From assembly GCA_024401295.1 (NCBI GenBank), contig JAKSLG010000004.1:1-64000 (forward strand): a DNA stretch of 64,000 nucleotides, written 5' to 3'. Source of the stretch: Bacteroidales bacterium (GTDB taxonomy: Bacteria; Bacteroidota; Bacteroidia; Bacteroidales; Marinilabiliaceae). How positions within the stretch are numbered: position 1 is the stretch's first letter; each line of letters opens with the position of its first letter. The notes below the pieces were generated by a model that searched no databases, had not been told where the DNA came from, and was given only the letters and a program-made list of their open reading frames with translations. The position numbers and the translations under genes were made by a program. Shown piece after piece: positions 1 through 64,000 of the stretch.

Positions 1-114
1 AGATATATCCATTTTCCGAATCTGCAAAACTTTTTCAGATATTTTTTCAGATCCCCTTATGGAAACCGGTTCCGACTCTCGCTGAAACCGCGCTTCCCCT
101 TCGGAAAGCGAGTG

Positions 115-145
115 CAAAATTAGACCTTTTTTCATTCTTTGCAAA
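115..145 (-). promoter_or_regulatory. Promoter reading off the left edge
   Basis: Read on the minus strand this is TTTG, 19 nt, then TAATTTTG, a full match to the Bacteroidetes primary sigma factor consensus. The transcript would leave the window leftwards. Its first bases form a GC-rich hairpin (about 92-111) before any possible start codon, so the product may be a structured RNA or a gene with a structured leader outside the window. Confidence 0.7.
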
Positions 146-343
146 ATCTTTCGAGGCTTTTTTGCTGCCCACTTCTTCTCACTTTATTCTAATATGTTGG
201 TTTTTCGATTTTTGCATCGTAGTTAAAAAATGTTTTGATGATAATGCGTAAACATATTGAGGCTGGCATTGTGTTTTATCAATCAATGGGAATACCTGAA
301 ATTATACCTATAATAAATACTGAACTAAACGATGGCGACGCGT

Positions 344-374
344 TTTGTTTGGTTTAGTGACGTGCATTATTTTG
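344..374 (+). promoter_or_regulatory. Possible promoter for the flavodoxin-SDR genes
   Basis: TTTG at 344-347 is followed after 20 nt by TATTTTG at 368-374. The -7 box is one base shorter than TAnnTTTG, so this is only a fair match. It lies about 50 nt before the ATG at 423. I see nothing else in the 422 bases before that gene apart from the opposite-strand promoter at 115-145. Confidence 0.35.
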
Positions 375-422
375 CAGATTGATGTTTTTTAGATAACTTG
401 CCGATATAAAACAAAAATAACA

Positions 423-1115
423 ATGATGAAAAAGATCTTTTTGATGTTGGCGGCTGTTGCAGCCACTATGATGTTGTGCAGATGTACAGATGGCGGAAAA
501 AGTTCTGAACTTTGGAACAAGGCGAATCCTCTTGTGGTGAATTACAGTGAAACGACTGTTAATCCGAAGGATGGCAAATATGTGTTGGTGGTCAGCGGTT
601 CGCCACGCAGGGGCGGCAATACGGATCTGCTTGCAGACGAGTTTGCGAGAGGTGCGTCAGAGGCTGGTGGAAATGTGGAGAAGATTTTTCTTGGCGACTA
701 CGATCTGACCTTTCTAACGGAGGAGGGCGCGACCAGCCCGAAGAATGATGACCATACATCCGATGCGTGGAAACTTGTTGAAAAGTTTCTGGCAGCCGAT
801 GTTGTCGTGCTGGCGGCTCCTGTATATTATATGAGTATAAATGACCGCATGAAGACATTCCTTGATGCGACATATCTGGCTTGGGGCGATGAGCGCATGG
901 GCGGCAAGGAATATTATTACATCACGGCATGTGCACAAAACGATGTTGCGACAGCCGAATGTGCATTTCAGGCATTCAGAGGTCTTGCGTGGTGTATGCC
1001 ATCGGCAACAGAGCGTGGCTATGTGAGAGCGATCGGCATGGGACGCAAGGCAGCTGTCAAGCAGTCGCAGTATATGGACGAGGCATATGAACTTGGCAAG
1101 ACTATTAATAAATAG
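423..1115 (+). CDS. Exported flavodoxin-fold FMN-dependent oxidoreductase
   Basis: A 230-residue protein of the NADPH-dependent FMN reductase/flavodoxin-like family. Residues 1-22 are a hydrophobic signal sequence ending near two cysteines (MMLCRC). Neither fits the lipobox well, so secretion is likely and lipidation uncertain. The FMN phosphate loop is VVSGSPRRGGNTD around residue 57, and LAAPVYYMSINDRMK around 130 is the second flavin-contact region of the family. The electron donor and substrate cannot be told from sequence. An SDR gene starts 3 nt after its stop, so the two are probably co-transcribed and may share a redox task. An exported flavodoxin-like enzyme is unusual because most relatives are cytoplasmic. 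Confidence 0.8.
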   Translation: MMKKIFLMLAAVAATMMLCRCTDGGKSSELWNKANPLVVNYSETTVNPKDGKYVLVVSGSPRRGGNTDLLADEFARGASEAGGNVEKIFLGDYDLTFLTEEGATSPKNDDHTSDAWKLVEKFLAADVVVLAAPVYYMSINDRMKTFLDATYLAWGDERMGGKEYYYITACAQNDVATAECAFQAFRGLAWCMPSATERGYVRAIGMGRKAAVKQSQYMDEAYELGKTINK

Positions 1116-1118
1116 TAT

Positions 1119-1850
1119 ATGCAACGCAGAGTTTTCATAACTGGTGGTGCGCATGGCATTGGTCGTGCGATTGTTGATGCTTTTGTGGCAGAAGGCGACA
1201 TTGTCTTCTTCTGCGATATTGACAAAAATCGCGGAGAAAAAACTTCGAAAGAGACTGGGGCGACTTTCTTCTGCGTCGATGTGTGTGACAAGGATGCGCT
1301 GGAGTCTTGCATGAGCGAGATTATTGGCCGATGCGGCGATATTGATGTTGTTGTGAACAATGTTGGTGTCAGCACGTTCAAGTCTATCACCGAAGTTAGC
1401 GTTGAGGAGTTTGACAAGGTGATATGCACGAATCTGCGTCCGGTGTTCATCACGTCGAGAATGATGGCATGCCACCGCAAAAGCAATGGCAATACAAGCT
1501 ATGGGCGAATCGTCAATCTGTGTTCGTCGCGCTATTTGATGAGCGAGGCAGGCACTGAAGGCTATTCGGCATCGAAAGGTGGCGTTTATTCTCTGACACA
1601 TGCCTTGGCTGTTTCGCTCTCCGAATTCAACATAACAGTGAATGCCATTGCTCCAGGATGGATACATGTGAATGAAGAAGAAATTCTGCGTGATGAAGAT
1701 CATAAGTTTCATCTTTCGGGGCGTGTCGGCGAGCCGTCAGACATTGCCCGTGCGGCGATATTTCTGTGCAACGAAGCCAATGGCTTTGTCAATGGACAGA
1801 CAATTACGATTGATGGCGGCGTGACAAGGAAGATGATTTATCCGGAATAG
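1119..1850 (+). CDS. SDR family NAD(P)-dependent oxidoreductase
   Basis: A 243-residue short-chain dehydrogenase/reductase. The nucleotide-binding loop is GGAHGIGRA near the N-terminus, the NNVG motif is NNVGVS near residue 84, and the catalytic Tyr and Lys are in YSASKGG near residue 150. The C-terminus ends in the usual GQTITIDGGV. It is a cytoplasmic dehydrogenase or reductase of unknown substrate. It starts 3 nt after the flavodoxin stop codon, which argues for one transcript. Length is normal and the motifs are intact. Confidence 0.9.
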   Translation: MQRRVFITGGAHGIGRAIVDAFVAEGDIVFFCDIDKNRGEKTSKETGATFFCVDVCDKDALESCMSEIIGRCGDIDVVVNNVGVSTFKSITEVSVEEFDKVICTNLRPVFITSRMMACHRKSNGNTSYGRIVNLCSSRYLMSEAGTEGYSASKGGVYSLTHALAVSLSEFNITVNAIAPGWIHVNEEEILRDEDHKFHLSGRVGEPSDIARAAIFLCNEANGFVNGQTITIDGGVTRKMIYPE

Positions 1851-1874
1851 GAACATTATAATTCTCAAAAAATC

Positions 1875-2171
1875 ATGAATAAGATATTTATTACGATGGC
1901 AGCCGTTGCATGGTGCATGATTGCATCGGCACAATATCAGCTGAAGACCGGCATAAAGTATTCGCAAGAGAATAACGAATATGCCAAAGAGAGATGTGAA
2001 CTTGAACTTTATGGCCGCTATGAAGAACAGGCATATTTCTGGCGAATGATGAAGCTGACGGGACACATAGATGTGACACTGTATGAGATGCAAGGATATG
2101 ACCATGGTGCAATGCCACAGCCATCGTTCCACATTGTCAAGCATCACATCAAACGTATCTTAGGAGAATAA
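1875..2171 (+). pseudogene. Internally deleted exported alpha/beta hydrolase remnant
   Basis: A 98-codon frame with a signal peptide (residues 1-19, ending ASAQ) and then a segment like the N-terminus of Bacteroidales exported alpha/beta hydrolases (IKYSQENNEYAKERCEL). It jumps directly to what reads as the C-terminus of the same family (ELYGRYEEQAYFWRMMKL, then GYDHG with the catalytic-type His). The central region of roughly 190 residues that should hold the oxyanion HGGG and the nucleophile GHSAGG is absent, so it cannot be an active hydrolase. The reading frame is kept across the junction, near 1995-2010, where GAACTTGAACTT could have served as microhomology. The family comparison is from memory. 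It could instead be a small secreted protein of its own. Confidence 0.6.
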
Positions 2172-2187
2172 TCGAAAAGAAAAAAAC

Positions 2188-2478
2188 ATGACGCAGGAGA
2201 TACTGATGACACCAGATGTATGCATGCGATTTCTCGTATGGTCATACTATTATCACGACATATTGCCAGAGGCTAAGGTGAGCTACAAGGCGTGTGGAAA
2301 ATTCAGCGAAAGCGATTCTGCACGTCTCGACGAACTGAAAGACATGCTCTTCAAATGTTTTGAAGAACAGTCTGTTTCCAATGCCTGCAAACAGTTTCAC
2401 ATGGCAAAGTTGAGAAACGAGCCATGTCCGTTCACTCAAGACGAGCTCGACCGAATGTTTGCAAAAGAGATTGCATAA
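2188..2478 (+). CDS. Small hypothetical protein
   Basis: A 96-residue, mostly helical acidic protein with four cysteines (near residues 12, 36, 53 and 63, with another late in the chain). It has no signal peptide or membrane span. I do not recognise a family. It begins 16 nt after the hydrolase remnant and is followed 11 nt later by the DUF4250 gene, so it is part of the tightly packed plus-strand run to 4623. Codon use looks like its neighbours. The function is unknown. Confidence 0.6.
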   Translation: MTQEILMTPDVCMRFLVWSYYYHDILPEAKVSYKACGKFSESDSARLDELKDMLFKCFEEQSVSNACKQFHMAKLRNEPCPFTQDELDRMFAKEIA

Positions 2479-2489
2479 ACAGAAATGAT

Positions 2490-2705
2490 ATGGACTATCT
2501 GCCAAAAGACCCTGCCATTCTTGTTTCGAGCATCAATATGTTGCTGCGCGATGAGGAGTTCGATTCGCTCGAATCGCTATGCTATAATTTCAACCGCGAT
2601 CCTGAAGAGATAAAGTCATACCTCAAAGAGCATGGCTACACGTGGAGCGCAGAGCAACTGCAAATGCGTCCTATCGGATTTGACGAAAAGGAGGTAAATG
2701 CATGA
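2490..2705 (+). CDS. DUF4250 domain protein
   Basis: A 71-residue protein starting MDYLPKDPAILVSSINMLLR. The LPKD-P-IL-S-N--LRDE pattern and the later LC-----DPEEI motif are those of DUF4250, a small cytoplasmic domain of unknown function found in many gut bacteria. The ATG at 2490 is chosen because the family starts just before the LPKDP motif; the frame is open further upstream, but that part overlaps the preceding gene and has no family signature. Its TGA overlaps the next ATG by 4 nt, indicating translational coupling. Confidence 0.8.
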   Translation: MDYLPKDPAILVSSINMLLRDEEFDSLESLCYNFNRDPEEIKSYLKEHGYTWSAEQLQMRPIGFDEKEVNA

Positions 2706-2947
2706 TCACAAAAGACGAGATTGAACTGGCATACAGTTTCTTTCATCAGAAACAACGCATATATCAGTATTCGACACTCGACTGGCAAAAAGACGATATC
2801 GAATATGCCATTGGTTCGTACGTCGAGAGCATGAACAAGGAGTTGCTCGAACAGATTTCCGATGGGCGAAGTGATTTCCTTTGCAATCACAGTACATTTT
2901 ATGCCGACATCACATCGGCCGTAGAAAAACTCGAGGCACGACTTTGA
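2702..2947 (+). CDS. Small hypothetical protein
   Basis: An 81-residue soluble protein (MITKDEIELAYSFFHQKQRI at the start) with no signal peptide. It overlaps the DUF4250 gene by 4 nt (ATGA) and lies 12 nt before the AlkZ-related gene, so it is translated from the same message. I do not recognise a family. The helix-rich sequence with two cysteine-free halves suggests a small accessory or regulatory protein, but nothing shows its function. Confidence 0.65.
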   Translation: MITKDEIELAYSFFHQKQRIYQYSTLDWQKDDIEYAIGSYVESMNKELLEQISDGRSDFLCNHSTFYADITSAVEKLEARL

Positions 2948-2959
2948 AAGACAAGATTT

Positions 2960-3676
2960 TTGACGATGATAGAGAATCAGCAGCAACTCGAAAGACTCAT
3001 CAGAGAATGGGGATTCATGCCTTTTTTCAAGAATGGCATTGACGGTTTCTCGATTGAAGAACTGACACTGCCGGAACTGCTTTTCGGCGACGACTTCGAC
3101 CATGGTCCATGGCAATGGAAAGGTCCGATTATTTCGCATTGGGAGTCTGCGTATGGCAAATTCTTCGGTAAGAAAATGGCCGGTTATGTCAGTCTGGAGT
3201 GGTTGCCAGACCTTATGAACTGGCGCAGAGCCCGTTATCCACTCGACAAGGAGACGCCAGATGCGCGACACATACTCGAAGTGCTCGTCGAGAATGAATC
3301 GATGCTGTCGAAACAATTGAAAACAGCTAGCGGTTTCTCGCTGAGCAGGAAGAAGAACATATTTGACCCGAAGAACCCTATTGAACCTATCGTCAACAAG
3401 AAAAACGGCACGACCTTCGATGCACTGATTGCACAACTCCAGATGGGCACGTATGTGTGCATCGCCGATTTTGAATATCAGATGTCGAAAACGGGAGAGA
3501 CATATGGTTGGGGCGTTGCACGATATTGCACTCCAGAGGCAATGTATCCGGAACTGTTTCCGTACGATAGCATCATAGCTGGTCGCACGCCGGAAGAGTC
3601 GCGCGAACGCATCATTGAACACATCCACGACCTCTTTCCAGACGCCTCGTTGAAGAACATTGAGAAACTGATATGA
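2960..3676 (+). CDS. AlkZ-related (YcaQ-like) protein
   Basis: A 238-residue protein resembling the AlkZ/YcaQ-related proteins of Bacteroides: IREWGFMPFFKN at the start, GPWQWKGPII, the YGKFFGKKMAGY stretch, and LQMQT-like QLQMGTYVCIADFEY followed by GWGVARY. These relatives are winged-helix proteins linked to the HTH-42 DNA glycosylases that unhook interstrand crosslinks. Catalytic activity of this short branch is unproved, and I do not see the QxQ motif of true AlkZ. Two starts are possible, at 2960 and 2966. It overlaps the downstream transporter gene by 4 nt. Confidence 0.7.
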   Translation: MTMIENQQQLERLIREWGFMPFFKNGIDGFSIEELTLPELLFGDDFDHGPWQWKGPIISHWESAYGKFFGKKMAGYVSLEWLPDLMNWRRARYPLDKETPDARHILEVLVENESMLSKQLKTASGFSLSRKKNIFDPKNPIEPIVNKKNGTTFDALIAQLQMGTYVCIADFEYQMSKTGETYGWGVARYCTPEAMYPELFPYDSIIAGRTPEESRERIIEHIHDLFPDASLKNIEKLI

Positions 3677-4623
3677 TGAATCGTCTGTATAGCTTTTCGG
3701 CGTGGATTGCCGCACATATCACACTGCTTGTCGTCGCAGTTGCACTGTTGTCGCTCTTTGTTCCAGCCTCATTCTGCTGGATAGATACGTCCGTCATCAC
3801 ACCAATGCTCGGACTGGTCATGTTCGGCATGGGTCTGACACTTAAACCGAGTGATTTCACGCCTGTCCTAATGCACCCGAAAGAGATTGTTGCGGGTGAA
3901 ATTGCACAATTTGTCGTCATGCCATCCATTGCATGGCTTCTGTGCAAGATTCTCAACCTGCCGACCGACCTTGCCATTGGCGTTATTCTTGTCGGTTGTT
4001 GTCCTGGAGGCACGGCCAGCAATGTCATTTGCTATCTGGCGAAAGGCGACATCGCGCTGAGCGTTGCAATGACAGGCATCTCTACCCTACTTGCGCCCGT
4101 CGTGACTCCGGCACTTGTCATGCTTCTGGCCGGCAAAAGTGTCGATGTCGATATCTTCGGCATGTTTATGAGCATTGTTCAGGTTGTCATTCTTCCTATT
4201 GTGCTCGGATTTGCCGTCAACCATTTTTTCAGCAAAACGACCGAACGTATTGTTCCACTGCTGCCAATGGTTTCAACATTCTCGATTGCTGCAATTATCG
4301 GAATTATCGTCGCACACAATGCGCAGAATATTCTCTCGTGCAGCCTTATTGTGGCCGTCGTAGTCATTCTCCACAATATTCTCGGACTTGCACTCGGATA
4401 TGCAGCAGGACGTCTTCTCGGCATAGACAACAAGAGACGAACGGCCATTGCCATTGAGGTTGGCATGCAAAATTCGGGACTTGCGACATCGCTCGCTGCC
4501 ACACACTTTGCCATGTTTCCAATGGCAACAGTGCCTGGAGCCATTTTTTCTGTATGGCACAATTTCTCGGGAAGCATTGCAGCACAGATTTTTAGAAAAA
4601 TGAATGACGGCGAACAAAAATGA
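3673..4623 (+). CDS. Bile acid:sodium symporter family transporter
   Basis: A 316-residue inner-membrane protein with about nine or ten hydrophobic segments. It belongs to the BASS/SBF family: GLVMFGMGLTL early, CCPGGTASNVICYLAKGD in the middle (the conserved sodium-site region), and EVGMQNSGLATSLA near the C-terminus. Bacterial members move organic anions such as bile acids, pantoate or keto acids with sodium; the substrate here is not evident. It is the last gene of the packed run starting near 1875 and overlaps the AlkZ-like gene by 4 nt. The 200-nt gap after it shows no clear promoter or terminator. Confidence 0.88.
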   Translation: MMNRLYSFSAWIAAHITLLVVAVALLSLFVPASFCWIDTSVITPMLGLVMFGMGLTLKPSDFTPVLMHPKEIVAGEIAQFVVMPSIAWLLCKILNLPTDLAIGVILVGCCPGGTASNVICYLAKGDIALSVAMTGISTLLAPVVTPALVMLLAGKSVDVDIFGMFMSIVQVVILPIVLGFAVNHFFSKTTERIVPLLPMVSTFSIAAIIGIIVAHNAQNILSCSLIVAVVVILHNILGLALGYAAGRLLGIDNKRRTAIAIEVGMQNSGLATSLAATHFAMFPMATVPGAIFSVWHNFSGSIAAQIFRKMNDGEQK

Positions 4624-4823
4624 GAAATTCGCTACATGCATTGCCAAAAACTGTTTGCCTAAAAAATACAAATTGAAAAATATTCAACACATTACGAACA
4701 ATTAAAAACCATTAATTCTATAATCTTTATCATTTTTTAGTAAACCTCATTGACAAACATACGTACACACGGGTATAGATTGTATGGTATGAATTTCAAA
4801 TAACATAGAAACGACTGAAAACG

Positions 4824-5333
4824 ATGAAGATGAAAAAAATACTATTTCTTATAATCATGCTTGCTGCATGTGGCATATGCAAGGCACAAATGGCTCAGTT
4901 CCAGGCGTTGTATATCTATAACTTTGCGAAGAACATCGGATGGCCCGCAGAGGATGCAAGCAAAGATCTGGTTATCACGGTTATTGGCGACAATGACCTT
5001 GCAGCCGAACTGAACAAACTCTCGGCCACTAAGGCCATCGGCAATCGCAAAGTCGTAGTCAAAGAGTCGGCAACGCCAAACGGCATCCAGAAGAGCGACA
5101 TCGTCTTCCTTGGTGAAGCAAAAGCCGGACAAATCGGTTCGCTCATCAGCGCTCAGGAGGGCAACAAAAACCTCATCGTTTGTGGAAAGAAGGGCATGTG
5201 TAGCCAAGGCGCTGGAATATCCTTCCTCTCGCAAGGCGGAAAACTCATGTTTGAAATTTCCAACAAAAACATCGCCAAGAGAGGATTGCAAGTGAGCCAG
5301 AAGCTCATTTCGCTCGGCACAGAAGTCGATTAA
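4824..5333 (+). CDS. YfiR family exported protein
   Basis: A 169-residue protein with a signal peptide (cleavage near ICKAQ, residue 21) and the YfiR/DUF4154 pattern: FQALYIYNFAKNIGWP, then VITVIGDN, and the late GAGISFLSQGGKLMFEIS and N..A...GL..S..L motif. In Pseudomonas, YfiR is the periplasmic brake of the diguanylate cyclase YfiN, but no YfiN or YfiB gene lies nearby. Bacteroidetes members occur as single genes of unknown role. It stands alone between a 200-nt upstream gap and a strong terminator. Confidence 0.85.
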   Translation: MKMKKILFLIIMLAACGICKAQMAQFQALYIYNFAKNIGWPAEDASKDLVITVIGDNDLAAELNKLSATKAIGNRKVVVKESATPNGIQKSDIVFLGEAKAGQIGSLISAQEGNKNLIVCGKKGMCSQGAGISFLSQGGKLMFEISNKNIAKRGLQVSQKLISLGTEVD

Positions 5334-5361
5334 CCACCCCGTTTTTATCGTATAATATATG

Positions 5362-5393
5362 CGGCATCGGACATTGTTCGGTGCCGTTTTTTT
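5362..5393 (+). terminator. Rho-independent terminator after the YfiR gene
   Basis: A 10-bp stem with two wobble pairs (CGGCATCGGA with TTCGGTGCCG), a 5-nt loop, then seven Ts. It lies 28 nt after the stop codon at 5333. Confidence 0.85.
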
Positions 5394-5571
5394 GTCTCCT
5401 TGCGAATCTATAACAACCTTTCAGTCTTTCAATTCCATCATTCATGAGATGAAAATGATGAAGAGAAAGTGATGTCCTGACAAAATATTATGAAATTTAT
5501 CGAGCCGTAATAAAATATTTGCGGCGGACAGTTGTCTTATATAGTAACAAGATACCTTTAACAACATAGAC

Positions 5572-5922
5572 ATGACAATTTTACAGAAACATCTAGTATT
5601 CATTCCACTCGGCATTGTCGTTCTTTCGGCATTTTTCGGGTGGATTGTAATGCTATTGTGGAACTGGCTTATGCCCGAAATATTCGGCATGCCATCCATT
5701 GGATTCTGGCAGGCAGTCGGGCTTCTCGTGCTCTGCAGGATTCTCTTTGGCGGCATCGGCGGACATGGTCATCACCACGGACATGGAATGTGCCACGGAA
5801 GGCACAGCAAGCTGCGCGAGCGCTGGGAAAGCATGACTCCAGAAGAGCGCGAACGCATCATCGAAATGCACAAGGAACATTGTTGCGCAAACACCGACGC
5901 TGTTTCAGATGGCTCAAAGTGA
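5572..5922 (+). CDS. Small membrane protein with His-rich stretch, partner of sigma gene
   Basis: A 116-residue protein with two hydrophobic segments (about residues 9-32 and 43-60), then a glycine/histidine-rich stretch GGHGHHHGHGMCHGRH and an acidic helical tail with MTPEERERII and a CC pair. The His/Cys content could bind metal. Similar two-helix proteins sit directly upstream of ECF sigma factor genes in other Bacteroidales (recollection), and here the sigma gene starts inside its last codons (14-nt overlap). It may be a membrane partner or sensor for that sigma factor. The function is not established. Confidence 0.75.
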   Translation: MTILQKHLVFIPLGIVVLSAFFGWIVMLLWNWLMPEIFGMPSIGFWQAVGLLVLCRILFGGIGGHGHHHGHGMCHGRHSKLRERWESMTPEERERIIEMHKEHCCANTDAVSDGSK

Positions 5923-6253
5923 CATTGACAAAATAATCAGCGAAAACACTCCACGCCTCCGCTCTTTTGTCAGAGGGAAAGTGAGCAATCGCGACGATGC
6001 CGACGACAACGATGACCCAGACATCAGAATGCTCCGTTCCATGGTTTGGCAAGAGTTCGACAATGCCCTTGGCGAACTGCCCGAAGAGCAACGCCTCGCA
6101 TTTGTCATGACAGAAATCGAAGGCCTTTCGACCAGAGATGCTGCGGAAAAAACCGGCGTCGGAACAAATACGCTACTCTCCAGAAAACATTATGCAGCCA
6201 TTCACATACGGAAACGTCTGCATGCACTTTACAACGAATTGATAAACTCATAA
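5909..6253 (+). pseudogene. ECF sigma factor lacking region 2 (internal deletion)
   Basis: A 114-residue frame. Residues 1-30 match the start of an ECF-type sigma factor (ISENTPRLRSFVRGKVSNRDDA). The chain then passes straight to the region 3/4 linker and region 4 (LRSMVWQEFDNALGELPEEQ; GVGTNTLLSRKHYA is the HTH recognition part). Region 2, which binds core polymerase and the -10 element, and the linker after it are missing. About 70-80 residues are lost relative to the usual 170-190. The frame is preserved at the junction near 5990-6010, where GACGATGCCGACGACAACGA is a run of near-repeats. Without region 2 it cannot act as a normal sigma factor, though it might still bind -35-like DNA. The call is pseudogene unless expression is shown. 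Confidence 0.65.
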
Positions 6254-6266
6254 AACAGGAAAAGAC

Positions 6267-6568
6267 ATGTGGTTGACAAAATCATCAATAGGAAGAAAGC
6301 TGATCATGGCCGTATCGGGCATCGCGTTATGGGCATTGTATATACCGCGTTGTATCTCATTTGGATGGGAGCGTTGTGGTTCCATCTCAATCATGGCATC
6401 TGGAGTGCAATGCAGACAATGGGCATCAACAACAAGGTGTGGTTCCCGCGACTCAAGGTCATCAGCATGGTCTATAGCACAATAATCATCTTGATGTTCG
6501 CCTCCGTGGCTCTGCTTTTCTGCTTTGGCTACACACCTTCAGACATAAGCGAAGTGATGCCAAAATAG
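6267..6568 (+). pseudogene. sdhC: Succinate dehydrogenase/fumarate reductase cytochrome b subunit remnant
   Basis: The start MWLTKSSIGRKLIMAVSGIA is the N-terminus of the Bacteroidetes SdhC/FrdC subunit. From about 6330 the match continues in another frame (IWMGALWFHLNHGIWSAMQ, then NNKVWFPRLKVIS), which is the C-terminal part with its last helix. Around 120-130 residues in between are gone, including most transmembrane helices and the heme ligands, and the join is out of frame. The sdhA and sdhB genes that normally follow are absent; a glutathione peroxidase gene follows instead. A functional copy of the complex would have to lie elsewhere in the genome. Confidence 0.75.
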
Positions 6569-6594
6569 CTTTTGAACACAATAAAAAACTGGCA

Positions 6595-7200
6595 ATGAAC
6601 AAGATAGCTTTAATTATAACACTTTTTATATCAGTTATGACTATGGCACAGAATAGCATTTATGACTTCACAGTCACCGATAATAAGGGTAAGGAAATTT
6701 CTCTTTCAGAGTACAAAGGCAAGGTTCTTCTTATCGTCAACACGGCCACGGCTTGTGGCTTCACGCCTCAATATGAAGATCTTGACGTTCTCTATGACAC
6801 TTATGCGGCAAAGGGCTTTGAGATTCTCGACTTCCCATGTAACCAGTTCGGTGCACAGGCTCCGGGCACAGATGCCGAGATTCACGAGTTCTGCACACTG
6901 CGCTACAATACTCAGTTCCCTCGCTTCAAGAAGATTGACGTGAACGGCAGCAATGAGATTCCACTCTATACTTTCCTCAAATCGAAAAAAGGCTTTGCGG
7001 GCTTCAATCCATCGCATCCACTCACAAAAATTCTCGACGACATGTTCAGCAAAGCCGATCCGGAATATACCCAGAAAGCGGATATCAAATGGAATTTCAC
7101 GAAATTTCTTATTGACCGCGACGGCAATGTCGTTGCACGTTTTGAACCAACAGCAGACAAGGCGATTCTTGCTCCGGCAATTGCAGACTTACTGAAATAA
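6595..7200 (+). CDS. Glutathione peroxidase family protein, exported
   Basis: A 201-residue thiol peroxidase of the glutathione peroxidase family. It has a signal peptide (about residues 1-19, TMAQ). The peroxidatic Cys is in NTATACGFTPQY, and the FPCNQFGAQAPG and KWNFTKFLID motifs provide the Gln and Trp/Asn of the active site. Cysteine replaces selenocysteine, as is usual in bacteria. With a signal peptide it would reduce hydroperoxides in the periplasm, probably with a thioredoxin-like reductant. It has its own terminator at 7258-7298 and lies 26 nt after the sdhC remnant. Confidence 0.92.
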   Translation: MNKIALIITLFISVMTMAQNSIYDFTVTDNKGKEISLSEYKGKVLLIVNTATACGFTPQYEDLDVLYDTYAAKGFEILDFPCNQFGAQAPGTDAEIHEFCTLRYNTQFPRFKKIDVNGSNEIPLYTFLKSKKGFAGFNPSHPLTKILDDMFSKADPEYTQKADIKWNFTKFLIDRDGNVVARFEPTADKAILAPAIADLLK

Positions 7201-7257
7201 CAGACAACACATAGAATTTCAGAAGATTTCTTCTGAACAAAATAGCATAGCGACCTG

Positions 7258-7298
7258 CGCCTTCCTCGACATCTCGATTGTTGGGGAAGGCGTTTTTT
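7258..7298 (+). terminator. Rho-independent terminator after the peroxidase gene
   Basis: An 8-bp perfect stem CGCCTTCC/GGAAGGCG with a 19-nt loop, followed by six Ts. It lies 57 nt after the stop codon. Confidence 0.85.
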
Positions 7299-7315
7299 CT
7301 GATTGATTATCAATA

Positions 7316-7390
7316 CATTTCAAAATATTGCATTTCAAAATATTGCATTTCAAAATATTGCATTTCAAAATATTGCATTTCAAAATATTT
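7316..7390. repeat. 15-bp tandem repeat, five copies
   Basis: The unit CATTTCAAAATATTG occurs five times head to tail (the last copy ends in T instead of G). The array ends 2 bp before the -7 box at 7393 and so occupies the -33 region of the next gene. The frame through it is open but lies upstream of the likely transcription start, so it is not counted as coding. Confidence 0.95.
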
Positions 7391-7392
7391 AC

Positions 7393-7400
7393 TATATTTG
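7393..7400 (+). promoter_or_regulatory. -7 box for the secreted repeat protein
   Basis: TATATTTG matches TAnnTTTG exactly. The -33 region is formed by the last units of the 15-bp repeat, which provide ATTG rather than TTTG. Transcription would start near 7407, about 55 nt before the ATG at 7463. Confidence 0.6.
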
Positions 7401-7462
7401 GACACTTTTTCGGCACTGAGCGAAAATGTAAAACCTCAAATAATCAAATTAATAATCTCGAT

Positions 7463-10255
7463 ATGGCTAAGAAATTATCTCTTTTGCTGTTAGCTATGCT
7501 TGGCATTATGCAGGCATGGGCAACCGACACAAAAACAAAGACTCTCCCAGACAGTCTTGTTTTTGACAACAATTGTAAGTTCGTTTACACCTATGACGAA
7601 GATCATCGTCAAATTGCTGAATCATTCCTGTACAAAGAGGATGGCAAATGGGTAGAGAAGAAAAAGGTGAAAATCGAATATTTCCAGAATGATCTGATTA
7701 AATCACATGAAGTTTCCGAACTGGTAGACGGCGAATGGGTTGTTACGTATCGCAAAGATTGCACTTACAACGAAAAACTGTATGAGACAAGCCGTATCGA
7801 AGAGTCATTTGACAAGACGGGAGCTCTGACTGATGGCACTAAATACGAAAAAGAGAATTACAGCTATGACGAAAATAGCTATTCCTACACTCAGACCACC
7901 TATAGAAAATCTAAAGATGAATGGGAATTCTCTGAAAGACATGATTATACACGCGATTACAAAGACAATGTATTGGTGGATCAAAGATACTACTACACGG
8001 ACTACAACGATGAGATCGTGTTTGATTCTCGTTGGGAGTATAGCTATGACGAAAATGGTAACCTGTTGGTTTCTCAGAGCTTTGAACTTGTAGATGAAGA
8101 GTTGAAGCCATATATTCGCTCAGAGTACAAGGTCAATGAGAACGGGAAACGTGTACAAGCTTTTTATAGTTACTGCTATGGATACATAGAAGGAATATGG
8201 ACTGGTTCTATTAGCGAATATGATGACAATGGCGACAATGCTACCTTTACATATATAAATAGAACCTATGATAACAACATAAAGGGTTACGTTCTTGAGA
8301 AAAGAGTGACTATTCCGGGTGAAAATGAATACTCAACAGTAACCTATAGACTTGACGACAATGGCGAATGGATACTTCATCTCGAGTCGAAAGACATCAC
8401 AGAATATGTTCGCAATGCAGATGGCAGCTACACCACTATCGAGATAATTTCCGAATCTACCGATCATACTACGTGGGTAGCAAAAGAGAAGTATGAAGAA
8501 GCTTTCGATGCCAAAGGCAATAAGCTTATGGAACAGGACTATACTCTCGACAATGGCGAACTCAAGCCATCTAGGCGCACTGAATACTTCATCAACGAGA
8601 AAGGAGAGAGTATAAAAATCTATAACGAAAGCTTCTATAGATACCAAAATGGTATGTGGACAGGCTATACTTACACGTATGACAACGAGGGCCACATGGC
8701 CAACGGAACGTACATACACTACGACTATTATGAAGACTGCTTCAAAAAGGAAGAAAGCACTTATAACGAAAACGAACAACAAATGTCATGTATCACGTCA
8801 AATCTCGATGGTGACAAATGGGTCGCAACTGAAAAGGAAGAGAATGAATATGATATGTATGGTCGTAACATATCAAAAATAAAATATAGTATCACAAATG
8901 GTGTAGAAACACCGATTTCTAAGAACGTATATTCTTACGACACAGGTGGCCGCGAGCTGATAGAGTGTATATATAGCCGTTATGGAGAAGAGTGGATTTT
9001 GACATACGGCAGTACAAAGTACGAGCCTACATATACCGATGGAGTCTTGACTTCTTCTCTCAAATACGAGTGGAATGGCACTGAGTGGGTAGAAAGCGAT
9101 ATTAAGATAGAATATTCATACGACGACAAGGGCATTCGCACAGCTCTTCAATACGAGCACAATGGAAGCGAATGGGAGCTTATAAATAAGAGCGAAGCAG
9201 CTTTCGATGCCAAAGGCAATATGGTTATGAACCAAAGCTATCTTTACGATGATGGCGAGTTAAAGCCATATGAACGTACAAAATACTTCATCAACGAGAA
9301 AGGAGAGTGCATAATAATCTATGACGAAAACTTCAATGGATACCCAAATGGTATGTGGATAGGCGATACTTACACGTATGACAACGAGGGCAATAAAATT
9401 GGCGAAACCGATATGGGCTTTTCCGGCACTTATGACAGCGAAACTGGCAGTTATGTCTATAGTTACTATAGAAGAGAATATACATATGACGAAGGTGGCA
9501 ACCAATTGTCGTACACACGGTTAGAATTGAAGGATGGCGAGTGGATAGTGACAGATAAGTCAGAATATAGCTATGATGACAATGGAAATCGTCTTGAAAG
9601 TAATACATATAAATCAGTTAATGGAGAGCTAAAGCTTTCCGAAAAGAGGAAATATGCCATCGACGAGAAAGGTTACGTAGTCCAAGTCTATGGTATGTAT
9701 GGTTCTTTCACCAAAGATGGGAAATGGACAGGCATGATTGAAACAGATGACATTAATGGACATATGATAAGCTACGAATACACCTACTCAGATGGCACAG
9801 GTTTTGGAGAGTTCTATGAATGGACCTACGATGAGGAGAAGGACGCGTGGAACAGAACAGAGACATCACACTACACCGCAAATACTTTTAATCTCGGTGA
9901 GAAATTTCATTACACCCCGAATAGAGAAAATGACTATGACGATGTAACACTCACTTTCTGGGATGAAGAGACTTCATCATGGTCAGAGAATGTGATTAAG
10001 GGCGTGTATTATTACGATGGCATAGCCGATGCAATCAGCGACATTCAGAGCGATAAGCAGTCATCGGTTGCGTATGGTTTGAAGAATGCCATCCGCATCG
10101 AGAATGCTCTCGATAACGACGTTGTTATATACAACATCAACGGAGCAGTTGTAGCTTGTGTGAAGAAGTGCAATGAGGCAACAGTTAATGTTGGATCGAA
10201 GGGCATTTACGTTGTCAAGATTGGCAACGAAACACACAAAGTGGTTGTGAAGTAG
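7463..10255 (+). CDS. Large secreted repeat protein with type IX secretion-like C-terminus
   Basis: A 930-residue protein. The start is set at the ATG before a clear signal peptide (MAKKLSLLLLAMLGIMQAWA); the upstream open frame runs through the tandem repeat and promoter. The body is built of short Y-x-YD-x-x-G-N type beta repeats, as in YD/RHS-like surface proteins. A larger module, with pattern (E)xxFDAKGN, (D)GELKP, YFINEKGE, NGMW-G and TYDNEG, occurs about four times; two copies are 699 bp apart and nearly identical in places. The last 75 residues (IRIENALDNDVVIYNINGA, KGIYVVKIGN, KVVVK) look like a type A sorting domain of the type IX secretion system. Probable role: cell-surface or secreted adhesin or scaffold. 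No catalytic motif is seen. Confidence 0.8.
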   Translation: MAKKLSLLLLAMLGIMQAWATDTKTKTLPDSLVFDNNCKFVYTYDEDHRQIAESFLYKEDGKWVEKKKVKIEYFQNDLIKSHEVSELVDGEWVVTYRKDCTYNEKLYETSRIEESFDKTGALTDGTKYEKENYSYDENSYSYTQTTYRKSKDEWEFSERHDYTRDYKDNVLVDQRYYYTDYNDEIVFDSRWEYSYDENGNLLVSQSFELVDEELKPYIRSEYKVNENGKRVQAFYSYCYGYIEGIWTGSISEYDDNGDNATFTYINRTYDNNIKGYVLEKRVTIPGENEYSTVTYRLDDNGEWILHLESKDITEYVRNADGSYTTIEIISESTDHTTWVAKEKYEEAFDAKGNKLMEQDYTLDNGELKPSRRTEYFINEKGESIKIYNESFYRYQNGMWTGYTYTYDNEGHMANGTYIHYDYYEDCFKKEESTYNENEQQMSCITSNLDGDKWVATEKEENEYDMYGRNISKIKYSITNGVETPISKNVYSYDTGGRELIECIYSRYGEEWILTYGSTKYEPTYTDGVLTSSLKYEWNGTEWVESDIKIEYSYDDKGIRTALQYEHNGSEWELINKSEAAFDAKGNMVMNQSYLYDDGELKPYERTKYFINEKGECIIIYDENFNGYPNGMWIGDTYTYDNEGNKIGETDMGFSGTYDSETGSYVYSYYRREYTYDEGGNQLSYTRLELKDGEWIVTDKSEYSYDDNGNRLESNTYKSVNGELKLSEKRKYAIDEKGYVVQVYGMYGSFTKDGKWTGMIETDDINGHMISYEYTYSDGTGFGEFYEWTYDEEKDAWNRTETSHYTANTFNLGEKFHYTPNRENDYDDVTLTFWDEETSSWSENVIKGVYYYDGIADAISDIQSDKQSSVAYGLKNAIRIENALDNDVVIYNINGAVVACVKKCNEATVNVGSKGIYVVKIGNETHKVVVK

Positions 10256-10280
10256 TTTATTTCAATCTGACCTTTATAGG

Positions 10281-10313
10281 AAGCCAGCTCTTCGGAGTTG
10301 GCTTTTCTTTTTT
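10281..10313 (+). terminator. Rho-independent terminator
   Basis: A 10-bp stem AAGCCAGCTC/GAGTTGGCTT with a TTCG tetraloop and a T-rich tail, 25 nt after the repeat-protein stop codon. Confidence 0.9.
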
Positions 10314-10387
10314 ATCGTCAATAAGCCAAATTGTCCATAGAAACGCAAATAAGCGTACAAATATGATAGTTTAAACGATTAAATTTA

Positions 10388-10395
10388 TATCTTTG
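10388..10395 (+). promoter_or_regulatory. -7 box for the chemoreceptor gene
   Basis: TATCTTTG matches TAnnTTTG. No good -33 box is found 19-21 nt upstream. The leader to the ATG at 10479 would be about 75 nt. Confidence 0.5.
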
Positions 10396-10478
10396 TCCTT
10401 TGCTTTCAACAAAAGACAACACATTTCACCTATTTAACAAATTCAGATGGGTGAAGAAATATTTTAGGAACATCTGAA

Positions 10479-12320
10479 ATGAATTTATCAAAGAATATTC
10501 GCAGGTTCATGACCTCGATAATTACGCTTGCGACGGCAGGCGTATGTTTGGCGCTTATCATCGCAGCGTATATCTATAGCATGCGAGTCATCACAAAGGA
10601 GACGAATGAATCGTTGATGCGACAGGCAGAGACTACGGCCAATGAGATAGCGGAGATTGTTGCCATGCGAAACAGGCAAGTCAGCATTGTGGCCAAGGGT
10701 CATCACTTTGACTCATATATTGACGGAATGGACGTCAGAAGCCAGAAAGTCAGCGAGACCGTTTCGATGTTCAAAGGAATGCTGGAAGGTGATTCGACAA
10801 TCGTACGTTTCGTAATTATCAATGATAAGGGAGACGGTATTACCACAGAACATAATCTGGTAGATTTGACTCAGCGTGCCTACTATCGTGAGACAATCAA
10901 GGGCAATATTGGCCGACCAGACCTCATCGTGTCGAAGACTTCGGGCAAGATGACCGTCATGTACTCCGTTCCAATCAATAATGCTAACGACGATGTTATC
11001 GGAGTGTTGGCAATCGGCATTGATGCTGGCGTTTTCTCCGATATCGTACGCGACGTAAACATTGGTTCTGAGCACCCTTTCATTATAGACTTGGATGGCC
11101 GCATCATTGCGCATGACATCAATGAGCTGGTGATGACCGGATATAACATGCTTGAAGATGAACAGGCAAAATCGTTTATTGAAAGTGCCGTAGCATCGAC
11201 TGAAACGGGCGTAGGAAAATATACACGCGAGGAAGAGAAACTGATTGCCGGATATGCTCCTATCAAAGGTACACACTGGATTGTTGTCACTCCGATGAAA
11301 GAGAGCGAAGCATTTGAAGGCATAGTCTATATGAGAAGCAGACTCTCACTGCTGATGCTTGCAGCCATAATCCTGGCATTGATACTGGCATATCGCATTG
11401 CACGACGTGTTTCGGGTCCTATAGTCATTCTCAAGAAAATCACAGACTCAATGTCGAAAGGAAATCTGATGATTTCCGACGCAGCGACAGAGGAGGAGAC
11501 ACAGGCGTTGTTGAAAAGAGTCGATGAACTCGGTGAGTTAGGACGAAGCGTAAACACTTTGAACCATAACCTGATTGAAACCCTGTCGAACATCAAGATT
11601 GCTGTTGACAAGGTTGCACACAACGCAACACTCATAAACAAGACAGCCAGCAGTGTGGCAGATGGTGCTTCTCAGCAAGCCTCGGCAACGCAGGAGATAA
11701 CGAGCACCATGGAAGAGATGACATCCATGATCAAGCAAAATGCGATGAATGCCAAGGAGACTGAAAATGCCTCAAATGCCGCTGTCAAAAAAGGCGAAGA
11801 CGGAGCCAAGATCGTTCTTGAAGCTGTCGAAATCATGAGACAGATAGGTGAGAAAATCAATGTGATAGAGAGCATTTCTCAGCAGACTAACATGCTGGCT
11901 ATCAATGCATCCATAGAAGCTGCCCGTGCAGGCAATGCCGGTAAGGGATTTGCGATTGTTGCCCAGGAAGTGATACAACTTGCCGAAACGACAAATGATG
12001 CGGCACAGGAAATCACAAAGTTGAGTGCATTGGGCATACAGCTTGCGGAGAACTCAGGCCAAGCCGTTGAAGGACTTCTTCCAGACATTCAAAGCACATG
12101 TTCGCTTGTAAAAGAGATTGTTGGAGCAAGCGAGGAACAGGAAACCGGCGCGGAACACGTATCTCAGGCAATGCAACAGATGGATCAGGTCACTCAAAGC
12201 AATGCCATTTCATCTGACGAACTTAACAAAATGGCCGAAAATCTTGATGCTGAGGCTGACAAATTGCAAAAATCGCTCAGCGTTTTCAAGATTTCCAATG
12301 ATGATGAGATAAGCGAATAA
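10479..12320 (+). CDS. Methyl-accepting chemotaxis protein
   Basis: A 613-residue transmembrane receptor. TM1 lies at about residues 14-35. A periplasmic dCache-like sensor domain (about 36-285) contains [29 protein letters not shown] and [11 protein letters not shown]2 lies at about 287-308, a HAMP domain follows to about 365, then a cytoplasmic coiled coil. The hairpin tip is clear: [23 protein letters not shown] and [11 protein letters not shown], which bind CheA/CheW in motile bacteria. No pentapeptide tether for CheR is seen at the C-terminus. The gene is monocistronic, with no che genes in the window. Bacteroidales usually lack flagellar chemotaxis, so the output pathway is unknown. Confidence 0.92.
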
Positions 12321-12344
12321 AATTTCGAACACAATAATAGCAAA

Positions 12345-12378
12345 CAAGGCACGCCTAAAAGGTGTGCCTTGTTGTTTT
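12345..12378 (+). terminator. Rho-independent terminator of the chemoreceptor gene
   Basis: An 11-bp stem CAAGGCACGCC/GGTGTGCCTTG with a 5-nt loop and a T-rich tail. It lies between this gene and the convergent esterase gene and may work weakly in the other direction too. Confidence 0.85.
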
Positions 12379-12397
12379 CTAATATGTCTGTGAATAA

Positions 12398-13522
12398 TCA
12401 GAATATCTTCTGAACGAAATCGTGTAGCGACTTACGCCAGACTTGCCATTCGTGGTCGCCAGGGAATGAGTTGAATGTTATGTTGAGCCCCTGTGAACGC
12501 ATTGTTTCAACAGCCTTTGTCGTTGACGTGATGCGAGGGTCATCAGTGCCTACGGAGATGTAGAGCAGGCGAAGTGACTTGTTGTATGTATCGGCTTTGC
12601 TGATGAGGCCTGGCATGGCCTTCTCGGCATCAAACGATGATGATTCGCGGATGCCACCGAAAACGCCAGTGCTGAAAATGCCAAGATAGGCGAAGAGCTC
12701 AGTATGCTGAAGTCCTGCGAAAAAAGTCTGTCCGCCACCCATCGAAAGGCCCGCCAATGCACGGCTTTCGCGATCGGTCTTTACACGGAAATTATTCTCT
12801 ATGAATGGAATGAGCGTTTCTGTCAGCTCCTTTTCATACGGCTTCATGCCGTCGATGGAATAGCCGAAAGGGGCTCCAGGAATGTTGAAAGTGCCATTTG
12901 TCATCACGATAATCATCTCGCGCGAAGCTCCATCGCTAATCAGGTTGTCAAGAATGTAGTTGGCTTTTCCCTGGTTGATCCATCCTGTCTCGTCCTCGCC
13001 ACCGCCATGCTGAAGGTAGAGCACAGGATATGTCTTGCCGCTAAAGTCGTATCCGGCAGGAGTATAGACCCAGACGTTAATGTTTTTCTTACGCACAGGA
13101 GAAAAATATTCAAGTTGGCGCACCTGACCATGGTCAACCTCTTTGCAATCATAGAAATGACAGTCTTTTTCAGGAATGTCAATGGCGCTTGTCATACGTC
13201 CACAACCGAAAAAACTGCGGCTTGAAGGATCAGAGAAGTCAACGCCGTTGACAGAGAACCAATAGTAGTGGAAACCCTCGACGAGAGGTTTTGTATGGGC
13301 GAGCCATGAGCCATCGTCCTGCTTCTGAAAACGACAATCGGCATCGAGAGAAATCTTCCATTGGCTGGCATCGGTAGCACGAACGCGAAAGACAACACTA
13401 TTGTCATTCATGATGCGCGGATAGTTGCCGCCGATGTTGGTTGAAGGTAGTGTGAACTGCTCTTGAGCATTGCATAACGACACTCCAGCGAGCATCATCA
13501 GCGAGAGGAAAGTTTTTTTCAT
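12398..13522 (-). CDS. Exported CE1-type esterase with N-terminal CBM48-like domain
   Basis: A 374-residue protein. The start is the ATG before the signal peptide MKKTFLSLMMLAGVSLCNA; a longer frame starts only at GTG. Residues about 30-120 form an immunoglobulin-like/CBM48-type domain (VVFRVRATDASQWKISLD, GFHYYWFSVNGVDFSDP). The esterase D-like domain follows: YPVLYLQHGGGEDETGW (oxyanion region), GLSMGGGQ (nucleophile Ser), and GDHEWQVWRKSL (catalytic His). This is the architecture of Bacteroidetes xylan or feruloyl esterases acting on plant hemicellulose. No glycoside hydrolase genes are adjacent. Confidence 0.87.
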   Translation of the reverse strand: MKKTFLSLMMLAGVSLCNAQEQFTLPSTNIGGNYPRIMNDNSVVFRVRATDASQWKISLDADCRFQKQDDGSWLAHTKPLVEGFHYYWFSVNGVDFSDPSSRSFFGCGRMTSAIDIPEKDCHFYDCKEVDHGQVRQLEYFSPVRKKNINVWVYTPAGYDFSGKTYPVLYLQHGGGEDETGWINQGKANYILDNLISDGASREMIIVMTNGTFNIPGAPFGYSIDGMKPYEKELTETLIPFIENNFRVKTDRESRALAGLSMGGGQTFFAGLQHTELFAYLGIFSTGVFGGIRESSSFDAEKAMPGLISKADTYNKSLRLLYISVGTDDPRITSTTKAVETMRSQGLNITFNSFPGDHEWQVWRKSLHDFVQKIF

Positions 13523-13542
13523 AGAGTCTATTATTTGATTCC

Positions 13543-13550
13543 CAAAGATA
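13543..13550 (-). promoter_or_regulatory. -7 box for the esterase gene
   Basis: On the minus strand TATCTTTG, an exact TAnnTTTG match, about 21 nt before the chosen ATG at 13522. This supports the inner ATG over the upstream GTG, which would lie before the promoter. No good -33 box is seen. Confidence 0.6.
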
Positions 13551-13627
13551 ATAATAAATACAAGGGAGTTCCTCAAAATCACCTATAAAAACATCTGCTG
13601 AAACTATAGGCGAGGACAAATATTTCG

Positions 13628-14362
13628 CTATTCTCTGACATCGTTGAGCGCCGAGAGAATTGCTGTGCTGTTGAGACCTTGGAATGACGGGATATGCGCC
13701 GTATAGTAGCTTTCGAGCAGCGAGAGCATGCGCTGGCGCTCGGTACGCGTGAAACATGGTGCCGAAAGGTCGCTGATGTTGAGTTCCGCAAGGCGTGACC
13801 ACAATAAGGCATCGTCGCCCGTCAGGACATGCTTGTGAAGCGGCATCTGACTGGTGAATGTTCCACCAACGAGGTCGAAGATGTTGCCAAGAGTCGGCGT
13901 GAGATCCGGCTCAAATCCGAGCATACGAGCCAGGCGAAGCATGAAATAGATGTGGAAATTGTATATCCCAGGCATTCCTTCATCGAGTGCAAGAACTGAA
14001 TTGCGCACAAATTCGTAGAAATTACCTTCGGGCATTTCGTCGTGGAGCGAACGGACAAGCAGCTCTGTCATGAACATGGCAATGCTTCGACGGACAGGAT
14101 CGAATGGCAGTTTCGTGAGCGGAAGTGCGATGTGCGCCTCGCGAATCTTCTGAAGCTGGCTGCGGTTGCTATTACTCACTTCGAGATTGACAACGGTCAA
14201 TGGCTGAAGCAATGGCAACATTGTTCGACGTCTTTTCCCCTGAATGCCAATCAGATATGCCTGGCGACCGATTTTCTCCGTCAGAATATTGACAATCACC
14301 GAGTTATCGCCATATTTGACGCACGTCAATACGATGCCTTCTGTCTTGACCTGTGTTTCCAT
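13628..14362 (-). CDS. recO: DNA repair protein RecO
   Basis: A 244-residue protein with the RecO N-terminal OB-fold: KTEGIVLTCVKYGDNSVIVNILTEKIGRQAYLI is typical, followed by the helical domain with LLVRSLHDEMP and the LRLARMLGFEPDL pattern. RecO anneals single strands and loads RecA with RecR at SSB-coated gaps. The zinc-binding cysteines of many RecO proteins are not seen, as is common in Bacteroidetes. It starts 3 nt after the priA stop, so the two replication-repair genes form one operon. A 24-residue tail after the last conserved motif is ordinary. Confidence 0.93.
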   Translation of the reverse strand: METQVKTEGIVLTCVKYGDNSVIVNILTEKIGRQAYLIGIQGKRRRTMLPLLQPLTVVNLEVSNSNRSQLQKIREAHIALPLTKLPFDPVRRSIAMFMTELLVRSLHDEMPEGNFYEFVRNSVLALDEGMPGIYNFHIYFMLRLARMLGFEPDLTPTLGNIFDLVGGTFTSQMPLHKHVLTGDDALLWSRLAELNISDLSAPCFTRTERQRMLSLLESYYTAHIPSFQGLNSTAILSALNDVRE

Positions 14363-14365
14363 TGG

Positions 14366-16828
14366 CTAATACGGATCAACGTCGATGCTGAAAATGACAC
14401 GACGAAACTGCTCTTCAGCGATAAGCGTGTTCATGACGTTCATCATGATATCCTTCATCTTCTGTGGCGAACTGCGTTTGTCGATCTTGATTATGATGCG
14501 TTGCATGAAATATGTTGCAATTCGCTTAATTTCAGGTGCTTGTGGTCCGAGTACACGATTGCCGAAGATCCCGACAAGCCGTTGCGCCGCAAGTTGCGCC
14601 GCAAGTTGCGCTACGTATTCGTCTTTGTGCTTTATGGTTATGTTCATCAGGCGCACAAAAGGCGGATAGTTATAGTTCTCGCGCTCCTCGATCTGCCTTT
14701 CGGCATTGCCCTCATAATCGTTATTGACGATGCTGTCAATAATCGGATTATCAGCCTGGCGCGTCTGTATGAAAACCTGTCCGCGTTTGCCATGACGTCC
14801 TGCGCGTCCGCTGACCTGCGCGATCATCTGATAGCAACGCTCATGCGCACGAAAATCCGGCATGTTGAGCATATTGTCGGCATTCATGACGCCAACGACG
14901 GAAACTCTCTCAAAATCAAGACCTTTAGATATCATCTGCGTCCCGACAAGTATGTCGTATTTGTGCTCCTCGAATTCTCCGATGATTTTCTCGTAAGCCG
15001 TTCGCGTACGAGCCGTGTCAAGGTCCATTCTGACAATCCGCGCATCGGGAAATGCTGTCTGTACCTCTTCCTCAATCTTCTCTGTGCCAAAGCCTTGCGG
15101 CTCAATATATGGCGATCCACAGCAAGGACACTGCTTCGGAATATCAATCGTATATGAACAATAGTGACAGACAAGTTGTCGTGTCGTCTTATGATATGTC
15201 AGACTCACATCGCAGTTCTGGCATTTTGGAACCCATGCACATTGGTTACACTCGACATAAGGCGAAAAACCGCGCCTATTCTGAAAGAGAATGACCTGCT
15301 CACCAGCGTTGATGGCAGTTCCAATAGCATCGCGCAAACGATGTGAAAATATACCTGCCGTCTGCTTTTTTTTGCGGGCTTCGAGCATATCGACAGGGAT
15401 AATCTCAGGCATCTCAATGCCGGCATAGCGCTGAGTCATAGCCACATAGGCATATTTGCCACTCTTTGCATTGACATAGCTTTCATAAGAAGGAGTGGCA
15501 CTTCCAAGCAACACCTTCGCACCCATCATTCGCCCAAGAACAAGCGCCATATCGCGTGCATTATAGCGTGGAGCCGGATCAAACTGCTTATATGACGTCT
15601 CATGCTCTTCATCGACAATGATAAGACCCAAATTGCGCATTGGCAACATCACCGATGAACGAACACCTAAAATTAGCTGACAATCAGTACTTTGCAAAAG
15701 TTTATTCCACACTTCAACACGTTCAGCATCGCTGAACTTTGAATGGTAAATACACATTTTTGAGCCAAAATGGCGTCGCAAACGCTGCGTTATCTGCGTT
15801 GTCAGTGCAATTTCCGGCAAAAGGTAGAGCACCTGCTTGCCTTTTGCAATCTGCTCGGCAATGAGGTGAATATATATCTCCGTCTTACCGCTCGACGTAA
15901 CTCCGTGGAGCAGGCAGACCTCTTTCTCCCCAAATGCATCAACGATCTCATTATGAGCATTTTGCTGAGTTTCCGAGAGATCATGCGGAGGACAAAGTTC
16001 GGCATCATCATTATCTATGCGCGAAACAACTTCTTTTGTAAGAGCCAGTATGCCTTTCTTGCAGAGTTCGCTTATATGTTGTGCATTGACATTGCCTGCG
16101 GCCAGTTCCGTACGACACACTTTTGCACCTTTGCGCGCCTTGCCAAGTCCGCCAACAAGCTGGAGGAACATCATCAGCGCCTCCAACTGCTTCGGTGCTC
16201 GTTTTTCGAGTTTATCCATATGCTCGACAAAGAGTTTCTCGTCGGCAATGACCTCATCGGAAAGGCCGAAAAACGACTCCGTCTTCGGCTTATAGCTGTC
16301 GCGAAGCTGCTCGCTGATGAAGAGCGCATCGACGGCAAGGAGCTTTTTCAATTGCGGAAGCACATTGAACTCCTTGCAGAATTGCTGCAGTTCACCAATC
16401 GTGCATATTTTCTTTGTTTCCACGAAATTGAGAATCTGCTCCTGCTTGTCGCTGAGCGGCGATTCTGCCTCAAACTGAGCATTATAGATAAGTTTGCTTT
16501 CGCTTTCGAGCTTCAGTCCCGATGGCAATGCCGCACGATATATTTCGCCAAGCGAACAGACATAATATTGCGACATCCAATCCCAGACTTTCAGCTGGTC
16601 TTCGGTCACAATAGGCTCGTAATCAACAACTTGCTGAATTTCTTTCAGCTCGTAATCCGGTTTATCCTGATGGATATGCCTGACAATGCCTGAATATGAT
16701 TTCGAACGGCCAAAAGGCACGACAACACGACTGCCGATGCGGATAGAATCCATCATCTCGTCTGGTATTCCGTATGTAAACAGCTGCTGCAGAGGAACTG
16801 GCAGAATTATGTCGGCATAATGACTCAT
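14366..16828 (-). CDS. priA: Primosomal protein N' (PriA helicase)
   Basis: An 820-residue replication-restart helicase. Order: N-terminal 3'-end binding domain (ADIILPVPLQQLFTYGIPDE), winged helix, helicase core with Walker A GVTSSGKTE, DEEHETSYKQ box II and the GSATPSYES motif. Then comes the zinc-binding insert with paired cysteines (CNQCAWVPKCQNCDVSLTYH, later CHYC and CPCCG), then motifs with GTQMISKGLDF and QVSGRAGR, and the C-terminal domain. All key motifs are present. Near the C-terminus a 12-bp repeat makes the segment AAQLAAQLAAQR. It is the first gene of the priA-recO operon. Confidence 0.97.
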   Translation of the reverse strand: MSHYADIILPVPLQQLFTYGIPDEMMDSIRIGSRVVVPFGRSKSYSGIVRHIHQDKPDYELKEIQQVVDYEPIVTEDQLKVWDWMSQYYVCSLGEIYRAALPSGLKLESESKLIYNAQFEAESPLSDKQEQILNFVETKKICTIGELQQFCKEFNVLPQLKKLLAVDALFISEQLRDSYKPKTESFFGLSDEVIADEKLFVEHMDKLEKRAPKQLEALMMFLQLVGGLGKARKGAKVCRTELAAGNVNAQHISELCKKGILALTKEVVSRIDNDDAELCPPHDLSETQQNAHNEIVDAFGEKEVCLLHGVTSSGKTEIYIHLIAEQIAKGKQVLYLLPEIALTTQITQRLRRHFGSKMCIYHSKFSDAERVEVWNKLLQSTDCQLILGVRSSVMLPMRNLGLIIVDEEHETSYKQFDPAPRYNARDMALVLGRMMGAKVLLGSATPSYESYVNAKSGKYAYVAMTQRYAGIEMPEIIPVDMLEARKKKQTAGIFSHRLRDAIGTAINAGEQVILFQNRRGFSPYVECNQCAWVPKCQNCDVSLTYHKTTRQLVCHYCSYTIDIPKQCPCCGSPYIEPQGFGTEKIEEEVQTAFPDARIVRMDLDTARTRTAYEKIIGEFEEHKYDILVGTQMISKGLDFERVSVVGVMNADNMLNMPDFRAHERCYQMIAQVSGRAGRHGKRGQVFIQTRQADNPIIDSIVNNDYEGNAERQIEERENYNYPPFVRLMNITIKHKDEYVAQLAAQLAAQRLVGIFGNRVLGPQAPEIKRIATYFMQRIIIKIDKRSSPQKMKDIMMNVMNTLIAEEQFRRVIFSIDVDPY

Positions 16829-16851
16829 CCGTTTCTTCTTTTTCTCTCTGC

Positions 16852-16859
16852 AAATGTAA
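16852..16859 (-). promoter_or_regulatory. -7 box for priA-recO
   Basis: On the minus strand TACATTTG, a TAnnTTTG match about 24 nt before the priA start. No TTTG is found at 19-21 nt spacing. It lies just beyond the 3' end of the neighbouring gene at 16872. Confidence 0.5.
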
Positions 16860-16871
16860 TGAAAAGTTCTG

Positions 16872-17864
16872 TCAAAAATCTTTCACCAAACGAACAGAGC
16901 ATCCATAAGCGCGTTTTGTCTCTTGCATCGGCACAACCTGCGACGGATGAAACGCCAACCCGCAAACATTGCCTTCGCGCTCTTCTGCACCTGCCGTCGT
17001 TGACCAATAAATCCCCCAATCATTTGAAGATGTTCCATAATTTTCAATGCTTCTATCGCCATAACGACGACCCGCCGCAGGTAAAAAAACAGCTCCTTTG
17101 CGCTCCATGGCTTTCCATTGAGCCGCATCATATATGTTATCTTCAAAATGATTTTTTGAAAAACTTTCATCTATATAAAAGCCTGTCTGATAAGTCATTC
17201 CACTATTTACCGAAGGCGTGAATGAAATACCTGAAGGCTGTTTCCAATTGTCTGGCAAGATGATCAGCCCTTTCTGACCGACAACCGTTGCAAGCGCAAA
17301 AAGCGATGTTGCCGACGGACGGACGGAAATCAGATAGTTCCATTCATCGCTCGAAAGAGTGCGCCACCCTTTTCCATAGCCGACAATCTCATTTTCAACG
17401 CCCCAATCGTAACAACTATATTTGCCGACGAGACCATTGCGCCAATCATCGCAAACATAATAATCGCGAGAATCTGTACTTGTCATCGTCGGTTCGAGGC
17501 CCAATTCCCAATCCGTGCCCCAACCGCTTGTGCCCCAACCAAAGAGGTCTATTCCTCTTATGACATAATCATTTTCATCGTACAAACGGTTGATGTTCTG
17601 ATAGCCAAGCACTTCGTATTGCTTTGATGCGAAACGCCATTCATAATCAACATCATAATATTGCAGATTGCCCGGCGAGAAATAGACCTGCTTGTTTTCT
17701 GCCACGCTGAATCTGAAATTTTCCAGCGGATCTCTGAATGTTATGCTGTCAATCATCTCGTTTCGCAATTCAAAGATGACTTCACCATTTTTCCAGATGT
17801 ATGTCTGTGCCGGTGCAGATATGAACGACAGCAAAAGGATAATTGATGAGACTATTTTTTTCAT
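16872..17864 (-). CDS. Exported FISUMP-domain protein
   Basis: A 330-residue exported protein with a signal peptide (MKKIVSSIILLLSFISAPAQ). The body has features of the Fibrobacter succinogenes major paralogous (FISUMP/DUF1566) domain: VYFSPGNLQYY, DLFGWGTSGWGTD, GKGWRTLSSDEWNYL, AVFLPAAGRRYGDRS, YWSTTAGAEE and the final YGCSVRLVKDF. The domain is common on surface-exposed proteins of Bacteroidetes and Fibrobacter and its function is unknown. The start is the ATG at 17864; earlier in-frame codons fall inside the nadB terminator. It has no C-terminal sorting domain of its own. Confidence 0.8.
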   Translation of the reverse strand: MKKIVSSIILLLSFISAPAQTYIWKNGEVIFELRNEMIDSITFRDPLENFRFSVAENKQVYFSPGNLQYYDVDYEWRFASKQYEVLGYQNINRLYDENDYVIRGIDLFGWGTSGWGTDWELGLEPTMTSTDSRDYYVCDDWRNGLVGKYSCYDWGVENEIVGYGKGWRTLSSDEWNYLISVRPSATSLFALATVVGQKGLIILPDNWKQPSGISFTPSVNSGMTYQTGFYIDESFSKNHFEDNIYDAAQWKAMERKGAVFLPAAGRRYGDRSIENYGTSSNDWGIYWSTTAGAEEREGNVCGLAFHPSQVVPMQETKRAYGCSVRLVKDF

Positions 17865-17914
17865 ACGAATAGGCTTTATTGAGTCATACGATGCCAGCCG
17901 TGAAATGATACAAC

Positions 17915-17948
17915 AAAAAAGGCCCCGACCGCTATGGTCAAGGCCTTG
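17915..17948 (-). terminator. Terminator of nadB
   Basis: On the minus strand a 12-bp stem with two wobbles (AAGGCCTTGACC/GGTCGGGGCCTT), a 5-nt loop and six Ts. It lies 21 nt after the nadB stop and before the FISUMP gene, so the latter needs its own promoter. Confidence 0.9.
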
Positions 17949-17969
17949 GAGCATTATGATGCTTTGTCT

Positions 17970-19565
17970 TTAGTCGATAGGATACGTGTCGAGTTTCTTG
18001 TTACGCTCCTTATAATCAAGCGTATAGTGAAGTCCGCGGCTCTCGTGACGCTTCTGCGCCATCTTGATAATGAGGTAACCGATGTTAATCTTATTGCGGA
18101 GCTCGCACAATTTCATTGAGACCTTCGACGTGTTGTAGAGGTCTTCCGTTTCGCGATAGATGATCTCGAGACGATCGAGCGCACGCTGAAGGCGCAGATT
18201 CGAACGAACGATGCCGACATAGTTGCTCATGATTGTTTCAACCTCTTTGTTCGCCTGAGTGATGAGAATCATCTCCTCGTTGTGAACAGTTCCCTCATCG
18301 TCCCAATCCGGAACATCCTCACGCCATTCGGTGCGTTGCATCACTTCTGCCGAATCCTTTGCTGCCACATCGGCATAAACGATAGCCTCAAGAAGTGAAT
18401 TCGATGCCAAACGGTTTGCTCCGTGCAAGCCTGTGCACGAACATTCGCCAGCTGCATAGAGATTGTTGATTGACGAACGACCGTTGAGGTCAACCTTGAT
18501 GCCGCCACACAAATAATGCGCTGCAGGCGTAACAGGGATATATTGCTTTGTGATGTCGATGCCGATAGAAAGGCACTTTTCGTATATCATCGGGAAGTGA
18601 TGCTTTGTCTCCTTCGGATCCTTGTGAGTGACGTCGAGATAGACATATTCATCACCAGAAATCTTCATTTCGTTGTCGATGGCACGTGCAACAATGTCGC
18701 GAGGCGCGAGACAGCCGCGCTCATCATATTTCTCCATGAATGTGCTGCCATCCTTGAGGCGCAAGATTCCACCATAGCCGCGCATTGCCTCAGTGATGAG
18801 GAAGTTAGGCTGTTCCTGTGGATTATAGAGCGATGTTGGATGGAACTGGACAAACTCCATATTCTGGATGATGCCTTTTGCACGGAAAACCATGGCAATG
18901 CCGTCGCCAGTCGAGATTGTTGGATTTGTTGTCACCTGATATACGTTACCGACGCCACCTGTTGCCATCATCGTCACTTTCGAAAGGAAGGTGATGACCT
19001 CATGAGTCTTCTCGTTAAGCACATACGCTCCATAGCAACGTATGTCCTTCATCCAAGGCTCGTTAGAACGGCCCAGATGATGCTGTGTGATGATGTCGAT
19101 GGCAAAATGATTCTCATAGACATCAATATTTGGATGATTCTTTATCTGGCTGATGAGAGCACGCTGAATCTCCTCACCAGTGTTGTCGAGGTGGTGCAAA
19201 ATGCGGAATTCAGAGTGACCACCTTCACGATGAAGGTCGAACTGGCCGTCCTCTTTCTTGTCGAAATCGGTGCCCCATTCGAGAAGCTGGCGTATCTGTT
19301 CCGGTGCCTTGGTGATGACCATGCGTACCGTATCGGGATCGCAAATGCCTGCTCCGGCAATGTGCGTATCGACGATATGCTTTTCGTAATTATCTTTGCT
19401 ATAGTCAGTTACGGCAGCAATGCCACCCTGAGCCTTGCTCGTATTCGTCACTTCGAGCGTTGTCTTCGAAACGAGTGCCACCTTGCCTTTTTCGGCCACT
19501 TTCAGCGCATAGCTCAAACCAGCTGCACCAGAGCCAATGACGAGAAAATCATATTTCTTTCTCAT
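17970..19565 (-). CDS. nadB: L-aspartate oxidase
   Basis: A 531-residue flavoprotein that oxidises L-aspartate to iminoaspartate, the first step of de novo NAD synthesis. The FAD dinucleotide-binding loop is VIGSGAAGLSYAL at residues 6-18, followed by TSKAQGGIA (a flavin-contact motif of the fumarate reductase family). HREGGHSEFRILH, HPTSLY, the AAHYLCGGIKVD substrate-site loop and the GLHGANRLASNSLLEA C-terminal FAD motif follow. Length fits the family. nadA and nadC are not nearby. It is transcribed alone, ending at the strong terminator at 17915-17948. Confidence 0.95.
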   Translation of the reverse strand: MRKKYDFLVIGSGAAGLSYALKVAEKGKVALVSKTTLEVTNTSKAQGGIAAVTDYSKDNYEKHIVDTHIAGAGICDPDTVRMVITKAPEQIRQLLEWGTDFDKKEDGQFDLHREGGHSEFRILHHLDNTGEEIQRALISQIKNHPNIDVYENHFAIDIITQHHLGRSNEPWMKDIRCYGAYVLNEKTHEVITFLSKVTMMATGGVGNVYQVTTNPTISTGDGIAMVFRAKGIIQNMEFVQFHPTSLYNPQEQPNFLITEAMRGYGGILRLKDGSTFMEKYDERGCLAPRDIVARAIDNEMKISGDEYVYLDVTHKDPKETKHHFPMIYEKCLSIGIDITKQYIPVTPAAHYLCGGIKVDLNGRSSINNLYAAGECSCTGLHGANRLASNSLLEAIVYADVAAKDSAEVMQRTEWREDVPDWDDEGTVHNEEMILITQANKEVETIMSNYVGIVRSNLRLQRALDRLEIIYRETEDLYNTSKVSMKLCELRNKINIGYLIIKMAQKRHESRGLHYTLDYKERNKKLDTYPID

Positions 19566-19591
19566 TGCAATCCCTATTTATGAACGTATCG

Positions 19592-19599
19592 CAAATTTA
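19592..19599 (-). promoter_or_regulatory. -7 box for nadB
   Basis: On the minus strand TAAATTTG, a TAnnTTTG match 26 nt before the ATG. No clear -33 box. No terminator separates nadB from the methyltransferase gene upstream, so read-through from that operon is also possible. Confidence 0.5.
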
Positions 19600-19630
19600 A
19601 TGTCTTTTGAAACAGAATATCACGCAGAAG

Positions 19631-20722
19631 CTACTTTTTTCGCTTGCACTCCATGATGCTGTGTCCCAAACCAATATTATCGTGAATTGTCTTGACTTCA
19701 AGACCTGCAGCCTCAACGCATCGAGCCATGTCGTCTGAATGATACATCTTGCTGTTGCCATTGGCCAACGCTGTGAAATAGATGCTCGTCAGCGTCAGGC
19801 AATATGCCGCCGTCTCGAATCTCTGACGATCCCAGAATGTCTCCATGATGAAGAGCGTCGAATCATCATCCATCGACTTCGCTGCACGACTCAAAATGCT
19901 CGTCACCTCATCCTCAGAAAAACAATCGAGGAACTGGCTCATCCAGATAGCATCGAAACGCTCTGGGAATGGGACCGAAGGATCGAGCAGATTTGCTCCA
20001 TGTCCGTGGATGCGATCCGCACCATCGATATTCTTTGTCGCCTCCTTCATCATCGCAATCTGCTGTGGCAAGTCCATGATCGTCACGTTGACATTCTTGT
20101 CATAGCCGACACACTGGGTTGCCCAACGGCCTGTATTGCCGCCGACGTCGAGCAACGTCTTTGTCCGGCCACCATCGAAGACGATCTTCAAAGCCTCTGC
20201 AAATGAATTGTCCGAATAGAAATGATCAAATCCGAACCAGCTCTTCTGAACCTGAGATGGGAGCTGCGACAAACCTTCATAAATGGTTGGCCAGCTGCCG
20301 AATACCTTCAAACCCTCAGGTTTGCCGTTCAAAAGCGACTCCTCAAGATTGAAAAGGCCCAGATAATTCACATCATGATTGAAATTCAGATTTGCCTGAA
20401 CCAACTCGTCGTTGAGCAGAAACCATCCCGCTTTAGAAAGAACATATTTCTCGTTCTGAAACAAGACCGTGCCTATCGAAAGCGATGCTTCGAGAAGCAC
20501 CTGAGCAGCATAGTCGCTCAACTTGCATTTCTCAGCAATCTCACTCTGAGTCAAGCCATTGCGATTGTCTTGCAAAGCTTTCAAGATGCCAAATTTGATC
20601 ATCAGACGCGACACCTGGAAAACCATTGGTGCAAAAGCTATCTCGTGTGCAAGACGTTGCGCATCGAGAGCCGAGCGTGTCTCTTTTGTATATTTCTTTT
20701 CGAGGTCAGGAAACAATTTCAT
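19631..20722 (-). CDS. SAM-dependent O-methyltransferase of polyene-type cluster
   Basis: A 363-residue methyltransferase. An N-terminal dimerisation/winged-helix part (FGILKALQDNRNGLTQSEIA and KCKLSDYAAQVLLEASL) precedes the class I SAM fold: LLDVGGNTGRWATQ is the SAM loop, VTIMDLPQQI the acidic second strand, and FDAIWMSQFLDCFSEDE motif II. This matches the O-methyltransferase_2 type found with aryl-polyene and flexirubin genes in Bacteroidetes, where it may methylate the aromatic head group (inference from context). ATG 20722, preceded by AGAG, is preferred to an in-frame TTG at 20746. It is the last gene of the five-gene set. Confidence 0.83.
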   Translation of the reverse strand: MKLFPDLEKKYTKETRSALDAQRLAHEIAFAPMVFQVSRLMIKFGILKALQDNRNGLTQSEIAEKCKLSDYAAQVLLEASLSIGTVLFQNEKYVLSKAGWFLLNDELVQANLNFNHDVNYLGLFNLEESLLNGKPEGLKVFGSWPTIYEGLSQLPSQVQKSWFGFDHFYSDNSFAEALKIVFDGGRTKTLLDVGGNTGRWATQCVGYDKNVNVTIMDLPQQIAMMKEATKNIDGADRIHGHGANLLDPSVPFPERFDAIWMSQFLDCFSEDEVTSILSRAAKSMDDDSTLFIMETFWDRQRFETAAYCLTLTSIYFTALANGNSKMYHSDDMARCVEAAGLEVKTIHDNIGLGHSIMECKRKK

Positions 20723-20746
20723 TTCTCTGCATTTTATTGTTTTCAA

Positions 20747-21634
20747 CTAAAATTTCCAGAAGTCATAGAAGTTAAACCACTGCTGTGGATATTTCCTGAC
20801 AATCTGTTCAAGCGATGCTATATATTGGTCAACAAGATTGTTGAAACGCTCTTTCGAATTGCTTGCCGACATATCGGCAATCTGGAACGAGAAGGTGTAG
20901 TGGAACACCATCAGATCACGCATGGCATAATAGAAGACGACCGGCACATTCAGCTTTGCAGCAATCTGGAACAACCCTTTCGGGAAGTTTGCCTCATGAC
21001 CCATGAACATCTTCGTCATCGAATTGCCATCGTCCATATATCTGTCGCCCTGAAAGCAGACATATTCCTTCGCATCAAGCGCAGCTTTGATCTTGAGCAC
21101 CGTATCGAGCCCGTCATTGCCTATCGGGATAATCTTGAAATCCTGCTTCTGGCTTCCGTCTTCAATAACACTCTTGATCTTCTCATATTCGGCATCGAGC
21201 ATGACGATGTTCATGTTCTTGCCATATTTGTTGAAAAAAGGAGCGCCTACTTCCCACGATCCGACGTGCGCACCAATGATAATCGCTCCACTGCCCGAAT
21301 CGAGAACCTTGAGGAACTCTTCGTAGTTGCCATAGCTGAACGTATATGGCTTGCTGATGCCATGCTTAAGTGCAATCTTGTCAACAATGGTCTGCCCGAA
21401 GACATAGAAATGGACAAAAATCCTGATTGCGGATTTTACGCGTCCAAAACCGATGATATGACGATAATAGCGATATATTGAGCGTGTGGCTTTAGGTGCA
21501 AAAAGAACGAAATATGGCGCCACAAATGCCAAAAGGACGTATGCCGCCTTTACTCCAAGATATTTGAGCGTCACAACGAAAAACCATGTTCCCAACGATC
21601 CTCCGCGCGACTTTCCGTCCCACTTTCTTTCCAC
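20747..21634 (-). CDS. Lipid A biosynthesis (LpxL/HtrB-like) acyltransferase
   Basis: A roughly 295-residue inner-membrane-associated acyltransferase. One hydrophobic helix lies near WFFVVTLKYLGVKAAYVLLA. The catalytic block is IIIGAHVGSWEVG, an HxxxxxE variant of the HX4D/E active site, and CFQGDRYMDDG is the second conserved block. In aryl-polyene/flexirubin clusters such an enzyme is thought to join the polyene acyl chain to a lipid. The start is uncertain: GTG at 21634 is chosen because the TTG at 21673 lies inside a hairpin. The stop abuts the methyltransferase gene. Confidence 0.78.
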   Translation of the reverse strand: MERKWDGKSRGGSLGTWFFVVTLKYLGVKAAYVLLAFVAPYFVLFAPKATRSIYRYYRHIIGFGRVKSAIRIFVHFYVFGQTIVDKIALKHGISKPYTFSYGNYEEFLKVLDSGSGAIIIGAHVGSWEVGAPFFNKYGKNMNIVMLDAEYEKIKSVIEDGSQKQDFKIIPIGNDGLDTVLKIKAALDAKEYVCFQGDRYMDDGNSMTKMFMGHEANFPKGLFQIAAKLNVPVVFYYAMRDLMVFHYTFSFQIADMSASNSKERFNNLVDQYIASLEQIVRKYPQQWFNFYDFWKF

Positions 21635-21672
21635 TTTTTTTCTTATGCTTACAAAGTCGTGTATGAAATACA

Positions 21673-21710
21673 AAAATTAGAGACAGGCATAAAATCCTAC
21701 CTCTAATTTT
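21673..21710 (-). terminator. Hairpin between ketoreductase and acyltransferase genes
   Basis: A perfect 10-bp inverted repeat AAAATTAGAG/CTCTAATTTT with an 18-nt loop. On the minus strand it is followed by a run of five Ts. It resembles a weak intrinsic terminator or attenuator within the operon, 26 nt after the fabG-like stop. Confidence 0.55.
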
Positions 21711-21735
21711 GTGATATTCAATTTATTGCATATTA

Positions 21736-22464
21736 TTAGCCCTTAAGACCACCAGTGATTGCGATTGTCTCACCAGTGATGTATGCAGCATCTTCAGATG
21801 CGAGGAATGCAACGAGAGCAGCAACCTCTTCAGCCTCGCCGAAACGTCCGAGCGAGATGCCTTTCTTGAGCTCTTCCTCGTCGAGCGAGCTTGTCATGTC
21901 GGTCTTGATGAATCCAGGTGCAACGGCATTGACAGTGATGTTCTTGATGCCTACTTCCTTGGAGAGAGCCTTCGTTGCCGAAATGATAGCGCCCTTGGCA
22001 GCAGAATAGTTGCACTGACCTGGCAATCCGATGAGACCAGATACAGATGCCATGTTGATGATGCGGCCATGCTTTTTGCGAACCATCTTCTTGATGACTG
22101 TTCTTGTCACGTTGAAGAAACCGTCGAGCGAAGTGCTGAGCACCTTGTGCCATGACTCGGCATCCATGAGTGGCAAAAGCGAGTCGGCAGTCACACCGGC
22201 ATTGTTGACAAGTACGTCAATGTATGCATCCTTGTTTTCAGCTTGCCATTTTTCGAGTGCTTCAGTTGTCTCTTCGAGGTTTGCTACGTCAAATTTGATG
22301 ATTTCGCCCTCTGTTCCTGCTTCCTTAGTGAGTGCAAGCGTCTCTTCGGCCTTGGCTTGATTAGATACGTAGTTAATCAAAACATGATAACCCTGACTTG
22401 CGAGTTTCACGCATACAGCGCGACCGATACCACGGCTTCCACCCGTTACTAATGCATATTTCAT
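21736..22464 (-). CDS. fabG: 3-oxoacyl-ACP reductase (FabG-like)
   Basis: A 242-residue SDR reductase. The NADP loop is GGSRGIGRA at residues 8-16, NNAG follows the fourth strand, catalytic Ser lies in MASVSG, and Tyr and Lys are in YSAAKG. TDMTSSLDEEELKKGI and the terminal ITGETIAITGGLKG are FabG hallmarks. The start is the ATG at MKYALVTGG, because the longer frame begins far outside the family N-terminus. Its position between the ACP and acyltransferase genes points to reducing polyene beta-keto intermediates rather than housekeeping fatty acid synthesis. That role is inferred. Confidence 0.88.
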   Translation of the reverse strand: MKYALVTGGSRGIGRAVCVKLASQGYHVLINYVSNQAKAEETLALTKEAGTEGEIIKFDVANLEETTEALEKWQAENKDAYIDVLVNNAGVTADSLLPLMDAESWHKVLSTSLDGFFNVTRTVIKKMVRKKHGRIINMASVSGLIGLPGQCNYSAAKGAIISATKALSKEVGIKNITVNAVAPGFIKTDMTSSLDEEELKKGISLGRFGEAEEVAALVAFLASEDAAYITGETIAITGGLKG

Positions 22465-22538
22465 ACGTATGTTGTTGTTTTTATTTTTTTTACTCTGTTT
22501 CCGTTGAATGATGACGCAAAGATACAAAAAATGCACCC

Positions 22539-22781
22539 TTATTTCATGCGTGATTCAAGTAATGCTATAAAATCGTCGAATGTCACGACTCCCTTAAAAC
22601 TGTCCTGCGAGAGCACAACACCAAAATTCTTCTCGATAATCACGACAACGTCAACCATGTCGAGACTGTCAAGTCCGAGCGTCTCCATGAGCGGGTCGCT
22701 GCCTTTGATGTCGGTTGAATCTACTTCAAATTCTTCGGCAAGTGTCTCAATGAGCTTTGTTCGGAGTTCCGTTTGTTCCAT
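22539..22781 (-). CDS. Acyl carrier protein
   Basis: An 80-residue acidic carrier protein. The phosphopantetheine site is Ser39 in LGLDSLDMVD. The sequence is helix-rich and ends LLESRMK. It differs from housekeeping AcpP in the loop before the site (GSDPLMETLGLDSL), as do the ACPs of specialised type II systems. It starts 27 nt after the ketosynthase stop codon and is translated from the same message, so it is probably the dedicated carrier of the polyene-type pathway. Confidence 0.9.
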   Translation of the reverse strand: MEQTELRTKLIETLAEEFEVDSTDIKGSDPLMETLGLDSLDMVDVVVIIEKNFGVVLSQDSFKGVVTFDDFIALLESRMK

Positions 22782-22808
22782 GTATAATTGTTTCTGTTTA
22801 ATGTATAT

Positions 22809-24026
22809 TCAAATTTTCTTGATGACAAGCGCAGCATTTGTTCCGCCAAAGCCAAACGAATTCGACAATACGATGTCAATCTGTTTTTCGACAGCCTCCG
22901 TTGGTATGTTTAGCGTTGCCGCTTTCGGATCCTTCTCTTCGAGGTTGATGTTTGGAGCGATGAATCCGTCCATCATCATCAGTGTCGAATAGACAATCTC
23001 GCTGGCTCCGGCCATCCACAATTCATGACCTGTCATCGATTTTGTCGACGAGACGTAAGGCCGGGTCCCTGCAAAGAGTTTCGACAAGGCTTCAGCCTCG
23101 TTTGCATCGCCCAGCGGAGTCGATGTCGCATGTGCGTTTACGTAATCGACGGCTTCAGGTTCTATGCCAGCATCATTCAATGCTCGTTTCATAGCCGTAT
23201 ATGGTCCTTCAGACGTAGGAATTGTCAGGTGTTCGCCACTTGTCGAAACGCCATAGCCGACAATTTCGGCCAATATCGTTGCCTTGCGTTCGAGCGCCGA
23301 TTCAAGGCTCTCGACCATCACCGCTGCGCCACCGCCACTCGGCACAAGTCCGTCGCGGCCGACATCGAACGGACGAGATGCTTTCTGAGGCTCGTCCTTG
23401 CGCATCGAGAAGGCTGCTATGCCGTCGAAACTGCTCACGCTGTATTCGTTGACCTCTTGTGCGCCGCCGCAGATTATCCTCTCCTGGATGCCGCTGCGAA
23501 TAAGCGTTGCGGCCAATCCGATGGCATGCGAACTGCTTGAGCATGCCGCCGAAACGCTGAAGCTGACACCCTTCAGACCCAGCGAAACAGCCAGATTCAT
23601 CGAGAGCGTGGAGTTCATCACCTGGAAGACATTGCCCGATCCGACGAACTGCGTATTGTTCTTTTCGCGTATTACGTCAATGCCTTCGATGACAGCCTTT
23701 GCCGAACTGTCGTTGCCCATGATGATGCCAATCTCGTTGGCTTTCAGATATGCATCATCGATGCCTGCCATCTGAAGAGCTTCGCGGACTGCCATATATG
23801 CATATACGCCATGCTCGGCATAGCGCAGACGGCTTTTGCGGTCGAGAATGTCCTTGAGATTAATCTCCGGCAAAATGCCCGTCAGAGGCGAACGATAGCC
23901 AAGATCGACGCGCGCCTGCGACATGCCAATACCACTGCGACCTTCGCGGAGCGACTGACGCACCTCATCGACTCCATTGCCGATGCTCGAGAATATTCCC
24001 AGACCTGTTATGACAACACGCTTCAT
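22809..24026 (-). CDS. Beta-ketoacyl-ACP synthase (KAS II type, polyene-type branch)
   Basis: A 405-residue condensing enzyme. The Cys-His-His triad is intact: Cys162 in SAACSSSSHA, His299 in NAHATSTPLGDAN, and His334 in STKSMTGHELWMAGASE. The GHELWMAGAS form, instead of GHxLGAAG, resembles the ketosynthases of aryl-polyene/flexirubin clusters. It is the first gene of the operon KS-ACP-FabG-acyltransferase-methyltransferase. No TAnnTTTG promoter is evident in the 199 nt upstream, which also hold the terminator of the preceding gene. Confidence 0.9.
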   Translation of the reverse strand: MKRVVITGLGIFSSIGNGVDEVRQSLREGRSGIGMSQARVDLGYRSPLTGILPEINLKDILDRKSRLRYAEHGVYAYMAVREALQMAGIDDAYLKANEIGIIMGNDSSAKAVIEGIDVIREKNNTQFVGSGNVFQVMNSTLSMNLAVSLGLKGVSFSVSAACSSSSHAIGLAATLIRSGIQERIICGGAQEVNEYSVSSFDGIAAFSMRKDEPQKASRPFDVGRDGLVPSGGGAAVMVESLESALERKATILAEIVGYGVSTSGEHLTIPTSEGPYTAMKRALNDAGIEPEAVDYVNAHATSTPLGDANEAEALSKLFAGTRPYVSSTKSMTGHELWMAGASEIVYSTLMMMDGFIAPNINLEEKDPKAATLNIPTEAVEKQIDIVLSNSFGFGGTNAALVIKKI

Positions 24027-24140
24027 GATGCCCCAAAAAACAACTTTTTAAAGTTAATACTAATTCAGCAACATTTTGCTATTTTGCATGCAATTTTCTT
24101 TTCGTTCGCCATCATTGCACCAGTCAACACACAATGTAAA

Positions 24141-24179
24141 AAACCTTGTCTGCTGAGAACAACTCCGCAGGCAAGGTTT
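24141..24179 (-). terminator. Terminator of the exported-protein gene at 24226
   Basis: A 13-bp stem (AAACCTTG with CAAGGTTT, one T-G wobble, then CTGC with GCAG) with a 13-nt loop. On the minus strand six Ts follow. It separates this gene from the ketosynthase operon. Confidence 0.88.
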
Positions 24180-24225
24180 CCTATTTTACTGACCATCAAA
24201 CGATATCGTATTGATTAACAAAGAA

Positions 24226-24729
24226 TTATCTCAGTTTCTTAAGCTGCTTGCTCATAAACTTTCCAAAATTCTCGCCAACTTCCGATGCGCCATCTTTGAT
24301 GAGGTTAAGTTTTGTACCAAATGTACCACCCTCTCCAAAGATCTTGCTGATCTTGCAAACTACATTTCCATTTTTGTCAAGAATTTCTGCTGAGCATGCA
24401 GTATCGCCCTTACGCTCAATTGACAAAACAACGATTCTGATTGTAGGAATATCCTTGACGTCAGATGCGAGAACAAAATTCTTGCATTTTTCCGAAAATC
24501 CCTGACGAACGTCGCTGATGATTTCTGGTTTATCCTTGTACCAGTCTTTTTCATACTCAGAAAATGCTGCCTCGTTCATGCCGTGAATAGTAGCTGAAGA
24601 ATAGTCAACTACGAGATTTACTCTGTCCTGATTCTTCAAAACTGCCAAAGAACCCTCAGTAATCTTCTGTGCGTTGGCGGCTACACAAGCCATTGCTGCA
24701 ACACACATTAATGAAATCAATCTTTTCAT
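24226..24729 (-). CDS. Exported hypothetical protein, paralogue of 24925-25413
   Basis: A 167-residue protein with a signal peptide (MKRLISLMCVAAMACVAANA). After cleavage it shows LVVDYSSATIHGMNEAAFSEYEKDW, a central IPTIRIVVLSIERKGDTACSAEILD strand region and NGNVVCKISKIFG near the C-terminus. The divergent gene at 24925 has the same order of motifs, so the two are paralogues. The fold may be a periplasmic beta-sheet domain; I do not recognise a named family. It is monocistronic, with its own -7 box at 24835-24842 and terminator at 24141-24179. Confidence 0.8.
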   Translation of the reverse strand: MKRLISLMCVAAMACVAANAQKITEGSLAVLKNQDRVNLVVDYSSATIHGMNEAAFSEYEKDWYKDKPEIISDVRQGFSEKCKNFVLASDVKDIPTIRIVVLSIERKGDTACSAEILDKNGNVVCKISKIFGEGGTFGTKLNLIKDGASEVGENFGKFMSKQLKKLR

Positions 24730-24834
24730 GTCGATCTTTTAAATTAATTTTGATTTACGCCTCATGCAACATGCAAAACTTATGCCACGAACAATAAAAT
24801 CCGCTTCATTTTTTTGTGTTACTCCGATTACAGG

Positions 24835-24842
24835 CAAAGGTA
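24835..24842 (-). promoter_or_regulatory. -7 box for the exported-protein gene at 24226
   Basis: On the minus strand TACCTTTG, an exact TAnnTTTG match. It gives a leader of about 100 nt. It lies in the 195-nt region between two divergent paralogues. On the plus strand only an imperfect box (TATATTTTG, one base too long) is seen near 24876-24886. Confidence 0.55.
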
Positions 24843-24924
24843 ATTGTTATTGTTGATAAATAAAGTCGCATATAAATATATTTTGTCATTTACATTTAGT
24901 AAATTGCGTGACAAAAAGGAAGTT

Positions 24925-25413
24925 ATGAAGAGAATTATTTTCACAATGATGATGGCGCTCATCTGCGTAATCAGCTATGGACAAAGAGTTTACAACTATT
25001 CCATCATGGGCAGAGCCGGCGTTGAAGGTGATATGAAAGCACTGAAAAGCGAGAAGAAAATAAAACTTGTGATAGATTATTCTGAAGGTTATTTCAACGG
25101 ATTCAGCGAGGAAAAAGCAAAGGCTGAGCTGAAAAACTGGCAGGAAGATACTAGCGAAGCATATTCTGATGCTGTCAAGACGCTTGATCGTGCTACAGGC
25201 GGCAAGAAGATGTTTGGCGACATAAAGGAGGCAACATTGACACTCACAATAAAGATATTCAAGGGTACGGATGATCTCGATGACCTTCTTGCAGATGTGA
25301 TTCTGACAAATGTCGAGGGCAACGTGCTTTGCAAGATCAGTGATATTCAGGGTGACGACATGGATGAATTGGCCAAACGCATCGGGCGTTTCATGAGAGC
25401 CGAGATAAGATAA
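24925..25413 (+). CDS. Exported hypothetical protein, paralogue of 24226-24729
   Basis: A 162-residue protein. ATG 24925 is chosen because it begins a signal peptide (MKRIIFTMMMALICVISYGQ); the longer upstream frame has no such feature. It shares with the divergent neighbour the pattern LVIDYSEGYFNGFSEEKAKAEL-NW, the strand TLTLTIKIFKG and NVEGNVLCKISDIQGDD. It is acidic, probably periplasmic or envelope-associated, and of unknown function. A strong terminator follows. Together with 24226-24729 it looks like an old duplication in divergent orientation. Confidence 0.8.
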   Translation: MKRIIFTMMMALICVISYGQRVYNYSIMGRAGVEGDMKALKSEKKIKLVIDYSEGYFNGFSEEKAKAELKNWQEDTSEAYSDAVKTLDRATGGKKMFGDIKEATLTLTIKIFKGTDDLDDLLADVILTNVEGNVLCKISDIQGDDMDELAKRIGRFMRAEIR

Positions 25414-25448
25414 ACTAAGTGGTTAGTCTTTTTTTTGATAACATTTTA

Positions 25449-25486
25449 AATCACCGTTCCGATTCGTTGGAGCGGTGATTTTTTTG
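25449..25486 (+). terminator. Rho-independent terminator
   Basis: An 11-bp stem ATCACCGTTCC/GGAGCGGTGAT with an 8-nt loop and seven Ts, between convergent genes. Confidence 0.88.
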
Positions 25487-25517
25487 TGGACAAGTCTTAC
25501 AGCTTACGACACTAATC

Positions 25518-27494
25518 TCAGATATTGATGCTGCAAGAGACATAGACATTGCGTCCTTTCTGTGGCAGATGGTTCCAGTCTGAATATGTCGAGTAGTTGC
25601 GGTCGAAGGCATTCTCAATGCCAAGGCGTAAGATTGTGCCGACATTGCCAAACTGATGTGAATAAGAGGCATTGGCACCAGCAATGAGATAGGCCTCAGA
25701 TCCTGTCTCGGCATATTTTGTTGCAACACGCGTCTGCTTTGAAGCGCCACTAATTTCGACAGATGCTGAAAAGCCGCCTCTGAGATATTTTACCGATGTC
25801 TTGTATTGAACAGGGGCTATGATTGGAAGTGCATCGGCATCATCGTCGGCTCCATAGCCATAGCTGACATTTCCATCCCATGAAATGTTGTCGGTGAACC
25901 TGGCGGATAATGACACCTGTGCGTTGGCAATGGTTGCATGGTCGATATTCCCATATACTTTCACTCCGTTGGCACCAATAGTCATGGCGCTGAGTCGATT
26001 CTCTACATGTCCGATGATGTAGTGACGGAAGCGGAATATGTTGGCATCGGCAGAAAGTGTGAAACGATTGGAGGTGAACGAGACCGCCAGATTGCCTTCA
26101 AAAGCCTCTTCGTTGCTCAATCGGGGATTGCCAATATAATCGTAATTATCGAATGTGTTGTTGAGATAATAGCCATAGCCTTCTGTTATGCTCGGAGCTC
26201 GACTGCCCCAACCGCCACCAATGCCGAACTTCCATTTGTTGTATTGCAGAGTATAACGTGCTGCCAGACGAAGTTCCGTCTGGTGATATGTCTGCTTCAT
26301 GTGTGGGAAGAAGACGTTGAGCAACTGATAGCCGTCGTCTGAACCGATATGTTGCTGTTGCCATGCCACCTTGGTCGATACGCGCAACGAGTGATTGTTG
26401 CCAAGAGTGATGTCGTCAGAGGCAGCCACACCTGTGCATATCGTGCTTACATCGGGCCATGTGAGCATATACATCTTCCAGTCAGAATCGGCAGCATACA
26501 TGGTCATGTCTGCATGGCGATAATTGTAGTATATGTCGTAGTTTATCTGTAACTGACTTCTTTCGCCTTGTCCATTGAGGAGGTTGTATAGTCCCGCTGT
26601 CCAACTCTTGCCCGGCATGTCCATACGAATGGGAACATCTGGTCGGTGAGAATCGTCCATTATGTGAACAATCTTGTTGTAATAGGTCTTTGTCTCGTTG
26701 GTCAGAAAGAAGCCATCTGCGAAGTTGTGCTTGTATGACAGCGAGGTGATGACAGCCTCAGCCTTGGCCACATCCATGTTGAGTGCAGGGTAACCTACAT
26801 CAGTCGCCTTGTCATAGATGAGAGAAGCCTCCACTCTGTCACTGCTGGCTATACGACTGCCGACATTGACGAAGATATTGTACTTCTGGAATTGCGAAAA
26901 AGCGACCTCATCATTGCCTCCTGCCTTATAGTTGTCGGCCTTACGGAATGAAAGTCCCAAATTGGTATAGAGTCTGTCTCGTGAGATAGCCACGTCAGCC
27001 TCGGCCATGCGCACGGAGCCATTGGTCTCGTAACTAGCGAGGGCTTGTGTCTCGATAGGCTTGATGGCATTGAACCCCACCTTGCGAAGACGTAAGTCGA
27101 TGCTGCCACCGATGTTGCCTGTTGCTTGCGGATTGCCGTCAAGACCTGAGGACAGTGTGATCGACTGCAGATTACTGCTCTCCACATACGATGTCACAGG
27201 ATCCATCTTGTCGGTGCAAGCATAGAATATCTTCATGCCATCGATGGTGGTCGACACTCGTTCGTCTTGCATGTTGTTGACAACAGGTTCCATAGCGTAT
27301 GTGCCACGTCTGATGAGGTTGACATGATTGAGTTCGGCCAAATGTTCATCTATCGATGCGGCAACACCCTTGGCAGAACGCTTCTGTCCTCCTCCACGGG
27401 CAGAACTTGCGACAACGACTTCGTTGATGTCGATATGCGTCTCTGCTGTGTCGGGCTCGCTTATGAGTAATATGGGGATGAGCAATGATAGCAT
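25518..27494 (-). CDS. TonB-dependent outer membrane receptor, probably for a metal complex
   Basis: A 658-residue receptor. A short signal peptide is followed by a TonB-box-like segment (ETHIDINEVVVAS), then a plug domain (GVAASIDEHLAEL, YAMEPVVNNMQDERVSTTIDGMKI, ATGNIGGSIDLRL) and a 22-strand barrel ending in the aromatic-rich NVYVSCSINI. It lacks the CarboxypepD-like extension of SusC. It is smaller than SusC proteins and has the size of siderophore, cobalamin or copper receptors. The gene lies 9 nt after the YtkA/FixH-like lipoprotein gene, which favours a metal substrate. It is the last gene of the SusC-lipoprotein-receptor operon. Confidence 0.87.
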   Translation of the reverse strand: MLSLLIPILLISEPDTAETHIDINEVVVASSARGGGQKRSAKGVAASIDEHLAELNHVNLIRRGTYAMEPVVNNMQDERVSTTIDGMKIFYACTDKMDPVTSYVESSNLQSITLSSGLDGNPQATGNIGGSIDLRLRKVGFNAIKPIETQALASYETNGSVRMAEADVAISRDRLYTNLGLSFRKADNYKAGGNDEVAFSQFQKYNIFVNVGSRIASSDRVEASLIYDKATDVGYPALNMDVAKAEAVITSLSYKHNFADGFFLTNETKTYYNKIVHIMDDSHRPDVPIRMDMPGKSWTAGLYNLLNGQGERSQLQINYDIYYNYRHADMTMYAADSDWKMYMLTWPDVSTICTGVAASDDITLGNNHSLRVSTKVAWQQQHIGSDDGYQLLNVFFPHMKQTYHQTELRLAARYTLQYNKWKFGIGGGWGSRAPSITEGYGYYLNNTFDNYDYIGNPRLSNEEAFEGNLAVSFTSNRFTLSADANIFRFRHYIIGHVENRLSAMTIGANGVKVYGNIDHATIANAQVSLSARFTDNISWDGNVSYGYGADDDADALPIIAPVQYKTSVKYLRGGFSASVEISGASKQTRVATKYAETGSEAYLIAGANASYSHQFGNVGTILRLGIENAFDRNYSTYSDWNHLPQKGRNVYVSCSINI

Positions 27495-27503
27495 AGAGTG
27501 TTG

Positions 27504-28445
27504 TTAAAGGGTCACCTCAAGAGAGAGGCTGCTAAATCCGTGGTCTGTGTCGTCGCCACCTGCAACGACGATGCCATTCTCGTCTCTGACAGTCAGATGA
27601 AGTCTCCAGAGCCCAGTCATTGTGAAGTTGACTACTCCATTGTAGAGTCCGTCAGCATCTGGAGTCAACGGTGTGCCTTCAGGAGCTGAGTGATAGCCCA
27701 TGTCTGGCATCGATGGAGTGATGTCGATAGTAAACTTCTTGTCGGCTGGCAAATATGGCGTTTTCTTGTCGGCAGCAACAGCAGTCACCTGAGCCGATAT
27801 GTCGTTGGTGCCAACCTTCCAATCCGTAGGGTTGACAAGCGAGATATGATACGCCTCTTCTCCCACCTTGAATTGTGATATCCATTTCTGACCATCAGCC
27901 AAAGCATCGACCTGGATAGGCAGCGAGAAATGCTCTTCTGCCTTGAGGATGCGTATGTCGAAATCGAGATTCCACGATCCATTGTCTGATGTGTTCATCA
28001 CAAACGATACCCATCCGTGACGAATTGCCAACAGTCCGTTGTCGAAGTTGTCTATCGATCCGCTGAATGGTGTGCTGTGTTCCATTCCAGACGACATAGA
28101 CATTATCGGAGTAAACGACTTGATCTCAATGTCTTTGACATAATTGGCGCTGACAATCTTAGTCACTACGAAATATAGGTCGTTATAGCCAGTGTGCAAT
28201 GATCCGGTTGGAGAGAATACTCGCAAACGATACTTGTCGTCGATATCCTGTGTGAGCGATGTGATCTCCTTCTGCTTTCTGATGAATTCATACACCTGAC
28301 GTGCCTCGTCAACCGAGCAGCAATCAACATCGTCGGTGATAAGTATCTCTTGGCCAAAGTCGTCGATGACATCGTCGTTGTCATTGCAAGAAGCGAGAAC
28401 AAATGTCAGGCTTATCAAAAGTAATGTTGTTCTGATTGCATTCAT
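27504..28445 (-). CDS. Lipoprotein with FixH/YtkA-like domains
   Basis: A 313-residue lipoprotein with lipobox FVLASC (Cys20). Two immunoglobulin-like halves are visible. The first has LHTGYNDLYFVVTK and the Met/His-rich PIMSMSSGMEHSTPFSG. The second has FTIDITPSMPDMGYHSAPEG and GVVNFTMTGLWRLHLTVRD, the pattern of FixH/YtkA-like domains tied to copper handling. The Met and His clusters could bind copper(I). It lies 27 nt downstream of SusC and 9 nt upstream of the TonB receptor, so it is probably their outer-membrane lipoprotein partner. Metal binding is inferred from motifs and context. Confidence 0.75.
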   Translation of the reverse strand: MNAIRTTLLLISLTFVLASCNDNDDVIDDFGQEILITDDVDCCSVDEARQVYEFIRKQKEITSLTQDIDDKYRLRVFSPTGSLHTGYNDLYFVVTKIVSANYVKDIEIKSFTPIMSMSSGMEHSTPFSGSIDNFDNGLLAIRHGWVSFVMNTSDNGSWNLDFDIRILKAEEHFSLPIQVDALADGQKWISQFKVGEEAYHISLVNPTDWKVGTNDISAQVTAVAADKKTPYLPADKKFTIDITPSMPDMGYHSAPEGTPLTPDADGLYNGVVNFTMTGLWRLHLTVRDENGIVVAGGDDTDHGFSSLSLEVTL

Positions 28446-28472
28446 GTGTAATGAGTTTTTATGTGTTCAATA

Positions 28473-31400
28473 CTAAAGGTTGATGCTTGCTCCGAAAGTG
28501 AAGCTGCGTGACGAAGGATATACGCCAGAGTCTGTGCCACTTGCAACCTCTGGGTCATAACCCTTATAGTCGCTGATGGTGAAGAGGTTGGATGCAGTAG
28601 CATATATTCTCACGCCCCAGCTGGTGCTGTTGATTGGCAGACGATAGCCTACTGTCAGGTTGCGCAACTTGAGATATGAGGCATCCTCTACATAGCGACT
28701 GTCGATATATGAGAATGGTCGGTCGTAGCCAGCGTATGGCAGTGTCGCATTTTCATGTTCCTTTGTCCAGCTGTTGAGCACAGAATGAAGCACATTGTAT
28801 GAGTCACCAGTCTGCTCAAGTCGGCGACCAAGGGCGTTGAAGACCTTATTGCCATGTGTGCCCTGGAATGACAGCGAAGCGTCGAATCCTTTGTAGAAGA
28901 GTGATGCAGAGAATCCGTATGTGAAGTCGGGCTGAATGCTTCCCAATATCTGACGGTCGTTGCCGTCGATACGTCCGTCGTGATTATGGTCTTCAAACAT
29001 AGCGCTACCTATTTTAGGCTTGTCGCCATTTACAGTAGGCAACTTATTTATATCATCGGTGCTCTTCACTATGCCAGCAAACTTCAATCCGTAGAAGCTG
29101 CCGAGCGATTCCCCCTTGCGAAGAATGGTCTCTTTTGATGAGCCGAGGATGACGTTGTTGGTTGATCCCATGTCGGTGATGGCGTTACTGTTATGCGCTA
29201 TGTTGGCAGAGACATTGACGGTCAGGTCGGCAGTCTTTGCAACTACACCTGTGAGCTGCAGTTCTACACCCTTGTTTTCGACATTGCCCACATTCTGTAT
29301 CTGGCTAGTCACACCCGATGAGAAGCCCATTGGCACGTCAAGGAGCAAGTCGCGTGTCTTTTTGAAATATACGTCGAGAACGGCAGAAAGGCGACGTGAG
29401 AAGAAATCGGCATCAACACCGACATTGTAGCTTGCTGTTGTCTCCCACTTGAGATCATCGTTGCGAGTATTGCTTGTTGAATAGCTTGAACCGCCAGCAT
29501 ACTGCGATGTCTTATATGATGTGGAGAAAGCATGGTCTGATATCTCCTGATTGCCTACTGTGCCGAATGACAAGCGTAATTTAAGTCCGTTAAGTGTCTG
29601 ATTGCCAATCAGGAAACGTTCCTTGTCGATGTTCCACGAGAGACCTATAGAAGGGAAGTAACCCCATCGGTGTGAAGCTGCAAAACGTGAAGAGTTGTCG
29701 GCGCGGAAGGTGGCTGTCACGTTGTAACGTGAGAGTAGCGTATAGTTGACACGTGCGATGATCGAGTTGAGATGCGATTCGGAAATGCCACTTTGTGGAG
29801 GATATACCTCGGAGCCATCGGCAAGATTATTATGCTTCAACTCCTCATTGGTGAAGTGAGTCGCCATTATCGAATTGAAAGAGCTAGAAGACGACTGACG
29901 AGTGAAACCCGCAAGAGCATCGAACGAATGCTTATTGCCAAACTCGTGAGCCCAAGTAGCAGTATATTCCTGCTGCCAAATCTCAGTCTGACGGTTACCA
30001 ATACCGCCAAGACCAGTGTTCGCAAGACCGAGAGATGTGAAAGATGGACTGAAGTAATTCTGAGTTAGATGTTCTTTGTTGAGACCAAGAGCAGCCTTGA
30101 TAGTCAGTTCGCCAATCTGGTAGCTTGCCCAGAAATTGCCAAGGAAATAGCTGTTGATATTTTCGGCAACACTTTCTTCGAGATCGGCTACAGGATTGGA
30201 CGTCTTGTTGCCAATAGCGAAATAGGCGTATTCGTAAGGATTATGGAAATTGTAAGAGCCATCAGCATTATATACATCGACAACTGGAGGGACAAGAAGA
30301 CCATAGACGAAACTGTTGGTAATGCCATCAGAATAAGGAGACGAATTGTAGACCACCTCTTCGGTAGTAGTAAGTCCCTTCTGTATAGCCTTACCCTCGG
30401 TGCCATTGACGCCAAGTCGGAGGCCCTTGTTAAGATCCCAGTCGACATTAACATGGAAGTTATAACGTTTGAGACCGGAATTGAGGATAATGCCATCCTG
30501 ATCAGTGTAGTTGGCCGAGAAGGCGTAGCGTGTCTTGTCATTGCCACCGCTGACCGACAATTCGTGAGTCTGATGGAAAGCCGAACGAAGCATTGCGTCT
30601 TGCCAGTCGGTGCCTTTGCCCAGGTTCTTTATTTGTTCGTCAGTATAGCCTCCCTTATTGAAATAATACTGTTTCTGGAAGCCAGCCCATTCACTTGCAT
30701 TGAGCAGATTGAGTTTCTTGCTTATGACATCAACGCCAGCGCTATAGCCATATATGACTGCTGTCTTGCCACGCACGCCCTTCTTGGTTGTAACCAAAAT
30801 CACACCATTGGCGCCACGCGAGCCGTAGATGGCAGTAGCACTCACATCCTTGAGGACCTCGATGCTTTCGATGTCGGAAGGGTTGATAGTAGCGAGAGGA
30901 TTGAGAGATCCCTCGATAGCTCCGAGACCGGTACCGTTATCGTCGGGATTGCGGAAATAGATGAAACCGTCGACAACATAGAGAGGTTCGTTGCTGGCAT
31001 TCACCGAATTGCCACCACGGATGCGGATATTACTTGAAGCGCCAGGCTGTCCGCTAGCAGAAGTGACATTAAGACCAGCGACAGCACCACTAAGAGCTCC
31101 ATCGAGAGTAGGCGACGTGCTATTTTCGAAAATATCGGCCTTGATAGTAGTCACAGCACCAGTAAGCTGAGTGCGCTTCTGAGTGCCGTAGCCTACGACA
31201 ACGACATCGCTAATCTGCTGGCTTTCCTCCTCGAGGATAATGCTCTGTTCCTGTGTGGAAGATATAGTAATGAGTTTCTTGTTATAGCCAAGACTTGAAA
31301 CCTCGAGTTCGATAGGAAGCTTATCCTTCGTCTCGAAACGGAACACGCCATTGACATCGGTAGCGGCGCCTTCGCCACGTGCCCTATTATAAACAGTAGC

Positions 31401-31532
31401 GCCAATGACAGCTTCGCCATTCTGGTCGAATACCGTTCCGGAAATAACAGTCTGAGCAAAGATGCTCTGCGTTGCTATAATACTAATTATAAGTATCAAC
31501 GCTCTTTTTAATATACCCTTAATACTATTCAT
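28473..31532 (-). CDS. SusC/RagA family TonB-linked outer membrane protein
   Basis: A 1019-residue receptor with signal peptide, an N-terminal carboxypeptidase-like domain (ISGTVFDQNGEAVIGATV, then VNGVFRF) and the SusC linker ISDVVVVGYGTQKRTQLTGAV. The plug follows (GLNVTSASGQPG, IRIRGGNSVNASNEPLYVVDG, DIESIEVLKDVSATAIYGSRG), then a long barrel ending in an aromatic strand. It imports a ligand through the outer membrane with a SusD partner. No SusD gene adjoins; the only one in the window is at 38471-40129, whose promoter shares this gene's upstream block. It starts the operon with the lipoprotein and the second TonB receptor. Confidence 0.95.
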   Translation of the reverse strand: MNSIKGILKRALILIISIIATQSIFAQTVISGTVFDQNGEAVIGATVYNRARGEGAATDVNGVFRFETKDKLPIELEVSSLGYNKKLITISSTQEQSIILEEESQQISDVVVVGYGTQKRTQLTGAVTTIKADIFENSTSPTLDGALSGAVAGLNVTSASGQPGASSNIRIRGGNSVNASNEPLYVVDGFIYFRNPDDNGTGLGAIEGSLNPLATINPSDIESIEVLKDVSATAIYGSRGANGVILVTTKKGVRGKTAVIYGYSAGVDVISKKLNLLNASEWAGFQKQYYFNKGGYTDEQIKNLGKGTDWQDAMLRSAFHQTHELSVSGGNDKTRYAFSANYTDQDGIILNSGLKRYNFHVNVDWDLNKGLRLGVNGTEGKAIQKGLTTTEEVVYNSSPYSDGITNSFVYGLLVPPVVDVYNADGSYNFHNPYEYAYFAIGNKTSNPVADLEESVAENINSYFLGNFWASYQIGELTIKAALGLNKEHLTQNYFSPSFTSLGLANTGLGGIGNRQTEIWQQEYTATWAHEFGNKHSFDALAGFTRQSSSSSFNSIMATHFTNEELKHNNLADGSEVYPPQSGISESHLNSIIARVNYTLLSRYNVTATFRADNSSRFAASHRWGYFPSIGLSWNIDKERFLIGNQTLNGLKLRLSFGTVGNQEISDHAFSTSYKTSQYAGGSSYSTSNTRNDDLKWETTASYNVGVDADFFSRRLSAVLDVYFKKTRDLLLDVPMGFSSGVTSQIQNVGNVENKGVELQLTGVVAKTADLTVNVSANIAHNSNAITDMGSTNNVILGSSKETILRKGESLGSFYGLKFAGIVKSTDDINKLPTVNGDKPKIGSAMFEDHNHDGRIDGNDRQILGSIQPDFTYGFSASLFYKGFDASLSFQGTHGNKVFNALGRRLEQTGDSYNVLHSVLNSWTKEHENATLPYAGYDRPFSYIDSRYVEDASYLKLRNLTVGYRLPINSTSWGVRIYATASNLFTISDYKGYDPEVASGTDSGVYPSSRSFTFGASINL

Positions 31533-31575
31533 GTCTACAAGTTTTATCTGTTGTTATACTTCCTAATTACAAGTG

Positions 31576-31649
31576 CAAAGTTAGGGAGACAACGGATGGT
31601 AGGCAATCACTTATATGGGGTATATCGTATACCATAGATGTGGTAGATG
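31576..31649 (-). promoter_or_regulatory. SusC promoter with upstream block shared with SusD
   Basis: On the minus strand the -7 box is TAACTTTG (31576-31583), with ATTG 20 nt before it. Positions 31603-31649 match the SusD promoter region (40200-40246) at about 34 of 46 bases without gaps and at the same distance from the -7 box. This suggests one activator site next to the -33 element used by both genes. Confidence 0.7.
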
Positions 31650-31664
31650 GAGGGGGATGAAATG

Positions 31665-31728
31665 TTGAAAATCTCAAGTAGCGGTTTGGATTTTCATTGA
31701 AAATCTCAAGTAGCGGTTTGGATTTTCA
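31665..31728. repeat. 32-bp exact tandem duplication with inverted-repeat arms
   Basis: Two identical 32-bp units lie at 31665-31696 and 31697-31728. Each begins TTGAAAATC and ends GATTTTCA(A), making a 9-bp inverted repeat around a 15-nt centre that contains TTTG. In the second unit this TTTG is the -33 box of the ATPase promoter. It is too short for CRISPR and has no spacers. Confidence 0.95.
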
Positions 31729-31748
31729 AGGATTTGCATATATATTTG
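31717..31748 (+). promoter_or_regulatory. Consensus promoter of the DUF4143 ATPase gene
   Basis: TTTG (31717-31720), 20 nt, TATATTTG (31741-31748): a full match to the Bacteroidetes consensus. The -33 box lies inside the second palindromic 32-bp unit, so a protein bound to the palindrome would block or shape transcription. The ATG follows at 31777. Confidence 0.8.
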
Positions 31749-31776
31749 CGAAGTATAAACCATCAGATAAAGCAGT

Positions 31777-32919
31777 ATGTATAAGCGTATTTATAAAATA
31801 GAGGATGAACCGGAAGAGAGTTTGTTTCTGTTCGGAGCACGTCAGACAGGGAAAACTACTCTTTTGAAAGAAAGATTTCCCAAAGCAATCTACATCGACT
31901 TGCTCAATACAGATATTTTGAAACGTCTTCAAAACAACCCAGAACGTCTGCGACAGACATTGGAACACGAAAAACAGGATACGATTGTAGTAATAGATGA
32001 AATACAGCAACTGCCTATATTGCTGAACGAAGTACATTGGCTTATAACAAACAAAGGTCTTAGATTTATACTAAGCGGATCGAGTGCGCGAAAACTTAAA
32101 AGAAACGGCACTAACACCTTAGGTGGCCGAGCGTTGCCATGCAATATGTTCCCACTTGTGAGTGCTGAGATAGAGGATTTTGACCTAAACAGGGCATTGC
32201 GATATGGCATGATACCGAAAATATACACGTCAAAAGCGCCAGAAAGATTACTCCAAGCATACGTAGATGTATACTTGAAAGAAGAGATTAAGGCAGAAGC
32301 CCTGGTAAGAAACCTTGCAAATTTTACCAAGTTTCTTGAAATCTCAGCAATGACAGATGGCGAGATAGTCAACTACCAAAATATAGCATCTGATTGTGGA
32401 GTAAGTTCGACAACAGTAAAGGAATATTTTGCGATACTAAGTGACACGCTCATTGGTTATATGATACCTGCATATACAAAAACGCAGAAACGCAAAATGG
32501 TTCAGGCACCACGTTTTTACTTTTTTGATATCGGAGTAGCCAATTATCTGCTAAACAGGACAAAGCTGGAGCAGGGAACGCCTGAATATGGTCACGCATT
32601 TGAGCACTTTGTCATACAGGAAATAATAGCATATATAGGCTATACACATAGCAACAAAGCGCTAAGTTACTGGCGCACGTACACAGGGCAAGAAGTAGAT
32701 GTGATACTTGGAGACGCTGACGTGGCAATCGAGATTAAGTCAACCGACAATATAGAAACACGACACTTAAAGGGATTAAAAGCATTCAGAGAGGATTTTC
32801 CTGAAAGCAGATTGATGGTTGTATCGTTAGACCCATTCGACAGGAGGACAGAAACGGGAATAGAGATAACAAACATCCACAAATTTCTGAAAATGCTTTG
32901 GGATGGGGAGATAGTGTGA
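31777..32919 (+). CDS. AAA-family ATPase with DUF4143 domain
   Basis: A 380-residue ATPase. Walker A is GARQTGKTT (residues 20-28), Walker B is TIVVIDEIQQLP (69-80) and sensor-like FILSGSSARKLKR follows. A winged-helix-like part (YQNIASDCGVSSTTVKEYF) leads to the C-terminal DUF4143 region, whose GHAFEHFVIQEI, TGQEVDVILG and VAIEIKS form the E-D-ExK signature of a PD-(D/E)XK nuclease fold. Such proteins are numerous in Bacteroidetes and their role is not settled; defence or mobile-element links have been suggested. It stands alone between the two uptake units, under a consensus promoter overlapped by palindromic repeats. Confidence 0.88.
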   Translation: MYKRIYKIEDEPEESLFLFGARQTGKTTLLKERFPKAIYIDLLNTDILKRLQNNPERLRQTLEHEKQDTIVVIDEIQQLPILLNEVHWLITNKGLRFILSGSSARKLKRNGTNTLGGRALPCNMFPLVSAEIEDFDLNRALRYGMIPKIYTSKAPERLLQAYVDVYLKEEIKAEALVRNLANFTKFLEISAMTDGEIVNYQNIASDCGVSSTTVKEYFAILSDTLIGYMIPAYTKTQKRKMVQAPRFYFFDIGVANYLLNRTKLEQGTPEYGHAFEHFVIQEIIAYIGYTHSNKALSYWRTYTGQEVDVILGDADVAIEIKSTDNIETRHLKGLKAFREDFPESRLMVVSLDPFDRRTETGIEITNIHKFLKMLWDGEIV

Positions 32920-33053
32920 ATCGAGTTTGACCACTAAGCGATGAAAGATTTTTGCTATATCTTGGCAAAAAGTGAGATTTTGGGCAAAGGATATAAAAAA
33001 AAGGAATGTCACTGTAGTGTTGGAATTGTGATTATGAAATACTTATTGTGCCA

Positions 33054-34103
33054 TTAGATATCAATAGCACTTTCACTTTCCTTCTTCTTCAGATACTTGC
33101 TTATGAAGTACCATACGACAGCAATGAGTATAGCGACTATAAATCCACCACCAGTGGGGAGTTTGGTTAGTGATACAAGTATAGCCAATACTGCAACTAT
33201 ATTAACAAATGCTGACAGATGGCTGAGCAGAGCGAGCAATGCTATGATAATGAACACCGTAGCTACAAGAGCCGATGATACAGGTAATTTAAAGAATGAA
33301 TATATAATGGCTATTATAGCGATGATAGAGAACACACCTGTTATGCTATCACTTTTTCTAACCTCTTTTTTGCCATTATTCTTAAATGACCAGGTGGGTT
33401 CATACTTCTGAATTTTTGCCTCGTAATCAGAAGCGGTTCCTAGTTGGCACTCCTTTATCATGCTGTTACTTTGGAAAGTCACGCCCTGTTTCCACGCATT
33501 GACAACCATATCTCTATACCTATCGCCAAAAAAGCTATGTAGGACATCTCCATAATAATAGCATAAATCAATACATGCAGTATAGATTTGGGTTCGAGCT
33601 TTTTGTGCATCTACACTGTCAAATGTAAAATGCTTTTCGGTTTTCTTGGTATCGGTGTAGTAAAGAGAGCAAAGATTAACAATCAACTCATTTATAGTAG
33701 CCACCTTATCATCAAGTTCTTTGTCCGCTGTTTCACTCTGCAGTATGTGTAGAGCTTCCTTAATTGCTTTACTTAATGAACTAGCATTTTGGGGCAAAGA
33801 AGACCTGCCACCCATCAAAGTTTTTGTCACTTCTGTGTAAAACACAGCCTGCCAGTCATTAGGGCAGAAAGATAAAATCCTCTTGAAAATGTCGTGAGCC
33901 TCATCCCAATTTTTCGTTTCCAATTTCCTTTGGGCTGCATAGAACAATTCTTTCACCTCTTCGTCGTGATTGACGGTTACCTCAACGAACAATTTCTTTG
34001 CCTCTTCAACAGAATATTTAGTGCGACAATACTTGCACATATACAATCCATCTTGTTTTATTAAGCTTGAACTTCCACAAGTTTCACAAACAAACTTTTT
34101 CAT
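33054..34103 (-). CDS. Zinc-ribbon membrane protein
   Basis: A 349-residue protein. The N-terminus is a zinc ribbon, CETCGSSSL then CKYCRTKYS, reading as CxxC-x(n)-CxxC at residues about 5-28. A helical, TPR-like soluble region follows (ELFYAAQRKLETKNWDEAHDIFKRIL). The C-terminal third has three or four membrane helices (IIAIIAIIYSFFKL, VATVFIIIALLALLSHL, IVAVLAILVSLTKL, FIVAILIAVVWYFI). ATG 34103 is chosen because it begins the zinc ribbon; the longer form starts at GTG. I do not recognise a named family beyond zinc-ribbon proteins. It stands alone with its own promoter. Confidence 0.8.
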   Translation of the reverse strand: MKKFVCETCGSSSLIKQDGLYMCKYCRTKYSVEEAKKLFVEVTVNHDEEVKELFYAAQRKLETKNWDEAHDIFKRILSFCPNDWQAVFYTEVTKTLMGGRSSLPQNASSLSKAIKEALHILQSETADKELDDKVATINELIVNLCSLYYTDTKKTEKHFTFDSVDAQKARTQIYTACIDLCYYYGDVLHSFFGDRYRDMVVNAWKQGVTFQSNSMIKECQLGTASDYEAKIQKYEPTWSFKNNGKKEVRKSDSITGVFSIIAIIAIIYSFFKLPVSSALVATVFIIIALLALLSHLSAFVNIVAVLAILVSLTKLPTGGGFIVAILIAVVWYFISKYLKKKESESAIDI

Positions 34104-34188
34104 AGAGTATTTTTTTAGTGAAATGATGGGATACACGAATCCAATTAATCAACCCTGTTTTATTCTGTTTAAGCGTTGAAGAACGCTA

Positions 34189-34220
34189 CAAAAATAAGCA
34201 TATCCTATATGTTATGCAAC
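34189..34220 (-). promoter_or_regulatory. Promoter of the zinc-ribbon gene
   Basis: On the minus strand GTTG, 20 nt, TATTTTTG. The -7 box is exact and the -33 box has one mismatch. Just after the expected start the leader contains the hairpin AGCGTTCTTCAACGCT (34172-34187). Confidence 0.65.
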
Positions 34221-34702
34221 TTTTTGTAAATTATCTATTGCAAATTAGAATTGTCAAAAACACAAAACCGATGAGTTTTTTGAGGTGAGGGGGGAAGGAA
34301 GAGGGGGGGGGGAAAAACATATCTTTTATATGAATAGATTTTGCAATTTTTGTAAAAAAAGCTATTCTTGAACCGAAAATATGTGGCATGCCACAAATAT
34401 TTGGAGTATTATGTACTTTAACCGAAAGAAATATCTCGAACGACTAACTATCTCTAAAGTATCTTGACAGATTTGGAGGCAATTAACTAATTCGATTTAC
34501 AAACCTATACGGGCTTCTCTGTTTTTCTTTATACTGTCACAGGATATATAACAATTTTGTGTATTACAATACATAAAAATAAGAGCATTTTATGTATTAC
34601 GATGCATAATTCAGCAGAGCGTTTACCTTGTCGAACACGAGAAGCATGCGTATTCCGGCATTATTCGGTAGGAAAAACGCAAGAGAGGCAAAAGTATGCA
34701 AG
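34221..34702. other. Gene-free AT-rich stretch with G10 tract and inverted repeats
   Basis: About 480 bases with no credible gene. They hold a tract of ten Gs (34303-34312) in a purine-rich run, the palindrome TGTGGCATGCCACA (34382-34395), and two related imperfect inverted repeats, TGTATTACAATACA (34560-34573) and TGTATTACGATGCA (34593-34606), 33 bp apart. The open frame at 34557-34826 has no coding character. Confidence 0.6.
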
Positions 34703-34734
34703 AAAAAAGAGACGCTGCCGGTGGGCAACGTCTC
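34703..34734 (-). terminator. Terminator of the PLP enzyme operon
   Basis: On the minus strand a GAGACG..CGTCTC hairpin extended by TGCC/GGCA, with a 4-nt loop and six Ts, 27 nt after the stop at 34762. The arms are nearly identical to those of the terminator at 47184-47214. Confidence 0.88.
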
Positions 34735-34761
34735 ATGATTTATTCTTTCAGTTAGATAGCA

Positions 34762-35940
34762 TTAAATCTTCTCAAGCGCCTGCTCGATGTCGGCGAGGAT
34801 GTCGGTTGGGTCTTCGAGACCGATAGAGAGACGGATAGTAGTTGGGAGGACGTCCATCTTAGCCTTTTCTTCTGGTGAGAAATTGACGAAGATAGTGCTA
34901 TAAGGATGGATGGCCAGCGAGCGATTGTCGAAGAGGTTAGTGGCTCTGCGGATAAGACGCAAGTTGTCTATAAAGCGGAAGCATTGCTCTTGACTATCGA
35001 GGTCGAAAGTGACCATAGCACCAGCCGTCGGACCGAACTGCTCGCGTGCGAGAGTGTGGTATTGGTTGGATGACAAGCCAAGATACCCAACCTTAAGAAC
35101 GTGGGTGTTCTGTGCGAGAGAAGTAGCAATGGTGAGAGCGTTGGATGACTGCACCTTGTAGCGAGCATGAAGAGTCTCAAGGCCTATCGACTGCATGTAA
35201 GCAGCATGTGGAGTCATGTAGGCGCCGAAGTTGAATAGCATCTCGGTCATCATAGTCTTTGTAATATCAGGGAAAGAGCCGTAGTGAATAGAAAGACCTC
35301 CGAGAGATGTGGCACCACCCGACAGATATTTTGTGCTCGACACCACCTCAATATCGATGCCCAAAGCCTTGCCACTAAACTCGGTGAATGGCAAGATAGT
35401 TGAGTCGGCAATGAGCGGAATGTTGTGGCTGTGGGCAAGAGTGGAGAGAGCTTTCAGGTCGGCTACCTCGAGCTGCGGATTAGTCACTATCTCAAGATAG
35501 ATGCAGGCTGTGTTGTCATCAATGCTTTTCGCCGTTGCCTCAATGTCTGTAAGGTCTACAAAACGCGCTTCTATGCCCAGGCGGGCAAAGGACTTGGAGA
35601 GTAAAGCATACGTGTTTCCAAAGAGATGACGCGAAGTGATGATGTTCTGTCCGCTTGAGGCAGTAGCAAGAAGCGTGTTGCTTATGGCAGCCATGCCAGA
35701 ATTGAAGGCGATGGTGGTTTGAGCTCCTGTGATGGCTGTCACCTTATCCTCGAAATAGGTGACTGTAGGGTTCATTGTTCGCGAATAGTCGGGTTCGAGG
35801 ACACGGCCGCTGAAGACCTCGCTCATCTGCTGGGCTGTATCAAATTCGAAAGCGCATGTATGGTATACTGGCATGCTGAGAGACCCGTAGGCATCTGCAT
35901 GTCGGAAAGGAGTATCTATTGCTTTAGTTTTATTGTCCAT
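34762..35940 (-). CDS. Cys/Met metabolism PLP-dependent enzyme
   Basis: A 392-residue enzyme of the cystathionine gamma-synthase/methionine gamma-lyase/O-acetylhomoserine sulfhydrylase fold. YSRTMNPTV is the PLP-phosphate-binding Tyr-Arg motif from the partner subunit, FNSGMAAIS stacks on the cofactor, DSTILPFTEF carries the cofactor Asp, and Lys204 in SSTKYLSGGATSLGG forms the Schiff base. The loop after the lysine is closest to the sulfhydrylase/gamma-lyase group, so the exact reaction is open. It follows the PatB-like gene by 28 nt in the SusD-led cluster, which points to use of imported sulfur amino acids. Confidence 0.85.
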   Translation of the reverse strand: MDNKTKAIDTPFRHADAYGSLSMPVYHTCAFEFDTAQQMSEVFSGRVLEPDYSRTMNPTVTYFEDKVTAITGAQTTIAFNSGMAAISNTLLATASSGQNIITSRHLFGNTYALLSKSFARLGIEARFVDLTDIEATAKSIDDNTACIYLEIVTNPQLEVADLKALSTLAHSHNIPLIADSTILPFTEFSGKALGIDIEVVSSTKYLSGGATSLGGLSIHYGSFPDITKTMMTEMLFNFGAYMTPHAAYMQSIGLETLHARYKVQSSNALTIATSLAQNTHVLKVGYLGLSSNQYHTLAREQFGPTAGAMVTFDLDSQEQCFRFIDNLRLIRRATNLFDNRSLAIHPYSTIFVNFSPEEKAKMDVLPTTIRLSIGLEDPTDILADIEQALEKI

Positions 35941-35968
35941 GGTTGTTATAAGTTTTAAGTGTTTAAGG

Positions 35969-37138
35969 TTATAAGTTTTCGATGGCTTTTTTCAGTTGGT
36001 CGAGCGCCTGTTGAAGAATAGCGCGTGGTGTCGCTACATTGAGTCGCATGAAGCCTGTGCCTTCTGGACCAAACTTACGGCCGTCATCGAGCGCCAGATG
36101 TGCCTTGTCGATGAAGAGATCGAGCAGTTGCTCATGCGACAGGGCAAGTGCCCGGCAATTGAGGTAGACCAGATAAGACGCCTCAGGAATCATCGGCTTT
36201 ATCTGAGGTATATTGCTGTCGAGATAGTCGGCGACGAACGAAATGTTGTCGGCTATATAATGCTTGACCTCGTCGAGCCATTGAGTGCCATGAGAATAGG
36301 CGCTAATTGTAGCGAGCTGGGCGAACATATTGCCTTCGTCGAGTTCGCTTGCCGCGAGATAGTCGTTGAACTCGCTTCGCAAACTGGCATTGTGGATTAT
36401 AGAATAGGAAGTCACGATGCCGGGGCAGTTGAAAGCCTTGCTTGGCGAGCCGAAAGTGATGCTAATGTCGCGAGCCTCATCACTCACGGTAGCAAAAGGC
36501 AGATGGCGATGAGGAGCGAAGGTCAGGTCGGCATGAATCTCGTCGGATAGGACGATGGTGCCGTTCAGCTTACAAATGTGGGCAATGCGAGCCAGTTCGT
36601 CGTGAGTCCATACTCGTCCGCCTGGATTGTGCGGATTGGAAAGGATAAGAATCTTAACGTCTTTGATGTCCTTTTCAAACTGGTCGAAATCAATATGATA
36701 ACGATTGTCGTCGCCCAAGACAAGCGCATGACGCACGACAGTCCGCTTGTTATTGCCTGTGACGAGAAAGAAAGGATGATAGACAGGAGTCAGCATCATC
36801 ACCTTGTCGTCTATCTGAGTGAACGCCTGAATGGCAAAGGCAATACCTCGCACAATGCCTGGAATGAATGTTATCTCGTTGGCAGAGACAGCATAATTGT
36901 GTTGTTGTTTTAGCCAATTGACAATTGACTGGCGCCATTGCGGATGAGAAGCAGTATAGCCTAGAATCTCATGACTGAGGCGTGAGCGCAAGTCGTTGAG
37001 GATGAAATCGGGCGTGCGGAAATCCATGTCGGCCACCCAAAGCGGAAGGAGGTCGGTACGATGCCAGCGCTCTTGGAGAACACCATATTTGAGGCAATCG
37101 CTCTTGCGGCGATCGATTATTTCGTCAAAATTATACAT
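35969..37138 (-). CDS. MalY/PatB-type C-S beta-lyase
   Basis: A 389-residue fold-type I PLP enzyme. LPLWVADMDFRTPDFI is the MalY/PatB signature, ILSNPHNPGGRVW binds the cofactor, DEIHADL follows, and the Schiff-base Lys lies in SPSKAFNCPG. The family cleaves C-S bonds of cystathionine, cysteine or S-alkyl-cysteines to pyruvate, ammonia and a thiol. It lies between a cation symporter gene and a second sulfur-amino-acid PLP enzyme gene, so the three probably import and degrade a sulfur amino acid or peptide-derived thiol compound. Length and motifs are normal. Confidence 0.9.
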   Translation of the reverse strand: MYNFDEIIDRRKSDCLKYGVLQERWHRTDLLPLWVADMDFRTPDFILNDLRSRLSHEILGYTASHPQWRQSIVNWLKQQHNYAVSANEITFIPGIVRGIAFAIQAFTQIDDKVMMLTPVYHPFFLVTGNNKRTVVRHALVLGDDNRYHIDFDQFEKDIKDVKILILSNPHNPGGRVWTHDELARIAHICKLNGTIVLSDEIHADLTFAPHRHLPFATVSDEARDISITFGSPSKAFNCPGIVTSYSIIHNASLRSEFNDYLAASELDEGNMFAQLATISAYSHGTQWLDEVKHYIADNISFVADYLDSNIPQIKPMIPEASYLVYLNCRALALSHEQLLDLFIDKAHLALDDGRKFGPEGTGFMRLNVATPRAILQQALDQLKKAIENL

Positions 37139-37204
37139 ATAAAAAATCTCCTATCGGTTACTTATCCCTTGCTTGAGAGCAGCACGAGAATATACGTTTC
37201 GAGT

Positions 37205-38347
37205 TTAATCGTTTATGCTTCTCACCTTGTCAATAATAAGCGTCAGAGCGCCATCGCCAGTCACGTTGCAAGCCGTGCCAAATGAATCCTGAAGGGCAAA
37301 TATGGCAATGAGCATTGCTGTGCCGGCATCATCGAATTGGAGTACGCTGATGACAATGCCAAGAGAAGCAAGTACCGTTCCGCCAGGGACACCTGGAGCA
37401 CCAACAGCAAAGATGCCGAGAAGGATGATGAAGAGTGCAAGAGTGGAGAATGATGGAATGGATCCATAAAGCAATTGTGACACGACGCAGACGAAGAAAA
37501 CCTCAGTAAGAACCGATCCGCATAGATGTATGTTGGAGAAAAGAGGAATACCGAAATCGACAGTATCCTTTTTGAGGACGTCTGATTTGTGTGCGCATTG
37601 AAGAGCTACACCCAAAGTAGCGGCACTTGACATAGTGCCAAGGGCGGTCAGATAGGCCGGGAAGTAATGACGAAGAACCTGCCAGCCATTCTTGCCAGTA
37701 TAGAGTGAGGCTCCGCTATAGAGCAAGGCGAGCCATATATAGTGCATTACGATAACAATCAGAATTACAGGCAGAAAAACCCACAGGCGTGAGATAGTGC
37801 CTTCAAATGAAAGAGCCGCAAAATTAGCTGCGATATAAAAAGGAAGAATAGGCACAAGAATCTTGCTGACAAGATTGAGCACGATAGCGCGGAACTGGAC
37901 AAGTGCCTTCTCGAAGACATCGGAAGACGTCCAGAGAGTGCCAAGACCAAGGAGAACGGCAATTGTGAGAGCCGTCATAACATTCATGACAGGTGGAATT
38001 TCCACCTTGAAAAGCTGTTCTGGAAGCTCTCTGACAACACTATTGTCGGTTGTGATATTGAGCAAAGGAATAGTGTATTGAGCCGTAACAGCAGAGAAAA
38101 ATGCTGCTCCGACACTTGAAAAATATGCCAAGGCGAAAGCTATAAGAAGAGTGCGGCTCACGTTGCCTTTTTGTGCGGAGATGCTAGGTGCGACAAAACC
38201 GACGATTATGAGCGGAATAAGGAAGAATATGAGCTGTCCGCTTATTTGTCTGACAGCCAGCACTACATTTACAAGGCTTTCGGGAATGACATAGCCAATG
38301 ATGATGCCGATAATCACGGCGCCTATAAGAGAAAGAATGGTTCTCAT
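37205..38347 (-). CDS. Dicarboxylate/amino acid:cation symporter (DAACS family)
   Basis: A 380-residue inner-membrane protein with about eight hydrophobic helices. It matches the sodium/proton-dicarboxylate symporter family: MTALTIAVLLGLG, TALGTMSSAATLGVALQCA (the serine-rich HP1 hairpin) and GAPGVPGGTVLASLGIV with GTACNVTGDGAL (HP2 and TM8 substrate site). Members carry glutamate, aspartate, serine, C4 acids or cystine. Given the two C-S lyase-type genes downstream, cystine or another sulfur amino acid is a fair guess. A hairpin at 38401-38444 lies between it and SusD. Confidence 0.88.
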   Translation of the reverse strand: MRTILSLIGAVIIGIIIGYVIPESLVNVVLAVRQISGQLIFFLIPLIIVGFVAPSISAQKGNVSRTLLIAFALAYFSSVGAAFFSAVTAQYTIPLLNITTDNSVVRELPEQLFKVEIPPVMNVMTALTIAVLLGLGTLWTSSDVFEKALVQFRAIVLNLVSKILVPILPFYIAANFAALSFEGTISRLWVFLPVILIVIVMHYIWLALLYSGASLYTGKNGWQVLRHYFPAYLTALGTMSSAATLGVALQCAHKSDVLKKDTVDFGIPLFSNIHLCGSVLTEVFFVCVVSQLLYGSIPSFSTLALFIILLGIFAVGAPGVPGGTVLASLGIVISVLQFDDAGTAMLIAIFALQDSFGTACNVTGDGALTLIIDKVRSIND

Positions 38348-38400
38348 TAGTGATATAAGTTTTGAGTTAGAAAGGTTGACCGAATGAAATATGAATTAAG

Positions 38401-38444
38401 AAAAAAGAGGGAACCGACATATTACGTAGCATTCACGTCGGTTC
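38401..38444 (-). terminator. Hairpin between SusD and the symporter gene
   Basis: On the minus strand an 8-bp perfect stem GAACCGAC/GTCGGTTC with an 18-nt loop, then CCTC and six Ts. It may end or attenuate SusD transcripts. No clear promoter is seen between it and the symporter gene, so read-through is likely. Confidence 0.7.
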
Positions 38445-38470
38445 GCCTCACACTTAAAACTTATATACAC

Positions 38471-40129
38471 CTAGTAACCAGGGTTCTGTTCGAGGTGAAG
38501 ATCCTCACCAGTCAAGCCAGTTGGAATAGGCTGACGATAGTGGCGTCCCTTCACGTTGTTGTATTTTGCAACAAGATGCTTGTGAATCTTTGCAAAGAAT
38601 GATGATACTTCATTGCCATCCTTGCCTGTTGCTCCAGATGTTGCATAGCTGTCGTCGAAATGCTTGTAGTTCTTAACCTGTTGAACTGATGCGATGAGGT
38701 CTTTCCATCTGAGGCTATTGAGGAGTGACTTCTGTTCGTATGTGAACTCATAGTCCCATTCGCGCTTGATCTGTTCGAAAGTAGGAGCAGCTACAGTTTC
38801 GATGCCGGCACGCTTGCGAAGCTGGTTGAAAGGTTCGGCAGCCTCAGAATTGCGGCCCAACTGTACGAGAGCCTCGGCTTTGATGAGGAGAACTTCTGCA
38901 TAGCGAATTTCGATACGGTCAACAGAATTGAAGGTGATTTCGAGATTCTCAGCATTGTCATAGCTCTGGTCAACACCTTTGCCGTTCACTGGAGTATAGA
39001 CAGGTGAATAGTATGTATATTCCTTGTTGTCTTCAGGATTAACCAATGAAGTGAAATATGTCTTTGCAAGGCGTTTGTCGGTAGGATATTCTGCAAACCA
39101 GTCGTCATAAAGGTCATCGTCAGCCACCTCAGTATGGTTCTCATTGAAATTGCGTCCGTTTTCGCCATTGAGGAATGGGAAAGTCCATGAGCAATGGGTC
39201 TGATGGTTACCCTGAGCATCTGACTTGTCACCATCGTGATGAATGGTGAAGATATGCTCGTTAGTACCACGGCGGTTGCTTTCGTATTCACGACCGAAAA
39301 GTTTTGCAAAATCAGGATCGAGAGCGAGTTTGCCACTAGAGATAACCTTATCGGCATATTCGACAGCCTTTTCGAGACGTGAGTCTGTCTTGGTAAAGGC
39401 AGGGTCTTTCTGTGACGAAGCGATGGCAGCGACCTCAGATGCGCTCAGCGGATTGTCGCCCCAGATGAGATATGCTCTGGCGAGGAGAGCCTGAGCTGCC
39501 TGACGTGATGGAGTCACAGGGTCGCCATTGTAGTCGTTGAGGAGATTCTCAGCCTCGGTGAAGTCACTGATAATCTGAGCATATACCTCATCGATAGGTT
39601 TACGTTCGGTAGTGCTACCACCAGCCTCGGTGTAGACAGGAACCTCGCCCCAAAGCTGTACGAGATAGAGATAAGCGAGACCGCGAAGGAACTTAGCCTT
39701 GCCCACGGCAGCGCGATAGCCCTGTTCGGTAAGCTGCTTAGCCGCATAAGCCTTTTCGATTTCGGCGATAGAGTTGTTGTTTTCTGTGATGCCGAGGAGC
39801 AGATGATTGAAGATCTTAATCTGATACCACGTGTCGGCCTGCTGTTCAAAGCGGCTGTTGAGAGGTCCCGGTGCGTCTTCTTCACCCTCGAATGAAATCA
39901 GTTTGTTTGAGTTGAGCTCAATCACAAACGAGAATGAAGAGCTCAGTGGCTGCCAATGTGAGAATGCGCCATTGACATTTGCAAGAGCCGTTGCATCGTC
40001 TGTTACTATTTCTGAAATTACGCCAGCAGGTGTCTTGTTATCATCATCGTCGCAAGAAGTGAATGCGAAAGAAGTCATTGCTGCAAGGGCTGCAAAAAGC
40101 CAAATGTTATTTCTGTTACTGTTTCTCAT
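38471..40129 (-). CDS. SusD/RagB family nutrient-binding lipoprotein
   Basis: A 552-residue surface lipoprotein with lipobox FAFTSC. It has the SusD helical scaffold: GKAKFLRGLAYLYLVQLWGEVPVY is the hallmark segment, RQAAQALLARAYLI follows, and YAEVLLIKAEALVQLGRNSEA plus FNQLRKRAG and WDYEFTYEQKSLLNSLRWKDLI form the C-terminal region. It captures ligand above a SusC channel. No SusC adjoins it; the SusC in the window is at 28473-31532. Downstream are a symporter and two sulfur-amino-acid enzymes, so the ligand may not be a glycan (inference). Confidence 0.94.
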   Translation of the reverse strand: MRNSNRNNIWLFAALAAMTSFAFTSCDDDDNKTPAGVISEIVTDDATALANVNGAFSHWQPLSSSFSFVIELNSNKLISFEGEEDAPGPLNSRFEQQADTWYQIKIFNHLLLGITENNNSIAEIEKAYAAKQLTEQGYRAAVGKAKFLRGLAYLYLVQLWGEVPVYTEAGGSTTERKPIDEVYAQIISDFTEAENLLNDYNGDPVTPSRQAAQALLARAYLIWGDNPLSASEVAAIASSQKDPAFTKTDSRLEKAVEYADKVISSGKLALDPDFAKLFGREYESNRRGTNEHIFTIHHDGDKSDAQGNHQTHCSWTFPFLNGENGRNFNENHTEVADDDLYDDWFAEYPTDKRLAKTYFTSLVNPEDNKEYTYYSPVYTPVNGKGVDQSYDNAENLEITFNSVDRIEIRYAEVLLIKAEALVQLGRNSEAAEPFNQLRKRAGIETVAAPTFEQIKREWDYEFTYEQKSLLNSLRWKDLIASVQQVKNYKHFDDSYATSGATGKDGNEVSSFFAKIHKHLVAKYNNVKGRHYRQPIPTGLTGEDLHLEQNPGY

Positions 40130-40172
40130 TGTCTATTAAATTTTAAGTTATACTTCCTTTGTTTTGACAATG

Positions 40173-40246
40173 CAAAGTTACGGTGCCTGGCAGTGCTGGG
40201 AAATCGCATATATGAGTCATATTGCATAGCATGAATGTGGTATATG
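40173..40246 (-). promoter_or_regulatory. SusD promoter with upstream block shared with SusC
   Basis: On the minus strand the -7 box is TAACTTTG (40173-40180), with ATTT 20 nt before it. The 46-bp stretch 40200-40246 matches the SusC upstream region at the same distance. Its end touches the first operator of the divergent ABC promoter at 40245. Confidence 0.7.
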
Positions 40247-40341
40247 TCAAAAATTTGGACAAAGTGGTGTCAAAAAATTATACAATCGGCGCCTGAGACC
40301 TATAAAAGTGTTGGAAAGAAATTGATGAAGAAATAATTTTG
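40245..40341 (+). promoter_or_regulatory. ABC operon promoter with paired TGTC-N9-GACA operators
   Basis: Operator 1 is TGTCAAAAATTTGGACA (40245-40261). Operator 2 is TGTCAAAAAATTATACA (40268-40284; last half-site one base off). They start 23 bp apart. Exactly 49 nt after operator 2 comes the -7 box TAATTTTG (40334-40341), with GTTG 20 nt before it. The same spacing occurs at the TolC and DUF2807 promoters. Confidence 0.8.
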
Positions 40342-40373
40342 AATTGTCAAAACAGAACAAAAACATATCAGTT

Positions 40374-41048
40374 ATGATAAAGATTGAAAATATCATCAAG
40401 GTTTTCCGCACGGAAGAGGTGGAAACGACAGCATTGAACGGCATTTGCTTCAATGTGGAACAGGGTGAATTCGTAGCCATCATGGGACCATCGGGCTGTG
40501 GCAAGTCAACATTGCTCAACATACTTGGTCTGCTCGACAATCCGACGCAGGGCAGCTACCAGCTCGACGGCAAAGAGGTAGGCAACCTCAAGGAGAGAGA
40601 GCGTACGGCGGTGCGCAAGGGCAATATTGGCTTTGTGTTCCAGAGCTTCAACCTCATCGACGAACTGAACGTTGAGGAGAATGTGGAATTGCCATTGAAA
40701 TATCTTGGTGTGCCATCTGGCGAGCGCAAGACACGCGTGGAGGACATCCTGAGAAAGATGAATATCTCGCACAGAGCAAAGCATTTCCCTCAGCAGCTCT
40801 CAGGCGGTCAGCAGCAGCGTGTTGCCATTGCACGAGCATTGGTGAGCAAACCGAAACTGATTCTTGCCGACGAGCCAACAGGTAACCTCGACTCGAAGAA
40901 TGGCCTCGAAGTTATGGAACTGCTCACACAGCTCAATCAGGAGGGCACGACAATCATCATGGTGACCCACTCGCAGAGAGATGCTGGTTATGCTACCCGA
41001 ATTGTGAATCTTCTCGATGGTGAAATTGTCAACAACGGAGTTCTCTAA
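40374..41048 (+). CDS. ABC transporter ATP-binding protein (MacB/LolD type)
   Basis: A 224-residue ATPase: Walker [11 protein letters not shown]-loop [13 protein letters not shown], signature [15 protein letters not shown], Walker [13 protein letters not shown], and switch His in VTHSQRD. This is the MacB/LolD/FtsE-type family that powers mechanotransmission exporters. The start is the ATG of MIKIENI; only a TTG lies further upstream. It is the first gene of an operon with two FtsX-like permeases. Its promoter carries the paired palindromic operators shared with the TolC-HlyD operon, so these genes probably form one efflux system. Confidence 0.95.
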
Positions 41049-41078
41049 TTCATCTTATCATTAAACATTAGAGTTGTT

Positions 41079-43466
41079 ATGGTTACGTTTTTCAGATTTC
41101 TCGCCAATCATCGTCTCTTCACGATGATAAACATATTGGGCTTCGCATTGTCGCTGGCCTTCCTCCTGTTGCTGGGCGACCTTGTCTATCGACAGTCGAC
41201 GGTCGAGAGTTTCCAGACACGAGGTGACCGGACTTACATCGTCGGCAACGAACACTTCCAGATGTCGAACTTCAGACAGGGCGAGCAACTGGCAGCAAAA
41301 TTTCCCGAGATAGAAGACTGGTGTGCGATAGGCGGATATGGAATGCCATTGCTGAAAGACGGAGTTGAAATAGAGACCAAGACACTCGTTGTGCGCGACA
41401 ATTACTTCAGCTTCTTTGACTATGGACTGCAGACGGGCGATAAATCGACGGTGCTGAGTGACATCAGCAACATCGTCGTGTCACGCAGTTTTGCAGATAA
41501 ATATTATGAGGATGAGGAAGTGATTGGCAAGCAGCTGGAGCTGGACGTCTATGGCGAGAAGCATGTCTTCACCATCAGCGGCATAATGGACGACTTCGAC
41601 CGTTCGGTCATTCCAAGCGAATACGAATGTGTCATTCCTCTCGAGAATCTCAAGTACATCCATTCATCGGCCTACAATGAGGACATGGGCAATGCGGGTG
41701 CGGTCATCACATATCTGATGGAGCGAGAAGGTTCCGACCTCAAGGCTCGCTGCAACGATATGGCCGACTATTTCCGCACCTATTTCTGGCTCTACAAGAA
41801 TGGAGTTGCCAAAGAGGTCTTGCTCACGCCATTGAGCGATTTCTACTATAACAACTATATGTGCGAACTCAATAGTGGCGAACTCAACCATGGCAACCGC
41901 TCGATAACATTTCTCTACATCATCATCGGAATCCTTGTGCTTGTGTTTGCCATTTTCAACTATGTCAACCTGAGCGTGACGCTGACCAGCGAGCGTTCCA
42001 AGGAAATGGCCACACGCCGTCTTCTGGGTTCACAAAAGAATGAGATTTTCCTGCGTCTCATGTCCGAGAGCATCATCTTCACGGCTATCTCATTCTTCAT
42101 TGGCATGATTGCCGCTCTCGCTCTTCAGGACAAGGCATCGATGCTTGTCAATTGCAAAATCGACCTTTTCAAGGATCTCGTCTGGTGGCATACCGCCATT
42201 GCTGCATTGGCAATCTGTTTTGTCGGCTTTCTTGCCGGCATGGCTCCTTCGTCTATTCTCTCCCAATACAAGCCCATCGACATCGTCCGCGGAACCTTTC
42301 GCCGCATCGTACGTCAGCGTTGGAGCCATGTGCTGATGATTATTCAGACCACCTTCACGCTCGTCATGCTTGCCACAGTGCTGATTCTCTCCGGCAGCAT
42401 TGAGGAGAAAATGAATACGCCGCTCGGTTATGAATATGAGAATATTGCCGAAGTCCAGGGACAGTTCGATTCTCTGGCTCAGATGAAGACCGCACGCGAT
42501 CAGATATTGGCTCTGCCCGAGGTTGAAAGCGTTGGCATGGGCTACAGCACACCGATGTCGTGGCTGGAAAACCAGACGATGAATGCTGATGACGGGACGG
42601 TGGTTTCTCTGCGCATAATGATGGGTGACTCGGCCATGTTTAACATTCTGAATATCCATCCATGTGAAGAGTTTGAGAAAGACGACCCGGGCAACGGTGT
42701 GGTTTGCGTCAACAAGTACCTTTACCAGCTGATGCACCTGCCCGATGATGCCCGCAGCTTCACCCTCCACAGCGGGGATTATGAAAGGACCTACACGGTA
42801 GGAGCGATATACCCGGACATAGTGTACCAGAGCGTGATATCGGGAGATGCAAAATCGCCATTCATATACTACAAGGTTGATGAATATGAAGATGGTGACA
42901 GGTTATTTAACGTGTACGGTATGCCACGAAACTATCTGGTTAAGTACAATCCGAATGCGACAACCATAGCTCAGCTCAACGAAAAGATGAAAAAGATTAT
43001 CAGCAGTGTCACCGGTCATGAAGGATTCGAATCCTCGTCTCTGTCCGATCAACACTATAACTGGTATGCAGAGTACGACCGTTTCCTGAAGGTGCTCAAG
43101 GTCTTCACCATTCTGGCATTCATCATAAGCATACTTGGCTTGCTGGCAATGAACAGCTACTTCATCTCGAACCGCAAGCGCGAGATTGCTGTGCGCAAGG
43201 TTCTTGGATCATCTACGATGGAAGTTATCGTGATGCTGATGCGCATAGTGATGATACAGTTTGCCGTTGCAGTGGCATTGAGCATCCCGTTGTCGATGTG
43301 GCTTTCGCCAATGGTGGCGTCGATGTCGGGCCTGACAATAGGAATGGAATGGGGTTCATTCGGCATTGCCACAATATCAATAGCCACAGTAATAATAATA
43401 ACAGTATTGGTGCAGTCGTTGCGCGCAGCAAGCGAAAATCCGATCAATAACATTAAAACAGAGTAA
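41079..43466 (+). CDS. ABC transporter permease, MacB/FtsX-like (first)
   Basis: A 795-residue permease. TM1 is near residues 14-34 (FTMINILGFALSLAFLLLLGDL), then a periplasmic core domain, and a bundle of membrane helices around residues 280-440 with the FtsX pattern (ERSKEMATRRLLGSQKNEIFLR). A second periplasmic region follows, then the final helices with SNRKREIAVRKVLGSSTMEVI and the end SENPINNIKTE. It has the eight-helix, duplicated layout of Bacteroidetes MacB-like exporters for antimicrobials or envelope lipids. Substrate is unknown. It starts 30 nt after the ATPase gene. Confidence 0.92.
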   Translation: MVTFFRFLANHRLFTMINILGFALSLAFLLLLGDLVYRQSTVESFQTRGDRTYIVGNEHFQMSNFRQGEQLAAKFPEIEDWCAIGGYGMPLLKDGVEIETKTLVVRDNYFSFFDYGLQTGDKSTVLSDISNIVVSRSFADKYYEDEEVIGKQLELDVYGEKHVFTISGIMDDFDRSVIPSEYECVIPLENLKYIHSSAYNEDMGNAGAVITYLMEREGSDLKARCNDMADYFRTYFWLYKNGVAKEVLLTPLSDFYYNNYMCELNSGELNHGNRSITFLYIIIGILVLVFAIFNYVNLSVTLTSERSKEMATRRLLGSQKNEIFLRLMSESIIFTAISFFIGMIAALALQDKASMLVNCKIDLFKDLVWWHTAIAALAICFVGFLAGMAPSSILSQYKPIDIVRGTFRRIVRQRWSHVLMIIQTTFTLVMLATVLILSGSIEEKMNTPLGYEYENIAEVQGQFDSLAQMKTARDQILALPEVESVGMGYSTPMSWLENQTMNADDGTVVSLRIMMGDSAMFNILNIHPCEEFEKDDPGNGVVCVNKYLYQLMHLPDDARSFTLHSGDYERTYTVGAIYPDIVYQSVISGDAKSPFIYYKVDEYEDGDRLFNVYGMPRNYLVKYNPNATTIAQLNEKMKKIISSVTGHEGFESSSLSDQHYNWYAEYDRFLKVLKVFTILAFIISILGLLAMNSYFISNRKREIAVRKVLGSSTMEVIVMLMRIVMIQFAVAVALSIPLSMWLSPMVASMSGLTIGMEWGSFGIATISIATVIIITVLVQSLRAASENPINNIKTE

Positions 43467-43470
43467 GAAA

Positions 43471-45837
43471 ATGAGAGCATTCATGTTTATATTCCGACGC
43501 TTCAGATTAGCGAGCATCCTGAACCTGCTAGGTCTGACGACAGCATTCGTGGCATACTATGTCTTTGCGACTCAGGTATCATTCAACTCGAACTACAACA
43601 AGAACCTGCATGACCATGAGCACCTGTACCGCCTGGAGACATACGGAAGTATGTTTGGCAACAACTGGGGTGCACACACGCCACGAATAATCGAAGGTCT
43701 GCTTAAAGATATCGCACATGTAGAAGACGTGATCGTGATAGGCGAAAACAGGTCGATACTGAAAACGAAAAAAGGAGAAAGCGAGATAACGATAGAGGCT
43801 GTATTCATCAACGGCAACGGCATCAAAGACCTGAACGACAAGGTAGTATCGGGGACGCTGGAGATGGAGACCACAGACCAGTGCGTGATACCGGCATCGA
43901 TGGCCGAGACATATTTCGGGACTGTTGACGCCGCTGGCATGAGCATAATGCTGAGCGACGGCGGAAAGATGGAAGTTGTTGGCGTATATGAGGACTTTGC
44001 GGAAAACTGCGTGATGGAAAACAGATGCTACAGAATGATTAGCCACGAGGGAAGCGACGACGTGACGAACTGGAACTTCAACTATTATTGCCATCTGAGC
44101 GGCAACGCAGATACTGAAGAGATTTGTGGCCTCATCAAGCAGAACCTGGTGAGCACCGTCATGGCTAAGTATGCAGATACCGAAATGGAGGTGTCGAAAG
44201 CCGAAACTGAGACCATCGACATGCTGAAATACAGGATGACACCGGTGAGCGAGACTTACTTCTCGGGAGTAGATGTCAGACTTGACAGAGGCAACAAAGG
44301 CTTGCACACGATCATGGAACTGGCTTGCATACTGGTGATAATCGTGGCAGGAATCAATTTTGTCAACTTCACCCTTGCCGAGACGCCGATGAGGATCAAG
44401 AGCATCAACACACGCAAAGTGCTGGGTTCGTCGACCGCCTCGCTCAGAATGTCGCTTATAGCAGAGAGCATAATGATAGCTTTGATTGCATTTGCAATAG
44501 CATCGATGATAATATATCCACTTTCACAGTGGCCAACCTTCATGCAGCTCGTAGTGGGCTCGATAGGCATCGGTGACAACATGACGATATGGCTCATGAC
44601 ACTGGCAATTGCGATTGTCGTAGGCATCGCATCTGGATTATATCCAGCATATTACGTAACTAGCTTTCCACCTGCATTGGCACTGAAGGGAACATTCGGA
44701 CTGTCGTCGGAGGGCAGAATGCTCAGAAAGATATTGATAGGAGTTCAGATGGTGGCAGCATTCACGATGGTGGTATATATCGCGATATTGTTTATGCAGA
44801 GTGACTACATATTCAATTCGGACTATGGATATGCAAAAGACGAGATAGTGTTTACGCGCATCAACGAGATGAACAGCGAACAGAGAGAGGCATTGCGCAG
44901 CGAGCTGTGTAACATGTCGGGAATCGTGGACGTGTCATACACGATGGATGCAGTCGGAGTGAACGACGAATATATGATATTCGGACGTGGAGATAGCGAA
45001 CATTCGGTATATATCAACGCCATGCCTGTGGACTGTCATTTCATAAACACATACGGCATAAAGATAATAGAAGGACGCGACTTCAACGAATATGACGGCG
45101 ATGTCTATATCATAAACAAAGCGACCAGACAGGCATGTGACTGGGTTGAGATAGGCAAGCCGCTGGTAGAGAATGACCTTGAAGTGGTCGGTGTGTGTGA
45201 AAACATAAGATTTGGATCGACACGTGTGGACAATGATAACAGAATGTGTGCATTCATGCTTTTCGGCGATAGATTCAAAGACTGGGTGTCGCCATATAAC
45301 GTAGCGAACATACGTGTGGGAGCCAACGTTGACAAGATAGAGATGATGAAACGCATCAAGGACAAGATAACAGAAGTGACAGGCGAAGTGCACACACACG
45401 AGATACAGTTCATAGACCAGAGGTTGCAGATAACGTATCAGGACGAGATCCGATTCATCAGGCAGGTGGAGATATTCTCGCTGATATGCCTCATCATCAC
45501 CATCGTCGGCATCTTCTGCCTCACGATGTTCGAGACGGAATACAGACGCAAGGAGATAGGCATACGCAAGGTGATGGGCAGCAGCGTGAAGGAAGTGCTC
45601 ATGCTGATATGCAGACAGTATGTGCCACTCGTTCTGACAAGCTTTGCCATAGCGGCGCCAATGGCCTACTACATGGGCAACAATTGGCTTCAGAACTTCT
45701 CGGAACACACGAAGATACACTGGTGGCTGTTTCCATTGTCGCTGACGATTGTAGCCGTGATAGTGATGGCAACCGTAGTGTCGCAGAGCTACAAGGCAGC
45801 CATTGAAAATCCGATAAACAGCATAAAGAGTGAGTAG
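43471..45837 (+). CDS. ABC transporter permease, MacB/FtsX-like (second)
   Basis: A 788-residue paralogue of the preceding permease, starting 4 nt after its stop. It has TM1 near LASILNLLGLTTAFVAYYVF, a periplasmic domain, the middle FtsX helices with RIKSINTRKVLGSSTASLRM, a second periplasmic domain and the C-terminal helices (MFETEYRRKEIGIRKVMGSS, end IENPINSIKSE). The pair probably forms a heterodimer driven by the upstream ATPase. A terminator follows at 45855-45888. The partner adaptor and TolC genes are 2.5 kb further on, on the opposite strand. Confidence 0.92.
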   Translation: MRAFMFIFRRFRLASILNLLGLTTAFVAYYVFATQVSFNSNYNKNLHDHEHLYRLETYGSMFGNNWGAHTPRIIEGLLKDIAHVEDVIVIGENRSILKTKKGESEITIEAVFINGNGIKDLNDKVVSGTLEMETTDQCVIPASMAETYFGTVDAAGMSIMLSDGGKMEVVGVYEDFAENCVMENRCYRMISHEGSDDVTNWNFNYYCHLSGNADTEEICGLIKQNLVSTVMAKYADTEMEVSKAETETIDMLKYRMTPVSETYFSGVDVRLDRGNKGLHTIMELACILVIIVAGINFVNFTLAETPMRIKSINTRKVLGSSTASLRMSLIAESIMIALIAFAIASMIIYPLSQWPTFMQLVVGSIGIGDNMTIWLMTLAIAIVVGIASGLYPAYYVTSFPPALALKGTFGLSSEGRMLRKILIGVQMVAAFTMVVYIAILFMQSDYIFNSDYGYAKDEIVFTRINEMNSEQREALRSELCNMSGIVDVSYTMDAVGVNDEYMIFGRGDSEHSVYINAMPVDCHFINTYGIKIIEGRDFNEYDGDVYIINKATRQACDWVEIGKPLVENDLEVVGVCENIRFGSTRVDNDNRMCAFMLFGDRFKDWVSPYNVANIRVGANVDKIEMMKRIKDKITEVTGEVHTHEIQFIDQRLQITYQDEIRFIRQVEIFSLICLIITIVGIFCLTMFETEYRRKEIGIRKVMGSSVKEVLMLICRQYVPLVLTSFAIAAPMAYYMGNNWLQNFSEHTKIHWWLFPLSLTIVAVIVMATVVSQSYKAAIENPINSIKSE

Positions 45838-45854
45838 TGAGCTGATAACAGAGG

Positions 45855-45888
45855 TGGCGTCGGGCGTTTTGCCTGGCGCCATTTCTTT
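45855..45888 (+). terminator. Terminator of the ABC operon
   Basis: A 10-bp stem GGCGTCGGGC/GCCTGGCGCC with two G-T pairs, a 5-nt loop and a short T-rich tail, 17 nt after the stop. Confidence 0.7.
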
Positions 45889-45991
45889 CATATGATGTTT
45901 TGCAAAAAATTGAGGCTTCCGTTCGTCATTTCAAATGGCACTTTCGTCAAAAAACTCATCATTTTCTGCATTCCTTACAAACCAATTTTGA

Positions 45992-45999
45992 TATATTTG
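45992..45999 (+). promoter_or_regulatory. -7 box of the leader upstream of the FISUMP gene
   Basis: TATATTTG matches TAnnTTTG exactly. The -33 region is weak. Transcription from here would give a roughly 200-nt leader to the ATG at 46207. The 369-nt gap between 45838 and 46206 otherwise holds two hairpins and a run of eight Gs (46086-46093). Confidence 0.55.
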
Positions 46000-46132
46000 C
46001 AAAGTACATCTGTACATATTCATGAACACCAACAATATCGAATAAGTCAATAATATGTATAAAACATTGATATACAATATTTTAGGGGGGGGTATTCCGC
46101 TCCGCTGAGTGTATGTATATCATATAATCATA

Positions 46133-46173
46133 GCCTTCTGAGGATGTGTATAGCATCTTCGGAAGGCTTTTCT
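46133..46173 (+). terminator. Hairpin terminator or attenuator in the FISUMP leader
   Basis: A stem of about 14 bp (AGCCTTC with GAAGGCT, continued by GATG/CATC with small mismatches) around a 7-nt loop, followed by a T-rich tail. It ends 33 nt before the ATG at 46207. It would stop most transcripts from 45992 unless bypassed. Confidence 0.7.
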
Positions 46174-46206
46174 CGTTTCAGAAATTATTAATTTAAATAT
46201 TTGTAT

Positions 46207-47136
46207 ATGAATAAATTATTTACTCTTTTATCTTCTGCACTCCTTGCCACAGGCGCATTGGCGCAGAACCTTGAGAATGGTCACGAATATGTTGACCTTG
46301 GACTCACAAGCGGCACGCTTTGGGCAACTTGCAACATCGGCGCAGATGCTCCAGAAAGCTACGGCGACTATTATCAGTGGGGCGAAGTGACTACCCACTA
46401 TTCAGCAGGCGGCAACACCGACAACCCAACATGGAAAGATGGCTATTCGGCTGGCTACAACTGGAGCACATACAAGTGGTGCAATGGTTCGTATAAAACG
46501 CTGACCAAATACGTTCCTCAGTCAAAGGCATCCGACTATGGCTATGAAGGTTTCTATGACGACAAGGTGACTCTCGAAAAGGCCGACGATGTGGCTTCAC
46601 AGACATGGGGTGGCAATTGGGTCGTACCTACACATGCCCAGCAGGAGGAACTCTACAACGAATGCTACTGGGTATGGACCAACGGCTATAATGGCACAAA
46701 CGTTCATGGCTACATCGTCTATAAGGCAAAAGACGCTAATGATAAGGGTACTATTATCTATGATGGCAATACTCCATCATCGTCTTACTCTTTATCTGAC
46801 GTCCATATTTTCCTCCCTGCCGCGGGCTACCGCTGGGATACAGATCTCGACGACGTGGGCTACAGCGGCTACTACTGGTCGAGTTCACTCTACGAGAGCT
46901 TCCCGTACAGCGCGTGGAATCTCTTCTTCTACTCGGGCAGCGTCAGCCCTTGGAACGGCTTCAGCCGTAAGTACGGGTTCTCGGTTCGCCCTGTCTGCAT
47001 TGTTGAAAAGACCCCTACAGCAGTTGAAAGCATCAACGCAGAGAATGGTGCAAAGACAATCAAGACCATCGAAAACGGCAAGGTTGTCATCATCAAGAAC
47101 GGCAAGAAATTCGACCTCTCAGGTCGCGAATTGTAA
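46207..47136 (+). CDS. Exported FISUMP-domain protein
   Basis: A 309-residue exported protein with a signal peptide (MNKLFTLLSSALLATGALAQ). The FISUMP/DUF1566 domain shows HEYVDLGLTSGTLWATCNIG, APESYGDYYQWGE, TWGGNWVVPTHAQQEELYN, IFLPAAGYRW, YWSSSLYES and FSVRPVCIVE. The short tail TIENGKVVIIKNGKKFDLSG resembles the end of Prevotella surface proteins. It interrupts the efflux region between the ABC operon and the TolC-HlyD genes and shares no operator with them. A related protein lies at 16872-17864. Function unknown; the ATG at 46207 starts the signal peptide. Confidence 0.83.
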   Translation: MNKLFTLLSSALLATGALAQNLENGHEYVDLGLTSGTLWATCNIGADAPESYGDYYQWGEVTTHYSAGGNTDNPTWKDGYSAGYNWSTYKWCNGSYKTLTKYVPQSKASDYGYEGFYDDKVTLEKADDVASQTWGGNWVVPTHAQQEELYNECYWVWTNGYNGTNVHGYIVYKAKDANDKGTIIYDGNTPSSSYSLSDVHIFLPAAGYRWDTDLDDVGYSGYYWSSSLYESFPYSAWNLFFYSGSVSPWNGFSRKYGFSVRPVCIVEKTPTAVESINAENGAKTIKTIENGKVVIIKNGKKFDLSGREL

Positions 47137-47144
47137 TACACTCG

Positions 47145-47170
47145 TAGAGACGTGGCATGCCGCGTCTCTA
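47145..47170. repeat. 26-bp palindrome of the GAGACG type
   Basis: TAGAGACG is followed by GGCATGCC and CGTCTCTA. The whole is a palindrome apart from one position and lies 9 nt after the FISUMP stop. Its arms share GAGACG with the two terminators at 34703-34734 and 47184-47214. Confidence 0.85.
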
Positions 47171-47183
47171 ACAGAAACATAAA

Positions 47184-47214
47184 GAGACGTTGCCAATCGG
47201 CATCGTCTCTTTTT
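47184..47214 (+). terminator. Terminator after the FISUMP gene
   Basis: GAGACG/CGTCTC arms extended by TGCC/GGCA, a 4-nt loop and a run of Ts. It lies between convergent genes. The arms nearly equal those at 34703-34734. Confidence 0.85.
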
Positions 47215-47277
47215 CATTGCCCCACGTGCATCCGTAGAGACAGTGTTAAACGGGAAAGATGTTGCGCCAAGAGGGAA

Positions 47278-48207
47278 TCAAAGATTGAAAAACGACTCGA
47301 TCTGCTTGGCGTATTCGTCGGGATAGACAGAATAAGACTGTACGTGTTCCGCGCCTTTCGTAATCCAAAGTTGCTTGCGTCCCTGTGTTTTCGCATCGAA
47401 AAGCCATTGCGCATTGCAAACTCTGACGCGGTTGTCGATGTCGCCATGCACGATGAGGACAGGCATAGTGCTCTTGCCGATGGCTTTCAGAGGTGAGACC
47501 TGCTTGTAGGACCATCCGAGTATCAGCTTATTCAAGAAGCTGGCAACATAGAGGAAAGGGAAGTGAGGCACGTGGCGCTTGTGAAGTTCCCATCCGAAGA
47601 CTTCCCAGACGGAATGATAAGCACTGTCGGAGATGGCTCCTGCAATGTGCTGCTGATAGTCGCTGTTTCCGGCAACGAGGAGCGTTGTTGCTCCGCCCAT
47701 CGAGATGCCGTGGAGATATATTTTTGTTTTTGGGAACATCTGGCGAGCCGTTTCAATCCACTGTGCCAGTATTTTCTGTTCGACATATCCCATGCTTGTG
47801 CATTTGCCTTCACTCTGTCCGTGGTTTGGCAGGTCGTGGACAATGACATTGCAATGGAATTTCTCGAGCCACATTTTTGCGTATGGCATCATCTGCATTG
47901 CGCAACTAGAATAGCCATGCGTGAGGATAACCGTTGCCGTTGCGTCCGGACATTCGGCATAATAGGCATGAATGCGCAGTCTCTGCTCGGAGATGATAAA
48001 TATGCCTTTGAACGTTCCATCGGCACGTTTCTGTTCAACCCATTGCTTGATGCCGGGATGCATCTTTTCCGTGACCTGACTGAGGAAAGCCCATTCGTCT
48101 TTGCCCAGAGGCTTATGAAAAACGGATGTTTTCAAATACCATAATCCAAGAATCAAAGGCAAAAGGATAATTATGGCTACGATTGTTACTATGGCGTATG
48201 TCATCAT
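47278..48207 (-). CDS. Membrane-anchored alpha/beta hydrolase
   Basis: A 309-residue serine hydrolase with one N-terminal membrane helix (residues 5-25). The fold shows VILTHGYSSCAMQM (oxyanion region), the nucleophile in LHGISMGGAT, the acid in HGDIDNRV and the histidine in KGAEHVQSYS. This is the DUF-type S33/BAAT-like hydrolase group common in Firmicutes and Bacteroidetes; substrate unknown. The active site faces either side depending on topology, which cannot be settled here. It is convergent with the FISUMP gene, has its own -7 box at 48228-48235, and lies just downstream of the HlyD gene on the same strand. Confidence 0.88.
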   Translation of the reverse strand: MMTYAIVTIVAIIILLPLILGLWYLKTSVFHKPLGKDEWAFLSQVTEKMHPGIKQWVEQKRADGTFKGIFIISEQRLRIHAYYAECPDATATVILTHGYSSCAMQMMPYAKMWLEKFHCNVIVHDLPNHGQSEGKCTSMGYVEQKILAQWIETARQMFPKTKIYLHGISMGGATTLLVAGNSDYQQHIAGAISDSAYHSVWEVFGWELHKRHVPHFPFLYVASFLNKLILGWSYKQVSPLKAIGKSTMPVLIVHGDIDNRVRVCNAQWLFDAKTQGRKQLWITKGAEHVQSYSVYPDEYAKQIESFFNL

Positions 48208-48227
48208 TTCTGCTCACTTTTATATCA

Positions 48228-48235
48228 CAAAAATA
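48228..48235 (-). promoter_or_regulatory. -7 box for the alpha/beta hydrolase gene
   Basis: On the minus strand TATTTTTG, a TAnnTTTG match, 20 nt before the ATG. No clear -33 box. The HlyD gene ends at 48321, so read-through is also possible. Confidence 0.5.
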
Positions 48236-48320
48236 GGTATTTATACGTAACCTTATTCGGTAAGTCGGAGATATTTCATTGAGATGTCATTAATGATTAT
48301 CAAATATGACATAAAAGCTA

Positions 48321-49571
48321 CTATTTCAATATGAGGATGTCCGTCTCCTTGAATGCCTCATATCCGCTAGTTATGACATTCTCGCCCTCTTCGAGTCCTT
48401 CCGTGACTTCATAGTAGAGTGGATTCTGGCGGCTGATGCGAATGTTGCGTTTGTAGGCTTGCGAGCCATCATGATTGAGGACGAAAATCCAGTTGCCGCC
48501 AGTTGTCTGGAAGAAGGCTCCGCGAGGGATGACAACGGATTGCGTCGGGCTTCCGAGTTCGAGGTTGACGTAGTAAGTCTGTCCGCTTCGGATGTTTTCC
48601 GGCCTTTCTCCAACGAAGATGAAATCTGTGCGGAATTTGCCGTTGCGCACCTCAGGATAGACCTTGCGAATGGCTAGTTCAAAGACACGTCCGTTGCGCT
48701 CAAATGACGCTGTCAGTCCCTGACGAACGCGGTCGATGTAGTGTTCATCAATAAGCGCTTCGACCATGTAGCTGCTGAGATCATTGATCTGTCCGATCAT
48801 CTGTCCAGCGCTGATGCTCTGTCCGAGCGTGACATCGAGGAGACCAAGCTCTCCATCAATGGCGCTACGAACCTCTAATTTGTCCTTTCTGCCGCGCACC
48901 ATGATAACATTGCGCTGCATGTTGATGAGGTTGTCTTCCATCTGTTCCATCTGGACAGAACGATAGATACTATCCTGTGTAAGTCGTTGTCCGACAAGTG
49001 AATACTTGCGGCTTGCAAGCAGATAATCTTCGCGGCTCTGAAGATAATCCTCGCGACTGATGAGTCCCTCTTCAAAGAGCCGGCTGTTTTGCTGATAAAA
49101 ACGCTTTTTACGCTGCGTGTCGACGTCAAGCGAAGCCTGCTCGGTCTCGTTGTTGAGTTTGTCCTGCTGCATGGCAACCTGAGTGTTGCGCAGAAGGTTT
49201 TGCTTCTCGGCAAGTTCAGCCTCAGCCTGCAGAATCTGAAGGTCGAGATTCGAATTTGACAATCGTACAATGACGTCGCCTTTCTTGACCTGCGAACCCT
49301 CTTCGATGCATCGCTCAACAACGATGCCACCCTCTTCCGGCGAAATCTGAACAACCTGAATCGGAATGACCTGCGCATTCAGACGGATGTAGTCCTTGAA
49401 CTCCTTGATGCAGACCTGATTGATGGTAACTGTCTGGCGGTCAACGCGCTGGCTCTGACTATGATCGCCAAAAACAAGCCACAAAACGAAAACGACAACG
49501 ATTGCCGATGCTATGATGTATGGCAAATATTTCTTTGTTTTGCCCGACTTTTTTTCAATTACTCTATCCAT
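48321..49571 (-). CDS. HlyD-family periplasmic adaptor subunit
   Basis: A 416-residue membrane fusion protein. One N-terminal membrane helix (YIIASAIVVVFVLWLVFG) is followed by a barrel-sandwich half (ISPEEGGIVVERCIEEGSQVKKGDVIVRLSN), a long alpha hairpin (about residues 115-225) and the second lipoyl half (VRSAIDGELGLLDVTLGQSISAGQMIGQI). The beta-barrel and membrane-proximal domains follow (SVVIPRGAFFQTTGGNWIFVL, GLEEGENVITSGYEAFKETD). It bridges the inner-membrane exporter and TolC. Its start overlaps the TolC-like gene by 13 nt. The likely pump partner is the ABC operon at 40374-45837. Confidence 0.93.
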   Translation of the reverse strand: MDRVIEKKSGKTKKYLPYIIASAIVVVFVLWLVFGDHSQSQRVDRQTVTINQVCIKEFKDYIRLNAQVIPIQVVQISPEEGGIVVERCIEEGSQVKKGDVIVRLSNSNLDLQILQAEAELAEKQNLLRNTQVAMQQDKLNNETEQASLDVDTQRKKRFYQQNSRLFEEGLISREDYLQSREDYLLASRKYSLVGQRLTQDSIYRSVQMEQMEDNLINMQRNVIMVRGRKDKLEVRSAIDGELGLLDVTLGQSISAGQMIGQINDLSSYMVEALIDEHYIDRVRQGLTASFERNGRVFELAIRKVYPEVRNGKFRTDFIFVGERPENIRSGQTYYVNLELGSPTQSVVIPRGAFFQTTGGNWIFVLNHDGSQAYKRNIRISRQNPLYYEVTEGLEEGENVITSGYEAFKETDILILK

Positions 49572-50860
49572 AGTTTTTCTCCTTTATAATAAGCTGATAA
49601 TCTGTTTTTTATCATAAACATTAATTTACTCTGAAGCAAAGTTGCACGGCTCGAAGCAAGTTTTGCGGCACTTGCCTGAAGATCAATCGGGTTGCATAAA
49701 CCCTCTTCATATTTGCGTTTGATGAGCACGTGGGCAAGGCTGTCTGCATCGACCGTTTTCTGCATTTGCTCAACCTGCTGACGAAAGGCATTGCAATCGG
49801 CATCGGCCTGAATCGACATCTTCCTAAGTTCGTTGCAACGCTGCCTATATTGCTCATCTGCAATACGATAGTCGTTGCGAGTACGACGGATGCTGGCAAT
49901 ATTTCCAAGCCTATTGAAGATAGGAATGCTGACAGACGCGCCGATGTATTCGCCGACATTATTGCGCATCTGCCGGGCAAAACCGATATTGTCTGCTCCA
50001 TCCATCGAGCGGAAATACATGGTGTTGATGCCTGCTTCGACCGATATCCTTGGGCAGAAAGCCGAACGTGCAGCCTTCATGTTTTGCCGTGCCTGTTCGC
50101 GTGCATAGCGCGACTCTTCGAGGTTCACATTGGCAATGTCAAAATCGCCACTCGAAAGCATAATATCTTGAACATCAATGTTATAATCAGCAATATCAAG
50201 GCTGTCATCAAGTGGAAAGTTCATCTCCAGCTTGAGTTCCATCATTGCCGTTTCAAGTTTGTTTCTGTTGAGCATAAGCTCATATTCGTTGCTTGCCAGC
50301 TGTGCCTGCATCTGAATGACATCGGCATAGCTTTTCTGGCCGATTTCGTGCAAGGTCTGAGTCTTCTTGAGCAGAGTCTCACTCTCGGCACGTCGTGCAT
50401 CGGCCATTGCAACCATCTCGCGATAGAAAAGGACATCGGCAAATGACTGCATCGCGTTGAGTGCGGCATTATCCTGTGCCTTGTGCATGGCATTTCGGCC
50501 CATGAGAACGGCGGCCTTGGCTGCCGAAATTTCGTGGATGCGACGCATGCCGTCAAAAACCGTGAGTGCTGCTGACAGCTGATAACCGCTATTGAATGTG
50601 TTGACGTTGGTGTATGTGTTTGTCTCCGGGTCAATGGCGCGGCCAAAATTGCATTGCGCACCGACATATCCATCTATCGAAGGCAGCATCTGCCCAATTG
50701 CATACATCTTATTGTTTTCATAACTATTTAATTCAATGCGACTTTGCTCGACTTTGCTATTATGCGTTGCTGCATATTGCATGCAATCATCGAGCGACAT
50801 CTGAGCCGACGCAGCAATGGTCGAAAATGCGACTGAAAATATTACTGAATGAATTTTCAT
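49559..50860 (-). CDS. TolC-family outer membrane efflux protein
   Basis: A 433-residue outer membrane channel subunit with a signal peptide (MKIHSVIFSVAFSTIAASAQ). It has the duplicated coiled-coil pattern of TolC: MSLDDCMQYAATHNSKVEQSRIEL at the start, ALNAMQSFADVLFYREMV in the first half, and EYIGASVSIPIFNRLGNIASIRRTRNDYRIAD in the second. The ATG of the signal peptide is used; the longer frame overlaps the promoter. It is the first gene of the TolC-HlyD operon, whose -7 box TACTTTTG lies 49 nt from the proximal palindromic operator. Confidence 0.93.
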   Translation of the reverse strand: MKIHSVIFSVAFSTIAASAQMSLDDCMQYAATHNSKVEQSRIELNSYENNKMYAIGQMLPSIDGYVGAQCNFGRAIDPETNTYTNVNTFNSGYQLSAALTVFDGMRRIHEISAAKAAVLMGRNAMHKAQDNAALNAMQSFADVLFYREMVAMADARRAESETLLKKTQTLHEIGQKSYADVIQMQAQLASNEYELMLNRNKLETAMMELKLEMNFPLDDSLDIADYNIDVQDIMLSSGDFDIANVNLEESRYAREQARQNMKAARSAFCPRISVEAGINTMYFRSMDGADNIGFARQMRNNVGEYIGASVSIPIFNRLGNIASIRRTRNDYRIADEQYRQRCNELRKMSIQADADCNAFRQQVEQMQKTVDADSLAHVLIKRKYEEGLCNPIDLQASAAKLASSRATLLQSKLMFMIKNRLSAYYKGEKLWIE

Positions 50861-50887
50861 GTTTCTCGTGCAATTGATTTCTGTGAG

Positions 50888-50984
50888 CAAAAGTATGTGC
50901 ATTTTCTGCTCGACATATCACTAAAAACGTCACAAACAGATGCTTGTCTAATTATTTGACAACAAAGTGTCCAATTTTTTGACA
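50888..50984 (-). promoter_or_regulatory. TolC-HlyD promoter with paired TGTC-N9-GACA operators
   Basis: Operators TGTCTAATTATTTGACA (50945-50961) and TGTCCAATTTTTTGACA (50968-50984) start 23 bp apart. On the minus strand the -7 box TACTTTTG lies at 50888-50895, exactly 49 nt from the nearer operator, as at the ABC and DUF2807 promoters. There is no good -33 box, consistent with dependence on an activator. Confidence 0.82.
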
Positions 50985-51030
50985 TTAGGAGTCAATGGCT
51001 TTCAATCATCGCTGAAATGGCTTATATTCG
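50945..51030 (+). promoter_or_regulatory. Response regulator promoter sharing the paired operators
   Basis: The same two operators face the response regulator gene. On this side a poorer -7 box, TATATTCG (51023-51030), is followed by GCATCAT-like sequence as at 52551. It lies 38 nt from the nearer operator, 11 nt or one helical turn less than the 49 nt at the other promoters. Autoregulation is possible. Confidence 0.5.
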
Positions 51031-51055
51031 CATCATCTAAACAAAACAAACGAAT

Positions 51056-51577
51056 ATGAAATACGGTAACATTTTGGCTATCGACGACAATAACGCCATA
51101 TTGACTGCCCTCAAACTGTGTTTGGGCGATACTTTTCAAGACATCATAACCCTGTCGCAACCAGATGACATCCTGACAATAATGGCACAGGAAGAGATTG
51201 AAGCGGTCATTCTCGACATGAATTTCTCGCTTGGCATCAACACCGGTCATGACGGTATTTTCTGGCTTCAGGCCATCAAAAAACACCATCCAAACGTGCC
51301 GGTCATTCTCCTCACTGCCTATGCCGATGTGCAACTGGCCGTCAAAGGACTCAAAAATGGAGCCGCAGATTTTGTCACAAAACCTTGGGACAACGACGAA
51401 TTGCTTCGCAAAATCAAGGATGCCATCGACAAAAGTCGCAGCCTGGCGCCACTCAGCGAAGTTGAGGCCGACCACGTGCAACGTGCCATTGACAGCTGCC
51501 ACGGCAATCTTTCGAAAGCGGCCGACATGCTCGGAGTATCGCGACAGACACTATATAATAAGATGAAAACAAAATAA
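51056..51577 (+). CDS. Response regulator with receiver and Fis-type HTH, no AAA+ domain
   Basis: A 173-residue regulator. The receiver has acidic residues at 10-11, phospho-acceptor Asp54 in VILDMNFS, a Thr in LLTAYAD and Lys109 in FVTKPWDN. A short linker leads to a Fis-type HTH (SCHGNLSKAADMLGVSRQ-LYNKM) at about 137-173. Both ends resemble NtrC-family regulators of Bacteroidetes efflux loci, but the roughly 240-residue sigma54-activating AAA+ domain is missing. It could be a natural RegA/ActR-like form or a deletion. It lies 3 nt before the kinase gene and is the best candidate to bind the TGTC-N9-GACA operators. Confidence 0.88.
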   Translation: MKYGNILAIDDNNAILTALKLCLGDTFQDIITLSQPDDILTIMAQEEIEAVILDMNFSLGINTGHDGIFWLQAIKKHHPNVPVILLTAYADVQLAVKGLKNGAADFVTKPWDNDELLRKIKDAIDKSRSLAPLSEVEADHVQRAIDSCHGNLSKAADMLGVSRQTLYNKMKTK

Positions 51578-51580
51578 GCC

Positions 51581-52459
51581 ATGCTGCTTCACATTGCCAT
51601 TCTCATCGCTGTTGTCATAGTCGCTCTGCTCATCTTCCATCTGCGCCATCAGCGACTTCTGAAACAAAGAGCATATCTGATGCGCGAAGCCTTGCAGAAC
51701 CGCGACTTCTCGTTTCACCTCCCAACCAACGGACTGTTCAGCGGAGAGCGGGCATTGCAACAAACACTCAACGAACTGGGCGAACTCATCAAGCAACAAG
51801 CAGACAGAGCCGAAGTCGAGTCGTGGCATCGAATGACGCGCATTCTCACTCATGAAATCATGAATGCCGCCGCACCTATCGCCAGCATAAGCCAAAGCCT
51901 GACCAAACGACGCGACGACTTCAACAATCAGACATCATACGATGCCATCGTGACAATCAACGATACAGCTGCCGAACTTATCCGATTCGTTCAGAAGTAT
52001 CGCGAGATTCTCAAGGAAAACAAGATACAGACAGTCGGACAACCGAAAGCTACAACGGCCATCGCGCCACTCGTGAATGCCATCGCACCGTTGTTTCCGC
52101 AAGTCAGCATCAACACTTTCCTGGAACCGGAAAACATAAACATGAACATCGATGCAGACCTGCTCCGACACGTAATCGTCAACATCATAAAGAATGCCGC
52201 TGAAGCAAAAGCCACGATAATAAAAATATCCGCTCTCGAAAACAATAATCATATTACGCTGAAAATCAGCAATAACGGCGAACAGATTCCTGCAACTATT
52301 GCTGCCGACATCTTTACGCCATTCTTCACCACAAAGCAAACAGGTACCGGCATCGGACTTTCACTATGCCGACAGATAATTGTCAACAGCGGCGGCACAA
52401 TCCGACTTCTCGACAAATCCGAACACAATTTCACAACCACATTCGAAGTAAAAATCTGA
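51581..52459 (+). CDS. Sensor histidine kinase
   Basis: A 292-residue kinase. One N-terminal membrane helix (about residues 2-19) is followed by a short helical linker, the dimerisation/phosphoacceptor helix with His91 in ILTHEIMNAAAPI, and a HATPase domain: N box NIIKNAAEA (201-209), F box FTPFFTTKQ, and G box GTGIGLSLCRQI. There is no periplasmic sensor or PAS domain, so it is compact compared with the usual 400-450 residues. It probably senses through the membrane helix or a partner. It starts 3 nt after the response regulator gene and forms the two-component pair of the efflux region. Confidence 0.92.
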   Translation: MLLHIAILIAVVIVALLIFHLRHQRLLKQRAYLMREALQNRDFSFHLPTNGLFSGERALQQTLNELGELIKQQADRAEVESWHRMTRILTHEIMNAAAPIASISQSLTKRRDDFNNQTSYDAIVTINDTAAELIRFVQKYREILKENKIQTVGQPKATTAIAPLVNAIAPLFPQVSINTFLEPENINMNIDADLLRHVIVNIIKNAAEAKATIIKISALENNNHITLKISNNGEQIPATIAADIFTPFFTTKQTGTGIGLSLCRQIIVNSGGTIRLLDKSEHNFTTTFEVKI

Positions 52460-52461
52460 CG

Positions 52462-52558
52462 TGTCAAATTTTTTGACAGAGTTATGTCAAGTTTTTTGAC
52501 AAACGCATCTTCTGGCCAGAATTGCTGAACGCATAATGTGCATTTGTGAATACTTTTG
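52462..52558 (+). promoter_or_regulatory. DUF2807 gene promoter with paired TGTC-N9-GACA operators
   Basis: TGTCAAATTTTTTGACA (52462-52478) and TGTCAAGTTTTTTGACA (52485-52501) are perfect in both half-sites and start 23 bp apart. The -7 box TACTTTTG (52551-52558) follows after 49 nt. The first operator begins 2 nt after the kinase stop codon. No good -33 box is present. Confidence 0.85.
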
Positions 52559-52577
52559 CATCATAAAAATTAAGAAC

Positions 52578-53312
52578 ATGAAAAGAATAATCACAACCGC
52601 AGTTTCCGCATTCATTGCGATTCTGACATTGACATTGCAAGGCTGCATAATGTCACAGACACTTCCAAAAATGGACTATTCAGCCCATTATGATGTAAAT
52701 TCTTTCGAGGCCATCAACATTGGCGGCGCTTTTGAAATCAGATTTGTTGAATCAGATTCAAACTATGTCAATATTGTCTCCGATGTTGACCTGACCGATA
52801 TTCTGTATGTCGGCGTCGAACAAAATACGCTCAATATCCATCCTAAAAAGGACTATAGAGGCAACGACGAAGATATTGTCGTAACAATCGGCGCTCATAC
52901 GCTTTCGGCTATTTCGCTCTCTGGTGCAAATAAGCTGACAGAATGTTATATCGAAAACGACAAGAATGTAAAAATATCGCTCAGCGGAGCATCAACTATC
53001 TTAGCTTCAATCACTTGCAACAGTCTCGAAATTGTAGGCAATGGCGCAACTGATATCAGAGGAACATTCAACTCCAGGACAAATGCCGATTTCATATTCA
53101 GCGGCGCATCAAAAGCCAACATGGAGGTCAATGCGGATGACATCACGCTCAGATGCAGCGGTGCTGTGACCTGCAACGCAACGGTCAACGCCAACAGACT
53201 GACATCAAACAGTAATGGCGCCTGCACCATGACATTGCGCGGACAATGCACGGAATCGAGCATCAACAGCTCCGGAGCTTGCACCATTCACACGGAAGAA
53301 CTGAAAAGATAA
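52578..53312 (+). CDS. DUF2807 (GIN domain) lipoprotein
   Basis: A 244-residue lipoprotein with signal MKRIITTAVSAFIAILTLTL and lipobox LQGC. It is a right-handed beta-helix-like DUF2807 domain: FEAINIGGAFEIRFVES at the start, then repeated LSGANKL, LSGASTI, FSGASKAN, CSGAVTC, NSNGACT and NSSGACT turns about 20 residues apart. The domain is annotated as a putative autotransporter adhesin head and is frequent in Bacteroidetes envelopes; its function is unknown. The promoter carries the same paired operators as the efflux operons, so it is probably induced with them. ATG 52578 starts the signal peptide. Confidence 0.88.
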   Translation: MKRIITTAVSAFIAILTLTLQGCIMSQTLPKMDYSAHYDVNSFEAINIGGAFEIRFVESDSNYVNIVSDVDLTDILYVGVEQNTLNIHPKKDYRGNDEDIVVTIGAHTLSAISLSGANKLTECYIENDKNVKISLSGASTILASITCNSLEIVGNGATDIRGTFNSRTNADFIFSGASKANMEVNADDITLRCSGAVTCNATVNANRLTSNSNGACTMTLRGQCTESSINSSGACTIHTEELKR

Positions 53313-53339
53313 AAAGCACACCCAACATCTTCATAGCGC

Positions 53340-53384
53340 GCGCGTCACGTTCGTATATCTACGACTGACGCGCATTTTGTTTTT
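53340..53384 (+). terminator. Terminator of the DUF2807 gene
   Basis: An 8-bp perfect stem GCGCGTCA/TGACGCGC with an 18-nt loop, followed by ATTTTGTTTTT. Confidence 0.8.
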
Positions 53385-53389
53385 CTGAC

Positions 53390-53397
53390 TATCTTTG
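53390..53397 (+). promoter_or_regulatory. -7 box for ribD
   Basis: TATCTTTG, a TAnnTTTG match directly after the terminator, 16 nt before the ribD ATG. The -33 region overlaps the terminator stem and has no clear TTTG at the right spacing. No FMN riboswitch is present. Confidence 0.55.
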
Positions 53398-53413
53398 CAA
53401 AAAAATAATTGTC

Positions 53414-54457
53414 ATGACAATCGACGAAATATACATGCAACGCGCCATCCAACTCGCCAAGTCTGCAGCCGGACTCACCTACCCTAACCCAATGGTTGGA
53501 GCAGTAATAGTCTGCGATGGCAAAATAATAGGCGAAGGATTCCACTTCAAAGCAGGCATGGGGCATGCCGAAGTCAACGCTGTCAACAGCGTCAAGAACA
53601 AGGAACTGCTCAAGAAATCAACCATATACGTCAGTCTCGAACCTTGCGCACACTACGGCAAAACACCTCCATGCGCAAAACTCATAATTGACATGCAGAT
53701 ACCTCGCATCGTCGTCGGATGCGTCGATTCATTCTCAAAAGTTAGCGGCAAAGGTATCGAAATGCTTCGCAATGCCGGTCGCGAAGTCATCGTCGGAGTT
53801 CTCGAAAAGGAATGTCGCGAACTCAACAGACGGTTCTTCACATTGCATGAGAAAAACAGACCTTACGTGATACTAAAATGGGCACAGTCGGCCGATGGAT
53901 ATATCGACATAAAGCGAACAAAAGAGCAAAAAGCCGCAAGCATCACAAGCAGCAATCTCACGTGCGCACTCATGGTTCACAAGCAACGCACGGAAGAACA
54001 AGCCATCCTCATCGGAGCCAACACTATGAGAATGGACAATCCACAACTTACTGCTCGCAAATGGGATGGCAACAACCCTGTTCGCATCGTCATCACGAAT
54101 TCAAACAATCTTGATGAAAATGCAAAAATGTTGACCGACGGACAGCCGACAATCGTGATCAACACAGTCAGGAATCAAGAAAACGGAAACATCCGCTACA
54201 TCAAGACTGAAAGCATAACCGCTGAAAACATTCTCAACATACTCGGACAACTGCAACTGCAATCCGTAATCGTTGAGGGAGGAACACAGACGCTCCAAAC
54301 ATTCATCGACAGCAACCTCTACGATGAAGCATTCATATATCAAAGTGCTGAAAATCTGTATGATGGAGTCCGTGCACCACAAATCGATTGTTGTAATGCA
54401 ACAATTGAAAATATAGGAAAGGTCACACTCAAACACATCATCAAAACAAAACAATAA
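53414..54457 (+). CDS. ribD: Bifunctional riboflavin biosynthesis deaminase/reductase RibD
   Basis: A 347-residue enzyme. The N-terminal deaminase has the zinc motif GHAEVNAV and PCAHYGKTPPCAKLI (residues about 50-90). The C-terminal reductase shows ILKWAQSADGYI, AILIGANTMRMDNPQLTAR and VEGGTQTLQTFI. It converts the GTP cyclohydrolase II product to 5-amino-6-ribitylaminouracil phosphate in two steps. Other rib genes are not adjacent. The tsaB gene begins 54 nt downstream with its own -7 box. Confidence 0.96.
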   Translation: MTIDEIYMQRAIQLAKSAAGLTYPNPMVGAVIVCDGKIIGEGFHFKAGMGHAEVNAVNSVKNKELLKKSTIYVSLEPCAHYGKTPPCAKLIIDMQIPRIVVGCVDSFSKVSGKGIEMLRNAGREVIVGVLEKECRELNRRFFTLHEKNRPYVILKWAQSADGYIDIKRTKEQKAASITSSNLTCALMVHKQRTEEQAILIGANTMRMDNPQLTARKWDGNNPVRIVITNSNNLDENAKMLTDGQPTIVINTVRNQENGNIRYIKTESITAENILNILGQLQLQSVIVEGGTQTLQTFIDSNLYDEAFIYQSAENLYDGVRAPQIDCCNATIENIGKVTLKHIIKTKQ

Positions 54458-54471
54458 ACGCGCATTTGTAC

Positions 54472-54479
54472 TAACTTTG
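54472..54479 (+). promoter_or_regulatory. -7 box for tsaB
   Basis: TAACTTTG, an exact TAnnTTTG match, 32 nt before the ATG. No -33 TTTG at 19-21 nt. Confidence 0.55.
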
Positions 54480-54511
54480 TCACGCGAAAACTAAGAAAAC
54501 ACACGACCACA

Positions 54512-55195
54512 ATGATACTCTGCATCGAAACATCAACCGATATATGTTCTGTCGCGCTCATCAACGATGGACAATGCATCGCAAGCCTGCAACATAACAC
54601 AAACAACCAGCACGCAGCAACGCTCACACCACTCATCGAGCAACTGCTCAAAGAACAAAACATAACAACCAGACAACTCAAGGCTGTCGCCGTCAGCAGC
54701 GGACCAGGATCATACACCGGACTTCGCATCGGAGTCAGCACAGCCAAGGGCATCTGCTACGCGCTCAACATACCGCTCATCTCCATCAACAGCCTGCACA
54801 TCATCGCACAAGCCATATTCGACGCTGAACCAAACGCACAAATCGCAATACCGATGATCGATGCTCGACGCATGGAAGTGTATGCCGAAACAATAAAGCG
54901 TAACGGAGAAATCATAAGCGACACCGAAGCCGTCATCATCGATGAAAATTCTTTTGCTGATATTCTCAAACAAAACAACGTCTTTTTCGGTGGAAACGGC
55001 TCCGAGAAATGCAACGGAGTTATCAATTCTGCAAACGCCAGATTCATCAGCGACATCAAACCACTCGCTAAAAACATGGCGCAACTGGCACAGGACAAAT
55101 TCAACTCACAACAATTCGAAAGCGTTGCCTATTTCGAACCATTCTATCTCAAGGAATTCGTCGCAACCGTGCCAAAAAACAAAGTCATTCAATAG
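54512..55195 (+). CDS. tsaB: tRNA threonylcarbamoyladenosine biosynthesis protein TsaB
   Basis: A 227-residue protein of the ASKHA fold: ILCIETSTDICSVALI at the start, SSGPGSYTGLRIGVSTAKGICYAL (the TsaB signature), and AIPMIDARRMEVYAE in the middle. TsaB binds TsaD and TsaE to transfer threonylcarbamoyl to A37 of ANN-decoding tRNAs. It lacks the metal-binding His pair of TsaD, as expected. Length and motifs are normal. It ends at a strong bidirectional terminator. Confidence 0.95.
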   Translation: MILCIETSTDICSVALINDGQCIASLQHNTNNQHAATLTPLIEQLLKEQNITTRQLKAVAVSSGPGSYTGLRIGVSTAKGICYALNIPLISINSLHIIAQAIFDAEPNAQIAIPMIDARRMEVYAETIKRNGEIISDTEAVIIDENSFADILKQNNVFFGGNGSEKCNGVINSANARFISDIKPLAKNMAQLAQDKFNSQQFESVAYFEPFYLKEFVATVPKNKVIQ

Positions 55196-55221
55196 ACTAA
55201 TTATTTCCCCTATAAAAAAAT

Positions 55222-55257
55222 AAGGCTGCACCAAATTCTCAATTGATGCAGCCTTTT
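55222..55257. terminator. Bidirectional terminator between tsaB and the PspC gene
   Basis: A 9-bp perfect stem AAGGCTGCA/TGCAGCCTT with a 16-nt loop. Plus-strand tail TTTT; on the minus strand seven Ts follow closely. Confidence 0.85.
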
Positions 55258-55275
55258 CAGTAAATCAATTAATAA

Positions 55276-56913
55276 CTATTTCTTCTCTAACATGTAATCT
55301 GTCACTGAAAAATATTCAACATTGCAATATTTGCCCGTGAATGCCTTATCGGTCGAAACACCATAGCGCACCGTAGCGCCTTTTGGGACAATGATATCAT
55401 CAATTGTGAGCTTCACCCAACCATGAGGAAGATTATTGATTTCGAGCATATTTCCATATCCCGGAATCTCCTGAAGATAAAGCACCGGTTCGCTTCCTTC
55501 TGCTACAACCTGAACATATCCAAAGGCACCTTCTCCACCTTCTGAAGCACGTCCATAGAACGAAAGAGTGTATGTGCCAGGCTCGACATTCTCCGTTTGC
55601 TCTGCCTGGAAAATGAGATTTCTGTTATATGAATACGCATCAACATAACGCACACTTGGATCGCCATCATAATATTCACCACTATATGTATAGCGCTCAT
55701 CTGTGAGATTCTCTGCCTTCAGGAGCTTCCAGCCGTTCTTCTGATAGAAATCCCACTCCTCATCACTGAAGACATAACCTTCGTGAGTGTGGTCTATACG
55801 ATACTTTGTCTCGTATTCTTTATAATGACTCAAATATATATCTCTTACACTTATTACTGAGAAAATAATAAGACCAATTAACATAGGAATGCATACAAAC
55901 CATGACATCACCTGAAGACCGCTCATCGACTGATGCTTTCTAAAACCACGTGTGACAACATGCAAACAGCAGTAAATAAGAGAAATCAGTAGCGCAAAAA
56001 CAGATATCCAGAATATTACAAAATACCATTTAGATTCTACGAACGCTACACGAGAATAGTCACCAAAATCTTCATTTACTATTACTCCAAAAATCCGCAT
56101 AACTGTTTCACTATCATAGTTTTTGACAAAGACAACGAACAAACCGATTGCAAAGAAAAGGGCTACTACATAAACAATACCCATAACTCCAGAGAACAAA
56201 CGGAAGAGCGCACTGAACAACCTGTGAAAAAATCCCTCTGTCTTAATCTCAGGCAACCTGTTTATTTCTGAAGCAATGTTCTGAGGATTAACTTCTTCTC
56301 CTCGCATTTTCAGACGATCTTCAGGTTCGATAGCCTTTGGCATGATAAGCGCACATAATATGTAGATTGCTATAGGTGTAAAATTGAAGAAACCAACAGA
56401 GAATAACATAGGAATGAATAAATGATAATTTACCACTCCTCCACATATAGATATCAATAGTGGCGCAAACAAAATAGCAGTCATTACTACTCTCCAAACA
56501 TGAAGACTGCCTCCAAAATATCTTGAGAAACCCGAAAGCACACCACAAATCACACTATTCTCAATGTCACGATAAAGTCCCTTGCGTGGATGCTTGCTAT
56601 CGGTCGAACTGGTTCCTTCGTGCTGCGAACCACTTCTATCCTGCTCCTCGCCAGGAGCAAGTTCATCAAGATTTCCCAATTGGTCAATTACCAATTTTGT
56701 CATTTCAATCGTAACCGCATTCTGACCCGATGCAATCTGTTCATCTAAAAGTTCAGCAATGCGCATCTCGATATCATCGGCAACCTCTTCTGTTCCTTCC
56801 TTCTTGTAAAAGCGACGAAGAGTCTCTGTGTAATGCATAAGCATCTCGTATGCATCCTCGTCTATATTATACAGACGTCCACAAAAATTTATGGTTATGT
56901 TCTTCTTAATCAT
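55276..56913 (-). CDS. PspC domain membrane protein
   Basis: A 545-residue protein. Residues 1-80 form a small helical domain (FCGRLYNIDEDAYEMLMHYTETL) found at the start of Bacteroidetes PspC proteins. The PspC domain follows: LYRDIENSVICGVLSGFSRYFGG and FTPIAIYILCALIMP, with two or three helices. Further membrane helices lie at about 245-365, and the last 160 residues form an extracytoplasmic beta-rich domain (YTLSFYGRASEGGEGAFGYVQV). It is co-transcribed with a PadR regulator (15 nt upstream) and a small PspC protein. Envelope-stress sensing is a reasonable guess. Confidence 0.87.
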   Translation of the reverse strand: MIKKNITINFCGRLYNIDEDAYEMLMHYTETLRRFYKKEGTEEVADDIEMRIAELLDEQIASGQNAVTIEMTKLVIDQLGNLDELAPGEEQDRSGSQHEGTSSTDSKHPRKGLYRDIENSVICGVLSGFSRYFGGSLHVWRVVMTAILFAPLLISICGGVVNYHLFIPMLFSVGFFNFTPIAIYILCALIMPKAIEPEDRLKMRGEEVNPQNIASEINRLPEIKTEGFFHRLFSALFRLFSGVMGIVYVVALFFAIGLFVVFVKNYDSETVMRIFGVIVNEDFGDYSRVAFVESKWYFVIFWISVFALLISLIYCCLHVVTRGFRKHQSMSGLQVMSWFVCIPMLIGLIIFSVISVRDIYLSHYKEYETKYRIDHTHEGYVFSDEEWDFYQKNGWKLLKAENLTDERYTYSGEYYDGDPSVRYVDAYSYNRNLIFQAEQTENVEPGTYTLSFYGRASEGGEGAFGYVQVVAEGSEPVLYLQEIPGYGNMLEINNLPHGWVKLTIDDIIVPKGATVRYGVSTDKAFTGKYCNVEYFSVTDYMLEKK

Positions 56914-56928
56914 CGTTATCAGGTTTTA

Positions 56929-57249
56929 TCAACGTAGCTTGTTTACTGCATTCTCAATCTCATTCCATGCTTCCTCCAATGCCGAAAGCATCTCTCTGCC
57001 CTCGTCCGAAAGCACGTAATACTTTCTCGGCGGACCTTGCGTGCTTTCCTGCCATTCATACGAAAGGACACCATCATTCTTCAATCTTGTAAGAAGCGGA
57101 TATAACGTCCCTTCAACAACAAGCAGGTTTGCTTCCTTCAGTCTCTTGATAATGTCAGATGAGTAACATGGATTGTCTTTTAGCAATAGCATAATGCAAT
57201 ATTCAAGCATTCCCTTTCTCATCTGAGATTTTGCATTATCTACATTCAT
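56929..57249 (-). CDS. PadR-family transcriptional regulator
   Basis: A 106-residue winged-helix repressor: MRKGMLEYCIMLLLKDNPCYSSDII at the start, VVEGTLYPLLTRLKNDGVLSYEW as recognition helix and wing, and GPPRKYYVLSDEG, which is the PadR hallmark. A short C-terminal helix ends it, as in the small-subunit PadR group. In Bacteroidetes these genes usually precede a PspC-domain gene, as here with 15 nt between. It probably represses its own operon in response to an envelope signal. Confidence 0.93.
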   Translation of the reverse strand: MNVDNAKSQMRKGMLEYCIMLLLKDNPCYSSDIIKRLKEANLLVVEGTLYPLLTRLKNDGVLSYEWQESTQGPPRKYYVLSDEGREMLSALEEAWNEIENAVNKLR

Positions 57250-57302
57250 TTGCTGTATGTTTGATTACACTTATTTTCAAACTATTCCCATGTCATTGTC
57301 AA

Positions 57303-57506
57303 TCATTCGTGATCCTGAGGAATAATCAACATACAAATGATGTAAAGAATAATTCCAGGAAAGGCTGCTGAAAACAATGTCAGTGCTGCATAAAGAACTC
57401 GTACAAGCGTAACATCGACATTGAAATATTTTGCAAATCCCGAGCATACACCACATAATGTCTTGTCTGACATTGAACGTGTTAATTTTTTCTGTTCCAT
57501 AATCAT
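57303..57506 (-). CDS. Small PspC domain protein
   Basis: A 67-residue protein made almost entirely of a PspC domain: LCGVCSGFAKYFNVDVTLVRVLYAAL and a membrane helix PGIILYIICMLIIPQ. It probably sits in the inner membrane. It lies 53 nt upstream of the PadR gene in the same direction and behind a -7 box at 57538-57545, so it is the first gene of the PspC-PadR-PspC operon. Two start codons are possible (57506 or 57500). Confidence 0.88.
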   Translation of the reverse strand: MIMEQKKLTRSMSDKTLCGVCSGFAKYFNVDVTLVRVLYAALTLFSAAFPGIILYIICMLIIPQDHE

Positions 57507-57537
57507 TCAATTTTTTAGTTGCTTTTATTCTTTAATG

Positions 57538-57545
57538 CAAAGGTA
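57538..57545 (-). promoter_or_regulatory. -7 box for the PspC-PadR operon
   Basis: On the minus strand TACCTTTG, an exact TAnnTTTG match, about 32 nt before the first gene. No clear -33 TTTG; the upstream stretch is AT-rich. Confidence 0.55.
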
Positions 57546-57698
57546 TGCAAAAAAATATACCTTGTATTACATAGTACTAAAAATATTAATGCATTTAACA
57601 TATTTTAAGACTGCGCAAAAATGTATAAATGTCATCAAATCGTCAATAAGAAATAGAACTACCAATAAATCAATCGATTACAATCTTTTTACGAAAAA

Positions 57699-57730
57699 CA
57701 AAAAAGGCGGGCAACTTTCGTTGCTCGCCT
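57699..57730 (-). terminator. Terminator of the SiaABC-transporter operon
   Basis: On the minus strand an 11-bp stem (AGGCGAGCAAC/GTTGCCCGCCT) with a 4-nt loop and six Ts, 24 nt after the stop at 57755. Confidence 0.9.
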
Positions 57731-57754
57731 CTTCAAATTTATGGATATAAATTC

Positions 57755-58183
57755 TTAGAACTGCTCTACGAGAGACAATACTGCTCTTGCACAAGATTCA
57801 CTTGCGCTTGTGCTATAAACGCGAAGCTTATAAGCAGCAGTCTTTGTACACTTGAACTGGAAGTTAGGATAAACCTTACCACCCATCGAATTTGTACCAA
57901 TTACATTGCCACCTGTCTCAGTAACCTCGAAAGTCAGGTTTTCAGCATTCTTTGGACCATTAGCTACATTGAACTGATACATTGTGTTACTGTTCAACAC
58001 AACCTGGAAAGTTTTACCATCAGCTGAGCCAGAAGCCAAGTTGATTTCAAAGTCTTTGATATACTGCTTGTCGCCCATAGCCTTCAAAGCAGTTTTCATG
58101 AGGTCGTCGCCACACTGAGCCTGAGCTGAGAAAGCGAAACCGACCATCGCTACCAATACAAAAAACAATCTTTTCATAATCAT
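57755..58183 (-). CDS. Small exported hypothetical protein
   Basis: A 142-residue protein with a signal peptide (MKRLFFVLVAMVGFAFSAQA, starting at residue 3; an ATG at 58177 is equally possible). The mature part is a beta-rich domain with three cysteines and the segments FEINLASGSADGKTFQVVL and FQFKCTKTAAYKLRVYS. This resembles the small periplasmic beta-sandwich proteins that follow such ABC transporter genes, but I cannot name a family. It is the last gene of the SiaABC-type operon, 24 nt after the lipoprotein gene. It may be exported or handled by the transporter, by position only. Confidence 0.75.
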   Translation of the reverse strand: MIMKRLFFVLVAMVGFAFSAQAQCGDDLMKTALKAMGDKQYIKDFEINLASGSADGKTFQVVLNSNTMYQFNVANGPKNAENLTFEVTETGGNVIGTNSMGGKVYPNFQFKCTKTAAYKLRVYSTSASESCARAVLSLVEQF

Positions 58184-58207
58184 TTCTCAAATAAAATGGT
58201 TAACAAA

Positions 58208-59119
58208 TTAGTTAATCATGAAATCACGTGCTTCCTTAATAGCAGCAATAATTTCTGCAACCTGCTCAGGAGTGATCTCTACATGAACAATATCTTTCTG
58301 AACGATAGTAAGCATACCGTCGATTTCTACTGTCTCTGGGCTGAGGATCTCTGTCTTTACAGATACGTTTGAATAAAGATTCTTGATCTTTTCAATCTTA
58401 GCTGTGAAATCCTGGAAGTTCTTGTCTGACTTCGAATAATTATCGAGAACAAGTGAAAGGATGTTCACGATTTCCTTTTGCTCACCCAAACGAGAAACAA
58501 GCTTTTCGTCCTTAGTCTGCTCAATAACGCTAGCTGTGATGTAGATGCCTTCGAGCCATGCACCTGCAACGATTGCTGTGCTGACATTTGAACGACGCTG
58601 GTCACGCAAGTAGTTATCCATTCTGTTGAAGCTTGAAACAGAAAGCTGCTTGAGCGAGTCAAGGTTTGAAGAGTTTGTTGCAAGACGCTTCAATGTCTGG
58701 AAGTCAAGGAACTGACCAACATTAAGACCATCTGCAAGATCCTTCACTGCAACAAGGTATGACACAACAACTGTATTCTTATTGAATGTGTTGATGTAGC
58801 CAAGGTCAGCAGAATAAGCACCAAGGTTAAGTGCACGCTTGAAGCTAGTATTGTAATTGCTGATGTTATCAGTTGAATTCAATACAGCCTGAGAGAAACC
58901 AGCACCACTGTTCTTAATCTGGTTTGCCATCTCAACAGGTGAAGATATATTTTGGATCATGTTGTTGACAACATTTTCCGAGAACTGAAGCGGAGCACCC
59001 GAAATCGAGTCACCAGACATATCAAAATCAGAAGTCGATGAATTTCCGCTGCATGAGCAACTTGTCATAAAGCCAACGCTTGCAACAAGTGCCAAACCTA
59101 AGGCGATTTTCTTAATCAT
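58208..59119 (-). CDS. Lipoprotein of the SiaABC-transporter operon
   Basis: A 303-residue lipoprotein, lipobox FMTSC (Cys21) followed by a serine/glycine-rich linker CSGNSSTSDFDMSG. The mature part is all helical: VVNNMIQNISSPVEMANQIK, SFKRALNLGAYSADLGYIN, YLVAVKDLADGLNVGQFLDF and a final helix with MLTIVQKDIVHVEITPEQ. It has no cysteines and no enzyme motif. It starts 6 nt after the ABC transporter gene and is translated with it. I do not recognise a Pfam name; a periplasmic partner of the transporter is the simplest view. Confidence 0.8.
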   Translation of the reverse strand: MIKKIALGLALVASVGFMTSCSCSGNSSTSDFDMSGDSISGAPLQFSENVVNNMIQNISSPVEMANQIKNSGAGFSQAVLNSTDNISNYNTSFKRALNLGAYSADLGYINTFNKNTVVVSYLVAVKDLADGLNVGQFLDFQTLKRLATNSSNLDSLKQLSVSSFNRMDNYLRDQRRSNVSTAIVAGAWLEGIYITASVIEQTKDEKLVSRLGEQKEIVNILSLVLDNYSKSDKNFQDFTAKIEKIKNLYSNVSVKTEILSPETVEIDGMLTIVQKDIVHVEITPEQVAEIIAAIKEARDFMIN

Positions 59120-59125
59120 AGTTTT

Positions 59126-62100
59126 TTAGCTTTGTGTGTTATTATTACTTTCTTCTTTTTTCTCTGTTTCAACAGCAGCTGCTGTTGCCTCTGCTTCGGC
59201 TTTTGCTTTTGCTTCAGCCTCTTCCTTAGCCTTCTTTTCAGCATCTGCCTTTGCTTTAGCTTCGGCTTTTGCCTTCTTTTCAGCTTCTTCTGCTGCTTTC
59301 TTCTCGGCCTCAGCCTTTTCAGCCTCAGCTTTTGCCTTGGCTTCGGCTTTTGCCTTCTTACGCTCCATACGTTTTCTGCTCATATCCTCGAATTTTGCAG
59401 AAAGCGGACGCACCACATTTTCGCCCAAGAACTCAAATCCACGATGCGCAAGGTCATAATAGAGCACGATATAGAGAACTATCGTCAGAATCCAAACCGA
59501 AATCATATTGAACCAAAGTGTGTCCCAATATCTTCCGAAGCAATATTTTGCTGGAGCAAAGAACTGCGAACGGAATGGAAGGATTCCATCTGGCTCTGGC
59601 ATCTGATAGATCGGATCGATAATCTGAATCAGCTTATTACCATCGCGAAGAATCTTGTTCTTGTCAAATGTTTTACGTACAATATCAGAAACCGTTTCAT
59701 TAAAATAAGCATCATATAATGCTTTGTACTTTTCTGGCTGCGTTGTAGCAAGATAATTCTCACGATTATCAAGCTCAAGAATTGCGTTGTTCAAGATATC
59801 TCTATAGAGATCTTTGAGCTGACCAATATATTCAACTGCCTGATAATATGCATTTTCTGAATATTTTTCAGGAGTAAGATTCTCAAGACCAGGGAATTCG
59901 ATATTAGGCTGACGAACAGTCTCCTTGCCCAATTCATTGTGAAGCAATGCAAGATCCGAAATATATTGCTCACTATTGCGATTGTCTCTTGCATACGAAT
60001 TATTTGCATTGTCAAGAATCTCCTCAAGCTTTGGCAGATAATACGTCTGTTTGAAGTCAGCCATACTCTTGATGCGCTCTGTCTCAAACATTACGCTCTT
60101 GAACTTGTTATGCTTATACTGATGAACTATCAGACCTTCGTATGCATAACGTGCAGGAATAAACTCGGCAACAAATGGAACTTTATCGACTGACGCAACT
60201 GTCTTGTTGAGCTTGTCGAACGTAAACATCGCACCACCAAGCACCATCTGAGGAATCATCAGCAATGGAATCATGATGTAGATTGTCACGATCGTATTGA
60301 ATGCCGATGATATGATAAGACCGAGAATATTTGACGAAACAGACACTGAGAACAACATCAGGAAGAATTCAAAATTCATCCCTTCAAATCCAATCACAGC
60401 ATTACCAACAAGGATGAAAAGTATCATCTGAATTGCTGACAATCCCATGAGTATCAATATCTTAGACATCAAGTAAGCTGAACGGCTCAAATTAAGGAAT
60501 CGCTCGCGCTTCATAATCTTTGCGTCCTTGAAAATCTCTTCGGCACTGACAATCAAACCAAAGAAGATTGAAACGATGATACCCATAAATACATATATAG
60601 GTATATTTTCATTCTCACGGAAAATATAAATATCGCTATCCGGATCGACAATATAACGCACCAGATATGCCAATACGAAACCGAGGAATGGAGCCTCAAG
60701 TATATTCATGAGAATATACTGAGTATTACTGATTTTTGCCCAGAAATCTCGACGCGTATAGATGCAGAACTGACCAAACCACGATGGAAGATCAAGCGAA
60801 CGTGGAGGTTCCTCATTCACTGTCTCAACCTTTGGAAGTTCTATATTTGAGTTATATTTCTGATTCCACGACTGTGGCTGAACCTTACGCTTGTTTGAAG
60901 TACCACCCCATTCGTCAATGACCTTTGCTTCAAGGACATTGAAAACGAGCTCTGTATTGACGTTGCCACACTCACCACATGCACCTTGATCGGCAGCCTG
61001 ACCAATCTGAGTCTTGGTATATGTGATTGCTCCAACAGGATCACCATAATAAACAGGGTAACCACCCGTATCGAGAATGAACATCTTGTCGAACATCTTG
61101 TAGATATCCGATGATGGCTGGTGAATTACAACGAAGACGAGCTTACCATTCTTGACAGCAAGCTCACGGAGCAAATTCACTACGTTTTCCGAGTCTCCTG
61201 ACGACAAACCAGATGTCGGCTCATCGACAAAAAGAACGGCTGGCTCACGAATGAGCTCCAACGCAATGTTCAAACGCTTACGCTGACCACCAGAAATTGA
61301 CTTGTTAAGAGGAGAACCTACAACGAGGTCCTTTCGTTCGTAGAGGCCAAGATTATCGAGTGTACGACAAACAAGTTCTTTTATCTCTTCTTCCGACTTG
61401 TTGCGGAAGCACAATTTTGCACTGTAATAGAGGTTCTCATAAACCGTAAGTTCCTCAATCAGAAGGTCATCCTGAGGAATAAGGCCGATAACACCTTCGA
61501 GCTTCTCTGGCTCTGTATGAAGGTTGCGGCCATTAATGAGCACACATCCTTCCGATGGTTTCTCATTGCCGCAGAGAACATTCAAGAGAGTAGTTTTTCC
61601 GGCACCACTCGCACCCATAATACCAATCAACTGACCTTCTCTTTCAGCCATGTTGATATTTCTCAAGCCAATGTTGCCGTTCTTGAACTTGAACCACATA
61701 TCATTGACTTCATACGATATCTTATCGAAGTTACGATTAGGATGGAACTTCGCTTCAACATCGAAGAAACATACCGTTGCCGATGTCGCCTTGATGATGC
61801 TTCGCGTTGGGAATGGCGAAACGCAATCTTGTGCAAGTAGGTTACCATTCACGTATGATTCTCCTCCGCTATATCTAACGAAGTAGAGATCAACGCTTGC
61901 CATGTAGAGGAACATGACAGCTCCCTTCAACTTTCCTGTTTGGATGTGAAGAGCATTCTGATAGCTGACATTATCACGATCGTCGGCAATGAGGATTCCG
62001 TTGTGGTCCATCTTGTCGACGTCGCTCTCCATACTGAAAGCCTTGATAGCCTTTACCTCTTCCTTGTCGAGTTTGAAGGCCAATACCACGCCCTCGATGA

Positions 62101-62533
62101 CCTCCATTCGACCTTGGATGTTGACATCCATGTCTTTTGAAGACGAGACGCGAAGCATTTCATAGATTCGAACGAAGATAACGGCTTTCTGCTTTCTGAC
62201 AACTTCTGGATCCTTTGCAATCTTTGTGCCGTCAGGTCTCTCTTCGTCCTTTTCGAGCTCTTTGCTAATCTTGCGACATGCACCGATAATCTTAACAGAT
62301 TCTGACGCCTTTACATCACCCGCATTTTCGCTTTTGATAACATGACCGTTTTCGTCAAGTTTCACCTCAGCGTTCTCGTCAAACTTTTTCAGGTATACGT
62401 CAACTTCCTGTTCGCCAATCTGAGACTGAAGAAACGTTCTTACGTATTCACGTTCTTCATCACCCACACCGGCGTCTTGCTTGGCAATAAGACCAAACAA
62501 TTTCATCAATGCTTCAAGAATAGCTTCGCTCAT
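59126..62533 (-). CDS. ABCG/ABC2-type transporter with TerB-like N-terminus and Ala/Lys/Glu tail
   Basis: An 1135-residue half-transporter. Residues 1-180 are helical and resemble a TerB-like domain (LMKLFGLIAKQDAGVGDEE). A linker with two cyclic-nucleotide- or FHA-like beta segments follows to about 290. The ABC domain shows Walker A GASGAGKTT, signature KSISGGQRKRLNIALEL, Walker B VLFVDEPTSGL and switch VVIHQPSSD. The ABC2 membrane part carries six helices and a long extracytoplasmic insert. The last roughly 80 residues are a lysine/alanine/glutamate-rich coiled coil. It is co-transcribed with SiaB and SiaC homologues and a lipoprotein. Substrate unknown; the TerB-like part suggests input from a stress or signalling partner. 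Confidence 0.9.
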   Translation of the reverse strand: MSEAILEALMKLFGLIAKQDAGVGDEEREYVRTFLQSQIGEQEVDVYLKKFDENAEVKLDENGHVIKSENAGDVKASESVKIIGACRKISKELEKDEERPDGTKIAKDPEVVRKQKAVIFVRIYEMLRVSSSKDMDVNIQGRMEVIEGVVLAFKLDKEEVKAIKAFSMESDVDKMDHNGILIADDRDNVSYQNALHIQTGKLKGAVMFLYMASVDLYFVRYSGGESYVNGNLLAQDCVSPFPTRSIIKATSATVCFFDVEAKFHPNRNFDKISYEVNDMWFKFKNGNIGLRNINMAEREGQLIGIMGASGAGKTTLLNVLCGNEKPSEGCVLINGRNLHTEPEKLEGVIGLIPQDDLLIEELTVYENLYYSAKLCFRNKSEEEIKELVCRTLDNLGLYERKDLVVGSPLNKSISGGQRKRLNIALELIREPAVLFVDEPTSGLSSGDSENVVNLLRELAVKNGKLVFVVIHQPSSDIYKMFDKMFILDTGGYPVYYGDPVGAITYTKTQIGQAADQGACGECGNVNTELVFNVLEAKVIDEWGGTSNKRKVQPQSWNQKYNSNIELPKVETVNEEPPRSLDLPSWFGQFCIYTRRDFWAKISNTQYILMNILEAPFLGFVLAYLVRYIVDPDSDIYIFRENENIPIYVFMGIIVSIFFGLIVSAEEIFKDAKIMKRERFLNLSRSAYLMSKILILMGLSAIQMILFILVGNAVIGFEGMNFEFFLMLFSVSVSSNILGLIISSAFNTIVTIYIMIPLLMIPQMVLGGAMFTFDKLNKTVASVDKVPFVAEFIPARYAYEGLIVHQYKHNKFKSVMFETERIKSMADFKQTYYLPKLEEILDNANNSYARDNRNSEQYISDLALLHNELGKETVRQPNIEFPGLENLTPEKYSENAYYQAVEYIGQLKDLYRDILNNAILELDNRENYLATTQPEKYKALYDAYFNETVSDIVRKTFDKNKILRDGNKLIQIIDPIYQMPEPDGILPFRSQFFAPAKYCFGRYWDTLWFNMISVWILTIVLYIVLYYDLAHRGFEFLGENVVRPLSAKFEDMSRKRMERKKAKAEAKAKAEAEKAEAEKKAAEEAEKKAKAEAKAKADAEKKAKEEAEAKAKAEAEATAAAVETEKKEESNNNTQS

Positions 62534-62595
62534 AATGTATAGTTAAACCCCAAGTAATGCTTTTCCGGCACTACCTGGGATTCGTTAATGATCAA

Positions 62596-62988
62596 TTATT
62601 TCTCGTTCCAATCCTCGTCGCATTCCTTATATTCGAATGGCAACTCAACGATGTCTTCATATTCCTGACCTGCCTCCATGATGTCTTCCTCATCTTCGCG
62701 ATAACACCATTTGATGTTCACGTCAGTCTTATCCTTGAGTTCTTCGAACTTGAGCAATACGTCGAGCAAAACCTTAGACGAAGCTGTGTTGAAATATTCG
62801 AGCTTGAATGTCATCACAGTCTCCGAATTTGGATCCTCACCATATTCGCCAATCCAATTCAAGATTGGACCATAGAATTCTGTTACGTCTTCTGGCAATG
62901 AACGACCCTGAATAAGGAAAATGCCATTATCCTTGTCCATAGTTACGCTAGGCGTATCGTCAGTGCCCTTTATGCTAATTACTTCCAT
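62596..62988 (-). CDS. siaC: SiaC family regulatory phosphoprotein (DUF1987)
   Basis: A 130-residue protein of the DUF1987/SiaC family. The segment GIFLIQGRSLPEDVTEFYGPILNWI and the phosphosite region FKLEYFNTASSKVLLDVL are diagnostic. Thr68 in YFNTASS lies where SiaC of Pseudomonas is phosphorylated by SiaB. In Pseudomonas unphosphorylated SiaC activates the diguanylate cyclase SiaD; no GGDEF gene is present here and the next gene is an ABC transporter instead. The ATG of MEVISIKG is used because the longer frame lies upstream of the family start. It is 14 nt after siaB. Confidence 0.88.
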   Translation of the reverse strand: MEVISIKGTDDTPSVTMDKDNGIFLIQGRSLPEDVTEFYGPILNWIGEYGEDPNSETVMTFKLEYFNTASSKVLLDVLLKFEELKDKTDVNIKWCYREDEEDIMEAGQEYEDIVELPFEYKECDEDWNEK

Positions 62989-63002
62989 TGTTATCTTTGT
63001 TA

Positions 63003-63575
63003 TTAGTTTCTCGAAATTGTTGTGATAAGGATGAAGAAACACAAATCATCTGTCAAATCCTTGAACTGATAGTCGATCTTGTTTCCACTTTTCTTAGCGA
63101 TATCGATAAAACCAAGTCCAGCACCACCCTTTTCAGAGATATGACCTTCCTTGATCTGCTGCTTATAGAGTGCAGAAAGGCCTTCCTTGTCAAGGCTGTT
63201 GATATGCTCAAGGCTCTTCTCAAGACCCTCACGCTTTGAACGCTTTACAACGTTGCCCGTGATGACATTGTACGACTCTTCGCCATGGCTTACCAATACG
63301 ATGCCGCGACGCTCTTCATCATCATCGTCAGTCATTGGATCGGCATGCTTGCTGATATTCTGCAGACATTCAACCATTACGTTGAAAACCTTTCGCTGAA
63401 CCTGATTAGACTCTTCGGCTTTCACCATGTTCTTTTCGGTCATAGCCGTAAATGTTTTTGTGATTTCCTGTGTTACTACGCCTTCGTATACAAGGTTAAT
63501 CTCGTTTGCCTGCATTGTATGATACAACTGGTAGGCAAACTCCAAGAAATCCTGATTCGCTGCTATTCTTGCCAT
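63003..63575 (-). CDS. siaB: SiaB family protein kinase
   Basis: A 190-residue protein with an atypical HATPase fold: NLVYEGVVTQEITKTF near the N-terminus, the N-box-like VFNVMVECLQNISKHAD, and the G-box-like GGAGLGFIDIAKKSG near residue 150. SiaB kinases phosphorylate SiaC and are opposed by the SiaA phosphatase. Here the siaC gene follows by 14 nt and a SpoIIE phosphatase gene precedes, so the three-gene partner switch is complete. Length is normal. Confidence 0.87.
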   Translation of the reverse strand: MARIAANQDFLEFAYQLYHTMQANEINLVYEGVVTQEITKTFTAMTEKNMVKAEESNQVQRKVFNVMVECLQNISKHADPMTDDDDEERRGIVLVSHGEESYNVITGNVVKRSKREGLEKSLEHINSLDKEGLSALYKQQIKEGHISEKGGAGLGFIDIAKKSGNKIDYQFKDLTDDLCFFILITTISRN

Positions 63576-63618
63576 AGTGCTCTCTATTAAAAAGTGTGTA
63601 AATTTAGCTAAAATATTT

Positions 63619-64000
63619 TTATAATTCTACTCCTATCAACAAAACATCATCAACTTGTCTTGTTCTGATATCAGCTTCTGTCTCCGCAGGACTCTGACGC
63701 ATCCATACATTGATGAAGTCATCATAAACTTCCTTGTAGATGCCGTTCATATCGCTTTCAACAGTTCTGTCGAGTAGTTCCTTAAATCGTTTTGTCTGGT
63801 ATTTTTTCTTTTTCTGACCATCAAGCTGGTCAGGCAATCCATCTGAGAATACGTAAAATCTGTCACCTGGTTGGTATTCAATGACATTATTTTCAAAATC
63901 AGGTTCTGGACGACCTGGCAACGGTATACCACCGATACCCTTGCGAGAACCTTTGTACTCGGTAAATTCGGCACCTCGCATGTAGTAGAGCGGACGGTGA
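63619..64000 (-). CDS. SpoIIE-type protein phosphatase, C-terminal part (SiaA-like), cut by the window edge
   Basis: At least 127 codons of a PP2C/SpoIIE domain; the frame is open through the right edge (first visible residues HRPLYYMRGAEF). GDRFYVFSDGLPDQ and the final RQVDDVLLIGVEL carry the metal-binding Asp residues of the family. Position directly upstream of the SiaB and SiaC genes makes it the SiaA-like phosphatase that dephosphorylates SiaC. The sensor part (usually HAMP or PAS) is outside the window. Stop at 63619. Confidence 0.9.
   Translation of the reverse strand, partial: HRPLYYMRGAEFTEYKGSRKGIGGIPLPGRPEPDFENNVIEYQPGDRFYVFSDGLPDQLDGQKKKKYQTKRFKELLDRTVESDMNGIYKEVYDDFINVWMRQSPAETEADIRTRQVDDVLLIGVEL

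Follow-up and report, generated by a model that had tools for sequence, protein, structure and literature searches.

Three pairs of palindromes of the form TGTC-N9-GACA lie beside the genes of an ABC exporter in a 64,000-nucleotide stretch of Bacteroidales DNA (hereafter the window, meaning the whole stretch analyzed), and the locus raises the question of which protein would recognize these pairs and from which kind of promoter it would control the neighbouring genes. A first-pass annotation had proposed that the pairs, each made of two sites offset by 23 bp, define an efflux-envelope regulon, most simply under the local Fis-type response regulator.

Operator pairs, promoters and genes of the exporter region

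All six palindromes were found where the annotation had placed them, in three pairs with a 23-bp offset, and five of the six are perfect, the exception being the site at 40268 (one mismatch). Its claim that the nearer site stands exactly 49 nt from a TAnnTTTG box at the ABC exporter, tolC and DUF2807 promoters was borne out when checked on the sequence. TAnnTTTG is the -7 box of Bacteroidota sigma-A, and it is present at these three window promoters. As had been described, the parts of the pump lie in two operons on opposite strands 2.5 kb apart, the ABC operon ending at 45837 and the hlyD gene at 48321. The features of the region are the following.

40245..40284, plus strand: operator pair 1 (sites 40245-40261 and 40268-40284), upstream of the ABC exporter operon
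40334..40341, plus strand: putative -7 box TAATTTTG, 49 nt from pair 1, ABC promoter
40374..45837, plus strand: ABC exporter operon, ATPase and two FtsX/MacB_PCD permeases (Pfam families)
48321..50866, minus strand: HlyD-type adaptor and TolC-type outer membrane channel (Pfam families; start of the channel gene approximate)
50888..50895, minus strand: putative -7 box TACTTTTG, 49 nt from pair 2, tolC-hlyD promoter
50945..50984, no strand assigned: operator pair 2 (sites 50945-50961 and 50968-50984), between tolC and the regulator gene
51023..51030, plus strand: poor -7-like box TATATTCG, regulator side, 38 nt from pair 2, not conserved
51056..51577, plus strand: short response regulator, receiver and Fis-type HTH, 173 aa (PF00072, PF02954)
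51581..52459, plus strand: histidine kinase, 292 aa (HATPase_c only in Pfam)
52462..52501, plus strand: operator pair 3 (sites 52462-52478 and 52485-52501), upstream of the DUF2807 gene
52551..52558, plus strand: putative -7 box TACTTTTG, 49 nt from pair 3, DUF2807 promoter
52578..53312, plus strand: DUF2807 envelope protein (Pfam family)

The start of the channel gene is approximate because the -7 box falls inside the longest ORF. As in MacAB-TolC-like tripartite ABC exporters, all the parts are present, namely FtsX/MacB_PCD permeases, an ABC ATPase, an HlyD-type adaptor and an OEP channel; unlike in those exporters, the ATPase and permeases of the window are separate genes and the parts are split over two operons. 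We weighed a susD-like gene on the left of pair 1 as a further target but excluded it, its TAACTTTG being more than 49 nt from the pair. PspC-like and PadR-like genes, read by eye, are found near the DUF2807 gene (window 55276-57249, minus strand).

Single sites with at most one mismatch number 58 in the window against 29.3 ± 4.8 in shuffled sequences (0 of 100 shuffles as high), and a further perfect palindrome at 36706 is unpaired and lies within an ORF. The signal is the pair; single sites are not the signal. A genome-wide search for pairs with the 23-bp offset, which the annotation had suggested as a check, found no others in the assembly of the window (2,296,801 bases, 75% complete): at one mismatch or fewer, pairs occur at the three window places only and the reversed pattern nowhere, and at two mismatches one extra place appears (C38:77745), again with a reversed control of 0. 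Among 71 genomes of the family searched at one mismatch or fewer, the pair was found in three (the window's own genome, G063 and G043) and the reversed pattern in one (G003). The counterpart of pair 1 in G063 lies at the orthologous ATPase gene (L037:14892/14915).

The short regulator and its kinase

The 173-aa regulator matches PF00072 at 3.2e-20 and PF02954 at 4.4e-14 (receiver and HTH_8). Pfam detected no sigma-54 interaction AAA+ domain (PF00158) in it, and it therefore lacks the central domain by which NtrC-type sigma-54 activators are recognized. The genome of the window also encodes sigma-54 and other regulators of full length. Short orthologs were found in three of the 14 other genomes of the genus (G063, 76% identity; G065, 62%; G066, 61%), and the other strong matches in the 61 genomes searched were mostly in open frames of about 450 aa. 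The kinases of the short systems are 289-300 aa long with no sensor domain in Pfam, and those of three full-length systems measure 438-448 aa, one of them with a PAS domain; L046, with a full-length regulator and a 291-aa kinase, is an exception to this size difference. The kinases compared include those at window 51581-52459, L182:7391-8713, L184:11688-13001 and L046:6540-7415, those of the short systems being about 150 aa shorter than the three of full-length systems.

A second family of regulators without AAA+ domain, 199 aa long, was observed in other genomes of the genus (L042:2948-3544, L043:9222-9818, L044:1293-1889 and L045:7992-8588). Single TGTC-N9-GACA sites lie near these regulators; the one at L043:9133 has TATATTTG 60 nt off in both directions, and the single sites of L042 and at L045:308 have no such box at 60 nt.

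Linkage of the pairs to the regulator family

We then considered 295 Bacteroidales genomes (120 family codes), 21 of which hold a pair at one mismatch or fewer, the reversed control occurring in one (G367). These pairs fall at 29 places. A gene of this regulator family lies no more than 500 bp away at 17 of them and no more than 25 kb away at 26. The annotation had named the local Fis-type regulator as the simplest bound protein, and with this linkage it is the best candidate for that protein. The genes at the 17 closest places encode 15 full-length REC-AAA+-HTH regulators and two short ones. Three places are unlinked: one in G340 (C1:4712961), near a permease gene, and those in G269 and G305, which look like chance pairs. 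Operator-like pairs were seen at L040:9409-9448 (G043) and L171:9962 (G340) with no regulator of this family found in the surrounding stretch; the latter stands beside a permease gene and is followed by TGGCAC at 54 nt. Full-length close relatives were found in 152 of the 295 genomes (at most five candidates scored per genome) and short forms in three (at most 12 candidates scored per genome), G376 having both.

Conservation of the spacing and of the promoter box in short-regulator loci

To collect relatives, genome contigs were scanned with an alignment of four short regulators. The best 80 of the 548 relatives, 60-76% identical, come mostly from Prevotella-like and other Bacteroidales bins. 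At one mismatch or fewer, 21 of these best 80 loci (1,264,523 bases) contain a pair with offset 23; offsets 33 and 44 were each seen once in them, no further offset between 10 and 60 was seen, and two control motifs at offset 23 gave none. A degenerate pattern built from the sites of these same loci detects an offset-23 pair in 42, 57 and 63 of 79 loci at no more than one, two and three mismatches respectively, the reversed control giving 0, 0 and 1; 22 of the 79 have no recognisable pair at two mismatches or fewer. (L047 represents the same locus as L037 and does not enter the 79-locus, promoter-alignment and oriented-pair counts.) In G065 and G066, which the strict pattern misses, degenerate pairs with the 23-bp offset are present. 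Offset 21 was also found, in 10 of the 79 short loci at two mismatches and in 32 at three, so that 23 is not the sole spacing and a 21-bp variant may be in use in short systems. In the relatives the pair stands mostly between tolC and the regulator gene, and also upstream of permease, ATPase and hlyD genes.

We aligned on the operator those promoters in which a pair at two mismatches or fewer has, no more than 200 nt away, a gene on the same strand coding for 150 aa or more, a selection that retained a few chance-looking pairs, for example in L106. In the 54 promoters of genes other than the regulator's, T (91%) and A (89%) are conserved at positions 50-51, followed by TTTG at 81-89%. The annotation had judged the -33 boxes weak, which needs qualifying: the -33 region is not entirely without signal, since a TT, weaker than the box, recurs at 67-69% some 20 nt ahead of it in these 54 promoters and may represent a -33 element. 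Immediately 3' of the nearer site, ATCTGC is seen in Prevotella-type promoters (e.g. L097 and L099), each base at 69-83% in the 54 promoters.

When all oriented pairs were counted, coding pairs included and near-symmetrical pairs once per direction, TAnnTTYG stands at exactly 49 nt in 75 of 166, drawn from 51 loci (of the 79 loci, L037 and the window), or in 57 once spacers that are 80% or more alike are collapsed into one. The second commonest position is 9 nt (n=22). With directions pooled, the boxes fall at 8-9 nt (27), 37-38 nt (4), 48 nt (5), 49 nt (75), 50 nt (5) and 60-61 nt (6). The 33 regulator-side promoters carry the box mostly at the short distance of 8-9 nt (T 67%, A 76%), and the operator therefore overlaps the -33 region there. 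The annotation had also noted a fourth, regulator-side promoter with a box at 38 nt, one helical turn less: TATATTCG is indeed present, and the geometry is not conserved. We dropped the 38-nt rule for the regulator promoter, the box being at 8-9 nt in about two thirds of the 33.

Pairs at one mismatch or fewer occur in 13 of the 16 genomes reached through these loci, at nine places in G108 and six in G107, with a control of 0 throughout. In 20 stretches from those genomes, a set that overlaps with the best 80 of 548 loci, 28 of 30 pairs facing non-regulator genes have a box that matches in 5 or more of 6 letters at 49 nt. Loci encoding the regulator thus retain the pair together with the 23-bp spacing and the box at 49 nt. 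Two outcomes that the annotation had named as speaking against it, many unlinked pairs across the genome and absence of the sites from close relatives, were not seen. The genes downstream of pairs in G108 encode a C10 protease, a BspA-type protein with dockerin, another dockerin-bearing protein and an M16 protease, and the regulon may have grown in this genome. The pairs with a 49-nt box before those genes are in L148, L149, L152 and L153.

Full-length relatives and sigma-54 promoters

The main point that goes beyond the first-pass annotation concerns the sigma-54 relatives of the regulator. The full-length regulator of L182, for instance, matches PF00158 at 9.1e-67. In a mixed set of 46 full-length loci, chosen partly via pair hits and partly via protein hits, 11 of 12 pairs (three mismatches or fewer) have TGGYA, the sigma-54 -24 element, 52-55 nt on in place of TAnnTTTG at 49 nt, and for pairs with the 23-bp offset it starts 53 or 54 nt past the operator in 9 of 11.

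A set of 70 full-length loci was then chosen by protein similarity, so that the pair would weigh less in the selection: the 30 best protein hits and 40 picked by hand from further down that list, passing over loci already collected and certain additional copies in a genome; five of its genomes (G340, G149, G127, G270 and G123) were previously known to hold a pair. In this set pairs with offset 21-23 occur in 12, 22 and 40 loci at no more than two, three and four mismatches, and TGGYA is in register (53-57 or 63-65 nt) in 12 of 12, 21 of 22 and 30 of 40. Three sets of control offsets gave 0-1, 1-3 and 10-14 pairs at the same thresholds, with 2-4 of the last in register. At two mismatches or fewer, offsets 21, 22 and 23 occur in three, five and five loci, other offsets from 17 to 46 in at most one, and four control motifs in at most one. 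No clear pair is seen at three mismatches or fewer in 48 of the 70 loci, and another full-length set has an offset 21-23 pair in 10 of 35 loci and none in 25. Three close full-length relatives have an offset of 21, with TGGCA or TGGCAT beginning at exactly 55 nt, and some other full-length loci have TGGYA at 55 or 64-65 nt. Sigma-54 promoters at the pairs of short-regulator loci were discounted, a TGGYA -24 element being in register in just 2 of 166 oriented pairs.

Proposed history of the promoter change

A first tree, built on receiver and HTH columns with its root left open, contains 28 short rows, four of the 199-aa type and 36 of the 70 full-length rows, and in it the 28 short rows form one clade (99/96). 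A second tree contains 10 short rows, four of the 199-aa type, 49 full-length rows and, as outgroup, two distant regulators from the window's own genome. When rooted, it places the short rows inside the full-length ones across the starred branch (96/99), with the 199-aa type standing beside the short clade. The outgroup rows, both very long, do not come together, one of them joining the 199-aa type; the direction therefore also rests on parsimony, as 152 of the 295 genomes have full-length close relatives. The likeliest course of events is that the ATPase domain of a sigma-54 activator was lost, its operator was kept, and the regulon moved to sigma-A promoters, a direction that we infer from the sequences. 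The ancestor would have been one of the sigma-54-dependent REC-AAA+-HTH_8 regulators controlling the same kind of exporter from the same operator and a -24/-12 promoter; the lineage would then have lost the AAA+ domain and retained the operator while its promoters turned sigma-A. By the known mechanism, a regulator without AAA+ domain cannot open sigma-54 promoters, and so a joint loss of this domain and of the -24 element is coherent. As regards the older state, PMC12316311 describes predicted sigma-54 promoters as enriched upstream of FtsX-type permeases in Bacteroidia.

The reverse history, an old short form from which full-length regulators gained the AAA+ domain and sigma-54 promoters, is quite unlikely. 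It draws on the open root of the first tree and on the very distant outgroup of the second, but the rooted tree puts the short rows inside the full-length ones, and short forms were found in three genomes against 152 with full-length ones (some candidates per genome scored). For the switch of sigma factor itself, we also considered a change in place, in which the ancestral -24 element became the -7 box. With TGGCA at 54 nt and TAnnTTTGCA at 49 nt, the GCA of the one coincides exactly with the GCA of TTTGCA, and if this were true one substitution and a TA upstream would convert the element and the fixed 49-nt gap would be explained. TTTGC is the ordinary -7 consensus, so the register of GCA may be a coincidence, and other full-length loci place TGGYA at 55 or 64-65 nt; we put the idea forward as doubtful.

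Proposed mechanism and alternative explanations

The explanation that we favour, and consider probable, is that the pairs are the operator of the local regulator, which activates sigma-A promoters and descends from sigma-54 activators. The neighbouring kinase would phosphorylate the short regulator, two dimers of which would occupy the two 17-bp palindromes, and the bound regulator would help sigma-A RNA polymerase to the -7 box 49 nt away; both halves of the MacAB-TolC-like exporter and the envelope protein would thus be switched on together. For Flavobacterium, PMC9723704 gives TAnnTTTG at -12 to -5. Judged from the position of the box, the site centres would then lie near -70 and -93, a class-I-like arrangement. 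This region is a usual place for an activator that recruits polymerase, and class I activation involves contact with the alpha C-terminal domain from an upstream site. The operator, its geometry and conservation, its linkage to the regulator family, the absence of the AAA+ domain and the promoter type of each group are established as far as sequence comparison goes; from them we infer binding, and activation rather than repression, and the signal and substrate of the system are likewise presumptive.

A regulator that binds the pairs and represses, with phosphorylation releasing it, would fit the regulator side, where about two thirds of the 33 promoters have the box 8-9 nt from the operator and the overlap with the -33 region suits autorepression. 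On the target side, however, the operator stands upstream of the -33 region, stopping 49 nt short of the -7 box, and relatives keep precisely this spacing; moreover the same operator stands in register with sigma-54 promoters in the full-length relatives, and such promoters need an activator. Repression is unlikely. That another DNA-binding protein and not the neighbouring response regulator binds the pairs appears very unlikely: the site of the regulator is a prediction and a few pairs have no regulator nearby, yet the pairs track the regulator family through changes in gene content, with 17 of 29 places within 500 bp (15 full-length, 2 short). As for chance palindromes in AT-rich promoters, single one-mismatch sites are common in the window (58), but the pairs are unique in the assembly with a control of zero and their spacing and box distance are conserved, and we rejected this explanation as having almost no probability.

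Relation to known systems and significance

Among the closest known systems are the NtrC-type sigma-54 regulators (REC-AAA+-HTH_8) of Bacteroidales exporter loci, which share with the window regulator a related receiver and HTH, the same operator with a 21-23 bp offset, and TolC, HlyD and FtsX-type ABC neighbours. The window regulator differs in having no AAA+ domain, and window-type promoters have a -7 box at 49 nt where the NtrC-type exporter promoters have a -24 element at 53-57 or 63-65 nt. Despite the missing domain, the window regulator still belongs with them in descent and operator. PrrA, RegA and ActR of proteobacteria also consist of a receiver and a Fis-type HTH without AAA+ domain and act at ordinary promoters. 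The window regulator resembles them by domain plan, as REC and Fis HTH without AAA+; they belong to the proteobacterial phylum and have another operator and other targets.

No description of the operator or the regulon was found in the titles and abstract openings of the open-licence literature, and the operator motif strings gave no match in that literature. The same titles and abstract openings revealed no regulon whose promoters change sigma class with the operator geometry preserved. PMC10434189 matched in words only and was set aside as a related paper.

For a whole regulon to change sigma factor, the regulator must change in step with every promoter that it serves, and it is not easy to imagine how this happens. 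A single bacterial order seems to harbour both states here, and since the operator has been retained as a landmark, the switch can be dissected one promoter at a time. The operator pair, the 49 nt and TAnnTTTG also make up a motif with which exporter and envelope regulons of Prevotella-type bacteria from gut and rumen can be predicted, and in G108 this motif points to further candidate targets among secreted protease and surface-protein genes.
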